Origin: Mytilus galloprovincialis
Taxonomy: Eukaryota > Mollusca > Bivalvia > Mytilida > Mytilidae
NCBI RefSeq assembly: GCF_965363235.1
Contig: NC_134843.1
Coordinates: forward strand, 64,395,865-64,459,864
Length of the DNA: 64,000 bases
Reading direction: 5' to 3'
A model generated the notes under the pieces. The model did no database searches. It was not told the DNA's origin and saw only the letters and a list, made by a program, of their open reading frames with translations. The translations under genes were made by a program, and so were the position numbers. Within the stretch, counting starts at the first letter, position 1. Each line of letters opens with the position of its first letter. Shown here piece by piece: positions 1-64,000 of this stretch.

Positions 1-485
1 TATTACAGAATTGTTTTGGACAATGAAATATGTTTAAACTATATTTATAGAAGGTATAGAAGCTATTGAAACATAAAGCGTGTGATGAAAAAATATATAG
101 TACTATCATTCAATAAAGAACAATTTTGATATGTTTTGAAAAAATAATATGTTTATTTCATCCCATTAAGGCGTTTGCTATTTGTAACATATATATACAT
201 GTAGAAATTGAGTCACTATTTTTTAGGTTATTTTTTCTTCTTTGTTTTGTAAACGCAATATGGTATCATTCCTGTAATGACATTTACTTCATGAAGATTT
301 ATGCTAGCTAAAAATGTGCTTGATCAGCAACTGGGCGTGTGTTAATAATCCAATTATTATCAAATTACTTTTTGTGAAACAGCGTCGAGTATAAAAGCTA
401 ATAATTTAGTTATTGTTAAATCTTTTCTTGCAACTCATGAATTAGAGTGTTGCAAGCGTGATTGCGCAATTTCAACACAAAAGAT
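1..485. other. upstream flank of the first gene
   Basis: No exon is supported here. The start of the window (about 41-75) shares a motif (TTTATAGAAGGTATAGAAGC) with the stretch just after the AT microsatellite at 3898-3930, suggesting a shared repeat. The last 100 bases hold the TATA candidate and presumed 5' UTR. Confidence 0.4.
390..397 (+). promoter_or_regulatory. candidate TATA box
   Basis: TATAAAAG lies 89 bases before the proposed start codon at 486. A start of transcription about 30 bases downstream would leave a short 5' UTR of about 65 bases, which contains the in-frame TGA at 459-461. AT-rich background makes chance matches common, though the GTCGAG context just before the box is less AT-rich than its surroundings. 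Confidence 0.35.
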
Positions 486-579
486 ATGCCGACGTATAAA
501 CATTGGACGATTCAACTTATTAATGAAATTGAACTTCATCTGTTTTTAGATTCAAAAGATGCTGGGCAGTACTTTGCAG
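486..579 (+). CDS. exon 1 (residues 1-31) of the ParB-like gene
   Basis: ATG at 486 is the first after an in-frame TGA at 459-461, with G at -3. The frame stays open for 31 codons plus one base to a strong donor (GCAG|GTACGT). The peptide begins MPTYKHWTIQ and ends DAGQYFA; it is not recognised. It exits in phase 1, which fits the exon at 7898 directly, giving a split Asp codon. Confidence 0.6.
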
Positions 580-3500
580 GTACGTTTTGTATGGTAAACT
601 AAGTATGTTCAGTTGTAAACTTTTAATTTTGTTTTTGGAGCAACGAAAATAATTTCGAAAGATTTTTTAAACAAAAAGAAAACTATTCAGCATTTTAAAT
701 ACACAGTATTACGAAGATGTTGTTCTAAAAGTAAACGTTAACATGATTTTTTTTACAAATCACATGCTATTTGGGAATGGACCCACTTTTTCCGTAAAAT
801 AAAAATATTTATTCCATATCGGTATCATTTTAGAAGGTTTCTCTATTTGATTTTTAAATTAATAACATTTTTTCACCGAGGTATAGAGCCGATCACAGCA
901 TTTATCGTCAGAGTGATTTTACATGTAATGTTTTAGTAAAATGATTGATGTACATTTTTTTTTGTTTTTTTTTTAAATATTTGTCATAACAAATATTGTT
1001 TTCTCTCGGAATATGGGTTTAGTCACGTTTCTCCAACATTTGATAGTTAGACTAAAACAACATTAGGGATTAGGGGGTCCTCATAAGGACTGGCATCGTG
1101 ATAATCACCTGTAATTCACCTATATCAGGTCTTAACTAAAATATTGTAAAATTGGATATTGTTAAAAAATATTTATATTAAAACATTAACAAACCATATG
1201 GAGAGTTGTCTCATTGGCACTCACACCACATCTTCCTATATCCATATGTTTTTGGTCGAGTATAACTAGAAACGGTTACGTAATTATTTTCATCCGCCGT
1301 ATTTGATTTACAAAATTAAAAAGGTTAGTGGCGACAAAAAAATCCTTAAATAAACAAGGGAAATTCTAATCAAACTGAAAATTTCATAAAACATTATGAA
1401 GAAATAATCTCGAAATTTTTTTTTTTAAAAGATTTTTTTTTATTAAAAGTAACATGAAAAATCGAAATGTTCACTGACTGTACCTCATTTTAGTAATTTA
1501 TTCTATTACTTGATATATTTTTGTATTTGTGTTAGACCCTGTTCACACTAGCATTTTTTTTTATCGATCTAACTTGAATCGATCTAAATAAAACCAGTTA
1601 GCGTTCACATTATCTTTAATCATATCGATCTCTATCGGTCTAATATGAACCACTGCGTTCACACTACAATTAAAAACGCAATCGATCTAACCTTTTTGCC
1701 CGTAAAACTGTAAACACTGTGTATAAATAGAACTGATTTATCAAATTCATGTGCTGATACACTGATACACACACTTGGGGGGGGGGGGGGGGGGGGGGGA
1801 ATGGATATAGTTATTGTTTCTCTTGAATCACAATTTAAAATTTTGATACTGGTGTTATTGTAGTTTTCTTTAATTTTGAAAAAAATAACTGTAGCAACGA
1901 AGCTACAACACGACGCCGGAAATACTGCGGTTCCTTCAAAGAAAAAAAATCAACATAAGAAAAGAAGACACAGATTTCGCAAATCTATGCTATGACGAAG
2001 ACAACATGTTTACAGTTTGTTTTAAAGGTCTTTTAACAGAGAAATATGGGTTAAACAACGAACCTCTGAGATAGTTTTGCCGCTATACATGCGCAAACGT
2101 TATTTTCGATTCAATCGTACTAGTTTAAACCGATCTCTGCGTTCACATCTAAAGTAAGATCGGTTTACTTTAGATCGATTCAAACTAAACTACCTCTTTT
2201 GGTGTTTTAGTTTAGACCGATTGAAGATCGATTCAATGCGTTCACATTAGCTCTTACACCGATCTAAAGTGAACCGATCTAGTTTAAATCGATAAAAATG
2301 TCCTAGTGTGAACGGGGTCTTACATGAAGATGTTAAAATCTAAACCGATGCAAAACAGCCAAGTTTTATTTATGTAAAAAGTCACAAAAGCGATTGTCTT
2401 CTAGTGCGAAGAACCGTATATCTACCTAGACGTTCTGTCTGTATATCACTAGAGCCGAAGCCAGTTTTCGTGGTATACTGTCTTAGTAGATGAATAGTCA
2501 GTCGTATATCTATCCACTTTTTCCACGAAAACGGAGCTGATACAAAGTGGGTACATCACATCGCGTCGTGATCTATATAGTGTTTAACTGTGGGAACTGG
2601 CTTGGTGAATATTGTGCACTACTAGTATTTTCGATTTGTTACTTAAGTTTTGGATAATTAATGCAAGTTGACTAAGAATTTTGAATAAACTGTATCGGTG
2701 ATAATAAACTGCGTTTTGTACTTTTATATAAGATTAATGACTCAAGATATATAAATTCTTAATAGCTCTCAAAATATAAAATGTTAATTTTTATTCAAGA
2801 TCGCAACATTGTAATCTATAATACATTATTATGAAAAATAGAGAACAAAAAAGTACGGAAACGGATACTGGATGTGTAGTGATTGATAATTTAGTCTTAG
2901 ATTATTTGTTGCTTGTTTATGTATGTTTTTGTATAGTTCTTTTATCGTTCTGTTGCACCAATGTCTCAAGATAAATATGTGGTTGAATTTTGAAAACTAA
3001 TATAAACTTCGGCCGTTGGTCTCAGTGAACATCAGTTTTTCAAAAGTCAATAAAACAACATATTTACCACACCAAAATACAGTAAATGTACATATCTACT
3101 GTTATTATAATATCGTATTCACAAAAACAAGAGCACTTACAATAAGTGAAAATAAGATGAAATTATATATTTTGGAATTTGTTATGAAAAAAAAAAATAG
3201 AGAAGGGTCTTTCCTCCTAGAGCATGTTAAACAATGTGCAAATGGCAAAAAAAAATAAAAAATGACGGTCTCCCTTTTGAGAGGCGTCTAGTTAAATGTA
3301 AATACATGTTAATTCTTCAAAATCGAAATTGTTTTGTTGTTTTGCACGTAGTGAATGTGCATCTGTGATCATCTGTGGAGCGAACTCCATTTTCATACCA
3401 ACCGTAATCTTGATAAACAGTGATTATAAAATATTTACCAGAAAAGCTGAAAACAAACGTCATAAACAGTTACTATAGTCAGAAACATATAACATATGTC

Positions 3501-3849
3501 TCTGCTATAGTCAATAAGATCGAACTTCACTGATATTTAAAGTGGGGTGAGTTTGCATGTTTAAGATCGTTTAAGTTCATCGTGTATTTTTCATAGGTGG
3601 GATGAAATCGCAGACCTTTATTCAGCGGTATTTCAATCCTTTTCATAAGTTTTGTTAGACTAATTTTCAATGGGATTTTACCCTTTTACATAAGTTTGTG
3701 AGAATTCGTAAACAAGAGTGCAGCCACTGTGAGTGCAGCGATGTTTTAGAAAGGTGCCTTTTAGAAAGTGGGCGAGTTAGTGAAAAGGGCGAATCGGTGT
3801 GGGGCGAGTCATCATAGATTCTTTAACAACTTAAATTCCCCTATATAGA

Positions 3850-3905
<56 letters not shown>

Positions 3906-6900
3906 GAAGGTATATAGAAGCTATCCAAACGATAGCTGTAGTCAAGGACATGTCATAAAATATGTTATATTTATTAATAAGGAAAACGTATGATCATATC
4001 AACAACAAAATGTTCAATACAAAAAGGATCAAAAAGTTGGTTTCTCTCCCCCGAACTATTATAGTGTTCTATAACTACAGAGATCTACAGACACTCGTTG
4101 CTCGGTGAAATCTAAATGTATTTCCTCTTCAAAAGACGACCTGTCACTGTCTTAAGTACTATATTTGTGCTAATTTATGTTTTAAATATGTTAGCACAAG
4201 CTTGTACTCTGAATGTTACTCCGGTCAATCTTCCGTTTTTTTGCTCCTGAGTCCTGGTCGGGTTGTCTCCTTGACACATTCCCCGTTGGTAATCTTTGGA
4301 CTACTATTCTCTATTTCTGAAGATTATTTAAATGAATTGCCGTTTACTATGTAGAAGGCAGAACAGAGACTCTCCAGGGGCGGATCCAGCTATTTAAAAA
4401 AAGGGGGTTTCAACCACATGTTTCAACATGTTCAAATTCATTGATCGTCAAAAAAAAAGGGGGTTCCAACCCCCAGAACCCCCCTCCCCTGGATCCACCA
4501 CTGGAGACATATTGCAGTTAAGTACAATTTCACTGTATTGCACTGTATTGCACTTACATATAATGTCTTAATTGTTTTTAAATGATGTCAAGTCAAGAAG
4601 ACAAGAGTGAAATACTTACAATGACTTAATAAATACTCCTGAGTACAGTTTTAAGAGGGTGGTAAAGGGGGGTGCTTGCATGAAGAAAACGTGAAATAAG
4701 ACATAATTTCACGTTGAACGTGAAATAATTTCTGTAATGAACGTTGCACGAAAAATAAATACTTTTATTTCAACCTTTTGTGACTGAGTCACTGTCTTCT
4801 TGTATATATTAACTCTTTGTTTTACTTGATATTCCCGATTTAGTATACACATTTATGATATAATTGTTTTACGGCTTTTAAAAAAGTATTTCTTGACGAT
4901 CCCTGCCAAGTCTTTGAATTTTATTTGAAAAATACTGAGCACGCAAAATAAGACTTTGAAAATCACGAAGCACGTAAAATTAAATAAGCAGAACACGTTG
5001 AACGAGGCACCCGTCATGCACGACTGAACGTCAAATAAAAAAGTAAAAACATGTTGAACGTGAAATAAAAAACGGCGATCACGTTGCACGAAAATAACCC
5101 TTTACCACCCCCTCTTTTAAGATTCCTGTCATCTGTGTATTGTAAATTTTCTATAACTTTCAGAATTAAAACTTTGAATTGAGAAACAGAATGTGATAAG
5201 GCCAAAAATAAAATATTGTTTGTTTCCCCTCACACGACCGACCCGGTAAAATCACCGCGACCCGAAAAATTTTATTGGCCATTCTTGTCCACTATTTTTT
5301 TTTGCTATGTTGGTTTTTGGTGATACCTTTATGATGCTGTAGTCAACGAGCGTTTTAAATCAAGGCATTTTTGCAAGGATTAGCTTCTACATGATTCGGA
5401 ATCAAGGAAACAAAGCCACACGATTTGTGGGCAAGGGTGATCTTTTTTGAAAATCAAAAAAAACCTGAAGCATCTTTCAACCCGCTGAGTGCATCTTGAT
5501 TTGTTTTGTATCTAACCCCTGTTCCTGAATCGTGCTTTAAAATCTATCTACTGACTTTGTCTTTGAACAGGTTGGGCACAAGTTAGGAAATGTGGGATAC
5601 ATGTATTCCCTGCTTTCAGGGAACATCCCTGTTTTCTGGTGTAAAAAAAACAGTTTAAATGGGATTTCCTTTTTCAATTTATGGCATGAACATTACAAAA
5701 GGGCACGTTTTAACATTATAACTGCATCCGTAGATTTCGTAAATACTTATTAAAAGTATTTTAGGAAAAACAAAACATTAATATAAAGTGAAGCCGTGTT
5801 TCTTCTAGAACTCGAAAAAAACATACAAATCTTTGTTTAAGAATCAATTGACCAAGCTGCATGATCCAGGTGTAACTGAACATAACCAGTCTTCACGACG
5901 AGTGGCAGCCCAGGCAGCCCAGGCTGGTAAAATTACTCTCGGGCCTGTAAAAATCAGACTTACAGCTGCGGGCCTGTAGATTTAGCAGTTCAGCGTGAAG
6001 ACTGCATGCATAACTAAATTAATATGTTCACTGCTATTGAAAATTTTTATTCATTGAATTTTAGTGATAAACATACATGTATCTTTTTGTCATCTCATAA
6101 TTGATGATCAAGGTATGCATTGGTAAACAAAGGAATTGTTTTGTTGTGAGTTATGCATCAAATTTGACTTGAACTAAACTTGATTTTTTAACTAAAAACA
6201 CACTTGCTATCATTAAGCATTGTTATCACAAGTAGAATATGCGCTTTTGTAGATTTCATTACATTAAATGAATAGGAAAAAAGGAGGTCCCTGTATACTG
6301 TTTTGTTTTATCACCAGAAAACTGGGGTGTACACTGAATTAGAATACAGGGAATACCCCACTTTTCTTGACTTGGGTCTTACCTGTTGAATTTTATATAA
6401 ATTCAATATAGAAAATCATATCAAGGAATAAAATAAAATAATTTGCCTACCTACCTACCCATACCCTAACAACCTCAGTCGGGTGAGGGGAAACAAAGAT
6501 ATTTTTAATGTTGGCCTAAATTTAATTCATTATCAGTGATTATAGGAATGGAACCAATCCATTTCAATTTATTGTATGAAATCTACAAAAGTGCTCCTAC
6601 ATGTACGTAAGGTGGCACGTAGTATTTCCTGGCCCATAAGGGATAATGATAGCTTTTTTTAGAACTTTCACCATTTTGGTGCATTTTAATATCTATTGAC
6701 ATGAGCTCCTTTTTGATTTTTATAAATTTTAGATTTTACATGTCCCAGTTACGGGGTTTTATTCATAAAAAAGGGGGATTTTGAAGTTTTCAAACAATAA
6801 CTCAAAAATGCTTTCATGAAACTTTGGTGAATTGTTTATATCTATTGATGTAAGTTCCCGTTAGAATTTAAAAATTTTAGATGTTACATTTCTGAGTAAT

Positions 6901-9900
6901 GGGGTTTTACTCATCTAAAAAGGGTGATTTTCCAGTTTACAGACAATAACTCAAAAATGCTTTCAGCAATTCTCATGAAACTTTGGTAAATGGTTTATAT
7001 CTATTGTTTTTTCATCAATTTCAAATATGACACTGAGAAGTAATTGAACTTCATTCTTTGAAAAAGTGACGCGCGTATCATGCGCTCATGATGCAGCTGT
7101 TTATCATACATGTTAGCATGGTGAGTTTTTATTTTTCTGAGTTATGGGGTTTTATAGGGGGAAATTTACAAAAGCGCAAGTTATAACTGTATCAGCAGTA
7201 TCTTTAAAGGAGCTAGATTTTTAAGTTTTCACATAAAATTCAGTAGCCTTTTCTTAAAAAAAAACCAAAATTTAAAAAATCTGATTTTTTATTCCGTTAA
7301 ACAAGTTATTTTTAGAAGAGAATTGCTGAAATACATTTTAAGCATGTCTTCACCATGCATGTAAAAATTGTTATATTAACAAAACAAATAGGCCACTTAA
7401 TGAAAATACATCTAACGAAAACAGAATGGCCAGATACTTGTATATCCCAACAACATAAAATCACTTGGTACATATCTGAGAGTACTCACATTCTAACTGA
7501 CAGCTAGTTCAAAGCCACAAACAACTAATTAAAAAAGTCTAAGACTAAATTATCCATCAGTACACATCCAACATTCAATGGATTTAGTGTAAAGAGGTAA
7601 TAAACAGTGACAAAGAAAAACATGACCTTGTGCAATGCCAAAATACAGGTATGAACAGATTGTAGATCTATGAATGTATATATGTATACAACAATAATAT
7701 TTAGTCTTCTTTTAATTTACTGATAACAAAATCAATATTAATACCAATAAAACATTATTCAATGATCTAATCATTGTGTTGAATTGATAACCTTTTATAT
7801 ACTATAACAGTGTTAAAAGTTTTTTTTTAAAGAATAATGTTTTCTAATCATGTCAATAAAAATAATGTTATTTTGATTTATAACACATTAATTTCAGATC
7901 AGTCTCTTACTAATTTACAAACACATGTACAGCATATAACATGTATATCAGAATGTACAGACGATATAAAGAAAATACAGGTACATTTTATATTGACAAT
8001 TTTGATTTTAAAGAAAACCACTCACTTACTAATTTCGTTGTCATCGTGAAATATGATCATGATGTACTGTTTTCTCCATTAAAATGTGCATGTCTTAATG
8101 CTTCTTAAATTTAGAAATAACTATTTAAGCACATCTGCTAGGCCAAGTTTTATTTTTTTTTATGAAAATCAGTCTTTGGTTTTTATTTTAAAGATTGAGC
8201 AAAAGTGTTAATTGCAGAACTGTACGGCAAAGTAAGGTTTATATACAATAAACAGTTGGATAATAAGATTAAAATTGAACCAGAAAGTTTGTGTGACAAA
8301 AGTTTTCATATTTGAAAAATGCACAGGGGCCATAACTTGTGAAACTACACACCTAATTGTGTATTGCTACCTCAGATCTACAGATATAAGTCAAATGACT
8401 GAAAATCACCCTAATATTAGAGTTTTTGCCTTTAATAGATGATTTTAAGCTAATTTCTTAGTTTGATTTACCAAAAATCTGTAATGGATAGGAACATATG
8501 ATGGAAATTTAAACATATATGCAAGTACCAATATTCTATAGATATGTAAAACTATGCTATCATTATTTTACTCATAGTTTAAGACTGTACAGTGACATAT
8601 AGCCTTTAATTTCTGTGTCATGTAGTCTCTTGTAGAAGTTTATTTCATTGGCAATCATACCACAACTTCTTATTTTTATTATATAGATGAAAGATAATAG
8701 AAACAACAGGTGAGCAAATTCAGGCTCTTGTGAGCCTGCTGTTATTTATTATCATGAGTAGGCATTTACAGTATACTGATTAAATTAGCCATTTACAATA
8801 TAATTTTAGGTGAATTTTGGGACATCAGTATTAAAGCTTAATAAAAAGAAATTCACAGGAACAACTTTGTTTGGTCTAATGATAAATGATACAAAGAAAC
8901 TGCTGAAGTTCTGGCTCGACACTGGAGAATTCTTAAAAGACAGGTTACTATAATTATTATTATTTTGATATATATAATCTCTTAAAATAAATAGTTGTGC
9001 GCACCATTCTTTGACAATGAAGAAGTTGACTCCTAATTTTTAGTCTTTTAACAAGAAACAAATTATAAGGGCTTCAACACCCTATAGTGATCAGACTGTC
9101 TGTGTATCCATCTGTGCTTCCAATTTTATGTTACAAATAATGTCTTGTCTGTAACACTGCAACTTCTAACCAGAACACAATTAAAGTTGCTATGCTGTTA
9201 GATTTAATAGATTACCATGTCCAGTTGTGACATCCAGTGTCAGAATTTTCAAAATAGCCATCATGCTCAAGTTGACTGCTTAAACAAACATGTAATTTCA
9301 ATACAAATCCTGTCTGCATGGTCTCACTCCCGTCTGATATTTTGTGCATTATTATTTTCGATATTATGTACCTCAATGTACATGTTGTAAGATGCAAAAT
9401 ATTATTTTTTTGTTTTCTTATTGTGCAAATCTCATATGATAAATTATATAATTCAAAATGGGATCTTCTGCAGTTACTGGCAGATGGCTAATGAATTTGA
9501 TGTTTGTTATAATATATTAAGATCTATTAAAACAGTATACATGCAGTGAGGTGAGAGATTTGCTTCGCTTTGCAGGCTTCACTATGAAATTGAGATGAAG
9601 AACAGTAATAAAATTGTGATTTTTTCCTGTACATGTACAGATTTTGTTGTCATTAATGTTTCCCCAATATCCTCTTTTTTCAACTATATATAGATTATAT
9701 ATATATGGCAGATTCCATATAAAAAATGGAAATGTCTGTCAAAATGAATAAATAAATAAAAATAATAAATACTGTTATTTGAAAGATAATCTGTGAATGT
9801 TTTGATGAATAATGATATTAGATAAAATTATAAAAATGTATATGATTTTTTCCGTTTAAAGTAGAAATGATTAAAACAAGTTGAAAAAATGCCAAAATTT

Positions 9901-12900
9901 TGACGGAATTAACTCCCTGGTCCCATTTTTTTACACAATGTTTATGTGTTGCAAGGCTTTATGTTGAAACTTGTATACTGCTAAAACTAGTGTAGTCTGG
10001 TTATTCAAACATTACTGTTCCCAAATCTGTTTCTTTTTTTTAGTCAAAACATCTGTGATATATATATTTTTTTCACTTTCAAATATCTTGCTTTATAGCT
10101 CAGTGTCTGTCAATAAATCTTATTTCAGGAACATCTCTGTAAAAACTTTCAAAATCATTGTTGGTTCCAATATATGCCAGTTAAAACTGTAAATCAGTTG
10201 TGCATAAGAAAAAACACATGTTGATTCTTTCATTTAACTTTATTCAAGCAATAGTTTAAACTTATATGTTTCCTACATAAGATCTGTCAAACTTGTTTTC
10301 TTTCGTCTGAAACATTTGAATGTGCTAACAGTTAAGAGTTATTTGACCTGTGGTGAAATCTTGTTAGATGCTAGGCTGCAGTATTTTCCAGGAAATTTAA
10401 AAAAGACTTTCAACTAGGATTTGATTTCCAATGTCAGTAAAGAAAAAAGTCAAATATAAATTGTCTGTCAAAATATCTTATGTATGAAAAATCTTATGTC
10501 AGAATCAAGTCTGTCAAAATTTTATGTCCGAAACTGAATTTGTCTGTCAAATCTTATGTCAGAAATAATAAAGTCTGTCAAATCTTATGTCAGAAATGAT
10601 AAAGTCTGTCAAATCTTATGTCAGAAACAATAACGTCTGTCAAATCTTATGTCAGAAACAATAAAGTCTGTCAAATCTTGTGTCAGAAACTCAATTTGTC
10701 TTTCAAATCTTATTTCAGAAAAAATAAAGCCGGTCAAATGTTATGTCAGAAACAATAAAGTCTGTCAAATTTAAGTCTTATGTCAGAAAAAATAAAGTCT
10801 GTCAAATCTTATGTCAGAAACAATAAAGTCTGTCAAGTCTTATGTCAGAAAAAATAAAGTCTGTCAAGTCTTATGTCAGAAAAAATAAAGTCTGTCAAAT
10901 CTTATAAATAAATGTCAGAAAAAATAAAGTCTGTCAAGTCTTATGTCAGAAAAAATAAAGTCTGTCAAATCTTATGTCAGAAATAATAAAGTCTGTCAAA
11001 TCTTATATCAGAAACATAATATTTAAGGCTTTGTTAGGGCCCCGCCTTTAGGCGGGTCGCCCTATAGTGATCAGTCTGTCTGTCCGTCCGTCTGTAACAC
11101 TTTAACTTTGTGTCCGTTCCATATCTAGAGAACCATTATGATTTCATACTTTATACTTTACATGTTTATTAACCACCACCAGAGGGCGTGTCATGATGTA
11201 TGTACAACTTCCTAGGTCAAAGGTCAAGGTAAAAAAACTTTGGTTTCAGTTAACAACCCTGTGTCCTGTGGTGAAGATCGTGTCCGCTTTATATCTTGAG
11301 AACCGTTATGATTTCAAAGTTTATACTTGACATCCATTTTAACCAACACCAGAGGGTGTGTCATGATGTATGTACAAAATCCTAGGTCAAAGGTCAAGGT
11401 CAAAAAAACTTTGGTTTCAGTTGATAACCCCGTGTCCTGTGGTGAAGATCGTGTTCCCTCCATATCTAGATAACCGTTATGATTTTATACTTAATACTTA
11501 ACATGTTTATTAACCAACACCAGAGGGTGTGTCATGATGTATGTACAACTTCCTAGGTCAAAGGTCAAGGTCAAAAACTTTGGTTTCAGTTGACAACCCT
11601 GTGTCCTGTGGTGAAGATCGTGTCCGCTCCATATCTAGATAACTGTTATGATTTCAAAGTTTATACTTGACATCCATTTTAACCACCACCAGAGGGCTTG
11701 TCATGATGTATGTACAACTTCCTAGGTCAAAGGTCAAGGTAAAAAAAACTTTGGTTTCAGTTGACAACCCCGTGTCCTGTGGTGAAGATTGTATCAGATT
11801 ATCCATACAACTTATTTACCCCACGTTATTGACAGTGGGGCCCACAGAGATGGCTCCCATCTCAATGGTATATAGTTTATTTAAAAAGGACGATGCTTAT
11901 AATTTTTTTTGGTCAAATTGTCTAAATATCTTTATTAGTAAAGCATGTATTCAAAAACAGAAGTTCATTGCTGATGACTTTTGCCTAGCATGCTTATGGG
12001 AGTTGTTTCTCTTTCTTATATGGAATCTGCCATATATTATTCGTCTAAATAACAGCCCAACAATGTTAGATCTGTAAATTAGTGGAAGCAAATTTTTGTT
12101 CTTCCCTGGCTGGGATTCCAACTCATGCTACTGAGATATCGTGGCACCACACTGCAGTGGTCTATGCCTGATGGTCTAGACCACTTGACCACCTAAGCTT
12201 GACAAAAATGAACCTTTTGGTGGAAGGGTGTTACCTTTCCTTGTCAGTTACATCTGGTAACCAAAAGCTTGATTTTTGCACTTAAAAGGCTGAAAATGCA
12301 TGACATATTTATATTCAATATGAATATTCACATTTTGTCTATTAAAACATCAAATTGTTCAAAAAATGTTCTCCATAGTTTCCTACTGGTTTCACTGTTT
12401 CACAGATATCCATGAATATAGATACTAGTTTTTGGTGTTTTTCAGCCTTATTTTTTTCCTATATATATCTGGGTGTGTTTTAGGGAAAGATATGTTCAAG
12501 AATCTTCTTCTAGTAGTGAGCAATCAGAAGGAGATGATGAGTATTACAATGAGCCGGTCCAGAACATTGATAACCTTTCAAATGAAGACAACCCCTTTGT
12601 TACACAACTGTCACAAATTTTACCAGAAAGAGCTATCAGTATAAAACATTTGGATGTTCAACATGCTGAAGACAATTTTTCCCAAGGATCAAAGGATGAA
12701 AGCTTAAATGATGAGTCCACAAGGTTGAACAGAAAACAGTTGATGAAAAGTATTAGTTTAAAAGCAATTGGGTTCAAATTCCTAGACATATTTACTTTAA
12801 AAGAACCACCAAAAAGGTTCAAAGTCAGAGAAGCTGATGAAAACTTTGTTGAAAAAATGGCGAATGTAATGGTTGAAAAAAATTCTGTAAGTGTTGATAA

Positions 12901-15900
12901 TGCTCCAAATATAATTGGCCTTATTGACATAGATAAAGTTGATTACAAAGAAGAAAACTTTTCTAACTATGAGGTATATATAGTGGATGGGAACCACAGT
13001 ATTAAAGCACAAAAAGAGGCATACAGACAGACAAAAGACGAACTGTTTAGGCATCGTGGAGTTTTCATATACTGTGGTTTAACAGAAAATGAAGCAATTC
13101 TGCTTGGAATCAGCAGAAATGAGGACACTGAATCGTTTGTGAAGTTCTCTGATTTTCAGAAGGTTGATGTACTGAGGCGTCGATTGTATTCCATGACAGG
13201 CACACCAGCCCATGCTGATCCACCTACAGTTCCTAAAGAATTTAAGGATGTATTTATCACTCTACTTAACTTGCAAGGTGTAAGTAACAGTTAATTGCAT
13301 CTATATAGATCTTTTAAAAGTTGAAGTAAGAAATATGAATGGATCTGGTTTATGTTCATGCAGAAAATCTTTATGCTCTATTTGACCAAACAAAGTTGAT
13401 AGGGAAATGTTAACAATTGAAGTAATCTGCCTTAAAAGAAATCAACAAAATTGTCTAAAATCAAGCCAAATCAAATCAAAGTTTTAAACTTTAAACATAA
13501 AACTACTCAATACTACATACAGGCAAGACAAATCTCTGTGTCATCAGCTTTTCAATCAAAAACAACACCAATTCAAACAAGTATCACAAGTTGAAATTTT
13601 TGTAAGTTACAATTTATGTCCAGAACATTTTTTAGAAAGCATGAGTCTGTATAATTTATATTACTATCTACAATTACATGTAGCCCAGTCAGTAACCAAT
13701 TTATGCTTATATTATAAGATTGTTTGCTTAAGCATACTTGTCTTTATAGTTGACACTTTCAATTCAACAGTAATGTTTTTTTTTTATATTTGATCAGAAA
13801 AAAAATAATTAGCAATTCCTGCATGTATCTGCTTTACCTATAGATGTTTAACATTGTGTATCTTAGAAGCATAGTGAACATCGTGAAGGTATCAACTGAA
13901 AACTTAAAATGTTTCAAATTTTGTTCTGTTTTGTTTAAAAAAGGTGACTACTCTACTGAAGTCTGCTCCATAAATCATGCATGGTACCCAGGAAGGTACT
14001 TTCAAAATGGAGTAAACATCTGAAGAAGCAATTTTATAATTTTTGAGCATTTCACTGTATGAAAACACTCACCAATATTTAAATTCCGAAGTGCCTTCTC
14101 CATGCATGAATTTAGGAAACTGCCATGAGAAAAAATTATATATGAAATCATTTGTAATTAACTACAATGACTGTTCTGTATTTTCACAGAAAAAAGCAGT
14201 AGACAGCAAAAGCATGCTGAGGTTCCTTGCAACTGGACTTTCCTATCAATGCTATGAACTGTTTAAGAATATATGCTCAAAAAGCACTGGAAAGATTCCG
14301 GCTTCAAAATTTGATGGGTTAAAGGGTTTGAAGGAAGAAGATGCATTATTTTGTCTCATCGATCTCTCATGTAGCAACCTTCAAAGAAAAGATTGGCAGA
14401 AATTTAACTACTTGTGTCAAAGCAAGCAATCAAAGCCAAAAAAGGTATTTTTTTTTAACTTTTAGAATGTAGTAAGATGCAGCATAGTTTATGCATAACG
14501 AATTATTTCAGTAAACCTGTACATGCAGTCTACACTTCTAGTGAAAAAAGGACAGGATTAGGATTAATACAAATCTTGGAACAAATCTGTCATCATCTGA
14601 AACAAAAATTCAATAACAGTCAATTAACTCTTGATGGCATCCATACAATTTACAACAGAATAATTCCATCTTCACCATTTTGAACTCTTGGTTAAATAGT
14701 GCATCAACTCATGATAGCAAAAACAAGCCCTGGAATATTATATCAACTAGGAGATATGTGCCCCATATGCATGCTGGAATGTTTTCTACGTAAGTAAAGG
14801 CCTGTACCAAGTCAGGAATATGACATTTGTTATTCATTTTTTTTATGTGTTTGAGCTTTTGATTTTGCCATTTACTTGGGGACTTTCCGTTTTTAATTTT
14901 CCTGGGAGTTCAGTATTTTTGTGATTTTACTTTTTGCTACATAGAAAAGGAAAGTTTGCAATTAAATTGAGTATGATCTATTGGTGCGTATATTGGTAAT
15001 GACCCCTTAACCTGAAATAGAACACTAACAACAGATTAAAATTATGTTAGACATTCAATTTTTAGTTTATGTCTGACATTTTTTCAGTTGAGGAAAGATG
15101 TAACACTAAATATAAAGTTCCAAACAAAGTGTACTCAGGGTTTTATTGGACAGAAACAACTTGCAGGGAATTACACCTGGTTTCATTTCACTGATTGTAA
15201 TAACAAGCAGATTATCTTAACTGATAAAGAAATGGAAAGGCTGGTGTTTTGTAAGTTCTTTATTTATTTTTTTAAATATTTGTTTTTGTTTTTTAATGAT
15301 AAGTAGTTTTAAACACTTTCCAAATGCTACTGAATTTCTGGACAAAACTTTGGCAATTAGGTCCTTTAATATGGGACCATTTTTCAATCGAAAATCAGGT
15401 GAACTCCAAATATGTCTCCTTTTCTGCATATTCATTGAAAAAAATATAAATTCGAAAGTTTTGTATATTTTTTTTATAAGAATCATTTGTTGAAATAATA
15501 CTTTTCTTCAATTTAAATACACAACATGCGTTGTGTAAAAGATCTGAAATCTCTTACCTAAAACATTGGCATATAGATCTATGGCCTAAAAAGTTGACAT
15601 ATACAATGTAGATTTATGGCATAGATCATTGGCATATAGATCTGTGGCATAAAGAAATATTGACATTTTAAGAACTATAACCTAAAGCATTAACATATCG
15701 ACCTATGGCATCTTTTAACAGTTAATTGGAATTTTCATTATCTTTTTTTTTTCAGCATCAAAAGACAAGAGGCTTCCCATATCTTCAACTCCAAATTTGG
15801 ATGGTAATTTTTGTTAACAAGAGAAAACAATGAAAAGACAATTTTTTTTTTAAATCAGTTTTTTTCTTACAATTCCATATTAACCCTTGAAAATTGATAT

Positions 15901-18900
15901 AATACTGATGACTGTATTTTTGTTCAGCTGAGATTTAGGGAAAGACAAGAGAATAGTGATTATTTGATAGATCTTTTATATTTACCGTTGCTCCTCTGTA
16001 AGTCTGTCTGTCCCAAAAGTTATTTCAGTTCTTTAACTTTTAAGTTTCCTTCAACCAAATGTTGTGAAACTTATACACAATGCTAATTATTACCACCAAA
16101 CTCAGATTAAGTTTGAATTTGGGTGTTGTCACTTTCACAGTTCTCAAGTTATTTTCATTTATAACTAGAAACAAATAAAAAGTATACACAATGCTTATTA
16201 CCACCAAATGAAATGCAGACAAAGTTTGATATTTGGTGGGGTCTTTTTTGCTGTTCTTGTGTTATGTTCCATTGTAAATACTAAATTGCAGAGTTTGCTG
16301 TATTTATAAGTGGGAGCATGGAAACATTTTTATTTAATTTTTAATTTTGAGTATATGAACAATTAGAAATTAAAAGAAATGTAATGTGCTTTTCAGATGA
16401 ACAAGATTTTGTGGATACATCCTCATCTCAAAGAAGCAGTGGTAAGTTTTGTGATTAAAATAGATAACAAGCAACCAGAGTAAGGGTTATAGCAATAAAC
16501 AGAAAAAAAACTAAACAGTTTTTGTAGATGGCATCCAATGAAATTTACTAGATTACAGGCTCTTGATTCCGGAGAGGCACTAAAACAATGTGACAGGGTT
16601 TAACATGTTTGTAAGCACTTGACACCCCTCCTAACTTGGTGTAACGTTGAAAGGATAGAACAAACTCATTAACAATCAGTTGAAAAGAATCACATCAGTA
16701 CTCCAAAAAGTTTGTTCTCATTGCTACCTAATTATATGTAAAATTAATCTCTATCGGGTGGATTCACTTTCCTAACAGAATAATATGTTAACCTGTACAT
16801 TGAATATTAAAGAAATAGAGAGATTTGAACACACCAAAATTGTTGATTGCAGAAATGTGCCATATCATATATTGCTGCTTAAATGATTAATCTCCTTCAT
16901 TAAAATGAAATCCTTAGTAATTTTAAAATAAAAGTTTGTTTGCATATCTTTTTACTTGTTATTTAAAAAACATAGGTATTTTTTTCTTCAGACCTTGATT
17001 CAACAGATCAATTTTTGACAGGAGCAGAATGTGGTAAGTTTTGGCTCACTTACAATAAATGTCACTGAAGTCAAACTATGGCATGCTGATATTGTAATCT
17101 GTCGTTGGCTTTTCAACAGTTGTGAAAATTTCCAGTAAGTCAATTTAAGGAGTGTCACTAAATGTAAGTCAATGATATATGATATGCATTTTTCTTGGGT
17201 TGGCATATCATTTCCCTGTAGATCATTTGGATGCCATCCCAAGTTGTTATACATTGTACTTCTAAAATTTACTTTGAAACTTTTGAACAGTATATTTATA
17301 AAAAAAGAAGATGTGGTATGATGGCTAATGAGACAATTCTCCACAAGAAACCATTAATGACACAGAAATTGACAGCTATGTGTCACTGTACAGCCTTCAA
17401 CAATGAGCAAAGCCCATATAGTATAATCAGCTATAAAAAAAAATTACAAATGTAAAATAATCAAAACTAGAATACTAACTGCCTAATTAATGTAAAAAAC
17501 ATTGAACAGAATGTGGTGGGGTTTAATAAATTAGTCCGAACCCATTCCTCCCCGTAACCGGGGACACAGTGGTGTAACAGTGCAACATAAAAATGAACTA
17601 TAAAAATGATTTGTCAGTTTGTGGTTATAGACACATTTATATACTGAAATATGTTCTATTTTAGCAGCTACCACTTCGTTTCTGGGAACTACAAGTTTTT
17701 CATCTAATGGTATGTTAGACAAAAGACTATTTTCATATTACCGACTTTTGACTGGTTTATATTATTGTTCGACAGGTTACCTACGACATCCAGGTACTCG
17801 GTCAATTAAGATAAAAGTAAAGAAGTGACATCAAACATTAGATCTGTACAATTCTTAGGGGAAATATACTGCTTCATATTCTCTTTACACGACAAACTCA
17901 TTAGTAAATAGTAAAATTTCCCCTCAAACCACACCAATTAAATGTTTAATGTTACTTCTTAACGTTGCTCTTAATCGACTGAGTGCAAGGATGTCGTAGG
18001 TTATAAACAGTAATCAAGGATAACTTTTGTTTTAATGTTTCTGTCTTACATGTATATACTGTTTACTGTAATTGTGTATTCTACTTGTACTCCTCTTTAC
18101 ACCCTTTAGAAAAATCCTTTTCAGTATTTAAATGCAGTTCAAAAGAGTTTGCAATTTTTTTAAAGTCTGCTATTTTATATTTCACTCTTATTTTTCAACA
18201 TGACTGGCCACGTAAATTGAAATACTTAATGAAGAAAACTGTTTTGTTCCAGGAAATCCTTCTATTTTTTGTTCCCACACTTGTCACCCAGTATATTAGC
18301 ATTAATTTAGAGTTCCCAATATCAAATATAATCTTTTTGTATGTGATCAAGTTTACATGCATGTGTGAAATGTTCTAATTTTTAAATTTTCAAATATTAA
18401 AAACAGATTAACAATTTCTTTTTTGATAAATGGGATTTTTAAACCCTATATTTTATTTTTACTTAGTCATCACTTTTTAGGAACACTTTATTTATAGTGA
18501 TTATGATAATTGTCACACCTGAAACAAAGTTAGTTAGATAAGAACTGCTTCTCATTAAGTAAAGTTATTGTATATAAAGTTGAATTAATTAATTTAAAAG
18601 GTTGTGGGCTCTGTTTTTTCTCTCCTACCTATAGGAGTCTATTGCTGTATTTTGAAGAAAAAAGACTTTCAATTAATGCGAAATTTTCAGTGATAAGTTT
18701 TCTGCTTAAGTAAGCTTGAAAGGAACTTCTTCTGAAAGATCAATGTTATTATCTAATAGTTTTATTACTATCAGTACATAGCAGTACACTATTCCAGGCC
18801 CTGCCCTTAGGTCATTGTAAAGTTTTCTGTCTTAGTCATTTTGATAAGAGTAACTTTAGATACATCAATGATTTTTTTTTTGAATTTGCATTACTATTAG

Positions 18901-21900
18901 TACACATCAGATTGAAGATTATTTCAAGGCCATGCCATCGATTGAAGGTTCTTGTTTAGTGACTTTGAATTAAGTATAAATTTTCAGTGTAAAGTTTTCT
19001 TATTTAGTCAGTTTGACAGGATCTTCTTGTGAAAGATCAATGATACTTTGTATAAAGTTGCATGTCTATCAGAAAATATCAGTTTTGCAATTTTGTTAGA
19101 GGCCCTGCTGCTTAGTATATGGTCCAATGATTTTGAATGTTAAGTTTTCTTGTTAAGTCAGTTTGATAGGAGCTACTGATAAAATAAAAGATATTTTGCA
19201 TAGTTTTAAGTGGTACATCTATTACTATCCATAGGCAGATCCATTACTGGATCATGACTGGAGCCCCCCCCCCTTTAGGGCAGTCAGTAGGCCCCCCTTA
19301 CAAAAATTTCTGGATCCGCCACTGCTATCAGTACATATCAAAATGATGACTGTTTTATGGCTCTGTCCTTAGTCATGGTACAGTGATTTTAATTAATAAG
19401 CAGTGATGCTGTCCATCAAATTTGCTTTTTCTAAAATTCTGCAGACAGACAAGATGCAATGTTTTTATTATTATTTAAGGAGAAACATTTTCTAATGACC
19501 GGCTTACAATATTATCCCTATTATTATACACAGTTCTGTAATTGCAGGTACCAAAAGTTCCCTGGGTATATCATTTTCAATGAAACTAAGTGGTAAGTTT
19601 TGTAAAATTATTCTTGCAAGATTCACTCTTAAAAATATTACATTACACAACCATGGCTTTCTGTTCAATTGTTTGTAAAAAGTAAAATCACAAAAATACT
19701 GAACTTAGAGGAAGATCAATTCGGACAGTCCATAATCACATGGCAAAATCAAATAACAAAACGCATCAAAAACGAATGGACAAGAACTGTCATATTCCTG
19801 ACTTGGTACAGACATTTTTAAATGTAGAAAATGGTGGATTAAACCTGGTTTTACAGTGCTAACCCTCTCACTTTGATGACAGTCTCATCAAATTCCGTTA
19901 TATTTACAATGGTGCGTTAACTAAACAGACACACAATCAATAAAATAGTCAAAATATGGGTACAGCAGTCATCATCATGTAACAATTTTAAAAGGAACAA
20001 TTTAACAGAACACAAAAACATCTATCTACAAACACATTCATTGATTTGCGTGTCTGACGTCAGAAAATTTTATACGTCACATGTATTTGTCTTTCAATGT
20101 ACATACAAACAATTTTAAAATTTCACATATGCAATGTTAGCATACAGGGTTAAAAAATCAAAAGTATGTAAGAATAAATTTCAGAAATAGACCAAGATTT
20201 GAAATAGTCCAAAAGTTATATAGAATTTATAAGAATCCACAAATAGTTAATTCCACTATGCGATTGAAGTGAAAATATTTTTAACACATAAAAACTAACT
20301 TTACATGTTTTGAAATATTGTTAATTTTTTTTATTAGTCAAGTTTACTGGGAACCACTTATGGCAAGATTTTAGTATGCAGTTGTTATACTCCTGCTTTA
20401 AAAAAGTTAGGGTATACATGTTGTTTTCAATTTTTTCTCCCTCTGTCTGTCTGTCGCTCATTCCCATGAATAATTTTTCCTTGAATTTTTCTCAGGAACT
20501 GCTTTACAACTGCAAGGATTTCTGAAATTTGGTTTCAGGGTTATATGAGTCAGCTATACCATGTGATGTGTTGTCAGATTCATAAGCAACAAATTCCCAT
20601 CTACCAAACACTTGCATCATTTCAAGTTATTACATGACATCCAAGTTGAAAATTTTCATCACAATTTTCAGTAACTACATTACAAGGATTTCTGAAATTT
20701 TGGTTGATATGAGTCAGCTTTACTGTGTGCTGCGTTTTCAAATTTATCACTCAACAACTTCCTGTTCACTGAACACTTACATGCATATTTTTACACTATT
20801 AACATTTTCCAGTAGCTCACAGTTTCACTTGTTTTAACTTTGGGTTATCTCATCTTCACTGAGATGAAATGGCATATTGCACTTTTGGTCATGGTTCATT
20901 GACTTTAAATATTTTGCAGAAGTATTGCTATATTAATTTCAACATTTGGATTATTTTTAATGTCATATCAACATTTTACTTTATTTATTTGGAAAACTTG
21001 GTATTACCACACTTGATTAAGTAAAGGTTGTGTATAGATGCCTAAAAGTAAAACATACTATGGAAGGCCACTCTTTTCTACATTGTAAATGAATAATTTG
21101 AAATGACAGTTTTATAAATGTTCACCTATAAACTTGAATGATATTGTTCTAGGGTTTTTACATCACATGGCTGATTCAGATGCTGTTTTAAGAGCAGAAT
21201 CAGGAATGTTCTTAATTGAAGAAGAAGAGGTGGAGACAAAGCCAGAACAGTTGATCAGTTATACTGATGTGTTGTTGTGTCCAGAAACACAAACTGCAGC
21301 AGAGCCATACTTTAGTACAGATGCATGGCTGCTTGTTTTAAATACTCTCAAAGTATTAGAAGGTAATCAGTCTAAATATCTATAATATGGCATTGACACC
21401 TTCCCTTGGAACTGATTTTTCAAATGATATAAAAGGTTTAATCTAAATGGTTGAAAATATATTGAAAGGTACAGAAAGGCAGTCAAAAAAAAACCCCATA
21501 AAGCAAAGAACATTGGGAAAAAACAAAAATAATACCAACCAAGATATTAAACAGACCTATGTTTCTGGGATCTCCTTTACTTAAGCATGTTTAGCTCTTG
21601 AGAATATCATGTAAAAAGGAAGCATTGTTTTTCATAAGAAAAACATTTAATAGCAAATATCAGAGCATGATGCAGATATTCACAGTTTCAAAACTTATTT
21701 GAATGACTAGGTTTTTTTTAAATGATTTTATACTATAGTGTTATTTTTAAAAAGAACCTTCAATTATATTATTTTCATTACTTTTTTATGTTTTAGATAT
21801 GTATATTGTTAACACTCAGAAGAAATATGGTATGATTTCTCAATCTCGGACAAGAAAAGGCAAAGCTTTAATAGGATCAGCTAAAGGTTGGTCATAAAAA

Positions 21901-24900
21901 AAATCATTTTGAAAAGAAATATAAATATAAGGACATGATGTGTAATAGTCAATGAGACAACCATTCAGAAAAGCCCATTAAACAAGTTTTAAACAAACAG
22001 ACCATTGTACGGTCTTCAACAATAAGACAATAAGAAAAACCTATGCCTTCTGGAGAATTCAAAGTTTAAGAGACCTGAACAATAAAAATATTGGTATTCT
22101 ATTTGTCAAGAATAAATTAGAAACCTTTTTATCAAATCAATGATGTGACTATAAAAACAACCATACGAGTTATCTCATTCTGATTAGATATAGCATGTTC
22201 TGGAGGGTTATTTTGCCAATAAAAAAAGAAACATATTTTTCGCTTGAAACCCTCCTGATATTTCTGCTTAATAACACATACCATTAATACAGATGGGAAA
22301 GTGAAACATTTGATATTGATTTCAATTGTTCTTTCTCTTTAAGGCATTACTAAAAAAGTCACAATTAATAAAGCAAGCTATTGATTAAGCATCATTGTGA
22401 AGTGGGAAAAGAAGTATAATTTGAGCAAATACCATGGTTGAGATTGTGAACCATGATTTAGCATGTTACTAAGACAATTAGTATATTCTAATTCCATTTA
22501 AAGAATGTCATTGTGTGTAAAATATGACCAAGCTTTGGCTTTGTCTGAATCAGTGAACCAGTTTTAATGGTCAACAATAGTTATTATATATGATATAAAT
22601 TTAATTGCAAATTCATGTATGATTCTTGTTAACAACATTTGTAGCAGTAAAAAAAAATATTTAAAAATTTCACTTTGTAAACTTTATTATTGAATTAAGG
22701 ATCCAACAGTTTATAAATTTATTGTAGGAAGAATATTAAAAAGTGTTCAAAAAAGAAATCAGACCAGATTGATTCAGGTAATTAATTCTTTCAAGAAGAA
22801 AAAAAGGAAAAATCAAATACTTAACTGTCCTTCATTGGTTGAAAGGTCATTTTGGGAATTGCCATTTATTTGGTGTCAATCATATGTAATTAAAAACCTG
22901 CTCTTAAGAGCCTCAAGCTTTATATATTGTTGATTTTACGTTTTTGATTTATGGGAATTTATTCATAAAAATTTGAGAGAATTCTGATTAAAACTCAAAA
23001 ATGCTTTGAGGGATTTCCATGAAACTTTGGTGAGCGGTGGTGTAGTGGTGAGTGTATCGGACTACTATCACAAAGTTTCCTGGTTCAATTCCCAGTTGGA
23101 ATGAAAATTTCAGGAACTGAATTTTCAGCTCTCCCTTGACACCATTTGCGAGTATGGTCTTGAGGAAAGGATGATAGTCCGTTGGAAGGGGACAATAAAT
23201 AGCTGACCGGTGTTAAGAGAGAGCCATATCTCTTGCATGTAAGAGACACCCTTGTAGATTTCGAAAAAAAGCAGGCTAATGCCTCTACAAGGCAGCAATC
23301 ATACCTGCAAAGTGGAAAGAAATTGATATAAGTTGCAAAACTTGTTTCCCAATCCACTATAAATAAACATGTGTAAACTAAACTTTGGTGAGTTGTTTAT
23401 TTGCATTGACATACCTTCCCTTTTCTTATTTTAAATTTTGTTGATTTTATGTTTAAAAGGAGTATTGGGATTTTATTCATAAAATAGGAGGGATTTTCAA
23501 GTTTTCTAACTCTTACACAAAACGCTTTGAGCAGTTTTCCTGGTGACTTGATTACATGTATAACCACCCTTTTTTTCAATATAAATTTCTGATATGAAAT
23601 GAATACCACTGCGTTTTCATGTCTCACAATTTACCATTTTGGGGGCAGGAGTCTATTTAAGCAGTGCTCACGGTATTTCTAGCGGATCATTTCTTTAAAG
23701 CATAATGATAATGAAGAGCTGAAAGGGTGGTGAGGTGTATATCATGCCTTCATGGCCCAGTTCTTTGATAATTGTATCTGACAGACACCCACTGCCTGTT
23801 TGCAGATACTTTGAATATTTAGTTTGATGTTTGAACTTCAATGTTTTTATTACTTATTTCTCCAGTACAGCGAAATAAAACTCATTCATCTAGTTCGAGC
23901 GCATTTTCATGTTGTCAGCTACTTTGAATAATGAGTGGGTTATGCTTAGCAAAATATGGGGTGCAGTTTTGCTTTCTAAATTTCTAGCAATATATTAACA
24001 CAGTCAGTATTGTACATAAAAGTTTACCATGAATGAGCATAGTATTTTATAAAACCAATACTTTTTAAAAGGATCAGCAAGTCATTAGCAGGTCATGTGT
24101 TATATTTGTTGTTGGGTAAGGTTAATTTTATTTTACTTGTGTTAGAATATTTGGGTCACAATGAGCTACATTTATTAGATGTGTTAGCTAAGTCAAGTTA
24201 TATCTGAAGTATTTGGTGATAAGATACTTATTTTTAGAATATATTGTATTACAATTGAGCCCCTAATGTAATGGTGTGACTAGTCAGTTTCTTCATCACA
24301 GTCGCATTTAACCCTTAATAATTGATTACTTTATAGGAAAAAGAAATGTATATTCCTTCACAAGTGAAGACAGTTCTCCACTAAAATCAATGGAAGGTGA
24401 GTGAGTAAAAAAATGTTATATTCAAATTAACTTTATTTTAGAAAAAAACAATATTTAGCTCACCTTACTCATAGGGACAATGTAAGTTGAAACTATGACT
24501 TATTCTTATATCCATATAAATGATTGTCCTTAAGACCAAACAATTGTTAAACCATTTGGAAACCTGAAGCCTTATTTTTTTCTGTAGTTGTCTTGTTTCA
24601 TAATAATTTATAGGTAATGAAGATTAAAGTTATGACCTATTTGTAGGAAAAACAGATAAAAAATCCTCAACAAGTGACGACAGATCTCCATTAAAAGCAA
24701 CAGATGGTAGGTATATTTTCTTATTTCAGTATGTATATATACAGCGTTATGTTGTCCTAGATATAACTATGTGTCCAGCCTACTTCAAAGAAAAGGAATT
24801 ATATTAGGCATGTCAGATACTAGATTTAAGTTTAGTTTATAGAACAAAGTGATCCTAGACATGCTTTATTGGCTTCGTTGTCAACAGTTATATGGATCTG

Positions 24901-27900
24901 CTTACCCTTCTAGATCACCTGATATCACCCTCAGTTTTTGGTGGGGTTCGTGTTGCTTAGCTTAGTTTTCTATGTTGTGTCTTGTGTACTATTGTTTGTC
25001 TGTTTGTCTTTTTTTGTTTTTAACCATAGCATTGTCAGTTTATTTTCAATTTATGAGTCTGACTGTCCCTCTGGAATCTTTCGCCCCTCTTTAAGGTTCA
25101 ATCTGAGGTTACAGTCTTTTGAGAAATCAAACATTGTGTCAAACCTTCATGAAATTTTATGAAATTTGAAAAGAAGGTTGTTTATGACCAACTGACAGTA
25201 TTCAGAGCAAAGTTTTGAAAATAATCATATAAATATATAGTATACTGTATAAATATGTTTGAAGGACTTTATTGGATAATGATTTTTGTAGGGAGAAGAA
25301 ATTTGAATATTTTACCAAGTGCGGAAAGTTCTCCAGTAAAACCAACATATGGTGAGTATGAATTTTAACTAGACATTTTTAACATCCGGATTAAATTAAT
25401 GTGACCAATTTTTTTTCTGGGCTTTTAATGAAAATACATAGAAACCATATATTTTCAGTATCAGGGTAAGATTAACTGTTTTTTTGACACCTTCATTGTC
25501 TACTTTTCACCTTTCTTATGTTTCTTTTCAACTAATACCATTTGTAATTAAGAGTGTAAAGACCTATATAAGTCTCTGAACAATTGGTATTATTATTTTA
25601 TTCAAAGTAAAATTGAGAATGGAAATAGGGAATGTGTCAAACAGACAAAAACATGACCGAAGAAGAGCAGAAAACAGCCGAAGGCCACAATTGGTCTTCA
25701 ATACAGCTGGGCCCTAAACAAAAATGTGTACTAGTCTAGTGATAATTGATGTCAATCTAAACTCTGAAATATATTAATGAACTAAACTTAAAAATTAATC
25801 AAGATGAACAAAGGCTAGAGGCTTCTAACTTAGGACAGGTGCAAACATGGGATTGGTTAAACATGTTATTTTGAGATATCCCCTATGCCTCTTGCTTGCC
25901 AATACAGAAAAAACAAACACACAGCAATATGCACAGTAAAAGAATAGGTAACAAAAGAAACAAAAAAAATGACAATGGTACATAAATTAACAAAGTAATA
26001 CTAGCATTTACTGACAGGCCAGCTCAAGACTTCAATTAAACTGACTGAAAGTTAATGTCTTCATCATATGAATATCAATCACAATTCCTCCTGTTAGTGA
26101 TTTAGTATCATTACATCATAAAATATATGAGAAGTACATAACCCGTATCATGCAAAGACCCCCATTAGTGAATCAATATTAAAGCTAAAATTTGCCATCT
26201 TTAATAACATGAAAACAGAATCGTAAATATATCCCTTTTTTAATAGGTCTTTTTAAAGATTTTGAGTTGAAAGCTGACATTTTTTGCCTTTGTAAAGAAT
26301 TTAACCGTATTGGATTTGAAACACTAGAAAGTATACGAAGTCTGCATGCTGATTTCTATTTATGAATGATGACCTTGTACTGATGATAAGATTTAGTAAA
26401 TGTTTTGACTAGTTTATTATATCTAAAACCCTGGTGTAATTATTTTTCAGTAATACATAGATTTCTTTAGCTAAAATCTAGTACATTGTTACATACACAA
26501 GCGAAATTGTAAAAGTTGAAATATAAACACCATAAGATGGTGAAAAAGGAATGTCACCATCTAAAAATGGATAATTAACAATATGAAATGTTTACTTTTT
26601 CAGATTTAAATGATGCTATAGATGTGTGCCCAATTTTAGAAAAGACCAGTGAAAATACTGGAGACGGTGAAAAGATAAGTGAAACTACTGGACAAGGTGA
26701 AAAGATTAGTGAAACTACTGGACAAGGTGAAAAGATAAGTGAAACTACTGGACAAGGTGAAAAGATAAGTGAAACTACTGGACAAGGTGAAAAGATTAGT
26801 GAAACTACTGGACAAGGTGGAAAGATTAGTGAAACTACTGGACAAGGTGGAAAGATTAGTGAAACTACTGGACAAGGTGGAAAGATTAGTGAAACTACTG
26901 GACAAGGTGGAAAGATTAGTGAAACTACTGAAAATGGTAAATATTCTGAAGTCTTTACAATATCAAATCAGTCAAAGGTTGTATTGGTGACTGTGGCTTC
27001 TCTTCAAATTTTTGAGATGGCCACCATATATACTTAAAATTGAAAGATTGTGTAAGGCTGAAGGTTTTATAATATCTCTTAGTATTTAATACAGTGGACC
27101 CAATAGAGATTGTTTGCATCTCACTGATATTTACTTTACCATAGGGGAGATGTTTTATGAATGTGATAGTTTAGTTTCCTTATGCAACAATCTTTCTCAG
27201 GTGCTTTGCTGTTATTTTGATAGTTATTTTTGAAATGAATGATAACTGATTAATAGGATTTAAGGTGTGTGAAAACAAATTTAAGCTTCATAATGCAAAA
27301 TTAAAAGAAGTTGAAATAATGATAAAATTGAGAATGGAAATTAGGAATGTGTAAAAGAGACAATAACCCAACCAAAGAGCAGAAACGTCTGAAGGCCCCC
27401 TTTGGGTCTTCAACACAGAGAGAAAATCCAACACCTTTAGCTGGCAACTAATAAAAAATGTGTACTAGTTCAGTGAAAATTGACGCCACACTATTATTCT
27501 CCAAAACATATAAATGAACTAAACAAATAAGTGTCCCAGGTTAGGTGAGGGTTGGGATTCCCCTAACTGGGTATTAGGGGAATAGAAATTTGTTGTACCC
27601 TGAGATAAAGCCAAAAGTAATAGTTGTATCTGAGAGGACAATAAACTTATTTTTCCACAAATATCCAGTCAGTAAGACTTTTATTATACTGAAAGAGACA
27701 ACATACACAAAATAATGCCAGGGACTGAAGGACATAGTTGACCATGATTCATTTATACAAATGTAAGAGACAGCAGACACATTGTGATGACACCTTGTCT
27801 ATCTCTTCTAAGGTATAAGATGGCTGTCTTTTTTTTCAAGGTAGTCAGAAATAATCTTTTGTCAGTTTGAATGACTGAATTTGTGTTTTTGGCATTCTAA

Positions 27901-28312
27901 TGCAGATCAAAGTGAAAGATCCAAAATATATTTTATATGCCTTGGACAATATATTTGTTTCATTAAAAACAAGTTGTTGTTTTGAACTGTTCTTGAATAA
28001 TCTAAGTATAAGTTGATCTGAATATATGATATAGTTTCAAAGTATTTACAAAGTAAGAAAAGTTATCTGTTCCTGATATGTCATGTGATTTAAGTAATAT
28101 CTTAAAAGTTTTTTTGCTAATATAATAAATTTATCTTTTTAGGAAGAAAAAGAACAAGTTGTTCTTCAAAAAATGAAAAAGTGGATGCAACAGAATCCAA
28201 GAAGTGCACAGTAAGACTGACTGATATTGGTACTATTAAAAACTTGAAAACATATGTAGATAAGACAGAGAAAAAAAGAAAAAGAAGAAAGATATGTCTA
28301 AAGAACTTGTAA
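486..28312 (+). CDS. 18-exon gene for a 909-aa protein with a ParB/sulfiredoxin-like domain
   Basis: Exons: 486-579, 7898-7980, 8810-8943, 12484-13279, 14190-14444, 15088-15250, 15756-15803, 16397-16441, 16992-17033, 17668-17709, 19548-19592, 21153-21362, 21797-21886, 24337-24396, 24647-24706, 25292-25351, 26604-26936, 28143-28312. All have AG/GT borders, the phases agree at every junction, and the sum is 2,730 nt, ending in TAA. Layout: residues 1-104 unrecognised; 105-185 acidic and Ser-rich; about 210-330 ParB/Srx-like; 335-510 probably helical and unrecognised; 510-583 Ser/Thr-rich; 583-740 three related 20-aa units plus unique sequence; 745-853 ten-residue repeats; basic C-terminus with KKRKRRK. 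No signal peptide or membrane segment is evident, so a nuclear or cytosolic place is inferred. The product is not a family I can name. Exon usage is inferred from sequence alone; missed or alternative exons are possible, mainly in the 7.3-kb first intron. Confidence 0.72.
1196..1252 (+). repeat. fragment of a common bivalve interspersed repeat
   Basis: Carries the core GAGAGTTGTCTCATTGGCA followed by a CACACCACATCTTC-type end. The same core appears at 8620-8680, 44795-44835 and 53715-53750, and inverted at 17290-17345, 21930-21970 and 63340-63380. The pattern is a dispersed family; I recall it as frequent in mussel sequence. Confidence 0.6.
1535..2319. mobile_element. non-autonomous DNA transposon (MITE), PIF/Harbinger-like
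   Basis: The left end GACCCTGTTCACACTAGCAT and the right end, whose reverse complement begins GACCCCGTTCACACTAGGAC, form terminal inverted repeats that continue into ATCGAT-rich sub-terminal sequence. TTA flanks both ends (1532-1534 and 2320-2322), as expected for the 3-bp TWA target of PIF/Harbinger elements. Inside are many copies of GATCGATCTA-like and GCGTTCACA-like motifs in both orientations, and a 23-base G run. No transposase frame is present. The family assignment is inferred from the ends only. Confidence 0.72.
1777..1799 (+). repeat. 23-base poly-G run
   Basis: An uninterrupted run of 23 G lies inside the inverted-repeat element, preceded by a CA-rich stretch (ACTGATACACACACTT). 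The length is prone to assembly error. Confidence 0.9.
3851..3900. repeat. AT dinucleotide microsatellite
   Basis: About 25 uninterrupted AT units, followed by a motif also found at the start of the window. Confidence 0.95.
4373..4505. mobile_element. short fold-back element with purine/pyrimidine arms
   Basis: Left arm CTCCAGGGGCGGATCCAG pairs with the right arm CTGGATCCACCACTGGAG; inner arms are GGGGGTTTCAACC and GGTTCCAACCCCC. No coding capacity. Relatives are at 19230-19324 and 34758-34845, and a similar design at 33127-33282. Confidence 0.6.
4655..5116. mobile_element. MITE with TTAA flanks and ACGTGAAAT motifs
   Basis: The left end GAGGGTGGTAAAGGGG and right end CCCTTTACCACCCCCTC are inverted copies. 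TTAA is found directly outside the left end (4651-4654) and two bases outside the right end (5117-5120), suggesting a TTAA target as used by piggyBac-type elements. The interior repeats GAACGTGAAAT, TGCACGAAAAT and similar words. No protein frame. Confidence 0.55.
5219..6499. mobile_element. 1.28-kb inverted-repeat element
   Basis: The ends share TTGTTTCCCCTCAC-CGAC in inverted orientation (5219-5244 and 6478-6499). Nested inside are further inverted copies built around CCAGAAAAC..GGG and CAGGGAATAC words (about 5600-5645 and 6285-6365). No open frame of note, so it looks like a non-autonomous DNA element. The target duplication could not be settled by eye. Confidence 0.5.
6660..7040. repeat. 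degenerate tandem repeat (about 130-170 bp unit)
   Basis: Two to three copies of a unit with the words AACAATAACTCAAAAATGCT, ATGAAACTTTGGTGAAT and TATATCTATTGATGTAAG. The same family is found at 22890-23030 and 23380-23560, where a SINE has inserted into it. Confidence 0.6.
7898..7980 (+). CDS. exon 2 (residues 32-59) of the ParB-like gene
   Basis: Acceptor ATTTCAG at 7891-7897, donor ATACAG|GTACAT. Open only in the frame that needs phase 1 entry, which exon 1 supplies, and it leaves in phase 0, which exon 3 needs. The encoded piece (DQSLTNLQTHVQHITC..) is unrecognised and Cys-containing. Confidence 0.62.
7981..8809. other. intron 2
   Basis: Non-coding by eye. It holds one reversed end of the dispersed CATTGGCAATCATACCAC repeat near 8625-8690; nothing else recognised. 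Confidence 0.5.
8810..8943 (+). CDS. exon 3 (residues 60-104) of the ParB-like gene
   Basis: Acceptor TAATTTTAG, donor GACAG|GTTACT. It starts with VNFGTSVLKLNKKKFTGTT and ends LDTGEFLKDR with the last Arg codon completed by exon 4. The composition is that of a folded domain (alternating hydrophobic and lysine residues, LLKFWLDTGEFL amphipathic helix), but I do not recognise the family. Confidence 0.75.
9060..9400. repeat. diverged copy of the CTATAGTGATCAG repeat family
   Basis: Shares CACCCTATAGTGATCAGACTGTCTGT with the start of the array at 11055-11090 in shorter words, followed by similar 'phase' text (GTAACACTGCAACTTCTAACCAG). It looks like a diverged single copy of the same family. Confidence 0.4.
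10455..11015. repeat. 31-bp minisatellite, about 16-17 copies
   Basis: Unit close to GTCTGTCAAATCTTATGTCAG + AAACAATAAA, repeated with small changes; the left end is more diverged than the middle. It lies within intron 3 and codes for nothing. Confidence 0.85.
11030..11790. repeat. four-copy tandem repeat of about 171 bp with nuclear-receptor-like motifs
   Basis: AGGTCAAAGGTCAAGGT recurs at 11214, 11384, 11555 and 11724, spacings 170, 171 and 169. Each unit also has GTGTCCTGTGGTGAAGATCG, CACCAGAGGG and TGTCATGATGTATGTAC. The left flank starts with a GC-rich inverted word (GCCCCGCCTTTAGGCGGG). The AGGTCA-A-AGGTCA core is a perfect DR1 half-site pair. Confidence 0.85.
12045..12260 (-). mobile_element. 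tRNA-like SINE copy, minus strand
   Basis: Shares CAACAATGTTAGATCTGTAAA, GCTACTGAGATATCGTG and GGTGTTACCTTTCC-type words with the three copies at 38320-39577. Read on the minus strand, the middle part gives TGGTCTAGA.. followed by GAGTTGGAATCCC, which stand for weakened A and B boxes of a tRNA promoter. Confidence 0.55.
12484..13279 (+). CDS. exon 4 (residues 104-369): acidic linker and ParB/Srx-like domain
   Basis: Acceptor GTGTTTTAG, donor CAAGGT|GTAAGT, chosen because it leaves in phase 0 as exon 5 requires. The first 80 residues are acidic and Ser-rich (ESSSSSEQSEGDDE). Residues about 210-330 follow the order of a ParB N-terminal domain: a box I-like KRFKVRE (214-220) with a helix FVEKMANVMVEK, then a hydrophobic strand and VDGNHSIKA (271-279) like box II, then GVFIYCGLTENEAILLGISR and NEDTE (316-320) like box III, followed by a charged helix. 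In bacterial ParB these boxes bind CTP and the clamp; in Srx-like relatives the fold binds ATP. The match is by motif order, not by search. The box II Arg-rich signature is replaced by GNHS, so activity is open. Confidence 0.8.
12800..13162 (+). other. ParB/sulfiredoxin-like domain region (residues 210-330)
   Basis: This marks the domain within exon 4. Visible anchors are KRFKVRE, VDGNHSIKA and LGISRNEDTE in the order and rough spacing seen in ParB-like folds. The family call is inference and needs a profile search. Confidence 0.55.
13280..14189. other. intron 4
   Basis: AT-rich, no repeats of note and no second open frame with splice sites. An apparent ORF running into exon 5 from 14043 begins in the intron and is not thought to be translated. 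Confidence 0.5.
14190..14444 (+). CDS. exon 5 (residues 370-454)
   Basis: Acceptor TTTTCACAG, donor AAAAAG|GTATTT, phase 0 at both ends (85 codons). It encodes KKAVDSKSMLRFLATGLS.. with several predicted helices and a Lys-rich end. No family is recognised; it could be the helical follow-on that in ParB proteins sits after the N-terminal domain, but this is guesswork. Confidence 0.78.
14445..15087. other. intron 5
   Basis: Contains a copy of the TACCAAGTCAGGAATATGAC repeat family (14795-14945), also seen at 54915-55050 and 63670-63805 and, reversed, at 19760-19830. Confidence 0.5.
15088..15250 (+). CDS. exon 6 (residues 455-508)
   Basis: Acceptor TTTTTTCAG, donor TTTT|GTAAGT, phase 0 in and 1 out. 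The peptide LRKDVTLNIKFQTKCTQGF to KEMERLVF has the rhythm of a beta-rich module with an aromatic WFHF pair. Not recognised. Confidence 0.78.
15251..15755. other. intron 6 with a degenerate ~50-bp repeat
   Basis: From 15560 to 15715 the words GGCATATAGATCTATGGC and close variants recur about four times. No coding frame. Confidence 0.45.
15756..15803 (+). CDS. exon 7 (48 bp)
   Basis: Acceptor TTTTTTTTCAG, donor GGATG|GTAATT. First of the phase 1-1 exons; encodes SSKDKRLPISSTPNLD, a Ser/Pro-rich linker. Confidence 0.72.
15804..16396. other. intron 7
   Basis: Holds a two-copy repeat with TACACAATGCTTATTACCACC words (about 15960-16260), a fragment of a dispersed family. No exon seen. Confidence 0.4.
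16397..16441 (+). CDS. exon 8 (45 bp, phase 1-1)
   Basis: Acceptor GCTTTTCAG, donor GCAGTG|GTAAGT. Encodes DEQDFVDTSSSQRSS, acidic then Ser-rich. Confidence 0.7.
16442..16991. other. intron 8
   Basis: AT-rich with no repeat or frame I can name. Confidence 0.4.
16992..17033 (+). CDS. exon 9 (42 bp, phase 1-1)
   Basis: Acceptor TTTCTTCAG, donor AATGTG|GTAAGT. Encodes DLDSTDQFLTGAEC. Confidence 0.7.
17290..17435 (-). repeat. dispersed bivalve repeat, minus strand
   Basis: AAGATGTGGTATGATGGCTA, GAGACAATTCTCCACAAG, CTTCAACAATGAGCAAAGCC and CAGCTATAAAA occur in the same order as in the copy at 63340-63480. On the plus strand of 44590-44840 the same family reads in the opposite sense. A dispersed non-coding family. 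Confidence 0.65.
17668..17709 (+). CDS. exon 10 (42 bp, phase 1-1)
   Basis: Acceptor TTTTAGCAG, donor TAATG|GTATGT. Encodes ATTSFLGTTSFSSN. The tandem TAGCAG could also splice three bases earlier, adding one Ala. Confidence 0.68.
17775..18003. mobile_element. 229-bp MITE with ~63-bp inverted repeats
   Basis: Left GGTTACCTACGACATCCAGG and the reverse complement of the right end (ATAACCTACGACATCCTTGC) start long, imperfect inverted arms that continue through TCAATTAAGA.., AAGAAGT.ACAT and AAACATT. The centre is unique AT-rich sequence. Confidence 0.65.
18690..19400. repeat. degenerate tandem repeat (~150-180 bp)
   Basis: Four to five diverged copies share AAGTTTTCTTGTTAAGTCAG, GAAAGATCAATGATACTTTG, CTATCAGTACA and AGGCCCTGCCCTTAG. 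The last copy is split by a fold-back element. Confidence 0.6.
19230..19324. mobile_element. fold-back element inserted in the tandem repeat
   Basis: Starts CATAGGCAGATCCATTACTG and ends CTGGATCCGCCACTG. The bases CTATC stand on both sides (19225-19229 and 19325-19329) and the surrounding tandem repeat resumes across it, so it is a young nested insertion. Confidence 0.6.
19548..19592 (+). CDS. exon 11 (45 bp, phase 1-1)
   Basis: Acceptor GTAATTGCAG, donor AAGTG|GTAAGT. Encodes GTKSSLGISFSMKLS. Confidence 0.7.
19690..20110 (+). repeat. dispersed repeat (TCATATTCCTGACTTGGTAC family)
   Basis: Shares long blocks with 39715-39890 in the same sense; its first part is the reverse complement of the family seen at 14795, 54915 and 63670. 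Confidence 0.55.
20430..20830. repeat. two-copy tandem repeat of about 165 bp
   Basis: CAAGGATTTCTGAAATTT, ATGAGTCAGCT and CAACAA(C/A)TTCC recur with this spacing after a CTGTCTGTCTGTC run. Confidence 0.5.
21153..21362 (+). CDS. exon 12 (residues 583-652)
   Basis: Acceptor TTGTTCTAG, donor TAGAAG|GTAATC, phase 1-1, 69 full codons. GFLHHMADSDAVLRAESGMF leads into an acidic EEEEVE stretch and the hydrophobic end AWLLVLNTLKVLE. Unrecognised; probably a short helical module. Confidence 0.8.
21363..21796. other. intron 12
   Basis: Nothing recognised. Confidence 0.4.
21797..21886 (+). CDS. exon 13 (90 bp, phase 1-1)
   Basis: Acceptor TATGTTTTAG, donor GCTAAAG|GTTGGT. Encodes DMYIVNTQKKYGMISQSRTR and a further basic piece; could contribute to nucleic-acid binding or nuclear import (inference). 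Confidence 0.72.
22728..22777 (+). other. 50-bp exon-like segment that would break the frame
   Basis: Acceptor ATTGTAG and donor TTCAG|GTAATT look usable. Entered in phase 1 like all its neighbours it reads GRILKSVQKRNQTRLIQ, starting with the Gly-basic pattern of the next exons, but at 50 bp it exits in phase 0. Joined to the exon at 24337 the frame then meets TAA within that exon. It is therefore either unused, a decayed copy, or a poison exon. Confidence 0.4.
22890..23560. repeat. older repeat split by a SINE
   Basis: ATGAAACTTTGGTGA and the following TTTGTTGATTTTA words occur on both sides of the SINE; relatives at 6660-7040. Confidence 0.55.
23035..23379 (+). mobile_element. tRNA-derived SINE with 13-bp target site duplication
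   Basis: The head has an A-box-like TGGTGTAGTGGTGAG and a B-box GGTTCAATTCC about 45 bases later, typical of an internal Pol III promoter. The tail ends in TATAAATAAACATGTGT. AAACTTTGGTGAG is found on both sides (23022-23034 and 23380-23392) as a perfect 13-bp duplication, marking L1-type insertion. The middle contains AGAGAGCCATATCTCTTGCA. It carries no protein frame. Confidence 0.82.
24337..24396 (+). CDS. exon 14 (60 bp, first of three related exons)
   Basis: Acceptor TTTATAG, donor GGAAG|GTGAGT, phase 1-1. Encodes GKRNVYSFTSEDSSPLKSME. The two following exons have the same length, phase and the S-S/R-S-P-(L/V)-K core, so they arose by exon duplication. SSPLK is a minimal proline-directed phospho-site. 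Confidence 0.78.
24647..24706 (+). CDS. exon 15 (60 bp, second related exon)
   Basis: Acceptor TTTGTAG, donor CAGATG|GTAGGT. Encodes GKTDKKSSTSDDRSPLKATD, aligned without gaps to exon 14. Confidence 0.78.
24707..25291. other. intron 15 with a retrotransposon-type 3' end
   Basis: Most of 24885-25115 is a copy of the family described at 32490-33000. Confidence 0.5.
24885..25115 (+). mobile_element. retrotransposon 3'-end fragment
   Basis: CAGTTTTTGGTGGGGTTCGT, TCTATGTTGTGTCTTGTGTA, CATTGTCAGTTTATTTTC and TGACTGTCCCTCTGG occur in the same order as at 31823-31965 and 32838-32999. The 32.5-kb copy still carries a coding part, so these look like 3' tails. Confidence 0.6.
25292..25351 (+). CDS. 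exon 16 (60 bp, third related exon)
   Basis: Acceptor TTTTGTAG, donor CATATG|GTGAGT. Encodes GRRNLNILPSAESSPVKPTY; SSPVK aligns with SSPLK and RSPLK of the two exons before. Confidence 0.76.
25352..26603. other. intron 16
   Basis: A dispersed repeat (AATTGAGAATGGAAATAGGG, AAGAAGAGCAGAAAACAGCC) fills about 25608-25990; another copy is at 27320-27500. The rest is AT-rich without a feature I can name. Confidence 0.5.
25608..25990 (+). repeat. dispersed repeat (AATTGAGAATGGAAAT family)
   Basis: Shares GAGAATGGAAAT(A/T)(G)GGAATGTGT, GGTCTTCAA(T/C)AC and AATGTGTACTAGT with 27320-27500. Confidence 0.55.
26604..26936 (+). CDS. exon 17 (333 bp) encoding nine GE/GGKISETTGQ repeats
   Basis: Acceptor TTTTTCAG, donor GAAAATG|GTAAAT, phase 1-1, 110 full codons. 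After DLNDAIDVCPILEKTSENTG the exon consists of nine 10-residue units, five GEKISETTGQ and then four GGKISETT(GQ), almost identical at DNA level. The units are polar, Thr/Ser-rich and probably disordered. Because each unit is 30 bp, copy-number change keeps the frame. Confidence 0.82.
26666..26935 (+). repeat. coding 30-bp minisatellite, nine units
   Basis: Unit GGTGAAAAGATAAGTGAAAC + TACTGGACAA with A/T and A/G changes only. The first five units and last four units differ by one A-to-G change (Glu to Gly), showing spread by unequal exchange. Confidence 0.92.
26937..28142. other. intron 17
   Basis: Holds a second copy of the AATTGAGAATGGAAAT repeat (27320-27500). No exon seen. Confidence 0.5.
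28143..28312 (+). CDS. exon 18, C-terminus with basic nuclear-type signal
   Basis: Acceptor ATCTTTTTAG; the frame enters in phase 1 and stops at TAA 28310-28312. It again begins G-basic (GRKRTSCSSKNEK) like exons 14-16 and ends TEKKRKRRKICLKNL. The KKRKRRK cluster fits a nuclear localisation signal. No clear AATAAA was found close downstream. Confidence 0.78.
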
Positions 28313-28873
28313 AATAATATATGTAATATGTTAAGTTTTAAATAAGTTCATCTGATATGAAACAACAAATTCAGGATACTTCGTGTCATATTTCAAATAA
28401 GTTGAATGGATATCTACTTTTATGATAAAACTATGGTATTTCAAAAAGTTGTAAATATTTTTTTGTCTAATTAATGAAAATCAGTAATAGAGTAAGGAAA
28501 AAAGTGTAAATATATAAATATAACAAAATCCCATCAAGAAAATCTTGACCTTTAGTTTAGTCATGCAGTTCTATGACAGCAGAACTTGTTTTATGTTATA
28601 GTAGCAACTTAAATATAAGTATGACCATATGCTAAGCAAATAATAGAAATCAGGAAAGAGAACACATTGTTGTGAATTAATTCTGTGTGACTTGATTATT
28701 TATCTAAAGTTTTTCAATAGTGTTAATGTATGTCATGTCTGCAAATTTCCTACACTAATATTTTTCAATATCAAATTTTTTTCCATCAAGTAAATGAGTC
28801 TGCAATACAAACAAAAGAGTGTATTGCACAGTTCTTTCCATTAAGGTCATGTGTATTCATTTATGCACAAAAA

Positions 28874-29008
28874 AGTCATAACTATAAATATTGTTTTTAT
28901 CACTGTGTAATGTTTACAAGTCATAACTATAAGTATTGGTTTTATCACTGTGTAATGTTTACAAGTCATAACTATAAGTATTGTTTTTATCACTGTGTAA
29001 TGTTTACA
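28874..29008. repeat. 45-bp tandem repeat, three copies
   Basis: Unit starts AGTCATAACTATAA(A/G)TATT and ends GTGTAATGTTTAC; nearly identical copies, so recent. Confidence 0.9.
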
Positions 29009-29084
29009 CTCCTATATCAGCAAGAAATTATATATATATAAAGAAGTTCAAGTCAAATATGAACTTTATTTTTACATTATACTA

Positions 29085-30198
29085 TATATAAATATAATAC
29101 TTTTACTTAATCATGCTGCTCGGAAATACAAGTTGTCCAATTATTGAATTGAATAAAAGACAAATATTGGTGTATAACGATCTTCATACTGTTAGCGTTC
29201 AGCCAGGATGAAGAGGTTATGCTCCAAATTAGATTGAGTTATTATCTTTATAAAAAAAGGAAGTGCATTCTAGATTCATTGATAGAGCTGGAATCTTATA
29301 GTTATTTTCAGTTATGTTTTGAGGATAATGATATAATAAGTCTATCTTGTGACTTTAATATTTTATTGTTGTTGTTTTGCTTAAACAATATGTAAAGTTT
29401 TTTGTTAATAAATTTTGTTTCTTTATTCATTCCATGTTCTGTTACATTATCAGCTTTTTTGTGAACCCTCAGAATTTGTTGATAATCTTTGGCAACATAA
29501 ATGTCAAAATATTCATGCATCATGCATCTTTAATTTTATTTTTCTTTGCATAATATGTACCATAATGTATATAGAGATAATCTTTTTACCTAATCATTCT
29601 GCTCGGATATACAAGTTGTCCAATTATTGAATTGAATAAAAGACAAATATTGGTGTGTAACGATCTTCATACTGTTAGCGTTTAGCCAGGATGAAGAGGT
29701 TATGCTCCAAATTGGATTGAGTTATTGTAGTTTTAAAAAAAGGAAGTGCATTCTAGATTCATTGATAGAGCTGGAATCTTATAGTTATTTTCAGTTATGT
29801 TTTTAGGATAATGATATAATAAAGTCTATCTTGTGACTTTAATATTTTATTGTTGTTGTTTGCTTAAACAATATGTTAAGTTTTTTGTTAATAAATTTTG
29901 TTTCTTTATTCATTCCATGTTCTGTTACATTATCAGCTTTTTTGTGAACCTTCAGAATTTGTGGATAATCTTTTGCAACATAAATGTCAAAATATTCATG
30001 AATCATGCATCTTTAATTTTATTTTTCTTTGCATAATATGTACCGTAATGTATACAGAGATAATCTTTTTACCTAATCATTCTGCTCGGATATACAAGTT
30101 GTCCAATTATTGAATTGAATAAAAGACAAATATTGGTGTGTAACGCTCTTCATAATGTTAGCGTTCAGCCAGGATGAAGAGGTTATGCTCCAAATTGT
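29085..30198. repeat. 483-bp tandem duplication, about 2.3 copies
   Basis: ACAAGTTGTCCAATTATTGA recurs at about 29129, 29611 and 30094, with ATGAAGAGGTTATGCTCC following each. Copies differ at a few percent of sites. Each unit has short open stretches that are copies of each other and not genes. Confidence 0.9.
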
Positions 30199-30436
30199 AT
30201 CTTGTTGATTATTGATTAACCCTCAAGGGTAAAGACCAAATGTTTGCACATTCAAAGAGTGTTTTGAAAACAATATCCACATGATTGTCTGAAGGTTTGC
30301 TATGGTGTAGAAGCATCTTGAAAACATACCTGCTCTGATCCTTTTTCCTTTTTGGGGTGGGTAAGAATATAATTCTTAATAGGGAACTATAATTAAATAG
30401 TTGGGAAAAAAGGAAAAAGGATATTGCAATTCTATC

Positions 30437-31132
30437 ATGAATAAGCTAATTCTTCATTTAAACTTTGGTCATGATGGTGAACCCAGTGTGGTTACCATTG
30501 CGCCCCAGGCCAAAGTTAATTTAGCACTAAAAAGGAGTGAGTTTTTATTAGATGTTGTGAATAATTATATGCAAATGCAAAATGAAAATGATATTGTAGA
30601 AATAGAAATTATTTTATCGGAGTATAATCGCAATTTTACATTAGGCTTTTTATTTAAACACTTATTAAATGACAATAATGAAGTAAAAAGATGTAGAGAG
30701 GGCAAAACAGCTCATCTTGTTCCACTAATTGAAAAGTTCCAACTTGAAACAGACTTTGTTAAACTGCTTCTGCCACGAAAAATCAGTGCAAAAAATGCTG
30801 TTGCAATTCATTCACTTTATATCAAACCAATGTATCGTTCTGTCATTAATGAGTTTTATTTACTTAATTTACATGGAGTAAATTCACAGGGACATATAAG
30901 TGCAGAAGATTTTATGAGGTTATTGCACGAACTTAAAACCTGTCATGCTCATTATTTAGTGCACATTTTACCAGTTTGCATTTGTTTGAGATGCACTGAA
31001 TATAGACATGAAAGACTTAATCAACTTTCAGAATGTACCTATGCAACACCTTACCATGGTCCTATTACAAATAGCCCTTTCCGTAATTTACCAGTAGGAC
31101 AACAACAGTTAACAGGTGGCAGACCTGGATAA
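30437..31132 (+). CDS. uncharacterised 231-aa protein, apparently single exon
   Basis: ATG at 30437 is the first Met in a frame open from about 30401; the stop TAA is at 31130-31132, and AATAAA stands at 31199-31204. The protein starts MNKLILHLNFGHDGEPSVV and is evenly mixed, soluble and without signal peptide. Residues about 5-110 have a pattern loosely like a BTB/Skp1 fold (LILHLNFGHDG, later VEIEIILSEYN, LVPLIEKFQLETDFV), but that is a guess. The middle is helical; residues about 150-190 hold several Cys and His (CHAHYLVHILPVCICLRC), and the end is Pro/Gly-rich (TGGRPG). A frame this long is unlikely by chance in AT-rich DNA. Neighbours say nothing about function. An unseen 5' exon is possible. 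Confidence 0.65.
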   Translation: MNKLILHLNFGHDGEPSVVTIAPQAKVNLALKRSEFLLDVVNNYMQMQNENDIVEIEIILSEYNRNFTLGFLFKHLLNDNNEVKRCREGKTAHLVPLIEKFQLETDFVKLLLPRKISAKNAVAIHSLYIKPMYRSVINEFYLLNLHGVNSQGHISAEDFMRLLHELKTCHAHYLVHILPVCICLRCTEYRHERLNQLSECTYATPYHGPITNSPFRNLPVGQQQLTGGRPG

Positions 31133-31198
31133 TGTTATTCTGTTATTCCATAGTTTACATGTATTACATCTTTCACATTGTTATTTGTTTATTATGCT

Positions 31199-31204
31199 AA
31201 TAAA
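31199..31204 (+). terminator. candidate polyadenylation signal
   Basis: AATAAA 67 bases after the stop codon of the 231-aa frame, followed by a T-rich stretch. Confidence 0.4.
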
Positions 31205-31584
31205 TGATTAGTACACAATTGAATATCATTTGTCTTTATTTTAATCATATATAAGTTACTAGTAGTTGTTGCTTTATTGATAGAAGAAACATACTGAAAA
31301 ATAATAAACAGAAAAAAAAGATTTGAAGAGGCCATATTTTGAATGAACATTCAAAAATATTGTAGCATTTATGGTCTCAAGGTCTATTGATTATTTTATA
31401 TTTCACGGGAATGTGTTTTTTTATGTTTTAATAACTCCTTCCAAAGTCATTAACCATAGACATGGAATAACTTTTATAGTTTGGTAATTAGGTTTCATGA
31501 TTTCCAATGTTCTACTATCCAGCCAAAGACACAAGGATATGAATATTACAGTATAGGCTTTATCATGAAAAAACTCTTTGTATT

Positions 31585-31700
31585 TAAAGCAACAGTAGTA
31601 TACCGCTGTTCAATAGTCATAAATCTAATCAAACAATAAACAAATTCAGGTAACAAACCAAAACCGAACAATCAATTATAAGAGGAAAACAACATCAAAA
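31585..31700 (+). repeat. dispersed repeat (CAGTAGTATACCGCTGTTCA family)
   Basis: Shares GTATACCGCTGTTCAATAGT, CATAAATC and AGAGGAAAACAACATC words with 42505-42640, 42935-43075 and 57780-57900. Confidence 0.6.
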
Positions 31701-31819
31701 GCACTGAACTACAACGAAAACAAACGCCAAGTTGAACATATATAGAAGCTGTATAGTCAGGAATAACATTTAGCCTCAGAAACAGTTCAAAGAGATTATT
31801 CAAAAGCAGAGATCAAGTT

Positions 31820-31965
31820 AAGTCTTTAGTTTTCTATGTTGTGTCATGTGTACTATTGTTTTTCTGTTTGTCTTTTTCATTTTTAGCCATGGCGTTGTCA
31901 GTTTGTTTCAGATTTATGAGTTTGACTGTCCCCTTGGTATCTTTCGTCCCTCTTTTAAGTGTAAA
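31820..31965 (+). mobile_element. retrotransposon 3'-end fragment
   Basis: Same tail as at 24885 and 32838 (TCTATGTTGTGTCATGTGTA, GGCGTTGTCAGTTTGTTTC, TCTTTCGTCCCTCTTTT). Confidence 0.6.
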
Positions 31966-32489
31966 TGTTGAATAAGAATCTAGCATATCAAATCACACAA
32001 AATATCAGAACCCTATCATTTCTGTCATCAATACAAGTGTTCTCTAGAGATAAAAGATAAATTTCAACGAGTGAATAAGCCATATGGTACTAGAATTAAA
32101 CATCAGCTCACTTTACAAACCTTAAGACAAAATTATAAGAATTCACCGAAAATTGAAGGGTTTGTTAGCATTGATAGCATGTAGAACTTGCATTACATTT
32201 CATAAACAATGCGTCTCCGGAGTGCTTTTATGGATGCTTCTTCAGCGGCTTCCGCTTGATCTCTGGTTTTGAAATGTCGACTTATTTTCTTTGTTTTGTT
32301 TCGCACTTTTCTCTAATGGTTGACATTCTACCTACACCAATGAATGAGAAAGTGAGCTTAACATGCTTAAGTGGAAGAATCGGAATTACAAATAAATAAT
32401 CATGCATATTATATATACATTCGGAAGCATCGGTATTTCCTTCCAAAAATCACAACTTTGCACGAGTAAACACATACTACTGTATAATT

Positions 32490-33000
32490 TTGTCCACTAT
32501 TGCAATTGCTATTGTGACTATGTTGAACGCATCCATCCCATCGAACACGAGATAAAGGATACAACAGGTACAGTTAAGTCGGCCTCATATATTGACTTAC
32601 ATCTACACATTGACAATGAGGGTCTAAGTAGCAACATTCCAGCAGTGCCTGCATCCGGAGTATATATCTCCAAATTGATACGATATCAAAGTTGGTTAGC
32701 CGCTATGGAAGAACAGTTTCACAGATCATATCAGATATGTTCCTTACGTGGTTACTACAATCCCCTTCCCTTTTTATGAATGTGATCTATCGAATGAGAC
32801 TATTTACTGCTTACCCTTCCGGAGCACATGAGATCCCCCAGTTTTTGGTGGGGTTTGTGTTGCTTAGTCTTTAGTTTTCTATGTTGTGTCTTGTGTACTA
32901 TTGTTTGTCTGTTTGTTTGTTTTTGTTTTTAGCCATTGTGTTGTCAGTTTATTTTCGATCTATGAGTTTGACTGTCCCTCTGGTATCTTTCGCCCCCTCT
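32490..33000 (+). pseudogene. decayed retrotransposon: end of a polymerase ORF plus 3' tail
   Basis: In one frame, GTVKSASYIDLHLHIDNEG is followed by SNIPAVPASGVYISKLIRYQ; then, after a frame change, VSRYGRTVSQI and FMNVIYRMRLFTAYPSGAHE can be read. I recall such text from the C-terminal part of reverse-transcriptase ORFs common in mussel genomes. Compared with that memory, a block between DNEG and SNIP is missing. The ORF is broken and short, so it is dead. The exact retroelement class (LINE or Penelope-like) cannot be set here. Confidence 0.55.
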
Positions 33001-33126
33001 TTTGCCAACAAAGTTTACCTTATATCCTCCTGCGTTGTGTCATATATTTCATATTACAGCACTTATAAAGACAGTTTGTGACTGAGGTCAGACTAAGATA
33101 ACCGTTGATAACAAAAATCTCTGCAA

Positions 33127-33282
33127 TCATACCCGTAGCCAGGGGGGTTCGGACGAACCCCCCCCCCTTGAAAACAAATAATGACTGTTAAAGTCAACGT
33201 TCTGTTCGAATTGTGACTGTTAAAGGCGAGTTTTTGAGGCCAACGAACCCCCTTTGGAAATTCCTGGCTACGGGCCTGGCAA
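33127..33282. mobile_element. fold-back element (CCCGTAGCCAGG ends)
   Basis: CCCGTAGCCAGGGGGGTTCG at the left pairs with the right end TTCCTGGCTACGGGC; inner words GAACCCCCC and GAACCCCC. Non-coding. Confidence 0.65.
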
Positions 33283-34757
33283 TAGTTACAAAAAAAATGA
33301 AAATAAGGTATATATCGCATGCGTCCGAAGCGCTATTCCGGGTTGATCTTAATCATTTACGCTCAGAGCCTTATATTTGAAAGACGAGGATGTAAAAAAT
33401 ACGCAGAAACAGTTGAAGAGCTATTCGACCAAAAGAACAAAAAAATAAGACAACATAGTTGACGGCCGTCAGCTGGACCTGGTGGAAATGAAATCATAGG
33501 TTTTTTTATTTAAATATTTATAATTGAACAATTGAAGGGAATTTGAAGGAATTGCAGAATCAAAACTCCTTTTTTTGCTGGCATGGTTTCTAAAAAAAAA
33601 GTCGATATAATATCTGTTATTACCAATGTAATTTCAACTGATCTTACGCTTTAATTTGCATATGGAACGTCTTTTTGAAGATGTGTGCGATAAGGATGAT
33701 TTCCGTTACGATTATTATTGATTTCTAATCCCTTATCAGTGTCACCAAACGGATATACAAAAGAACAGACGGTATGATACTAGTATGGGACTAATAGCTG
33801 AACAATAATTGATGAATTTATCCCAAAACACCTGTATATATACGGAATGGTCCATGATGAGCTATCCGGTTAAACCCCACCAGTCAAGTAAAATAAATCA
33901 AGTCTTCACATCAGAGCAGTTAAAATTAAATTAGAAATATATTATAATTGCTTCCTTTGTTGAAACACCATTTAAAAACAAATAATATAAAGGTCATACA
34001 ATTATTCAAGCATTTAGGAGACAAAAGTCAAAACATAAAAGCGCTTTTAATGCTGAACTCACCTGAACGTTTGAAAAGTCCTTGATTTATCCTTTGTCTA
34101 AAGCGTTTGAAAGATAAAGAATTTTGAAGACTTCAAAATGGCGCAAATTTATATTTTATTTATAGTTAAATGGCAAAAGCATCACATTTTTCTGTTTTAT
34201 AAATTGCAATGAGAATTTTATTTAGAGAAAGAATCATACCAAAACAGGAGGAAACATCAGGAATCTTTTACGTGAGTATTTCTTTATATTTGACTTGTTT
34301 ATCTAGTTTTTATTTGTATGAGAAAATGTAAACAAAGTATCTACTGGATCCATATGCTCATGTACAAGTTCTATAGCTGATATATATGTTCAAACAGCTC
34401 AGTCAATTGTTGATTGTTATACATTTTTTTCAAGTATTTTTTTATTCATATTTTGGACATCTTCGCTCGCCTGTCCAAAGCCAAACTGATCCCTCTTTAG
34501 GTTTGTCTTGTCTTGACTTATTCTTAATGGTTTATATATTGTTTTTAAACCAAACGAAGTATAATATACGTGGACACAACATATAATAAACAGTACTGCC
34601 TGGTATACAATATGAATTTGAAGTAAACAAAAGGAGGATGATAACAAACATTTAGCGATAATACCGTGTCATAAATATGCAAATGCAGCTATTGTGTTTC
34701 TTTGAAACCTATATGTAAATAAGTACCTGTGTTACTTAGTATTCTTAAATCAAGATA

Positions 34758-34845
34758 CAGGGGCAGATCCAGCCATTTTCAAAAGGGGAAAAGGCGGTCC
34801 AAGCATAAGTTTCAGGAGTCCCCCCCCCTAATCCGCCCCTGAGAC
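34758..34845. mobile_element. small fold-back element (AGGGGCAGATCC ends)
   Basis: CAGGGGCAGATCCAGCC pairs with the right end TAATCCGCCCCTGA; related to the elements at 4373 and 19230. Confidence 0.55.
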
Positions 34846-34909
34846 ATAATATACATAACACCTCATATGTGAAATATTTTACATTTACTGTATCATCATA
34901 CAATTTCGT

Positions 34910-35140
34910 AAAAAAACTAAAACTTTAGCATTTTATATCATGTAACTTTAATATAATAAGAACTTGTTCAAATTTCGAAGAATGCTAAAATTTTAGTTTC
35001 ATAAATTAAATCGTTTTTTTGGCAGCTAAAACTTTAGCCGTAAGAGTTTTGAATTAAAATTTCTGTAGGCTAAAAATTTAGTTTTAATATATAAATTTAT
35101 TGTGTATTATATATAAAAATGGAATGCTAAAGTTGTAGCA
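34910..35140. repeat. clustered inverted CTAAAACTTTAGC words
   Basis: AACTAAAACTTTAGCATT at about 34916 pairs with AATGCTAAAATTTTAGTTT near 34981, and a second pair (CTAAAACTTTAGCC, GGCTAAAAATTTAGTTTT) follows. The origin is unknown; probably a decayed fold-back element. Confidence 0.45.
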
Positions 35141-35510
35141 AACATGTTATTTCTTTTCTTTTTATTGCAGGATGATACTAAACCAGTTCGAAATTTTCTT
35201 TTCTTATTTCTTTTATAGATAAATTGTATTCAGCTGAATTATTGAAAAGCTGAATGCAGTTTCTCTGGCACAAAAGAAATTAAGGTTTTTCAACATAGAT
35301 GCGAATTGTTTCTCTTTATGAAATGGTTATTTAAAAAGATATATGTAAGTAATCATACATTAAATTTAAAACACAGGTTTTTAGCGAAAAAACATAGATT
35401 TTTAGCCATTTTGCAATGATTCAAAACAACCCATTTTGAGAATGAAAATTGCAGTGAATCAAAATTTATTGCAGTCCGTTGTGTATAGTTTTCACAAATA
35501 TTATTGAATT

Positions 35511-35814
35511 ATGATTTATACGAATGTATTCGGTTTTATCTTATTACTGACAACTATTGTTTATTGTGAGAAATTCTTATTCAAAGCTTTGAAGGTACTA
35601 AACCACGAAGGAAAAATTCAGTATTCAGGAGCAGTAGGAATTACTATAGAAAAAAGTCGTTTGTTCTGTTACATAGGATGCATAAGAAATTTGAAATGCT
35701 TAACTTTTTTCTATAACGATATATCTCAAAAGTGTGTTTTACATTCAAAAGCATTCCATTTTGAAGGACCAGACCAAACTGAACAAGGATGGATTGTATA
35801 CGTACTTGAAAACA
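35511..35814 (+). CDS. lectin-like gene, exon 1 (signal peptide and PAN-like part)
   Basis: ATG at 35511; donor AAACA|GTAAGA after 101 codons plus one base. Four Cys in the PAN pattern. Confidence 0.8.
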
Positions 35815-38800
35815 GTAAGATTACAAATATCTAAAAAAAAAAAAAAAGAATTCATTGTTGATGTCATATTTTATAATAATATTAAACTTAAAAATCAAAA
35901 TAAATATAAAGCACATCTTTTAATTTAATATAAATCTAAGCCATATGATCTCTTACACTTTCAATTCTTTTTTTTTCGGAGTCTCGCCACTTTTATTGCA
36001 TAAACTTACAGTGAGTCTATACAGACTATTAAATAATCTACAACAATAAAATGTAAGTTCCGATTCTTTTTAGAAAGACAAGAAACTGTACAAAACTTTA
36101 TAAATATGAATCGTAGAGGAAAACACTTTGCATTTCTGTAATTAATGTCAAAGTTATCTGTGAAAAGACTATTTTTTTTTTTCGTACAAAGTTTCCTTTT
36201 TCCACTTAACAGCAAGAAGTCGATGCCACTTTAACAACAATGGATTCTTGTTATACAGGGAACTAAATGTATGTCATAACTTCAATATAGCATTGCAAAT
36301 AAACTACACTGGTTTTATGGAGCCAACATGTTTGTCTTACGGTGGTGCATTGGTTAAGATAGACACTCAAGAGAAACAAACATATATTTCTCATGCACTT
36401 GGTGAGTATGAAATAAGAAAAAAAACCAGTTTATCAATTTTATTATTAAAACCAAGAGAAAGCTTGAGAGATTTTCCTGAACTCAAAACGGATCGGGGCC
36501 ACATTTTAAGATATATAGCACATTCTGCTAAAAATACAACAATCGTCATGCAAATGCCGATTCATAATCACGAAAGGAAATAGGACATACTGTATTTCAT
36601 AAAACAATACTACTTGTTGAATAAAATTATCCGACCGTTGACTTAACAATTTTTTATTATCAAATTGTCGTTTACTCTATTGTTCGATTATGCTATTCAA
36701 ATATACAGATCATGCATTAAATGATCATCTAGTAATATGCCTGACAATTGACTGAACTTCAATTGGGTTTACATTTTATTGGGTTTACATTGCTTAGGTT
36801 TTTTATATAGTCTTGCCAATGCATTGTTAGTTTGTCTCGATGTATGAATTTGGATATCCTTTTAGTATATTTCTCCTCTTCATTCCATCCTCTTCAAATT
36901 GCTAAAGTGTTAGGTCGTTGATACAAAAATAAATAAAAACAAATCATCAAGTGTATAATATCATGCAACATATATTCAACCAACTATGAACTACATTTCC
37001 TTACATCTATTGATTCATAGATCACATGCTTGTCCGTGAGCTTTCCAACTACTTTGACTCATCTACACTAGTAAATGTTTAACTGAAACGGTTATTTTGA
37101 TAAGCACAAATCATGAATATCAATTATATGGTCATTTTTATTAATTTCCTGTTTACAAAACTTTGAATTTCGGCAAAGATGACCCTAGCCGCATTTGGCA
37201 CATGGTTTTTGGAATTTTGAGTTTTCAATGCTCTTTAACTTTGTACGTTTTTTGGCTTTACTGTGAATTCATTTATTTTCGTGGGTGTCAATTTTCGTGA
37301 ATTGCTGAAAACTTGCATATTCAAGGATATTTGATTTCGTGGTTTTGCCAATCTTTGTATACAAAGCCTATTGAAAATATGCTATTCGTTGAACATTTAA
37401 ATTCGTGGTTCACCTGTACCCACGGAACCCACGAAAATTGGTATCCAACGAAAAATAGTGAATCCACAGTATAACTATTTATAACTATTTTGATCAGAGC
37501 GTCACTGATGGGTCTTAATGTAGACGAAACGTGCGTCTTGCGTAATAAGTAATAATCTTGGTACCTTTGATAACTAATTAAAAGACTGTACAAACGTTCA
37601 TTCAATTTCTTTTCAGTCCCTTTTCTTATTTTCTATAGTACTTTACTGCGGTAAATTGTGTACTGTTTAAACAGAAACAGTAGACAGTAGTGTAAAGAAA
37701 AAAACATAAAAATACACTATTGATATACCAATTGACTCCATCAAAAATACATTTAAACAGAAAAAAGTAAACATACACTGAACGATTACGTTTTCTTAAT
37801 AAATACAATATTAAAACATATACTGTGGATTTGTTTATTTTCGTGTATATCAATATTCGTGGATTGAGGAAACCTTGCATATTCGTGGATATTCAAGTTC
37901 GTGGTTTTGTAAAAGTCTGCATACATTCCTTTACATCAAATTGCAATTCGTTGAACATTTTAGTTCGTGGTTCCCCTGTTCCTACGAATTCAATGAAAAT
38001 AAGTATCCAACGAAGTAGGTGCACAATATACCTCACAAATATAGAATTATTTCGTTTTTCAACTACTTGACTGTCTATTATAAATAATAGTACACTATTT
38101 TCATAAAATAAGCCATGAAAAAATATGTTATTATAACGCAATTGATAAACTTCGTGCTACTAATGGTGATTTCGTACCTAATAAGATTTGATTTTTTACG
38201 TCTTTGCTTCATTGTCCCGTGAATGAAAAAAAAAGGAAAACATTTAAACAATTTAATGGGCATTTAAAAAGTCATTATGCGAATGAATATCTTCAAATTC
38301 TTAAGGATCGTTTTTGATAAACATCAACCCAACAATGTTAGATCTGTAAATTTGCTTTCGCAAATTTTGTGTTCTTTCGTCGCCGGGATTAGAACCCATG
38401 CTACTGAGATATCGTGACACCAAATCGCCTGCACTGTAGCCGTCACGCTAGACCACACGACAACCTGGGCTTCATAAAATGAAGCTTTCGGTGGCCGGGT
38501 GTTACCTTTCAACGTCAGTTTTAATCTAGCGTCGTACTACAGTACATGATATATAAGGCATGGAGATGTTATTTTTACAGATCAGCTAAAGTATCTATAG
38601 TAAAGGATCCGACAAATTAATGTAAGATACAGTCACAGAAAATAATTATATTTATAAGTACGTCTAAGCCAGTGACAACTCTACAACAGATTTATCCATC
38701 GGATCACCAGCAGTGATGGTGATACATGGCTGTGTACATTATGTATATACAACTTGTCTAAACATCAACCCAACAATGTTAGATCTGTAAATTTGCTTTC

Positions 38801-41352
38801 GCAAATTTTGTGTTCTTCCCTCGCCGGGATTAGAACCCATGCTACTGAGATATCGTGACACCAAATCGCCTGCACTGTAGCCGTCACGCTAGACCACACG
38901 ACCACCCGGGCTTCATAACATGAAGATTTCGGTAGCCGGGTGTTACCTTTCCACGTCAGTTTTAATCTAGCGTCGTACTACAGTACATGATATATAAGAC
39001 ATGGAGATGTTATTTTTACAGATCAGCTAAATTATCTTTAGTAAAGGATCCTACAAATTCATGTAAGATACAGTCACAGAAAATAATTATATTTATAAGT
39101 ACGTCTGAGCCAGTGACAACTCTACAACAGATTTATCCATCGGATCACCAGCAGTGATGGGGATACATGGCTGTGTACATTATGTATATACAACTCGTCT
39201 AAACATCAACCAGACAATGTTAGATCTGTAAATTTGCTTTCGCAATTTTTGTGTTCTTCCCTCGCCGTGATTAGAACCCATGCTACTGAGATATCGTGAC
39301 ACCAAATCGCCTGCACTGTAGCCGTCCCGCTAGACCACACGACAACCTGGGCTTCATAAAATGAAGCTTTCAGTGGCCGGGTTTACCGTTCCACGTCAGA
39401 TTTAATCTAGCGTCGTACTACAGTACATGATACATAAAACATGGAGATCTTATTTTTACAGATCAGCTAAATTATCTATAGTAAAGGATTCTATAAATTA
39501 ATGTAAGATACAGTCACAGAAAATAATTATATTTATAAGTACGTCTGAGCCAGTGACAACTCTACAACGGATATATATATATGTTTACTGCGTCAATTTA
39601 ATCTCCTTTGATACGACAATTGCACTTAAATTTTTACTAAAAAGTAAAATAACAAATATTTTTGTCCAAGAAAAATTCAAAACAGAAAATCCGTATTCAT
39701 ATGGTTAAATCAAAAGCTCAAACACATCAAATGAATGGATAACAACTGTCATACTTCTGACTTGGAACAGGCATTTTTTTATGTAGCAAATGGTAGATTA
39801 AACCTGTTTTACAGTTAGCTTTACCACTCGCATGTATTACAGTCGTATAAAACTCAATTTTTTGACAATAGCGTGTGAACAAAACGAACAGACTTAATAA
39901 CATTTTATTCTCTAAAGAAATTTTGTATATCGTCAAGTTATCGCCATCTCAAATGGGACTAAAGTTCTGTGGACCACTTTTTTGCGGACCTATATATGTG
40001 TTAGAATCTATATACACACATCACTTATTACTATAGAATAAAAGAAAATGTCAGAGAATAATGATATGATAATTTGACAGAGATCGACTAGTTTTAAATT
40101 TAGAATATTAATTTTTGATTGTCAGATGAAGAAAACGATATTTTTAAAAAGATGAATACTTAGATTCGTAATCAATTCACAAAGCAACAATATCCACACT
40201 TGCTGTCTCATGTGAATAATCAAAGAAGGACAGGTTGTATAAAAGATTACACGAACTGAGATAAAGCAATTAAATATTTTTAGAGATAATATTTCACAAA
40301 CAATATAAACAATAACAAACACAAAAAGGGGTGAAAATCGAAACAAATAGAACTGCAACAACAACTTAATTGCTTTTAGTGTGTTGAATCAATATCAATT
40401 GTATTTTATTTATTTAGTATTTTCTTTCAAGTCTTATATGCAAAATAACAATAAGAAAGTAGTAAGACTTGTTTCTTTCATTATTCTATCATAATTGGAA
40501 TGTTATCACTTTTTAGGCCTGTGTAATTGCCTCTGATAAACTTGAGTTACAATATAATATGCACTAGTGAGCCATCTGTTTTTATAATCAGATGATGTGT
40601 GGTATATTTATAACTGCGTTTGGTCCATCATTCCAAATAAACTTCAATGCTTACCACCTAAATATTTAGTTCTTATCTAACTTTTAATTATGTGCAACCG
40701 TTTTTAGTTGGTTTTCCCACACCCCAAATACCCAAGACAGAATCGATTACAAATTGTAAGCTTTAAAAAAAAGTGTGCTCTATGATCACTTTATAAATTT
40801 CAAAAGATGACAGGAATACAATAGAACTTGGCTTGATTTATGACGCGAAATAAGTGGTGATAACATTTCAACAGAGAAACTATGCTTAATTTATGTTGAT
40901 GATAGCCAACACCGTTTCGATCCTTAAAAATATATTATTCAAAGAATAAAATTTCGCTTTTTGTTTGAATTCTTGTAGCACAATATCATCCTATACTTTT
41001 CGAATTTAATGTTTGGACTAGTTTAATTTATGTATCAAATTTAACGGTTAGTCTTAAGTGCGTACAAACAGCACTGTTTAGTGCTTGTCATACTTTCAAA
41101 TTTCATGATTTGATAAATTTCAATATTTCAGAGGGTCGAACAATAGAAAGGGTTGCTATCCAGGGCCGCACAAATGTTGATGGTGTTTGGACATATGACG
41201 ATGGTACACCCTTGGTATACACAAACTGGATGCCACCTTATCCTCAACCAGGCACGTCGTGGTATTTACAAATCTTTACTAATGATGAATGGACTGATCA
41301 GAACAACATTCGGTCCGACGTTCCATGTATTTTTATATGTGAAATTGCATGA
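35511..41352 (+). CDS. secreted C-type lectin-like protein with PAN/apple-like N-terminus (237 aa, 3 exons)
   Basis: Exons 35511-35814, 36213-36401 and 41132-41352 join in phase 1 at both junctions to 714 nt with stop TGA. Residues 1-19 are a signal peptide (hydrophobic FGFILLLTTIVYC). Residues about 20-101 carry the C53-C57-C63-C75 spacing with FFYN and CVLHS that marks PAN/apple-like modules. Residues 102-237 form a C-type lectin-like domain: C106/C122, then TCLSYGGALVKIDT, then DGVWTYDDGTPLVYTNW, DEWTD and the closing VPCIFICEIA. The usual EPN or QPD sugar motif is absent (PYPQPG instead) and WND is WTD, so calcium-dependent sugar binding is doubtful. Such proteins in bivalves are often immune or adhesive, but this is family knowledge, not shown here. 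Confidence 0.82.
36213..36401 (+). CDS. lectin-like gene, exon 2 (first half of the CTLD)
   Basis: Acceptor CCACTTAACAG, donor CACTTG|GTGAGT, phase 1-1. Encodes the long-form N-terminal Cys pair and CLSYGGALVKI core. Confidence 0.8.
37258..37471. mobile_element. MITE with TACTGTG-GATTC ends
   Basis: Left TACTGTGAATTCATTTATTT and right end GTGAATCCACAGTA are inverted copies; inner words TTTTCGTGG and CCACGAAAA also pair. Flanked by TA. A second copy follows at 37820 and a larger relative at 43127. Confidence 0.68.
37820..38032. mobile_element. second copy of the TACTGTGGATT MITE
   Basis: TACTGTGGATTTGTTTATTT start, ATTCGTGG repeats and CAATTCGTTGAACATTT and AGTATCCAACGAA words match the first copy; the right end is decayed. 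Confidence 0.6.
38340..38520 (-). mobile_element. tRNA-like SINE in array unit 1
   Basis: Minus-strand reading gives TGGTCTAGCGTGACGG (A box-like) and GGTTCTAATCCC (B box) about 55 bases apart, the layout of a tRNA-derived SINE head. Same SINE as at 12045-12260. Confidence 0.6.
38781..38960 (-). mobile_element. tRNA-like SINE in array unit 2
   Basis: Same sequence as in unit 1 with a few changes; boxes kept. Confidence 0.6.
39222..39400 (-). mobile_element. tRNA-like SINE in array unit 3
   Basis: Same sequence as in unit 1 with a few changes (B box GGTTCTAATCAC), the array's most diverged copy. Confidence 0.55.
39715..39890 (+). repeat. dispersed repeat (CTGACTTGGAACAGGCAT family)
   Basis: Matches the copy at 19750-19890 in words such as TAGATTAAACCTG and CTGTCATA-TTCTGACTTGG. 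Confidence 0.55.
41132..41352 (+). CDS. lectin-like gene, exon 3 (second half of the CTLD)
   Basis: Acceptor CAATATTTCAG; enters in phase 1 and ends TGA at 41350-41352. Encodes DGVWTYDDGTPLVYTNW and PCIFICEIA, the conserved end of the domain. Confidence 0.85.
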
Positions 41353-41464
41353 TTATAATGTTTGGTCATGTCATTCGATGGATACAACTGTTAAAAGAGT
41401 CTTTGTCGTACGATAATTACTGATTCGTAAACTACATGTTTTTGAAACGTTTCTAAATCAACTT

Positions 41465-41470
41465 AATAAA
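41465..41470 (+). terminator. candidate polyadenylation signal of the lectin-like gene
   Basis: AATAAA 113 bases after the stop codon. Confidence 0.45.
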
Positions 41471-42504
41471 AAATTAATTTCGGAAACTTTAGACAATGTT
41501 TATCTTAGTTTCGTGTAATATCTGAATGCATTTTCAGAACTGTATTTTTAATACATATGCAAAATGCAGCGACGAAATTTAATTTTTATGAGTGTCCGGT
41601 GTCATTATATATTTGTTATATGCTCTTTTGTAACATGTGACACAGTTCAATACCAGAATCATATAATTATGAATATGGAAAGAACGTAATTTGGGGTTTA
41701 TGTTAACGTGCAGATATAGTCAGGTACGGAAAAGGCAAGACTACATTTAAACGTCAACAATATGATTTCCTTTTTGATTGATTTATGCAATATATCAAGC
41801 CTAAATCTCCTTAATTCCAAAGAAGTTTTTTGTAATTTGTTAAATTTGGCAGATATGATCAGTTTTTTTTCAACTACACATAATCCTAATTACCAACACA
41901 CAACCCTTGGACAAAAATAGTTTGTTAAGACTGAAGACAATCTCTGACAAAAATTCGTAACTTTGGTTAAGTATATAAACACGAGATGATTTAAGTTCAC
42001 AAATGTTATAATTTTGAAGTAAGAGTTCAACGATATGTCTTTAATCGCGATACTCGGAATAAAAAAAGATTAAAAACACATTGATATTTCATATATATCA
42101 TTTCCGAAAATGAAAGATAAAAAATTAAAAGAATACATTTAAACAGCGGTAAGCTGATGGTGCCTTGATATATTCTAATACTATAATTTTATTGATTTAA
42201 GCTCACAGTTATTGCGCGAGCTCATAGATCTTTATCTTTTACTACGAAATTATACTGTAATGTTTTTTTTGTTCATTCTACTATTAGTGGCTATATCCAA
42301 GTGTATATTTTTACAGCAACATCCACATTATCAATGGAACAGGAATTCGCAGATCTTATGCATCATCACTAATGCATTATAACAGAACTTTCATGAATAA
42401 CGTAAAAAAAATCATTTTTTTTTAATTGAAATTAGAATTGAATTGATGTTTACACCATCCAACATTTAAGACTCAATCAACAGTATAAGTCTTATACACC
42501 GATT

Positions 42505-42640
42505 ATAGGCAACAGTATTATACAGCTATTCAAAAGACATAAATCGGTAAAGAGAAAATTAATCCGGGTTACAAACTGAATCCAAGTGAAACATATAAGA
42601 GAAAAAAACATCATCTGAACATCAGAAGCACTGAAGTGCT
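42505..42640 (+). repeat. dispersed repeat (CAACAGTATTATACAGCTAT copy)
   Basis: Same family as 31585-31700; a further copy lies at 42935-43075. Confidence 0.55.
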
Positions 42641-42934
42641 AAAAAACCGCCTACATAGTTAAAAAAGCACTACTTGATATCCAAACAAAGATAAAGATTT
42701 AAAGACTACATTGTCAGTTTTTTAAATATTCTCATCGGGAAATGGACGTATTACCTCTTTTAAAATTTAATTCCGATTGATTACATTATACTCAAATATT
42801 AACCTCTTTTGAAATGATAGAATTTATATTGATCATTTTATGATATCTGTATTTCGTTGTTTGTTAATGTCTTTCAAATGAAAAATTGAGTTTATTAGTA
42901 GGCCCCCAAAAACACATATTTGAACAACTAATAA

Positions 42935-43075
42935 AGGCAATAGTACAGTAGTATACATCTGTTCAATAGTCATAAATCGATGAAACTGAAACAAATCCGG
43001 ATCAAATACCAGGACTAAGGGAAACATATTAACTAAAATAGCGGGGAAAAAAACAAAAAAAACAACAGAAACTTC
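42935..43075 (+). repeat. dispersed repeat (same family as 31585)
   Basis: AGTAGTATACATCTGTTCAA, TAGTCATAAATCGATG and GGGAAACATATTAACTA words match the family. Confidence 0.55.
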
Positions 43076-43126
43076 TAGGTAATTTCATTCTGGTAAATTA
43101 AAGAAAGAAAAGGTTACATCGTCTCA

Positions 43127-43877
43127 TACTGTGAAAGTACTTTTATTCGTCTGGTAGCAATTTTCGTGGTTTTCGTGGATGCATTTATCCGCCAATTTAA
43201 GTGTCCAACATAATAAATCCAACATTGTCGAAATCTAGACATGGAAAGATCCCCATCGGTAGGTTTGACTACTGATATGATCTGGAGAATATATTGAATA
43301 ACGCCAAATCTGAGAATACGTTAATAGCAGTCACAGAACTACACCCGCATGCAGGATTATACCCATTTAATCATTTATAACCTAAACTGTACAACATTTG
43401 ATCTTTTAATTCTCATAAAAATATTTTTGATCGATGAAAGTCAGATTTCCGGTTTTATATGCTAGTATGATAAAGTGTTCATTTTATATTCTCATAGTTC
43501 TCGTACATATGGGAAATAATAATTTCATACTGGGCTTGATTTTAATAAGAATTATTTGACAATTCGAGATACGTTTATAGCATTTGTTTATGTTACTGTT
43601 TTCTTTAGGTGACATGTTTATGGCCTAATTAACACCTTTGATGGTCTTTTATCTGTTGATCACTTTATCATGGGTTAATCACTACGATTTACACGGGTCA
43701 ATGTCTACTTTGTTATTCCCTTCAATCCAAACTATTTGTAACCTTTGTTTCTAAAGGCTTTAATTTTCTCAATTGTTTTTTTGAAAACTAAAATCAAGAA
43801 TTTAAAAACCCACGAACATGTAAATATTGTTCAAACCACGAAAATTAATACCAACGAATTAAAGTACTTTTACAGTA
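43127..43877. mobile_element. 751-bp MITE relative with ~42-bp inverted ends
   Basis: Left TACTGTGAAAGTACTTTTAT and the reverse complement of the right end (TACTGTAAAAGTACTTTAAT) start inverted repeats that run on to AATTTTCGTGG. The ends resemble those of 37258-37471, so one family with a longer interior. No protein frame. Confidence 0.65.
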
Positions 43878-44589
43878 ATCAATTTTGGTATGGAGATTAT
43901 CTTTAGAGTTTCTAACATTCAGGTATCAAAAGGTTAACTGTCATTATCATCATTAGATTAAATTGAAATCCAGGTTGCCAAATTCTTTTTTTTATATTTA
44001 GAAGAAATATTGATTGTTTAAACACACTTATATATTATAAATATATATTGTCTAAATATCCATTGGCAATCTTGTTTTTATTTGAAATTGTGACTCCACA
44101 TGATCTTTTACATTACTTCAGAATTCAGATTAATACAGAAACTATTCTGTGTATTAATTATTGCGAATTTGTAAAAGAATAGACACATTTGCCAGATAAA
44201 TAATTGTGAATTACGGAAACGATTGATACAGGAACATGTATCAGATATTATCTTATTGCTACACTCACCGACCGTAATAAAAACCTTGCAAACATTTCTG
44301 CGTTCATAGTATTTAAATATATTCCACCATAAATAATCGTTAATGATTTAAAATTTTGCTTGATATTACGTAATTATATAATAAGTCTTGTTACTAAGTA
44401 ACTCTAAGTAGAAAGGTTGCATATCAAAGCCATAAAGGCAACATAAATCTTAACCATTTTTATTTTTTCTTATTTTTAGCATTTGTTGACTTTGTTTTTC
44501 GACTGGATATTTATACATGTATCATGGATAATTTTTTCCTTTACATCAATCTTATATCTTTATTTGCAATGAACACTATCAGATGCCAG

Positions 44590-44840
44590 TAATTTAGTGG
44601 TTGTCGTTTGTTTATGTGTTACATATTTGTTTCTCGTAAAAAAAAAAAAAAAAGGGTCGTTAGTTTTCTCGTTTGAATTGTTTTTCATTGTCATTTCGGG
44701 GCCTTTTATAGCTGACTATGCGATATGGGCTTTGTTCATTGTTGTCGGCCGTACGGGGATAGTTATTTATGCCTGTGTCATTTTAGTCTCTTGTGGAGAG
44801 TTGTCCCATCGGCAATCATACCACATCTTCTTTTTTATAA
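44590..44840 (+). repeat. dispersed bivalve repeat, near full length
   Basis: GTGGTTGTCGTTTGTTTATG, TCATTTCGGGGCCTTTTATA, GCTGACTATGCGATATGGGC and GGAGAGTTGTCCCATCGGCA in order. An open frame of 117 codons crosses it, but it is only translated repeat. Confidence 0.7.
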
Positions 44841-47214
44841 CTACCATGGAAAAACTAAATACTCGAACCACACCAAAAACTATGGGTAATCTCAGCAGAT
44901 CCATGAATGACAATCATACAAGTAAATGGGTGTATATTGTACATGACTGAAAAATCATTCAAATAAAATAAAATGAAGAAAAATACATTTAAAACATTTT
45001 CGTATAAATATTTAACCCCGTTTTGAACGTAGTATCGATTATCGTAGATTAAAAAAAAAAATTGTTTCAAACGAAACTGAATTCAAATCTGTTCATTGTC
45101 TTACAGTTGAGGCAGTGATTTTGTGTTTTTTTAGAATATCACTTAATTTTTAAAGTTAGTCTTAGATTATGCTATTCAGAAAGCATAAAAAATAATAGAA
45201 GTATTTTTTTATTTATTTCGCCCGTCCACTTGCAAAGCATTATTTTTTAAATAATTGTTTTACCAAATGAGATCATGTTAAAACGTGCTGTTTGCAAACT
45301 TTACCCTAGAATTTTCAGCCCACAGTTATTAAGTCATGGGAACAGTGTTATGACATTGAAATATTGGCAGACAGAAACAAAACAAAATGTGCAATAGATA
45401 AGTTTAATGAATCAAAATGCCATAGTTATTAAGATTGTATTCAGCATGACAAAATTTGAACAGTTTGCTTTTGATCTTTGTGATTATCATCACCAAAGTG
45501 GAAACTTTCCAGGATTCACACAGTATGTGAATTTGTTCTTTTGGAACAATATGATGTAATATTATAACTCAATAATATTGTCAATTCTTAATGTAATTGA
45601 AAAATCGTTGTGCACTCATTCACAGTGGTATAACTTTTCATTTGTGTCATGAATTAATCCTTCTATCCATGACATAATCTTTGTAGCACAGTCGTTAACA
45701 CTCAATCTAGCTTGAGTGTAACGCCTTTTCAATATCAAATAGATTAAATTCAATTATGTCTTACTGTGGCCCTTCGTTTGATATCAAATCTGAAGTACAT
45801 AAAACCCAATACTAGTGATTCAAAGTTTTAAAAAAAAAGTTTAGAAAAAGGAATAAAAAAAAAAACGTTTTTACAATTTCCTGTTTTGATGCATTATTCC
45901 AGGCTTGCAATAGAACATGTAGAACTTGTGTCGTATTTTGGAAACATTCCGAAGCGTGAATACAAATCTATTGAAAACCGCTCCTGATATTGTTTATGAC
46001 GACACGCTAACACAAGTCGAACCAGAGCAATTAAATCATGTATGTATTCCATCGTTTTATAAACTAACAAATAGACTTGACAAACTAGTCAGATAAAGTA
46101 TAACGTAATTAGATATTCCATGCAGAGAAGAACAGGATAACGACAATCATTACTTTTTTTTTATAAATTCTTATCAATTCTTTTGCATGTGCTTATAGAA
46201 AGGCATATAATAAAACATATATGTATCTTTGTAGTTTCACACAAAACTTATATGAATCCGAAACTAGATTTTGTAATAGCAACAAGGTACACCAAAATCG
46301 AAAAATTTGTAACCCAATAAGTGTTACTGACTTTATTTCCATACAAATGAAAACGCAATACAATGTTTTGAATACCATATCGACACACTTGTCCAAAGAT
46401 CTTACAGAGAATAGAATCAATTATCAAAATACTGCATGTATGTATTTACGTATGTAGCATTAATAGGTCGTAGTAAATATATACATGTGGCTGATATGTC
46501 TGTTGAATTCGGAGTCTTGTAGATTACTGTAATATTGGTAATCAAACCACAGCTCCGTAAACTTGAAATGATAATGTGTCAGTTGCATATGTTGAACATT
46601 TTTTTGGGGATAATAGAATTTGATGTCGATAACTTTCGTCGTTTACTCTATGTCGTATGTTTCTCAACTCATTTTTCCATTGTTATTGTAATGGTGACCG
46701 TCCCGCTTAAATATTTCATGGTAATATTTACTAATTTATGATATATTAGTAACACAATTATATGAGCAGACATTCTAAATACACGATTATTTTGTTAGTT
46801 GTTATTGGCTTGCACTAGCTAACAGTAACTGCGAATGTCTGCAGACTTTATATCTTTTGTGCTTTTATTTGTGATTTTTTTGTGTGTTTTTGTATACTTT
46901 ATATCGATCTCATGAGTTATGAGTCCATTCTAACTGATTAATTGAGTGTTTTCCGATGTTATACTGTTTATTTACTATCACAGGTTACGTCGGATGGTTT
47001 GATGACAGCCAACATGTATAGCCTAGCCACATATTGCTCGTGTCTGTCCCAGGTCAGGAGCCTGAAATTAAATAAACGTCATTTGTTGCTTTACATCGCT
47101 TTTCGTTTTGTTTATAAATCAGGCCTTGAGTTTACTTGTTTGCATTGTTTCACATTTGTCAATTCAGGGTCTTTTGTTATGAAGGGCCGTTCGGGTCATA
47201 ACTCATTTTGCTAC

Positions 47215-47390
47215 ATGTACTCTAAAGATACGCGTAACGGGTCGTGCACGTGTTCGAGGGGTACACGTAAGATTTCGTTCTCGTACTCTAGATGTATACG
47301 TAACACTTTGTTCACGTTCCTAGAGGTACGCGTAACTGTTATTTCAAGTACCATGGACGTACACGTAATGTTTGTTCGTGCAGCTAACCG
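47215..47390. repeat. degenerate ACGCGTAAC minisatellite
   Basis: GATACGCGTAAC, GGTACACGTAAG, TGTATACGTAAC, GGTACGCGTAAC and CGTACACGTAAT recur about every 33-40 bases, with GTTC(G/A)CG words between. CpG-rich against an AT-rich background. Confidence 0.65.
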
Positions 47391-48139
47391 CAAACGAAAA
47401 TCTGTCAATCCATACCCTGAGTAATGGAATGTCTGTGCCAACAATCTCAAACTACTTGCAAAAGAAGAATACATGTTTTGTGTCAGAAAAAGTATTCACC
47501 AATACAAAATACCTATGAAATGAATGCAGAAATAAAAAAAAATATATCTACAAGAAAGAAATTAATCATATCCTTTCAGCTATATTGTCTTTTGGAATAA
47601 AGTATAAGTATTAGAAAATAGATAAATAAAAATGTGTATTTGATCAGGGAGATTTTACAATATCCGACAACCTACCGAAGAATCAAGATTGAAGGGATAC
47701 CCATGGCCAAATGATAACAAAAAAATGAAAGTGGTACAACAGTCAACAGACAACAGACAAAACTACAGGTGTACAGTAGAGATAAAGGTAAGTCAGGTAT
47801 TAGGTAGCATTTGAACGAGCATGTTATCCGGTAATTTTATCGAATTTTTATTTGAACCTACGTATACTGAATGAAAATCAAAATTGAGAAAATAAACACA
47901 AAGATAAAATAAATAAAATTCAATTAATAATTGTCAATGTATACAGATAAACGATATGAGCGGGAATACTTAAATCTAACACTAGGAATAGTAACAACAA
48001 TAAAAAAGTTAACTGTTGGAGTCACATAGTACATTACTCTTACTCTTAAAACAATGTACTTTAAGTTGTCTCGACTTTATGTTCTTTTGCATCAAAGATA
48101 TACATTTTCAAGATTTAAACAAGAAACAGAATATCAAGA

Positions 48140-48960
48140 AGACTGAACATTGAAATATTCTATTGTCCAGATAGAGTATTTTTTTTTTTTATAAAGAAAG
48201 CAATAACGTTATTTAAATTGTATAAATAATGTGCTTTGCAATGTATTGTCGTTATGACATAATCTTTACTTCTTTGATTGGAATAAAGTTTCAACAATGA
48301 TCAATTTCCAGTGAAGTGACTGATGTAATACAACTACATTTCTCACCACATGATTCAATTCAACACTGTGTTATAAAGTTTAATTCTTTCTATACAGATT
48401 ATACACAGACACCTTATAACTTTCATTCCATTTGCTTAATAACTCTCTTAGAATGAGAATTGTTGAACTCTTAAATTTTAAGAGATTTCAATACAAAGCA
48501 CAATTATATTGTGTGATACACTACACAATAGGAAATAATCTGATACTCATCCTTTTATGACTTTTGAAGTCGGGCATTTGTTCGGGATAATAACACTGGT
48601 CTTCTAGGGTAGTTACATATTGACATTTGATGGCTCAATTGACAAGTAGTCGTCTAGGTGTGTGATTTACTGGCATAGTTTGACAATTTTGATTAATATT
48701 ATTTGTACCTGCTATGGTTTATGTACCCTTGTTTTAATAATAAACTTTGGATAGGTTAAATTAACAATATAGGATATGAACAAATCATATAAAGTACATC
48801 ATAAGTAAATTCTATATCCATTTGTTTTATTATCAAAATTATCAATAAACTTCTCGATACAATTGTGTTCTTTCATCTATCGTACAGTGTGTGATTTTGG
48901 CAGTTGTTGTAGTCCTTTTTGAATTACAATAGAAAATGATTGAATCATATTAGTGGAAGA
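48140..48960. repeat. segmental duplication, copy 1
   Basis: AATGTATTGTCGTTATGACA, GTGACTGATGTAATACAACT and TGAATTACAATAGAAAATGA occur in the same order at 50480-51180. Copies differ by several percent and by indels. Confidence 0.75.
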
Positions 48961-49346
48961 TCTTAGCAAGCAAAATCGAGGGAATTGTGCAAATGGTGAT
49001 ACAAGCATGAAAATTACCACAAAGCATCATTATTATATACTTTTTAAGAAATAACTGCTGGCCATTAAAAAAAAATTTTTTTTCAAGATGGCCACGGCCA
49101 TTTTCTAAAATGGCTGTTTTCTTCAGTTTGAAAATATTGATTTTTCTGGAAAACTTTTCTTTGACCTTCTTTTGGTAAAAAACAATCATGAGGTTTGGCG
49201 GCTACCTTCCTTACATCATATATTTATTAAAAATGAATATTTGACATTTCCAGTATTTGCGCATGCGCGAAAATATTACAAAATTCTTTCAAAATCATTT
49301 GAACTATTTACTATATATCTAGTGTTTTTGGATTTCTAATGATATT

Positions 49347-49799
49347 ATGAATTGGTTTAATAACATTTTTCAAGGTTATGATACACATGTGTTTAACACT
49401 TTTGCGCATATGCAAACTATTTATAGACATCAAGAGCGATTTGTATGCACTACCAGGCAATTCTCAGGTATTCGATGGATAAGGCGCAATGTGGTGAATC
49501 CCGCAGAAACATCAATTGTAACTGCAGAATAGCCACTTTTGGAAATGCCTAAGCAAATTCACTGGGAATGGCCTGATTTGTACGGAAAAGATACGTTTAT
49601 CGTCATGTTTGGTGGATTTCACATTGAAATGACTTGTTATAAAACTCTGGGTGATATATTATTGCGTGATAGGGGATGGACATGTTGTCTTACTAAGGCC
49701 AATATTGCAACACCAAGAACGGCAGACTCTTTTTATGTATGTTCAAATGTACATAGGACTAGACAGGCGCATCAGATAACTGCATGTCTTTTGCTTTAA
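49347..49799 (+). pseudogene. degenerate repeat-derived ORF with one in-frame stop
   Basis: A single frame of 151 codons from ATG 49347 to TAA 49797-49799 is interrupted by TAG at 49530-49532. Downstream reads QIHWEWPDLYGK, FIVMFGGFHIEM, GDILLRDRGWT, TADSFYVCSNVHRTRQAHQ. I recall a widespread, multi-copy family in cnidarian and mollusc genomes with FGGLHIEM-type text, often in long ORFs of transposon origin; its biochemical role is not known to me. Here both ends are missing and a stop is present, so it is a broken fragment. Confidence 0.6.
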
Positions 49800-49819
49800 C
49801 TGTTAATTTCGGATTATGA

Positions 49820-51180
49820 AAGCTAAACTCAGAATATATGACAAGTGACAGCATTTAAAGTCAAGTAAAATAGGTTTTTAAATACAAATTAGTTGACTGT
49901 AACTTTTGACCTTTGTAGTGTAATTAAAATAATAAAATTGAATTGAAAGAAAATTAAATTTGTATATTGAATTAACAAATGCATGTAGTAACAGACTTGA
50001 CAAATCGAATCGTCATTCACTCTTATTACAATTTTCTCTCTACCTCTGTAAACCGCATCCTGTGTATTCCGAAATACGGTCTTAGTATGATGTATATTAC
50101 TCTTCGGCACATTAATTATAACTTTTAAAATTGTGTTTTTTTTTTAAATTAATTTGATATTCGATATGCAATCAAAACATAATTGTTTAATATACAAAAT
50201 GTTTTTTTCTAGATATTTAATTAGTAATGTGTTAAACCGTGAACTTACAGTAGTGAGATTTATTCTTGAAATTAAATTTGAATTAAAAGAAACTAATAGA
50301 AACGAGGAATATATAGAACTGACTTTGATAATTTTTTCAAATTGCAGAATGAGAATATTTACAACGTGTTTTCGAAATATTTGGAACTTGGTTGTGACCT
50401 CCGACACCTGATAACGAAGAGGTCCCGGATCATAAAATTCCATCGTAGAGTTTAGAGGTATCGTTCATTGAACAACGCTATGTTGTTCAAATGGAGTATT
50501 TTTAAAGAAAACAATGACGTTATGTAAATTGTATAAATATTGTACCGTGCAATGTATTGTCGTTATTATATAATATTTACTTCTTTTATTGAAATAAAGT
50601 TTCAACAAAGATCAATTTCCAGTGAAGTGACTGATGTAATACAACTACATTTCTCACCACATGATTCAATTCAACGCTGTGTTATAAAGTTTAATTCTTT
50701 CTATACAGATTATACACATACACCTTCTGACTTTCATTCAATTTGTTTAACAACTGTCTTAGAATAGGAATAGTTGAATACCTAGATTGGTATATGTTTG
50801 GATATTGACAAGTAGTCATCTAGGTATGCAATTTACTGCCATAGATTGAAAATTTTAATTAATATTTTTCGTACATGTTCCTGCTAAGACGTATTTACGT
50901 TTCTTTTACTTATAAACTTTGGATAGGTAAAATTAACAAAACGGGATATGAAAAAATGATATTAAGGTACATTTTATATACATTTGTCTTATTATCAAAA
51001 TTATCAATAAAATCATCAATAAAATTGTATTCATTTTATGATATATTTTAAATCCCTTAAAATTCAGTAAAATAAATGTGATAACAAAAATCCGTCATCT
51101 TTCGTACAGTAAGTGATATTTGCAGTTGTTGTAGCCCTTTTTGAATTACAATAGAAAATGATTGAATCATATGACAAGTG
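49820..51180. repeat. segmental duplication, copy 2
   Basis: AACAAATGCATGTAGTAACA, AAACCGCATCCTGTGTATTC, GTGAGATTTATTCTTGAAAT and GTGACCTCCGACA are shared, in order, with 51170-52480; the later part matches copy 1. Confidence 0.75.
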
Positions 51181-52480
51181 ACAACATTTGAATTCAAGTA
51201 AAAATAGATTTTCGTCACTAGTTTCAGCTTATACTATACTGTGTAACAATTGTATGCGAAAACACCACAAGACAAAAATCACCAGATAAAAACTTAATTT
51301 AATAAAGATATTTATTGAATAACATCCGAATATCTACTTTTAAGATACAAATTATACTATTTCAAGGCTTTCCCCTTTTAAGTTCAAACTATAGTATGTT
51401 GGTTTATTTTATTCTTTGTTCTATAGATTCTCAATCTGAACTGTAGTTAAATTACAATAATAGAATTGAATTAAATAAAAATAAAATTTTGTCATTGAAT
51501 TGTTTCAGGGATTTCTCCTTCATGTTCAAACAATAAAAACCAAGTTTACTGTAACCTTTGTCCATCATGTTCAGACAACAGAAATGACTTGACTGTAACT
51601 TTTAACCTATATATTTGAAATCAGTATTTTTGTGTAATCAAAATATTAAAGAATTGCATTAAATGAAAACTGAATTCGTTTATTGAATTAACAAATGCAT
51701 GTACTGACAGACTTGACAAATCAATTCGTCCTTTACTCTTATTGTAATGCTAATATGACCATTTTAGAGTTGAGCCGTACACCTTAGTGTATTTTTATAT
51801 TAACATTGTTTTTAAAACGAAATATGTAGAGGTTTTAAAATTAAACGATATCAATTCTTGCTGAAAATTGACGTCTTCTTTTTTTCTTCAAAATCTTACA
51901 TGTAGTAAAGATACTCTCTGTAAACCGCATCCTGTGTATTCCGAAATCTGGTCTAAGTATGATGTATATTACTGTTCACCACATTAATCATTACCTGTTA
52001 AAAATTGTTTGTTTCAAATAATTCATCATGATAATAGACTTGATCGATATGCAATCAAAAAATAATTGTTTATATAAGATGGGCTTCCAGGATATTCAAT
52101 TAACAAGGTGTTAAACCGTAAATTTACAGTAGTGAGATTTATTCTTAAAAATGAAATACTATTAAATTTGATATAAAAGAACTTAAAAGAAACGAGGAAT
52201 ATATCTCGGATAGAACTTACTATGATTTTTTTTTTAAATTGCAGGATAAGAAATTTACAACGAGTTTTCGAAATACTGGGTTCGTGGTTGTGACCTCCGA
52301 CAGCAATGGCCAAGGTAACCAAGAAGTCCCAGATGAGGACATTCCATTGTCAAGTTTAGAAGTATCGTTCATTGAACGATACTATTTAGATCATAATGAA
52401 ATTTCGTTTGATAAAATTCTTGCTTTTTATTATGTTTTACTAGCGTAGGAAAAGAACGATCGAAGTCTAACGGCAATCTC
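51170..52480. repeat. segmental duplication, copy 3
   Basis: Shares the blocks named for copy 2 at an offset of about 1.7-1.9 kb, with indels that change the offset along its length. Confidence 0.75.
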
Positions 52481-53429
52481 GTGGAACAATTCAAACAAAG
52501 CTAGGATTCTTTTGCAAATGAAAACAATAAACTCAAAGTGAAAGTAAAACTGACGACTCGAAAATATTTAATTAATCCAAGTGCCATAGTAATAAAGAGT
52601 ATATTTAGCATGACGAAATTAAAATTTTCCTTTTGATCTTGGTATTAATCATCACAAATGTGGAAAATTATCAGGATAGAAACTGTTTTCAATTTTATTC
52701 TTCTGAAACAGTTTTGATGTAACACAATAATCCAATAAGAATGTAAATTTTCAGAGTAATTAAGTTTTTTTGCACTCATTCATCGATATATTGCTTTTAT
52801 TGTTGTGTCATGAATCTATCAAGGCCTATAATCATAATATTCCTGCTTTTTACTGGACTGGCATGGTAAAATAATAATAATTAAGTTTAAATAACTATTC
52901 AATATCTAACAACTGAACATGAAGAATCTTTTTACCTGGGCTCTAGGTTTGTTTGCCGCCATTTCGTCGGTCCATAAAATGAAACAAAATATTTTACTTT
53001 ACAACTAATGATTTGAATAGAATCAGATTGACAAATTGTGATGTGTGTCCATTAAACTAATGAAACAAACTACCACATGTACTAGTAGTTGATACTTTGA
53101 AATAAAACGTCCTCTTAAAGGCTGTCGATTTAACACAGTAGAGAAATATGAAAATATTGTTTTACTGGTACTTATACTGATTTTGTTTTTGAAAAATAAA
53201 AAATATATTAACCATTTATATAATAGTAACGGGCGTAATCATGGCCCTACGTCTCATGGGTTCTGGTCATGTTTATAACATAACTTCACTAAGTCGATTT
53301 GATGTGCTTGATTAATACCTTAGTATGCGATAACAATATATATGTATTAGTTGCAATTCCCATGCAGTGCTTTGAACTAGCTTTGATTAACTGGGAGTTC
53401 ATATCTTATTGCTTGTTGTTTTTGTGTCT

Positions 53430-53750
53430 TGTACAGATGATATCAGAAAATCCAGTTTCAACGATTTTTTTTGTCGTTTTTTTTTATACACGATTAGGCC
53501 CCACAGACATGTTTAACCCCCGCACCATTATGAATGCTCCTGTCCCAAGTCAGGAGCTTGTAGTTAATGTTGTTCTTGCTCCTTTTTAGTCATATTTGTT
53601 TTTTGTAAATCATTTTGTTATAAATTAAGCTATAAGTTTTCTTGTATCTGTCGTTTTCATTTTTTTTACGTTGGGGACATGTATATACCAATATAAAGTA
53701 TTGAAGATGTAATGACTAAATTCTTATTGGCAATAATACCACATCTCCCG
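53430..53750 (+). repeat. dispersed bivalve repeat
   Basis: TACACGATTAGGCCCCACAG, CCTGTCCCAAGTCAGGAGCT and TTCTTATTGGCAATAATACC in order; overlaps in family with 44590-44840 and 47030-47160. Confidence 0.6.
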
Positions 53751-54909
53751 AGTTGTTGTATAGTAATTATGATTTTCATTGATGGCAAAATTAAGAAGAC
53801 TATGAAGGAATGGAAAAAGATTCTTTATTGTCAATACATGTATACTACAGATTCAGAAGTCTAAACAACATTGACTGTGCCCTGTGTAAAAAATAAAATA
53901 ACCAAAAATTCGAACTCCTAGGAATATTATAAACGGAAAGTAACATAGACATGTCATTGAAAAGGGAAACAGACGTGGTTGTATATGCCATGCTTAGGGA
54001 ACATGGATATTGTGATGCATTATTTGCAAATTAGAAATAAATAACGGGAAACCAAACATGTCTTTTGTCGTCTTGTTTCTCATTGTTTCTATATCTCGTG
54101 TAAATTTACAAGTTGAAATCTCGGAATGAAGCAATCTCCGTTCTTCAATTCTATGATTGTGGTTTCTTACTCATTTGGAGATTAGCAAAAATTACAAGTT
54201 TGGCCTCAATTATTGAGCATAACTAGTACCTTCTAAAAGCGTGTTTTGTAACTTGAAAGTATTTATTTAATTTGGATCATTAAATTAAAAATAAAGTTAT
54301 TCGTTTCAAATATTTGAATCAATATTTATAAAATCGAATCTTTATTTGAACCTGTTTGATTTTTACCGATTCTCACAGTTAGAACACCTAATTTTCAAAT
54401 TATGAGTTTTTTTAAGTTTGCTGTGCAGAAAATTGATATTGGCAACTGAATTGCACTTAATATTTCAATAAAGATTTGAATGTTTTGATTATCTAAATCT
54501 AATTTATTTAACTCTAGCATGTCTAGTGTATTCACATAGCATGTACTTAGAATGTCATGTGTACCTTTAAAATTGATGTGCAGATGTTTTATTGAATGTT
54601 GAGAGACTCAGTAGATACACCATTGTTTATAAAGATAATTGTGCAATCTCCATATATAACAAATCGATTAAAGCTTATAACTATCGTCTTTGGCGGAAAT
54701 ATTAAATAATAACACGATGTATAATACTTTATCTTCTACCATTAAGTGTGAATTCCTCGTGCGCTGTCAATGTCTATAGAGGTTACTAGAATTCAGTACA
54801 TGTCTTTACATACTAACACGATATTTTCAACTGGATTTATATCTTTGTCATACAAGTGAGAGGTTTAGCTAGCTATATAACCAGGATCACTCCACTATTT
54901 TCTACATTA

Positions 54910-55160
54910 GAAAATGACTGTACCAAGTCAGGAATATGACAGTTGTTGTCCATTTGTTTGATGTGGTTTTTCTTATGATTTTGTCATTTGATTAGGGACT
55001 TTCCGTTTTGAATTTTCCTCGGGGCTTAGTATTTTTGTGATTTTAGTTTTTTTGTAGTGCACGGTCTTCAGTTGACCTCCATTCGTTTGATGTGCTTGAG
55101 CTTCTGATTTTGACTTTCCGGGTTGAATTTTCCTTTGGGTTTGGTAATTTTAATATTTTA
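54910..55160 (+). repeat. dispersed repeat (TACCAAGTCAGGAATATGAC family)
   Basis: Same family as 14795-14945 and 63670-63805, here followed by a partial second copy from about 55080 (GTTTGATGTGCTTGAGCTTC). Confidence 0.65.
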
Positions 55161-56579
55161 CTTTTTAATACAAATCGAGTCTTTGAAACAGTATGAACAC
55201 AAGTGTTCAGTAAGTCTTAGTGTAAAATGTTCATTTCTCAAAGTTGATCAAATTATTTACTGTTTCCAGCCTTTTTTAAAATTTTATTTAATTGTTTCTT
55301 TTCGCCAATATTTGTAATTTCTGTATATTTCTTAGATGCTTCAATATCACTTACTCTTTAAATGTCTTGACGTCTTGTGCTAGCGTCTTCACTTCGAAAA
55401 CGAAATCATTTGTTTAAAAAAGAAAAAAATCAACCAGAAACTGTCAAATGATTAAGACGATCCTCTCTGATGATTTTTATGTGTCATAAATTACTTGAAG
55501 ACAATTCCATTTCATTTGCCTTCAAGTTATACAAAGTCATTTGAAATTCCTGCTTACTTATGTCCCCATATAATATGATACTTGTTATATAGAGGACATC
55601 CGCACAAGCTTTTATTAGATTAATCATATTTTTATGTTTGAAGACTCTTACTCTACCTCAATTTCAATCCATGTTCATTCCAGCTTCGTCGAGGATTTTG
55701 AAGATCATTAACATCCTGTCTTCAAAGTGTTTTGAATAACCGAAACTTCTTTATACACTGGCCTTCTTGTTTAATACTTTTTTCAGAAATGTTTTTTTAA
55801 ATATGATTTCTGGATTTCTTTTAAGTCTTTTCGTTAAAAGCCAATTAAGCCCTTTTTAAAAATATCTATGAGTATTTTTAATGGGTTTTCTTTTCTTTTG
55901 AACAGGATAGAATAATAGTTTGATAGGTAAAAATGTATCAAATCATTTTCCCCATATTTCTTGACATGCAAGTCTGTTTTAAATTGTTATTAAGGTTAAA
56001 AATCGAAAACATTAATGACAAGAGACAAGCAGAATTTTGCTGAAATGAAAGACAACAATAATTCACACAACATCACAGACGAACGTAAATGTCAGCAACC
56101 TTTTTTTTAAAAAGAAAGAAAAAAACAAGAGTTCATTCAGCCCCAACTCCAGATGAGTTAAACAGTCCGTTCGTCATTAGTGATACCTATCGTATTACTC
56201 ATGTTGGAAAATGGTACCTATTATTATGAGTAAAATAATTTACCGAAACATTCGTTGATTTGTTTAACAAACATTCATATAATCGAAATACTATCAGATT
56301 TTCTGATTTAAAACTACGATTAAAAGGAAATCAGATTTTTCTTGATGCAACCAGTTAGACCTCAGTTAAGGACAAACTCTGTTAAAATGTACGTTCAAAC
56401 TTTTTAAAATTGATTGATTGAATTCTAAACAAAATTATGATATACTAGAACACACCCGTATATCGCGGGTCCGTGACTTAATTAAAGTATATAACTATGC
56501 GCAAGCCTTATTTAGTATTAGTATTGTCATCTGATAAAGTCATGCTGATTATAAGATACACAGTTTTCTCTGCTTTCAA

Positions 56580-57180
56580 ATCTTTCTGTTTGAACCCGTC
56601 GAACTGGAACTTATCAATTATTGATAATATTAATTATTTGGAAAACAAAAGGTCCTGGAATGGAGTATTTTTAATCAACAGCATTGTCCTATATTAGTTA
56701 TAAATATTGAATTCTTTGATTCGCTGTTTTACGTCATGCCCGCTAACAAATTGAAAACTGTACCTTTAGTCCAGATTTTTAGTATTCGTATTGTTATCTT
56801 AGAAAGTCTAACTGATTAAAATCTACAATAGGTAACAATTTGACAATTAAGTAGTGTCAACCCTGTGATTATGACCCGTGTAATACTATATAGCATATTA
56901 ATCCTGAATACACCGTTTGGTGGTGCGCCTGTCAGATGCGGAACGTACATATAAGGTAATCGGTAACAGGTGAATATACTATTGGTATCGGTATCGGACT
57001 CGACCCGGAACTTCTTAATTATTGGCAATATTAATTACGTGGAAAACAAAAGGACCTGGAGTGGTGTAATTTTTAATCTACACCTTTGTACTATATTAGT
57101 TATATATAAAGTTGAATTCTTTGATTCGTCGTTTTTACGTGATGACGGCTGACAAATTGGACCTCGTAATTTTAGTATTA
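56580..57180. repeat. two-copy duplication of about 420 bp spacing
   Basis: TATTAATTA(T/C)(T/G)TGGAAAACAAAA, TTGAATTCTTTGATTCG and TTTTAGTATT occur in both copies (56590-56810 and 57000-57180). Confidence 0.7.
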
Positions 57181-57779
57181 TAGATGTTCAGCGTTTATGT
57201 ACCATCTCTTTAAAGTAATAAATTGATTTTCAAAAAAGTAACTTTTGTTTATTTTTGCTGTTTGTTCATTGCTAGTAATATATTTTCCACTCATGCAACG
57301 GTTTCATGTGTTTAGTTTTTAAGCAGATAGGTAGAAACAACAACAAAATCTATCAACACCACTAACTGTAATTTATATATACCCTTTTAATCTTCTGTAC
57401 GGACCTAGCTTAAATTTGTAAGCAATAAGCTCTGTCCAATGATCAACAGATAAAATTATAATATCTATCTATCATACTGTCTACATGTTATTCTCTTGAT
57501 TTTTGACAAACATGTTAATTATTCAAATTGATATGCAATTTACGTGATTTCCAGGTAAATAAGAAAAGAACTTATCAAACAATAAGTTATACAATATACG
57601 CGTATGGTAATTATTTGAATTTATCTTTATTAAGTTACGATTTCAAAAAGGAGGGGAATCGTAAAAGATTGACATTTACAAACAGAGTACATTGTTATTT
57701 TATATGTAGCTTGCATATTTTGTTTTGAAACAGCTTTGATATATAGCTCATCACAATACTCCTGTTCTCAGCAAAAAAT

Positions 57780-57900
57780 AAAGGCAACAGCAGTATACCG
57801 ATGTTCAAACTCATAAATCCATGGACAAAAAACAAAATCGGGGTAACATACTAAAACTGAGGGAAACGCATTAGATATAAGAGGAGAACAACGACACAAC
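57780..57900 (+). repeat. dispersed repeat (same family as 31585)
   Basis: CAACAGCAGTATACCGATGT, CATAAATCCATGGAC and GAGGAGAACAACGACACAAC mark it. Confidence 0.6.
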
Positions 57901-57952
57901 ACCAGTTCCTCTTCTGTAATCAAAGAAAAAAGTTAAAACAAGACAATGAACA

Positions 57953-58587
57953 GTAACGTCAGAGTACCCAAATTGCACCTATTTTGACAGTTTTTTAACC
58001 TACGTTTATTTATATTTCAAACAAAAGTTTTCATTATATGTTTATTTTGTAGATGTATCATTATTTATTATATGGTTTCACCAATTACATTTTGAATCCA
58101 TATGGAATCATAGAAAAATTGGTCTAAACTGACCTCCAAACCACCAATGATTCTTAAATGAGGAGTACCCAAATTGCATCCGTGCTTAAATTCGCATCGT
58201 CAAAAATCTAATAACAGAGCTTTTGTTTAATTATTTCAAATATTTTGAACAATTGGATATTAGTCCATGCTTACTCTTCATTTTTTAAGACATAGATGCT
58301 TGTAACATATTGTATTTGCTCATTTTAAAAAGATGACGTTTTGATGATGTCGCATGGTGACGTTTCAGTACATTTTGCTTTTTCAGTAAACACTTCATCT
58401 GTTGATAAATACTATGAACGTTTTGTGCATATCTAAATAGTTTTACCTATGTTGAAAGATGTGCATAGTATCAAATCATGAAAATACAAATTGTTTAGTC
58501 TCTAGGAAATCTTGTAAGATTTCCGCTGCTGTTTTTTTCTAAATAGGTGCAATTTGGGTACTCGTTGCAATTTGGGTACCGTTACGT
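57953..58587. mobile_element. 635-bp element with GAGTACCCAAATTGCACC ends
   Basis: The ends carry AGTAACG..GAGTACCCAAATTGCACC and, inverted, GGTGCAATTTGGGTACTC..GTTACG. The motif occurs four times in all (57974, 58162, 58548, 58567), two of them in tandem at the right. No protein frame; a fold-back/MITE. Confidence 0.62.
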
Positions 58588-59001
58588 TATATAATTCCTT
58601 TAAAATTCCATTCCAAGGTCAGTCTATTATTCTAATGCAAATATTTTGTATCAATGGTTCTGATTGATTGACAGACAGTTAGCGTAAAATTCTTTATCTC
58701 CTTGTCTGTAACTAAGGAAGCCGACATTTTGAATTGCTGAATGTATTGACATTTAATTTCTACAATAATAAGCCAAAAAAACTCACATGTTGCATCTAAA
58801 AGTCTTCTTTTTATCAAATTATATTACATTCTGAAGCGGCACAGAAGCCAGAAAACGCCCGGTGTGTATGTTTGACAGCGGAAGCATACCTATGACATCA
58901 CCTAGTGTAGGGACCATCTTTTCGCGGAATTTTTCTTAAATGAAGATTTTACACTGAAATAATGATTGAAATTTAATTATGAACTGGTTTTGCATTAGAA
59001 T

Positions 59002-59169
59002 AGAGATAACTGTATTGTATTTGAAGCTTTGGGGACGTCCATCGGTAGTTTTACTGTCGCAAATAACCGTTTACCGGTCTCCGCTTCGCGTCGCCAGGTA
59101 ATTTAAATTTGCGACAGTAAAACTATCGATGGACGTCCTTAAAGTTTCAAATACAATACAGTTATCTCT
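59002..59169. mobile_element. 168-bp hairpin element with 63-bp arms
   Basis: Left arm 59002-59064 and right arm 59107-59169 are inverted copies with about four mismatches (starts AGAGATAACTGTATTGTATT). The 42-base loop is CG-rich (ACCGGTCTCCGCTTCGCGTC). Would form a stable hairpin as RNA or single-stranded DNA. Confidence 0.85.
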
Positions 59170-61919
59170 TAATTTATCTAAGCAAACAAAAAACAGTAGA
59201 TCAAAAATGCGGACATTATAATTGTTAACATGAATTTTTTTTAAATTTGAATGCTGAGATTAGCTATTGCATTTAATGTAAATGACATTGAAAATATTCG
59301 TAATGTTTCCATTGCTTCAGGGTCATCCTTTTACAGCAGTGTAATGTTAAATAAAGCACATAAGGAATAGACTCGTCTCTTCGATTTATTGTGAAACAAA
59401 GGCGAAAGACACAAGAGCGAAATCCAACACAAAACACAACAAATCAAAGATAAGACTGAGCAACATGAACCCCACTTAAACTTGGGGTAATCTTAAAAGA
59501 GGGGTGAAAGATACCAGAGGGACATTCAAACTCTAAGGTTCTATGGAAGAGTTAGCAGAACCTGCTCTACATGTGACACCCATCGTGTTGCACGTGTTAC
59601 TGCAAGCCCGGTCATAAGTCTGTAGGTAAGATTTGTGAATAGGAAATGGGATTGTCATTTCCTTTATACCTTTACATAGATATAAACAGTCGAATATTTC
59701 CTATAGACATCGAGACAGACATCGCTGCATTCGATAAGCTTACATTCTATTTATACAGGTAAGGGTTTCTATTTCATCTGACAAACTAATCTCCGAACTT
59801 AATGCTATATAAAAATAATTTTTATTTTATTTTAAACATTGTTTTAACAATTTTCAAATGTGCACAATGTAACATGTATGAGTAGGGTATTACAAATTAT
59901 GCCATCAGAAAGGAAGCACGAACACCTCTTATTGTAAATACTGGTTTTATTAAAATGTTCAACAGACAAGGAAAAAGATAAATTTTAAAATGTATTCTAT
60001 TGCATCATGTGCATGTCAAAAGTAATATTTTTTACGTACAGCATAATTTTTTTTCTGTATTTACCAAATCGTATTGTTTAGACGTTACAAACATAGTCTC
60101 AGAAAAAAACCCATATACCTTGTTATTAATACATATAGGACAACAAAATTCCGAGACAAGCGTGGTTACAAAATAATACCATGGAAATAATAAATACATA
60201 CAATGATATTCCAAAGTTTAAATTGTGTTGTGTTTTTATTAGCATAATTACACATTGCAGCATTATTTCTTCGAAAAAAATCATTCGAAATGTACATTTT
60301 TTAGTTGTTTTAATATTTTTGTAATTTATATTCGATTCGGTCCCGATACTTACATAGTTGATATGACTTCTTGCCACATGCATCAATAATTATATAATTA
60401 TATAAATGATAGCTCAACTGTGTACAAAGAAGGGTAAATTTCTATCAAATTTTTTTATGGGAAAAAAATGACACAATTTCTTTAAGAGATTCTTATTTCA
60501 TAATACAATACGTGTTAGTATTAGATCATAACGTAATACTTTTTCCTTTTAATTATATTGACTAAAATTGAAAGGACATTATTATTAACGAGTCAATTTC
60601 AATTTTCAAACATAATTATTATTATTTCAGGACTATTCTATATAAATATTTCAACGAACCAAACTTAAGGAAATATAAAAGATATATAGAAAGTAAGTAA
60701 TAGATATGTTCTTAGATTGTAGTGTTAAAGTGCAAAAATATAAAAATGAAATATTATCAAAGAAGCAAACTAATTAATATATAACACAAAGCTTCCCTAC
60801 CATTATGATTAAAGAAACTCCTTGATACCATACAAAAGAAATTTTCTATTGAGTCAAGTTTGATAAATGACCTACATATATATCTTTAGAAATAGATTAC
60901 ATTTTCTGAAAATCTGTTTAATAAAACCATTCACGAACGTGTGCATAGAGATCACAGTGCTAAACAATACCATTGGCAATGATAGAACGATAGCATTTTC
61001 AAGCAGGCTATTGTTCTGTGTTTATTTTATTATGGTTTTTGGAAGACTATATATGTTTGTAAAAACATACGGATCTACTCGTTTTCCAGCTTAAAGATGT
61101 CTCTTTCGCTTGTCTTGTATTTAGGTCCCAAGACAAGAGTTACACTATCTTTAGTATAAATGAACTCATCATAATTACCAGGATTATTTTTGTCTACAAA
61201 AAATGTCGGGTTCGAATACAAAAAGTTGGCTTAAGTGAAATTAAGTACAAAAGTTGAAGAGCATGGAGGAACCAAAATTCTTGTACATGAATTATGCTAT
61301 AGAAGCACGATAGGTTACGAATATGACTTTTTGAACATTGCACTTGTAAAGATTTGAAACAAACACCAATTTTATCAAAACAGATCAGCTCTGCTAGAGA
61401 AATTCATTGGTTGAGTGTTGGTTCGGGTTTTTGTATTACAACAAGCCATAACATACATTCTCTATATATCTCTATATATAGATTGTTTTCACTTGACATA
61501 ACGTAATATACAGATAAAGTGTGTGTAATAAAGCCTTTGCATGTTGGACTTGTATCCAAGACGTTATGTCATACACTGTGATAAAACCTTTCAATTCTGA
61601 CTGATATCGACATCATTACAACTGGCTGATGCAGGACGATTGCCTGCCATTCATCGTCTTACATAAAAATATACAAAACACCTTTCTTTTCTTATAAGAA
61701 TAGAATAAGGTTGATTGTAGCCATATGTTAGCCCTCACTATAAGAAGTTGTAAAGTACCAAACTTGAATATCGCAAAATGTTCTGTGCTATTTTTTACAG
61801 AGGTGCAAAGCTTAACTTGATTTAATCAACCGTTTAATTTCAAGAAATACAAGTTTAGGACCAAAATTTATAAACAACTATTTCATTATTGAATTTAAAC
61901 TCCTTTACAAACAGGCACA
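59170..61919. other. intergenic, no gene recognised
   Basis: A short reversed piece of the retrotransposon tail lies near 59494-59540 (AGAGGGGTGAAAGATACCAG). The rest is AT-rich without features I can name; the short open frames have no support. Confidence 0.45.
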
Positions 61920-62774
61920 ATGGGCAAAAGTACAGACAGACTTAACATCGTTGGCTTGAATGTAATTGGCAGTAATGGAAAGCAGATTTAATCTGACCAC
62001 AGATCGTATTTGGATGATGTTATCTTGCATAATCAACCAGATATTTTGTTTGACCCAGGAAACAATGTAGATATGACTTCATTAGCTCTTGAAGATTATC
62101 GGGCGGCAAGGGTGGCTTTCAACTTGGACACTGTGCTTCTGTATGATACTGAAAGATTGAAGTTACCAACGCCAGATTGGTATGGCCAGATACCATACTT
62201 TAAGGTTCCTGGTATAGATAAGGATAAATTGATGTACCCATTAGTGGGTATCATGTCACCACAACCAACTTCACATGTTGTCAAGAAATTCCATTGCATC
62301 AGTTGGCACTGGGAGCTAACACACCAAAACAATTGTTAAAAGGATCTCTTTCAGTTTGCTCGTCAAATCTTATGGCTTTCGCAATACCTGGCATTTCTTT
62401 CAGGGGTAGAAGTGCTGATTGGAGGAAATTTTAACTTATCACTATCGCAAATAAAACAAGTGGTTGATGAGCATAACCATCAGATCCATGGAGCAATTGA
62501 ATTTGTCAAGCCAATGTTCAGACAAATGGTATATGATGATGATATGGCTGATACCATTTATCGACAGGGACGTAAACTTTGTCAGCTAAGAGTTCACGAG
62601 TGCAAATCCACTAATAGCAGCAAACAAGAAGCTGATTATTTTGTTGCATCAAAACAAATGAACCTTTGTAATATCAAAATGATGGCAGAACCCAAAGGTC
62701 CAACAACGACTTCATGCATCAAGACAGCGGAAATCAGTATTCCAGCTACACCCAAAAAACACAGCGGAGGATAA
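61920..62774 (+). pseudogene. degenerate endonuclease/exonuclease/phosphatase-like ORF
   Basis: One frame of 285 codons from ATG 61920 to TAA 62772-62774 is broken by TAA at 61989-61991 and TAA at 62337-62339. The order LNIVGLNVIGSNGKQ, then HNQPDILF, LDTVLLYDTERLKL, and VLIGGNFNLSLSQIKQ fits the endonuclease/exonuclease/phosphatase superfamily (N-terminal strand, QPDI, tAILYD, GGDFN). The key Asp of GGDFN is Asn here. Two stops and the changed residue argue for a dead copy. The family match is by motif reading, so moderate. Confidence 0.55.
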
Positions 62775-63339
62775 AAAAAATATCGTATTAATATTTTAAT
62801 CAATGATTTACTTTCATTTTTTCATTAGTTTGTTTTTTAAAAGCAATCGATTAAAAAAAAAAATATCACAAATAGAGAAAAAAAAAATCCTCTTTTCAAA
62901 TAGTAATAAAAGTTATCGTCCAGATTATTTAAATCTTATCAAATTGGTAAACAGCTATTAGAAAATATATAGAAAAAGTAATCCTTACTTTTGAAGCTGT
63001 AAATCGTTATCAGTATGATACGTTTCCTAAAATAAACATGATAAATTGTTTGATGCTGACTTATATATATATTTTTTTATAATTGAATCAATCCGATATC
63101 ATCTTTTCCTCATCCACAGTGCACTTAGTCACAATGTAAGTCTTCGGAATACCTTGTCATTAATAAATATTGTTGGTAAACAGTTTATGTTTAAGAGCAA
63201 TTCTATGTTTTTGGTAATGCGCTTAGTCAGAAATATTGTAAAGATAGTACATGGAGTGGGATAAGAATATTGGAGATTAAATGTATAGTAAACAATGGTA
63301 TTTCTCATTTTCATTTGATTTTGATGCGAGTATATTATA

Positions 63340-63500
63340 AAAAAAGATGTAGTATGATCGCCAATGAGACAACTCACCACAAGAGATCAAATGACACAGA
63401 AGTTAACAACTATAGGTCATCATACGGCCGTCAACAATGAGCAAAGCCCATACCGCATAGTAAGCTATAAAAGGCCCCGAAATGACAATGTAAAACATTT
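63340..63500 (-). repeat. dispersed bivalve repeat, minus strand
   Basis: AAAGATGTAGTATGATCGCC, ACTCACCACAAGAGATCAAA and AACAATGAGCAAAGCCCATA match 17290-17435. Confidence 0.65.
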
Positions 63501-63669
63501 CAAATGAGAAAGCTAACGGTCTAATTGTGTTTATTCTTAACAAAATAATCATATTTGTAACAATCAGAGGTGTGCTTACTATTGTCTTTCTACTCTAGAT
63601 GAAAATTGTTTTTTTCAACTTGTTGGAGAGTGTTCATGTTTAATCCACCATTTTTACATAAGAAACTGC

Positions 63670-63805
63670 CAATACCAAGTCAGGAATATGACACTTGTTA
63701 TCCATTCGTTTAATGTGTTTGAGCTTTTGATTTTGCAATTTGATGAGGGACTTTCCTATTTGTATTTTCCTCGAGGTTCAGTATTTTTGTGATTATACTT
63801 TTTAG
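63670..63805 (+). repeat. dispersed repeat (TACCAAGTCAGGAATATGAC family)
   Basis: Same family as 14795 and 54910. Confidence 0.65.
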
Positions 63806-64000
63806 ATCGGTATTTAGTGCTATTCGTCCTTTTTCAACTTGGATTTGTGCTTTAAACTTATCCGATCAAATAACCTTCTTATTATCAGATTTACAGCTTT
63901 ATTCATATTTTATGCTGTTTCAACACTGAACCAGGTTTGGGGAGTAGTCACATACATGTTACAACGAGCTGCAATCTTTCTTGGCTCATTAAGTCAGGAA

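Follow-up and report, generated by a model that had tools for sequence, protein, structure and literature searches.

The ParB-CTPase fold (ParB, Noc, KorB, PadC; PF02195) was surveyed in 2025 in PNAS across the EukProt proteomes, using sequence models including PF02195 and TIGR00180 at gathering cut-offs (PMC12704722). According to the available part of this survey sulfiredoxin is the most common eukaryotic ParB-fold protein, the nucleotide is not predictable from sequence, and the proteins assayed no longer bound nucleotide once the GxxR arginine in box II had been exchanged for alanine (PMC12704722). ParB-like accessory genes are also described on giant algal transposons, among them a ParB-like + methyltransferase gene on Sola1 of Ectocarpus, in the available part of that report (PMC12477816).

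Here a window of 64,000 nucleotides from Mytilus galloprovincialis was analysed, in which exon 4 of a spliced gene encodes a domain predicted to follow the order of the ParB-CTPase fold: a first strand precedes the helix of box I, a second one the loop and helix of box II, and a third one the helix of box III. In difference to the described members, the mussel domain has neither GxxR nor ENxQR, is missed by Pfam, and sits in an 18-exon animal gene with an acidic linker and a basic tail. Our preferred reading, to which we give a probability of roughly 60%, is a divergent ParB/sulfiredoxin (Srx)-fold domain that would have lost the arginine grip, in a Mytilus gene family whose protein is most likely nuclear and whose gene is perhaps cargo of a repeated block of about 55 kb. 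No literature was found that links ParB, sulfiredoxin and mussel together.

Gene structure and relatives in Mytilus

The gene LOC143081002 extends from 486 to 28312 and its 18 exons, joined in an in-phase GT-AG chain, give a product of 910 aa (Table 1). The first-pass annotation had placed five ParB-like stretches in a 796-bp exon inside a spliced gene. Both claims were borne out: exon 4 (12484-13279, 796 bp) is bounded by an AG acceptor and a GT donor, all five stretches lie in its single open frame at coordinates that were checked, and public Mytilus models agree on this frame. Four of the ten matches of a protein search with residues 190-520 of the spliced product were such models, namely P0010, which is LOC143081002 of M. 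galloprovincialis, the window's own gene (100% over these residues), P0011 of M. edulis (100%), P0012 of M. trossulus (94%) and P0013 of M. coruscus (92%).

Table 1. Features of the LOC143081002 locus (positions in the window)
Feature	Position	Strand	Remark
KRFKVRE	12812-12832	+	exon 4 frame
helix FVEKMANVMVEK	12845-12880	+	exon 4 frame
box I equivalent (KRFKVRE and helix FVEKMANVMVEK)	12812-12880	+	
box II equivalent VDGNHSIKA	12983-13009	+	Ser at the GxxR arginine position
ENEAILLGISR	13085-13117	+	exon 4 frame
NEDTE	13118-13132	+	exon 4 frame
box III equivalent SRNEDT	13112-13129	+	
exon 1	486-579	+	start codon, MPTYKHW; GT-AG chain; same N-terminus in M. coruscus P0013
exon 2	7898-7980	+	GT-AG chain; P0013, P0017
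exon 3	8810-8943	+	GT-AG chain; P0013, P0017
exon 4	12484-13279	+	acidic linker rich in Ser (up to exon residue ~78), predicted ParB/Srx-fold domain (~83-217), more helices to 261
exon 5	14190-14444	+	small helical domain
exon 6	15088-15250	+	GT-AG chain; kept in paralogs
exons 7-11	15756-19592	+	five exons of 42-48 nt each; GT-AG chain
exons 12-13	21153-21886	+	conserved helical region
optional exon	22729-22778	+	omitted from the 910-aa model
exons 14-16	24337-25351	+	three 60-nt exons, one SPLK or SPVK in each
exon 17	26604-26936	+	minisatellite exon, tandem GEKISETTGQ-type repeats
exon 18	28143-28312	+	conserved RLTDIGTIKNLK, basic tail EKKRKRRKICLKNL
block part inside the window	1-35480	.	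block of ~55.5 kb with further copies on C4 and C7; ends on the right at 35480

In the full-length P0012 model, residues 581-650, which belong to the exons 12-13 region, have pLDDT values of 81-90. In the full-length model the exon 5 domain shows a weak structural likeness to the SYNCRIP acidic domain (the NURR domain of hnRNP Q/R) and to the ParB middle domain, and a sequence and profile search of the PDB gave no SYNCRIP chain for it. On C4 and C7 the optional exon has one base more than in the window, and the public model P0010 does not get as far as this exon, as it reads on past the donor of the preceding one. The repeats of exon 17 vary in copy number and length between the proteins of different Mytilus species. 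Intron 3 contains two minisatellite-like arrays (10489-11014 and 11051-11789), the second of which is found again close to where the 55 kb block begins on the left, and just 3' of the last exon lie direct repeats of several hundred bases which are about 95% alike (29079-30196).

Three protein searches were performed: with exon 4 as query (8 proteins), with residues 190-520 (10 proteins, all Mytilus), and with a profile, where 19 matches were obtained at E up to 1 among the best 7996 candidates scored, the named ones again all from Mytilus. Within this scope none of the searches gave a named relative outside the genus. The 23 retrieved proteins are non-independent rows: there are many orthologs among them, and P0001 is exon 4 of the window itself. 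Six of the seven proteins from short contigs (P0002-P0008) continue past LNLQ, LNLH or LNLK into apparently the same intron while P0005 ends earlier, so the boundary of exon 4 appears to be conserved. That the pattern is more than chance is indicated by the family alignment A2, with 56 invariant columns in 9 sequences, and by the dN/dS values given below. Three candidates for domain fusions were rejected: P0009 has only the linker in common, while P0022, which has a degraded tandem copy, and P0023 from M. coruscus, a NADAR protein with ~40 residues in common, both look like displaced fragments. These ~40 residues form the end of the NADAR-domain model, resemble box III of the mussel family and are perhaps a captured fragment.

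A search of the own genome with exon 4 gave 24 matches. Those on C6 (the contig of the window), C4 and C7 are 99-100% identical. The remainder are two paralogs, one of 77% identity on C11 and one of 54% on C14, together with 19 incomplete pieces that lie on C11 and C8. The partial copies cluster at C11:24-36 Mb and C8:84.1-84.4 Mb, several with stops. Judged from codon comparisons, the paralogs are diverging under purifying selection with a dN/dS of about 0.2: between the window and the C11 paralog (77% identity) it is 0.206 for the domain and 0.411 for the linker, and against the C14 paralog (54%) it is 0.184 for the domain, where dS is near 1.9 and thus saturated. Recent constraint is not shown by the three near-identical copies (C6, C4, C7), where exon 4 has 2 to 3 non-synonymous differences and no synonymous one.

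The repeated block of about 55 kb

Aligned in pieces of 300 bases or more, the window is collinear with C4 and C7 from position 4 to 35480 at 96.8-99.5% identity, with insertions between the pieces. The three copies, each on a chromosome of its own (C6, C4 and C7), all stop at the same base, 35480, and their flanks are unrelated. Leftward C6 and C7 continue together for another 20 kb, near 98-99.5% identical in large pieces, to a common left end at C6:64375875 and C7:90885127, which is given by a single match of 174 bases with repeat-rich DNA next to it. The block measures 55,470 bp on C6 (64375875-64431344) and 56,284 bp on C7 (90885127-90941410). The C4 copy has its right end at 42827371 and a patchier left part of about 71-98% identity; a matching left end was looked for on C4 and not found.

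Compared with the algal transposons, it is plausible that the mussel ParB-like gene travels as cargo of a mobile element. Sola1 shares with the mussel locus a ParB-like domain, a long eukaryotic protein and dispersed DNA, as far as the available part of its report goes (PMC12477816). A further step would be an accessory gene of a giant mobile element, whose ParB-like protein would bind its own element and mark or silence it, as has been proposed for algal transposons. In favour of this are the dispersal of the three copies, which stop together on the right and have unrelated DNA beyond that point, and the left end common to C6 and C7. However, unlike Sola1 the mussel block has no recognised transposon ends or transposase: no inverted repeats were found at the block ends, no target duplication was seen (short repeats that the flanks have in common reach 5 or 6 bases at most and lie away from the ends), and no recombinase or transposase was found among the ORFs examined in the block. 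In addition C4 has only the right end in common, and a segmental duplication with a recurrent breakpoint fits the three copies as well. It also counts against an element in the manner of Sola1 that four full-length relatives (P0012, P0016, P0018, P0020) gave no match to any methyltransferase family at E up to 1. We therefore regard the self-acting accessory gene as possible but doubtful, and slightly less probable still is the wider proposal of a so far undescribed type of giant mobile element (~55 kb) in mussels, among whose cargo would be a nuclear protein of the ParB fold in which the nucleotide pocket has been rewired. The preferred reading holds only that the gene moves with the repeated block of ~55 kb and is perhaps its cargo.

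Five of the 15 ORFs listed in the left 20 kb were scanned against Pfam and gave no match at E 0.01. An ORF of 243 codons at 30401-31132 is kept on C4 and C7 at 99.7-99.9% identity and has no accepted Pfam family. Directly after the right end of the block, the frame 35508-35831 shows a sub-threshold match to a PAN domain (E 0.0013).

Predicted fold and altered pocket of the exon 4 domain

When the predicted exon 4 domain was compared with the PDB, the top 11 matches were all ParB-type, and in a finer structural alignment sulfiredoxin and free serine kinase rank after them. At the level of the predicted fold this supports the ParB/sulfiredoxin reading of the first-pass annotation, that is, a divergent domain of this fold encoded by exon 4. 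The same annotation was right in claiming a changed box II, as the motif DGNHS lacks both the GxxR arginine and the Srx cysteine. DGNHS is present in 20 of the 23 retrieved proteins (P0009 and P0023 are without the box and in P0022 it is broken), and in these 20 the arginine of GxxR is replaced by serine. In box III the ENxQR motif of ParB is absent and SRNED is found instead in 19/23, missing from P0005 (truncated), P0009, P0022 and P0023; most of the box III equivalent falls within 211-220, where confidence in the domain model is lowest (pLDDT 56). The ParA-binding motif (L/F/I)G(K/R)G(L/F/I) has no match in the 910-aa model.

An enzyme of the sulfiredoxin or free-serine-kinase type would bind ATP via the conserved His of DGNH and pass a phosphate to some acceptor. 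Apart from this histidine the Cys-His-Arg of sulfiredoxin is absent, since Asn-His-Ser stands in its place in all 20 proteins with an intact motif, so that the catalytic Cys is Asn and the next Arg is Ser. Sulfiredoxin contacts ATP through K61, S64 and T68, and by hand alignment these are absent from the mussel domain as well. The mussel protein is also far longer than sulfiredoxin, and it differs from the free serine kinases SerK and SbnI by the same Arg to Ser exchange and in its domain make-up. Such an enzyme is thus unlikely. For the divergent ParB/Srx-fold domain that we prefer, the triphosphate would no longer be gripped by the canonical arginine, and the domain may either bind a nucleotide via its two invariant loops, Asp-Asn-His-Ser and Arg-Asn-Glu-Asp, or have lost nucleotide switching and act as a binding scaffold.

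Profile searches had been proposed as a check of the ParB assignment, and they did not recover it. PF02195 was not among the matches at E up to 10, neither in exon 4 nor in any of the 8 members of alignment A1, and a comparison of the mussel profile (12 rows, 10 after filter) with canonical ParB was at chance. An NCBIfam scan gave nothing relevant, a sequence and profile search of the PDB gave no ParB chain, and tblastn against bacterial, archaeal and viral contigs found no relative. Two sets of tblastn hits were judged to be chance: three phage records for P0007 (E 0.3 to 2), and one plasmid record for P0003 (E 0.01) that is antisense to a transhydrogenase gene. Some likeness to the DUF6551 phage ParB-like fusions exists, as one of nine relatives scanned (P0003) matches weakly across box II; however, with E 0.039 and 13.9 bits this single member stays below the cut-off of 26.8. 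Among the PHROGs a weak ParB match was obtained in 4/8 members (best E 0.031), alongside eight other weak PHROGs.

Against phage proteins with a DGQHR motif the mussel profile scored 32.5, a value reached by none of 200 full shuffles and by 6/200 motif-keeping shuffles. The windows compared (89 canonical, 103 DGQHR) came from 240 viral loci, two of 242 having been skipped. As the DGQHR set was picked by a query-like motif, the motif-keeping shuffle is the fair control, and on these sequence scores the phage signal rests mainly on one motif. That AlphaFold put a ParB-like topology on an unrelated alpha/beta domain would agree with the weak sequence-only evidence and with the poor full-length model (the second model), which has low confidence across the exon 4 domain, and we hold this to be very improbable.

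Proposed role of the protein and possible consequences for ParB-fold proteins and mussels

Given its acidic linker, its helical modules and its basic tail with SPxK motifs, the protein is most likely a nuclear one that acts on chromatin or nucleic acid. Families that are not matched by PF02195 would escape a survey of the kind described above, and the eukaryotic range of the ParB fold may therefore be underestimated. As selection has kept a box II that lacks the arginine, the family offers a natural experiment on the capabilities of the pocket.

In the available part of their report, the authors of the mussel pan-genome ask if presence-absence variation is spread by transposable elements (PMC7653742). 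A mobile 55 kb block would be relevant to this question, and if it is indeed a giant mobile element, such elements could partly explain the presence-absence variation of genes in Mytilus.
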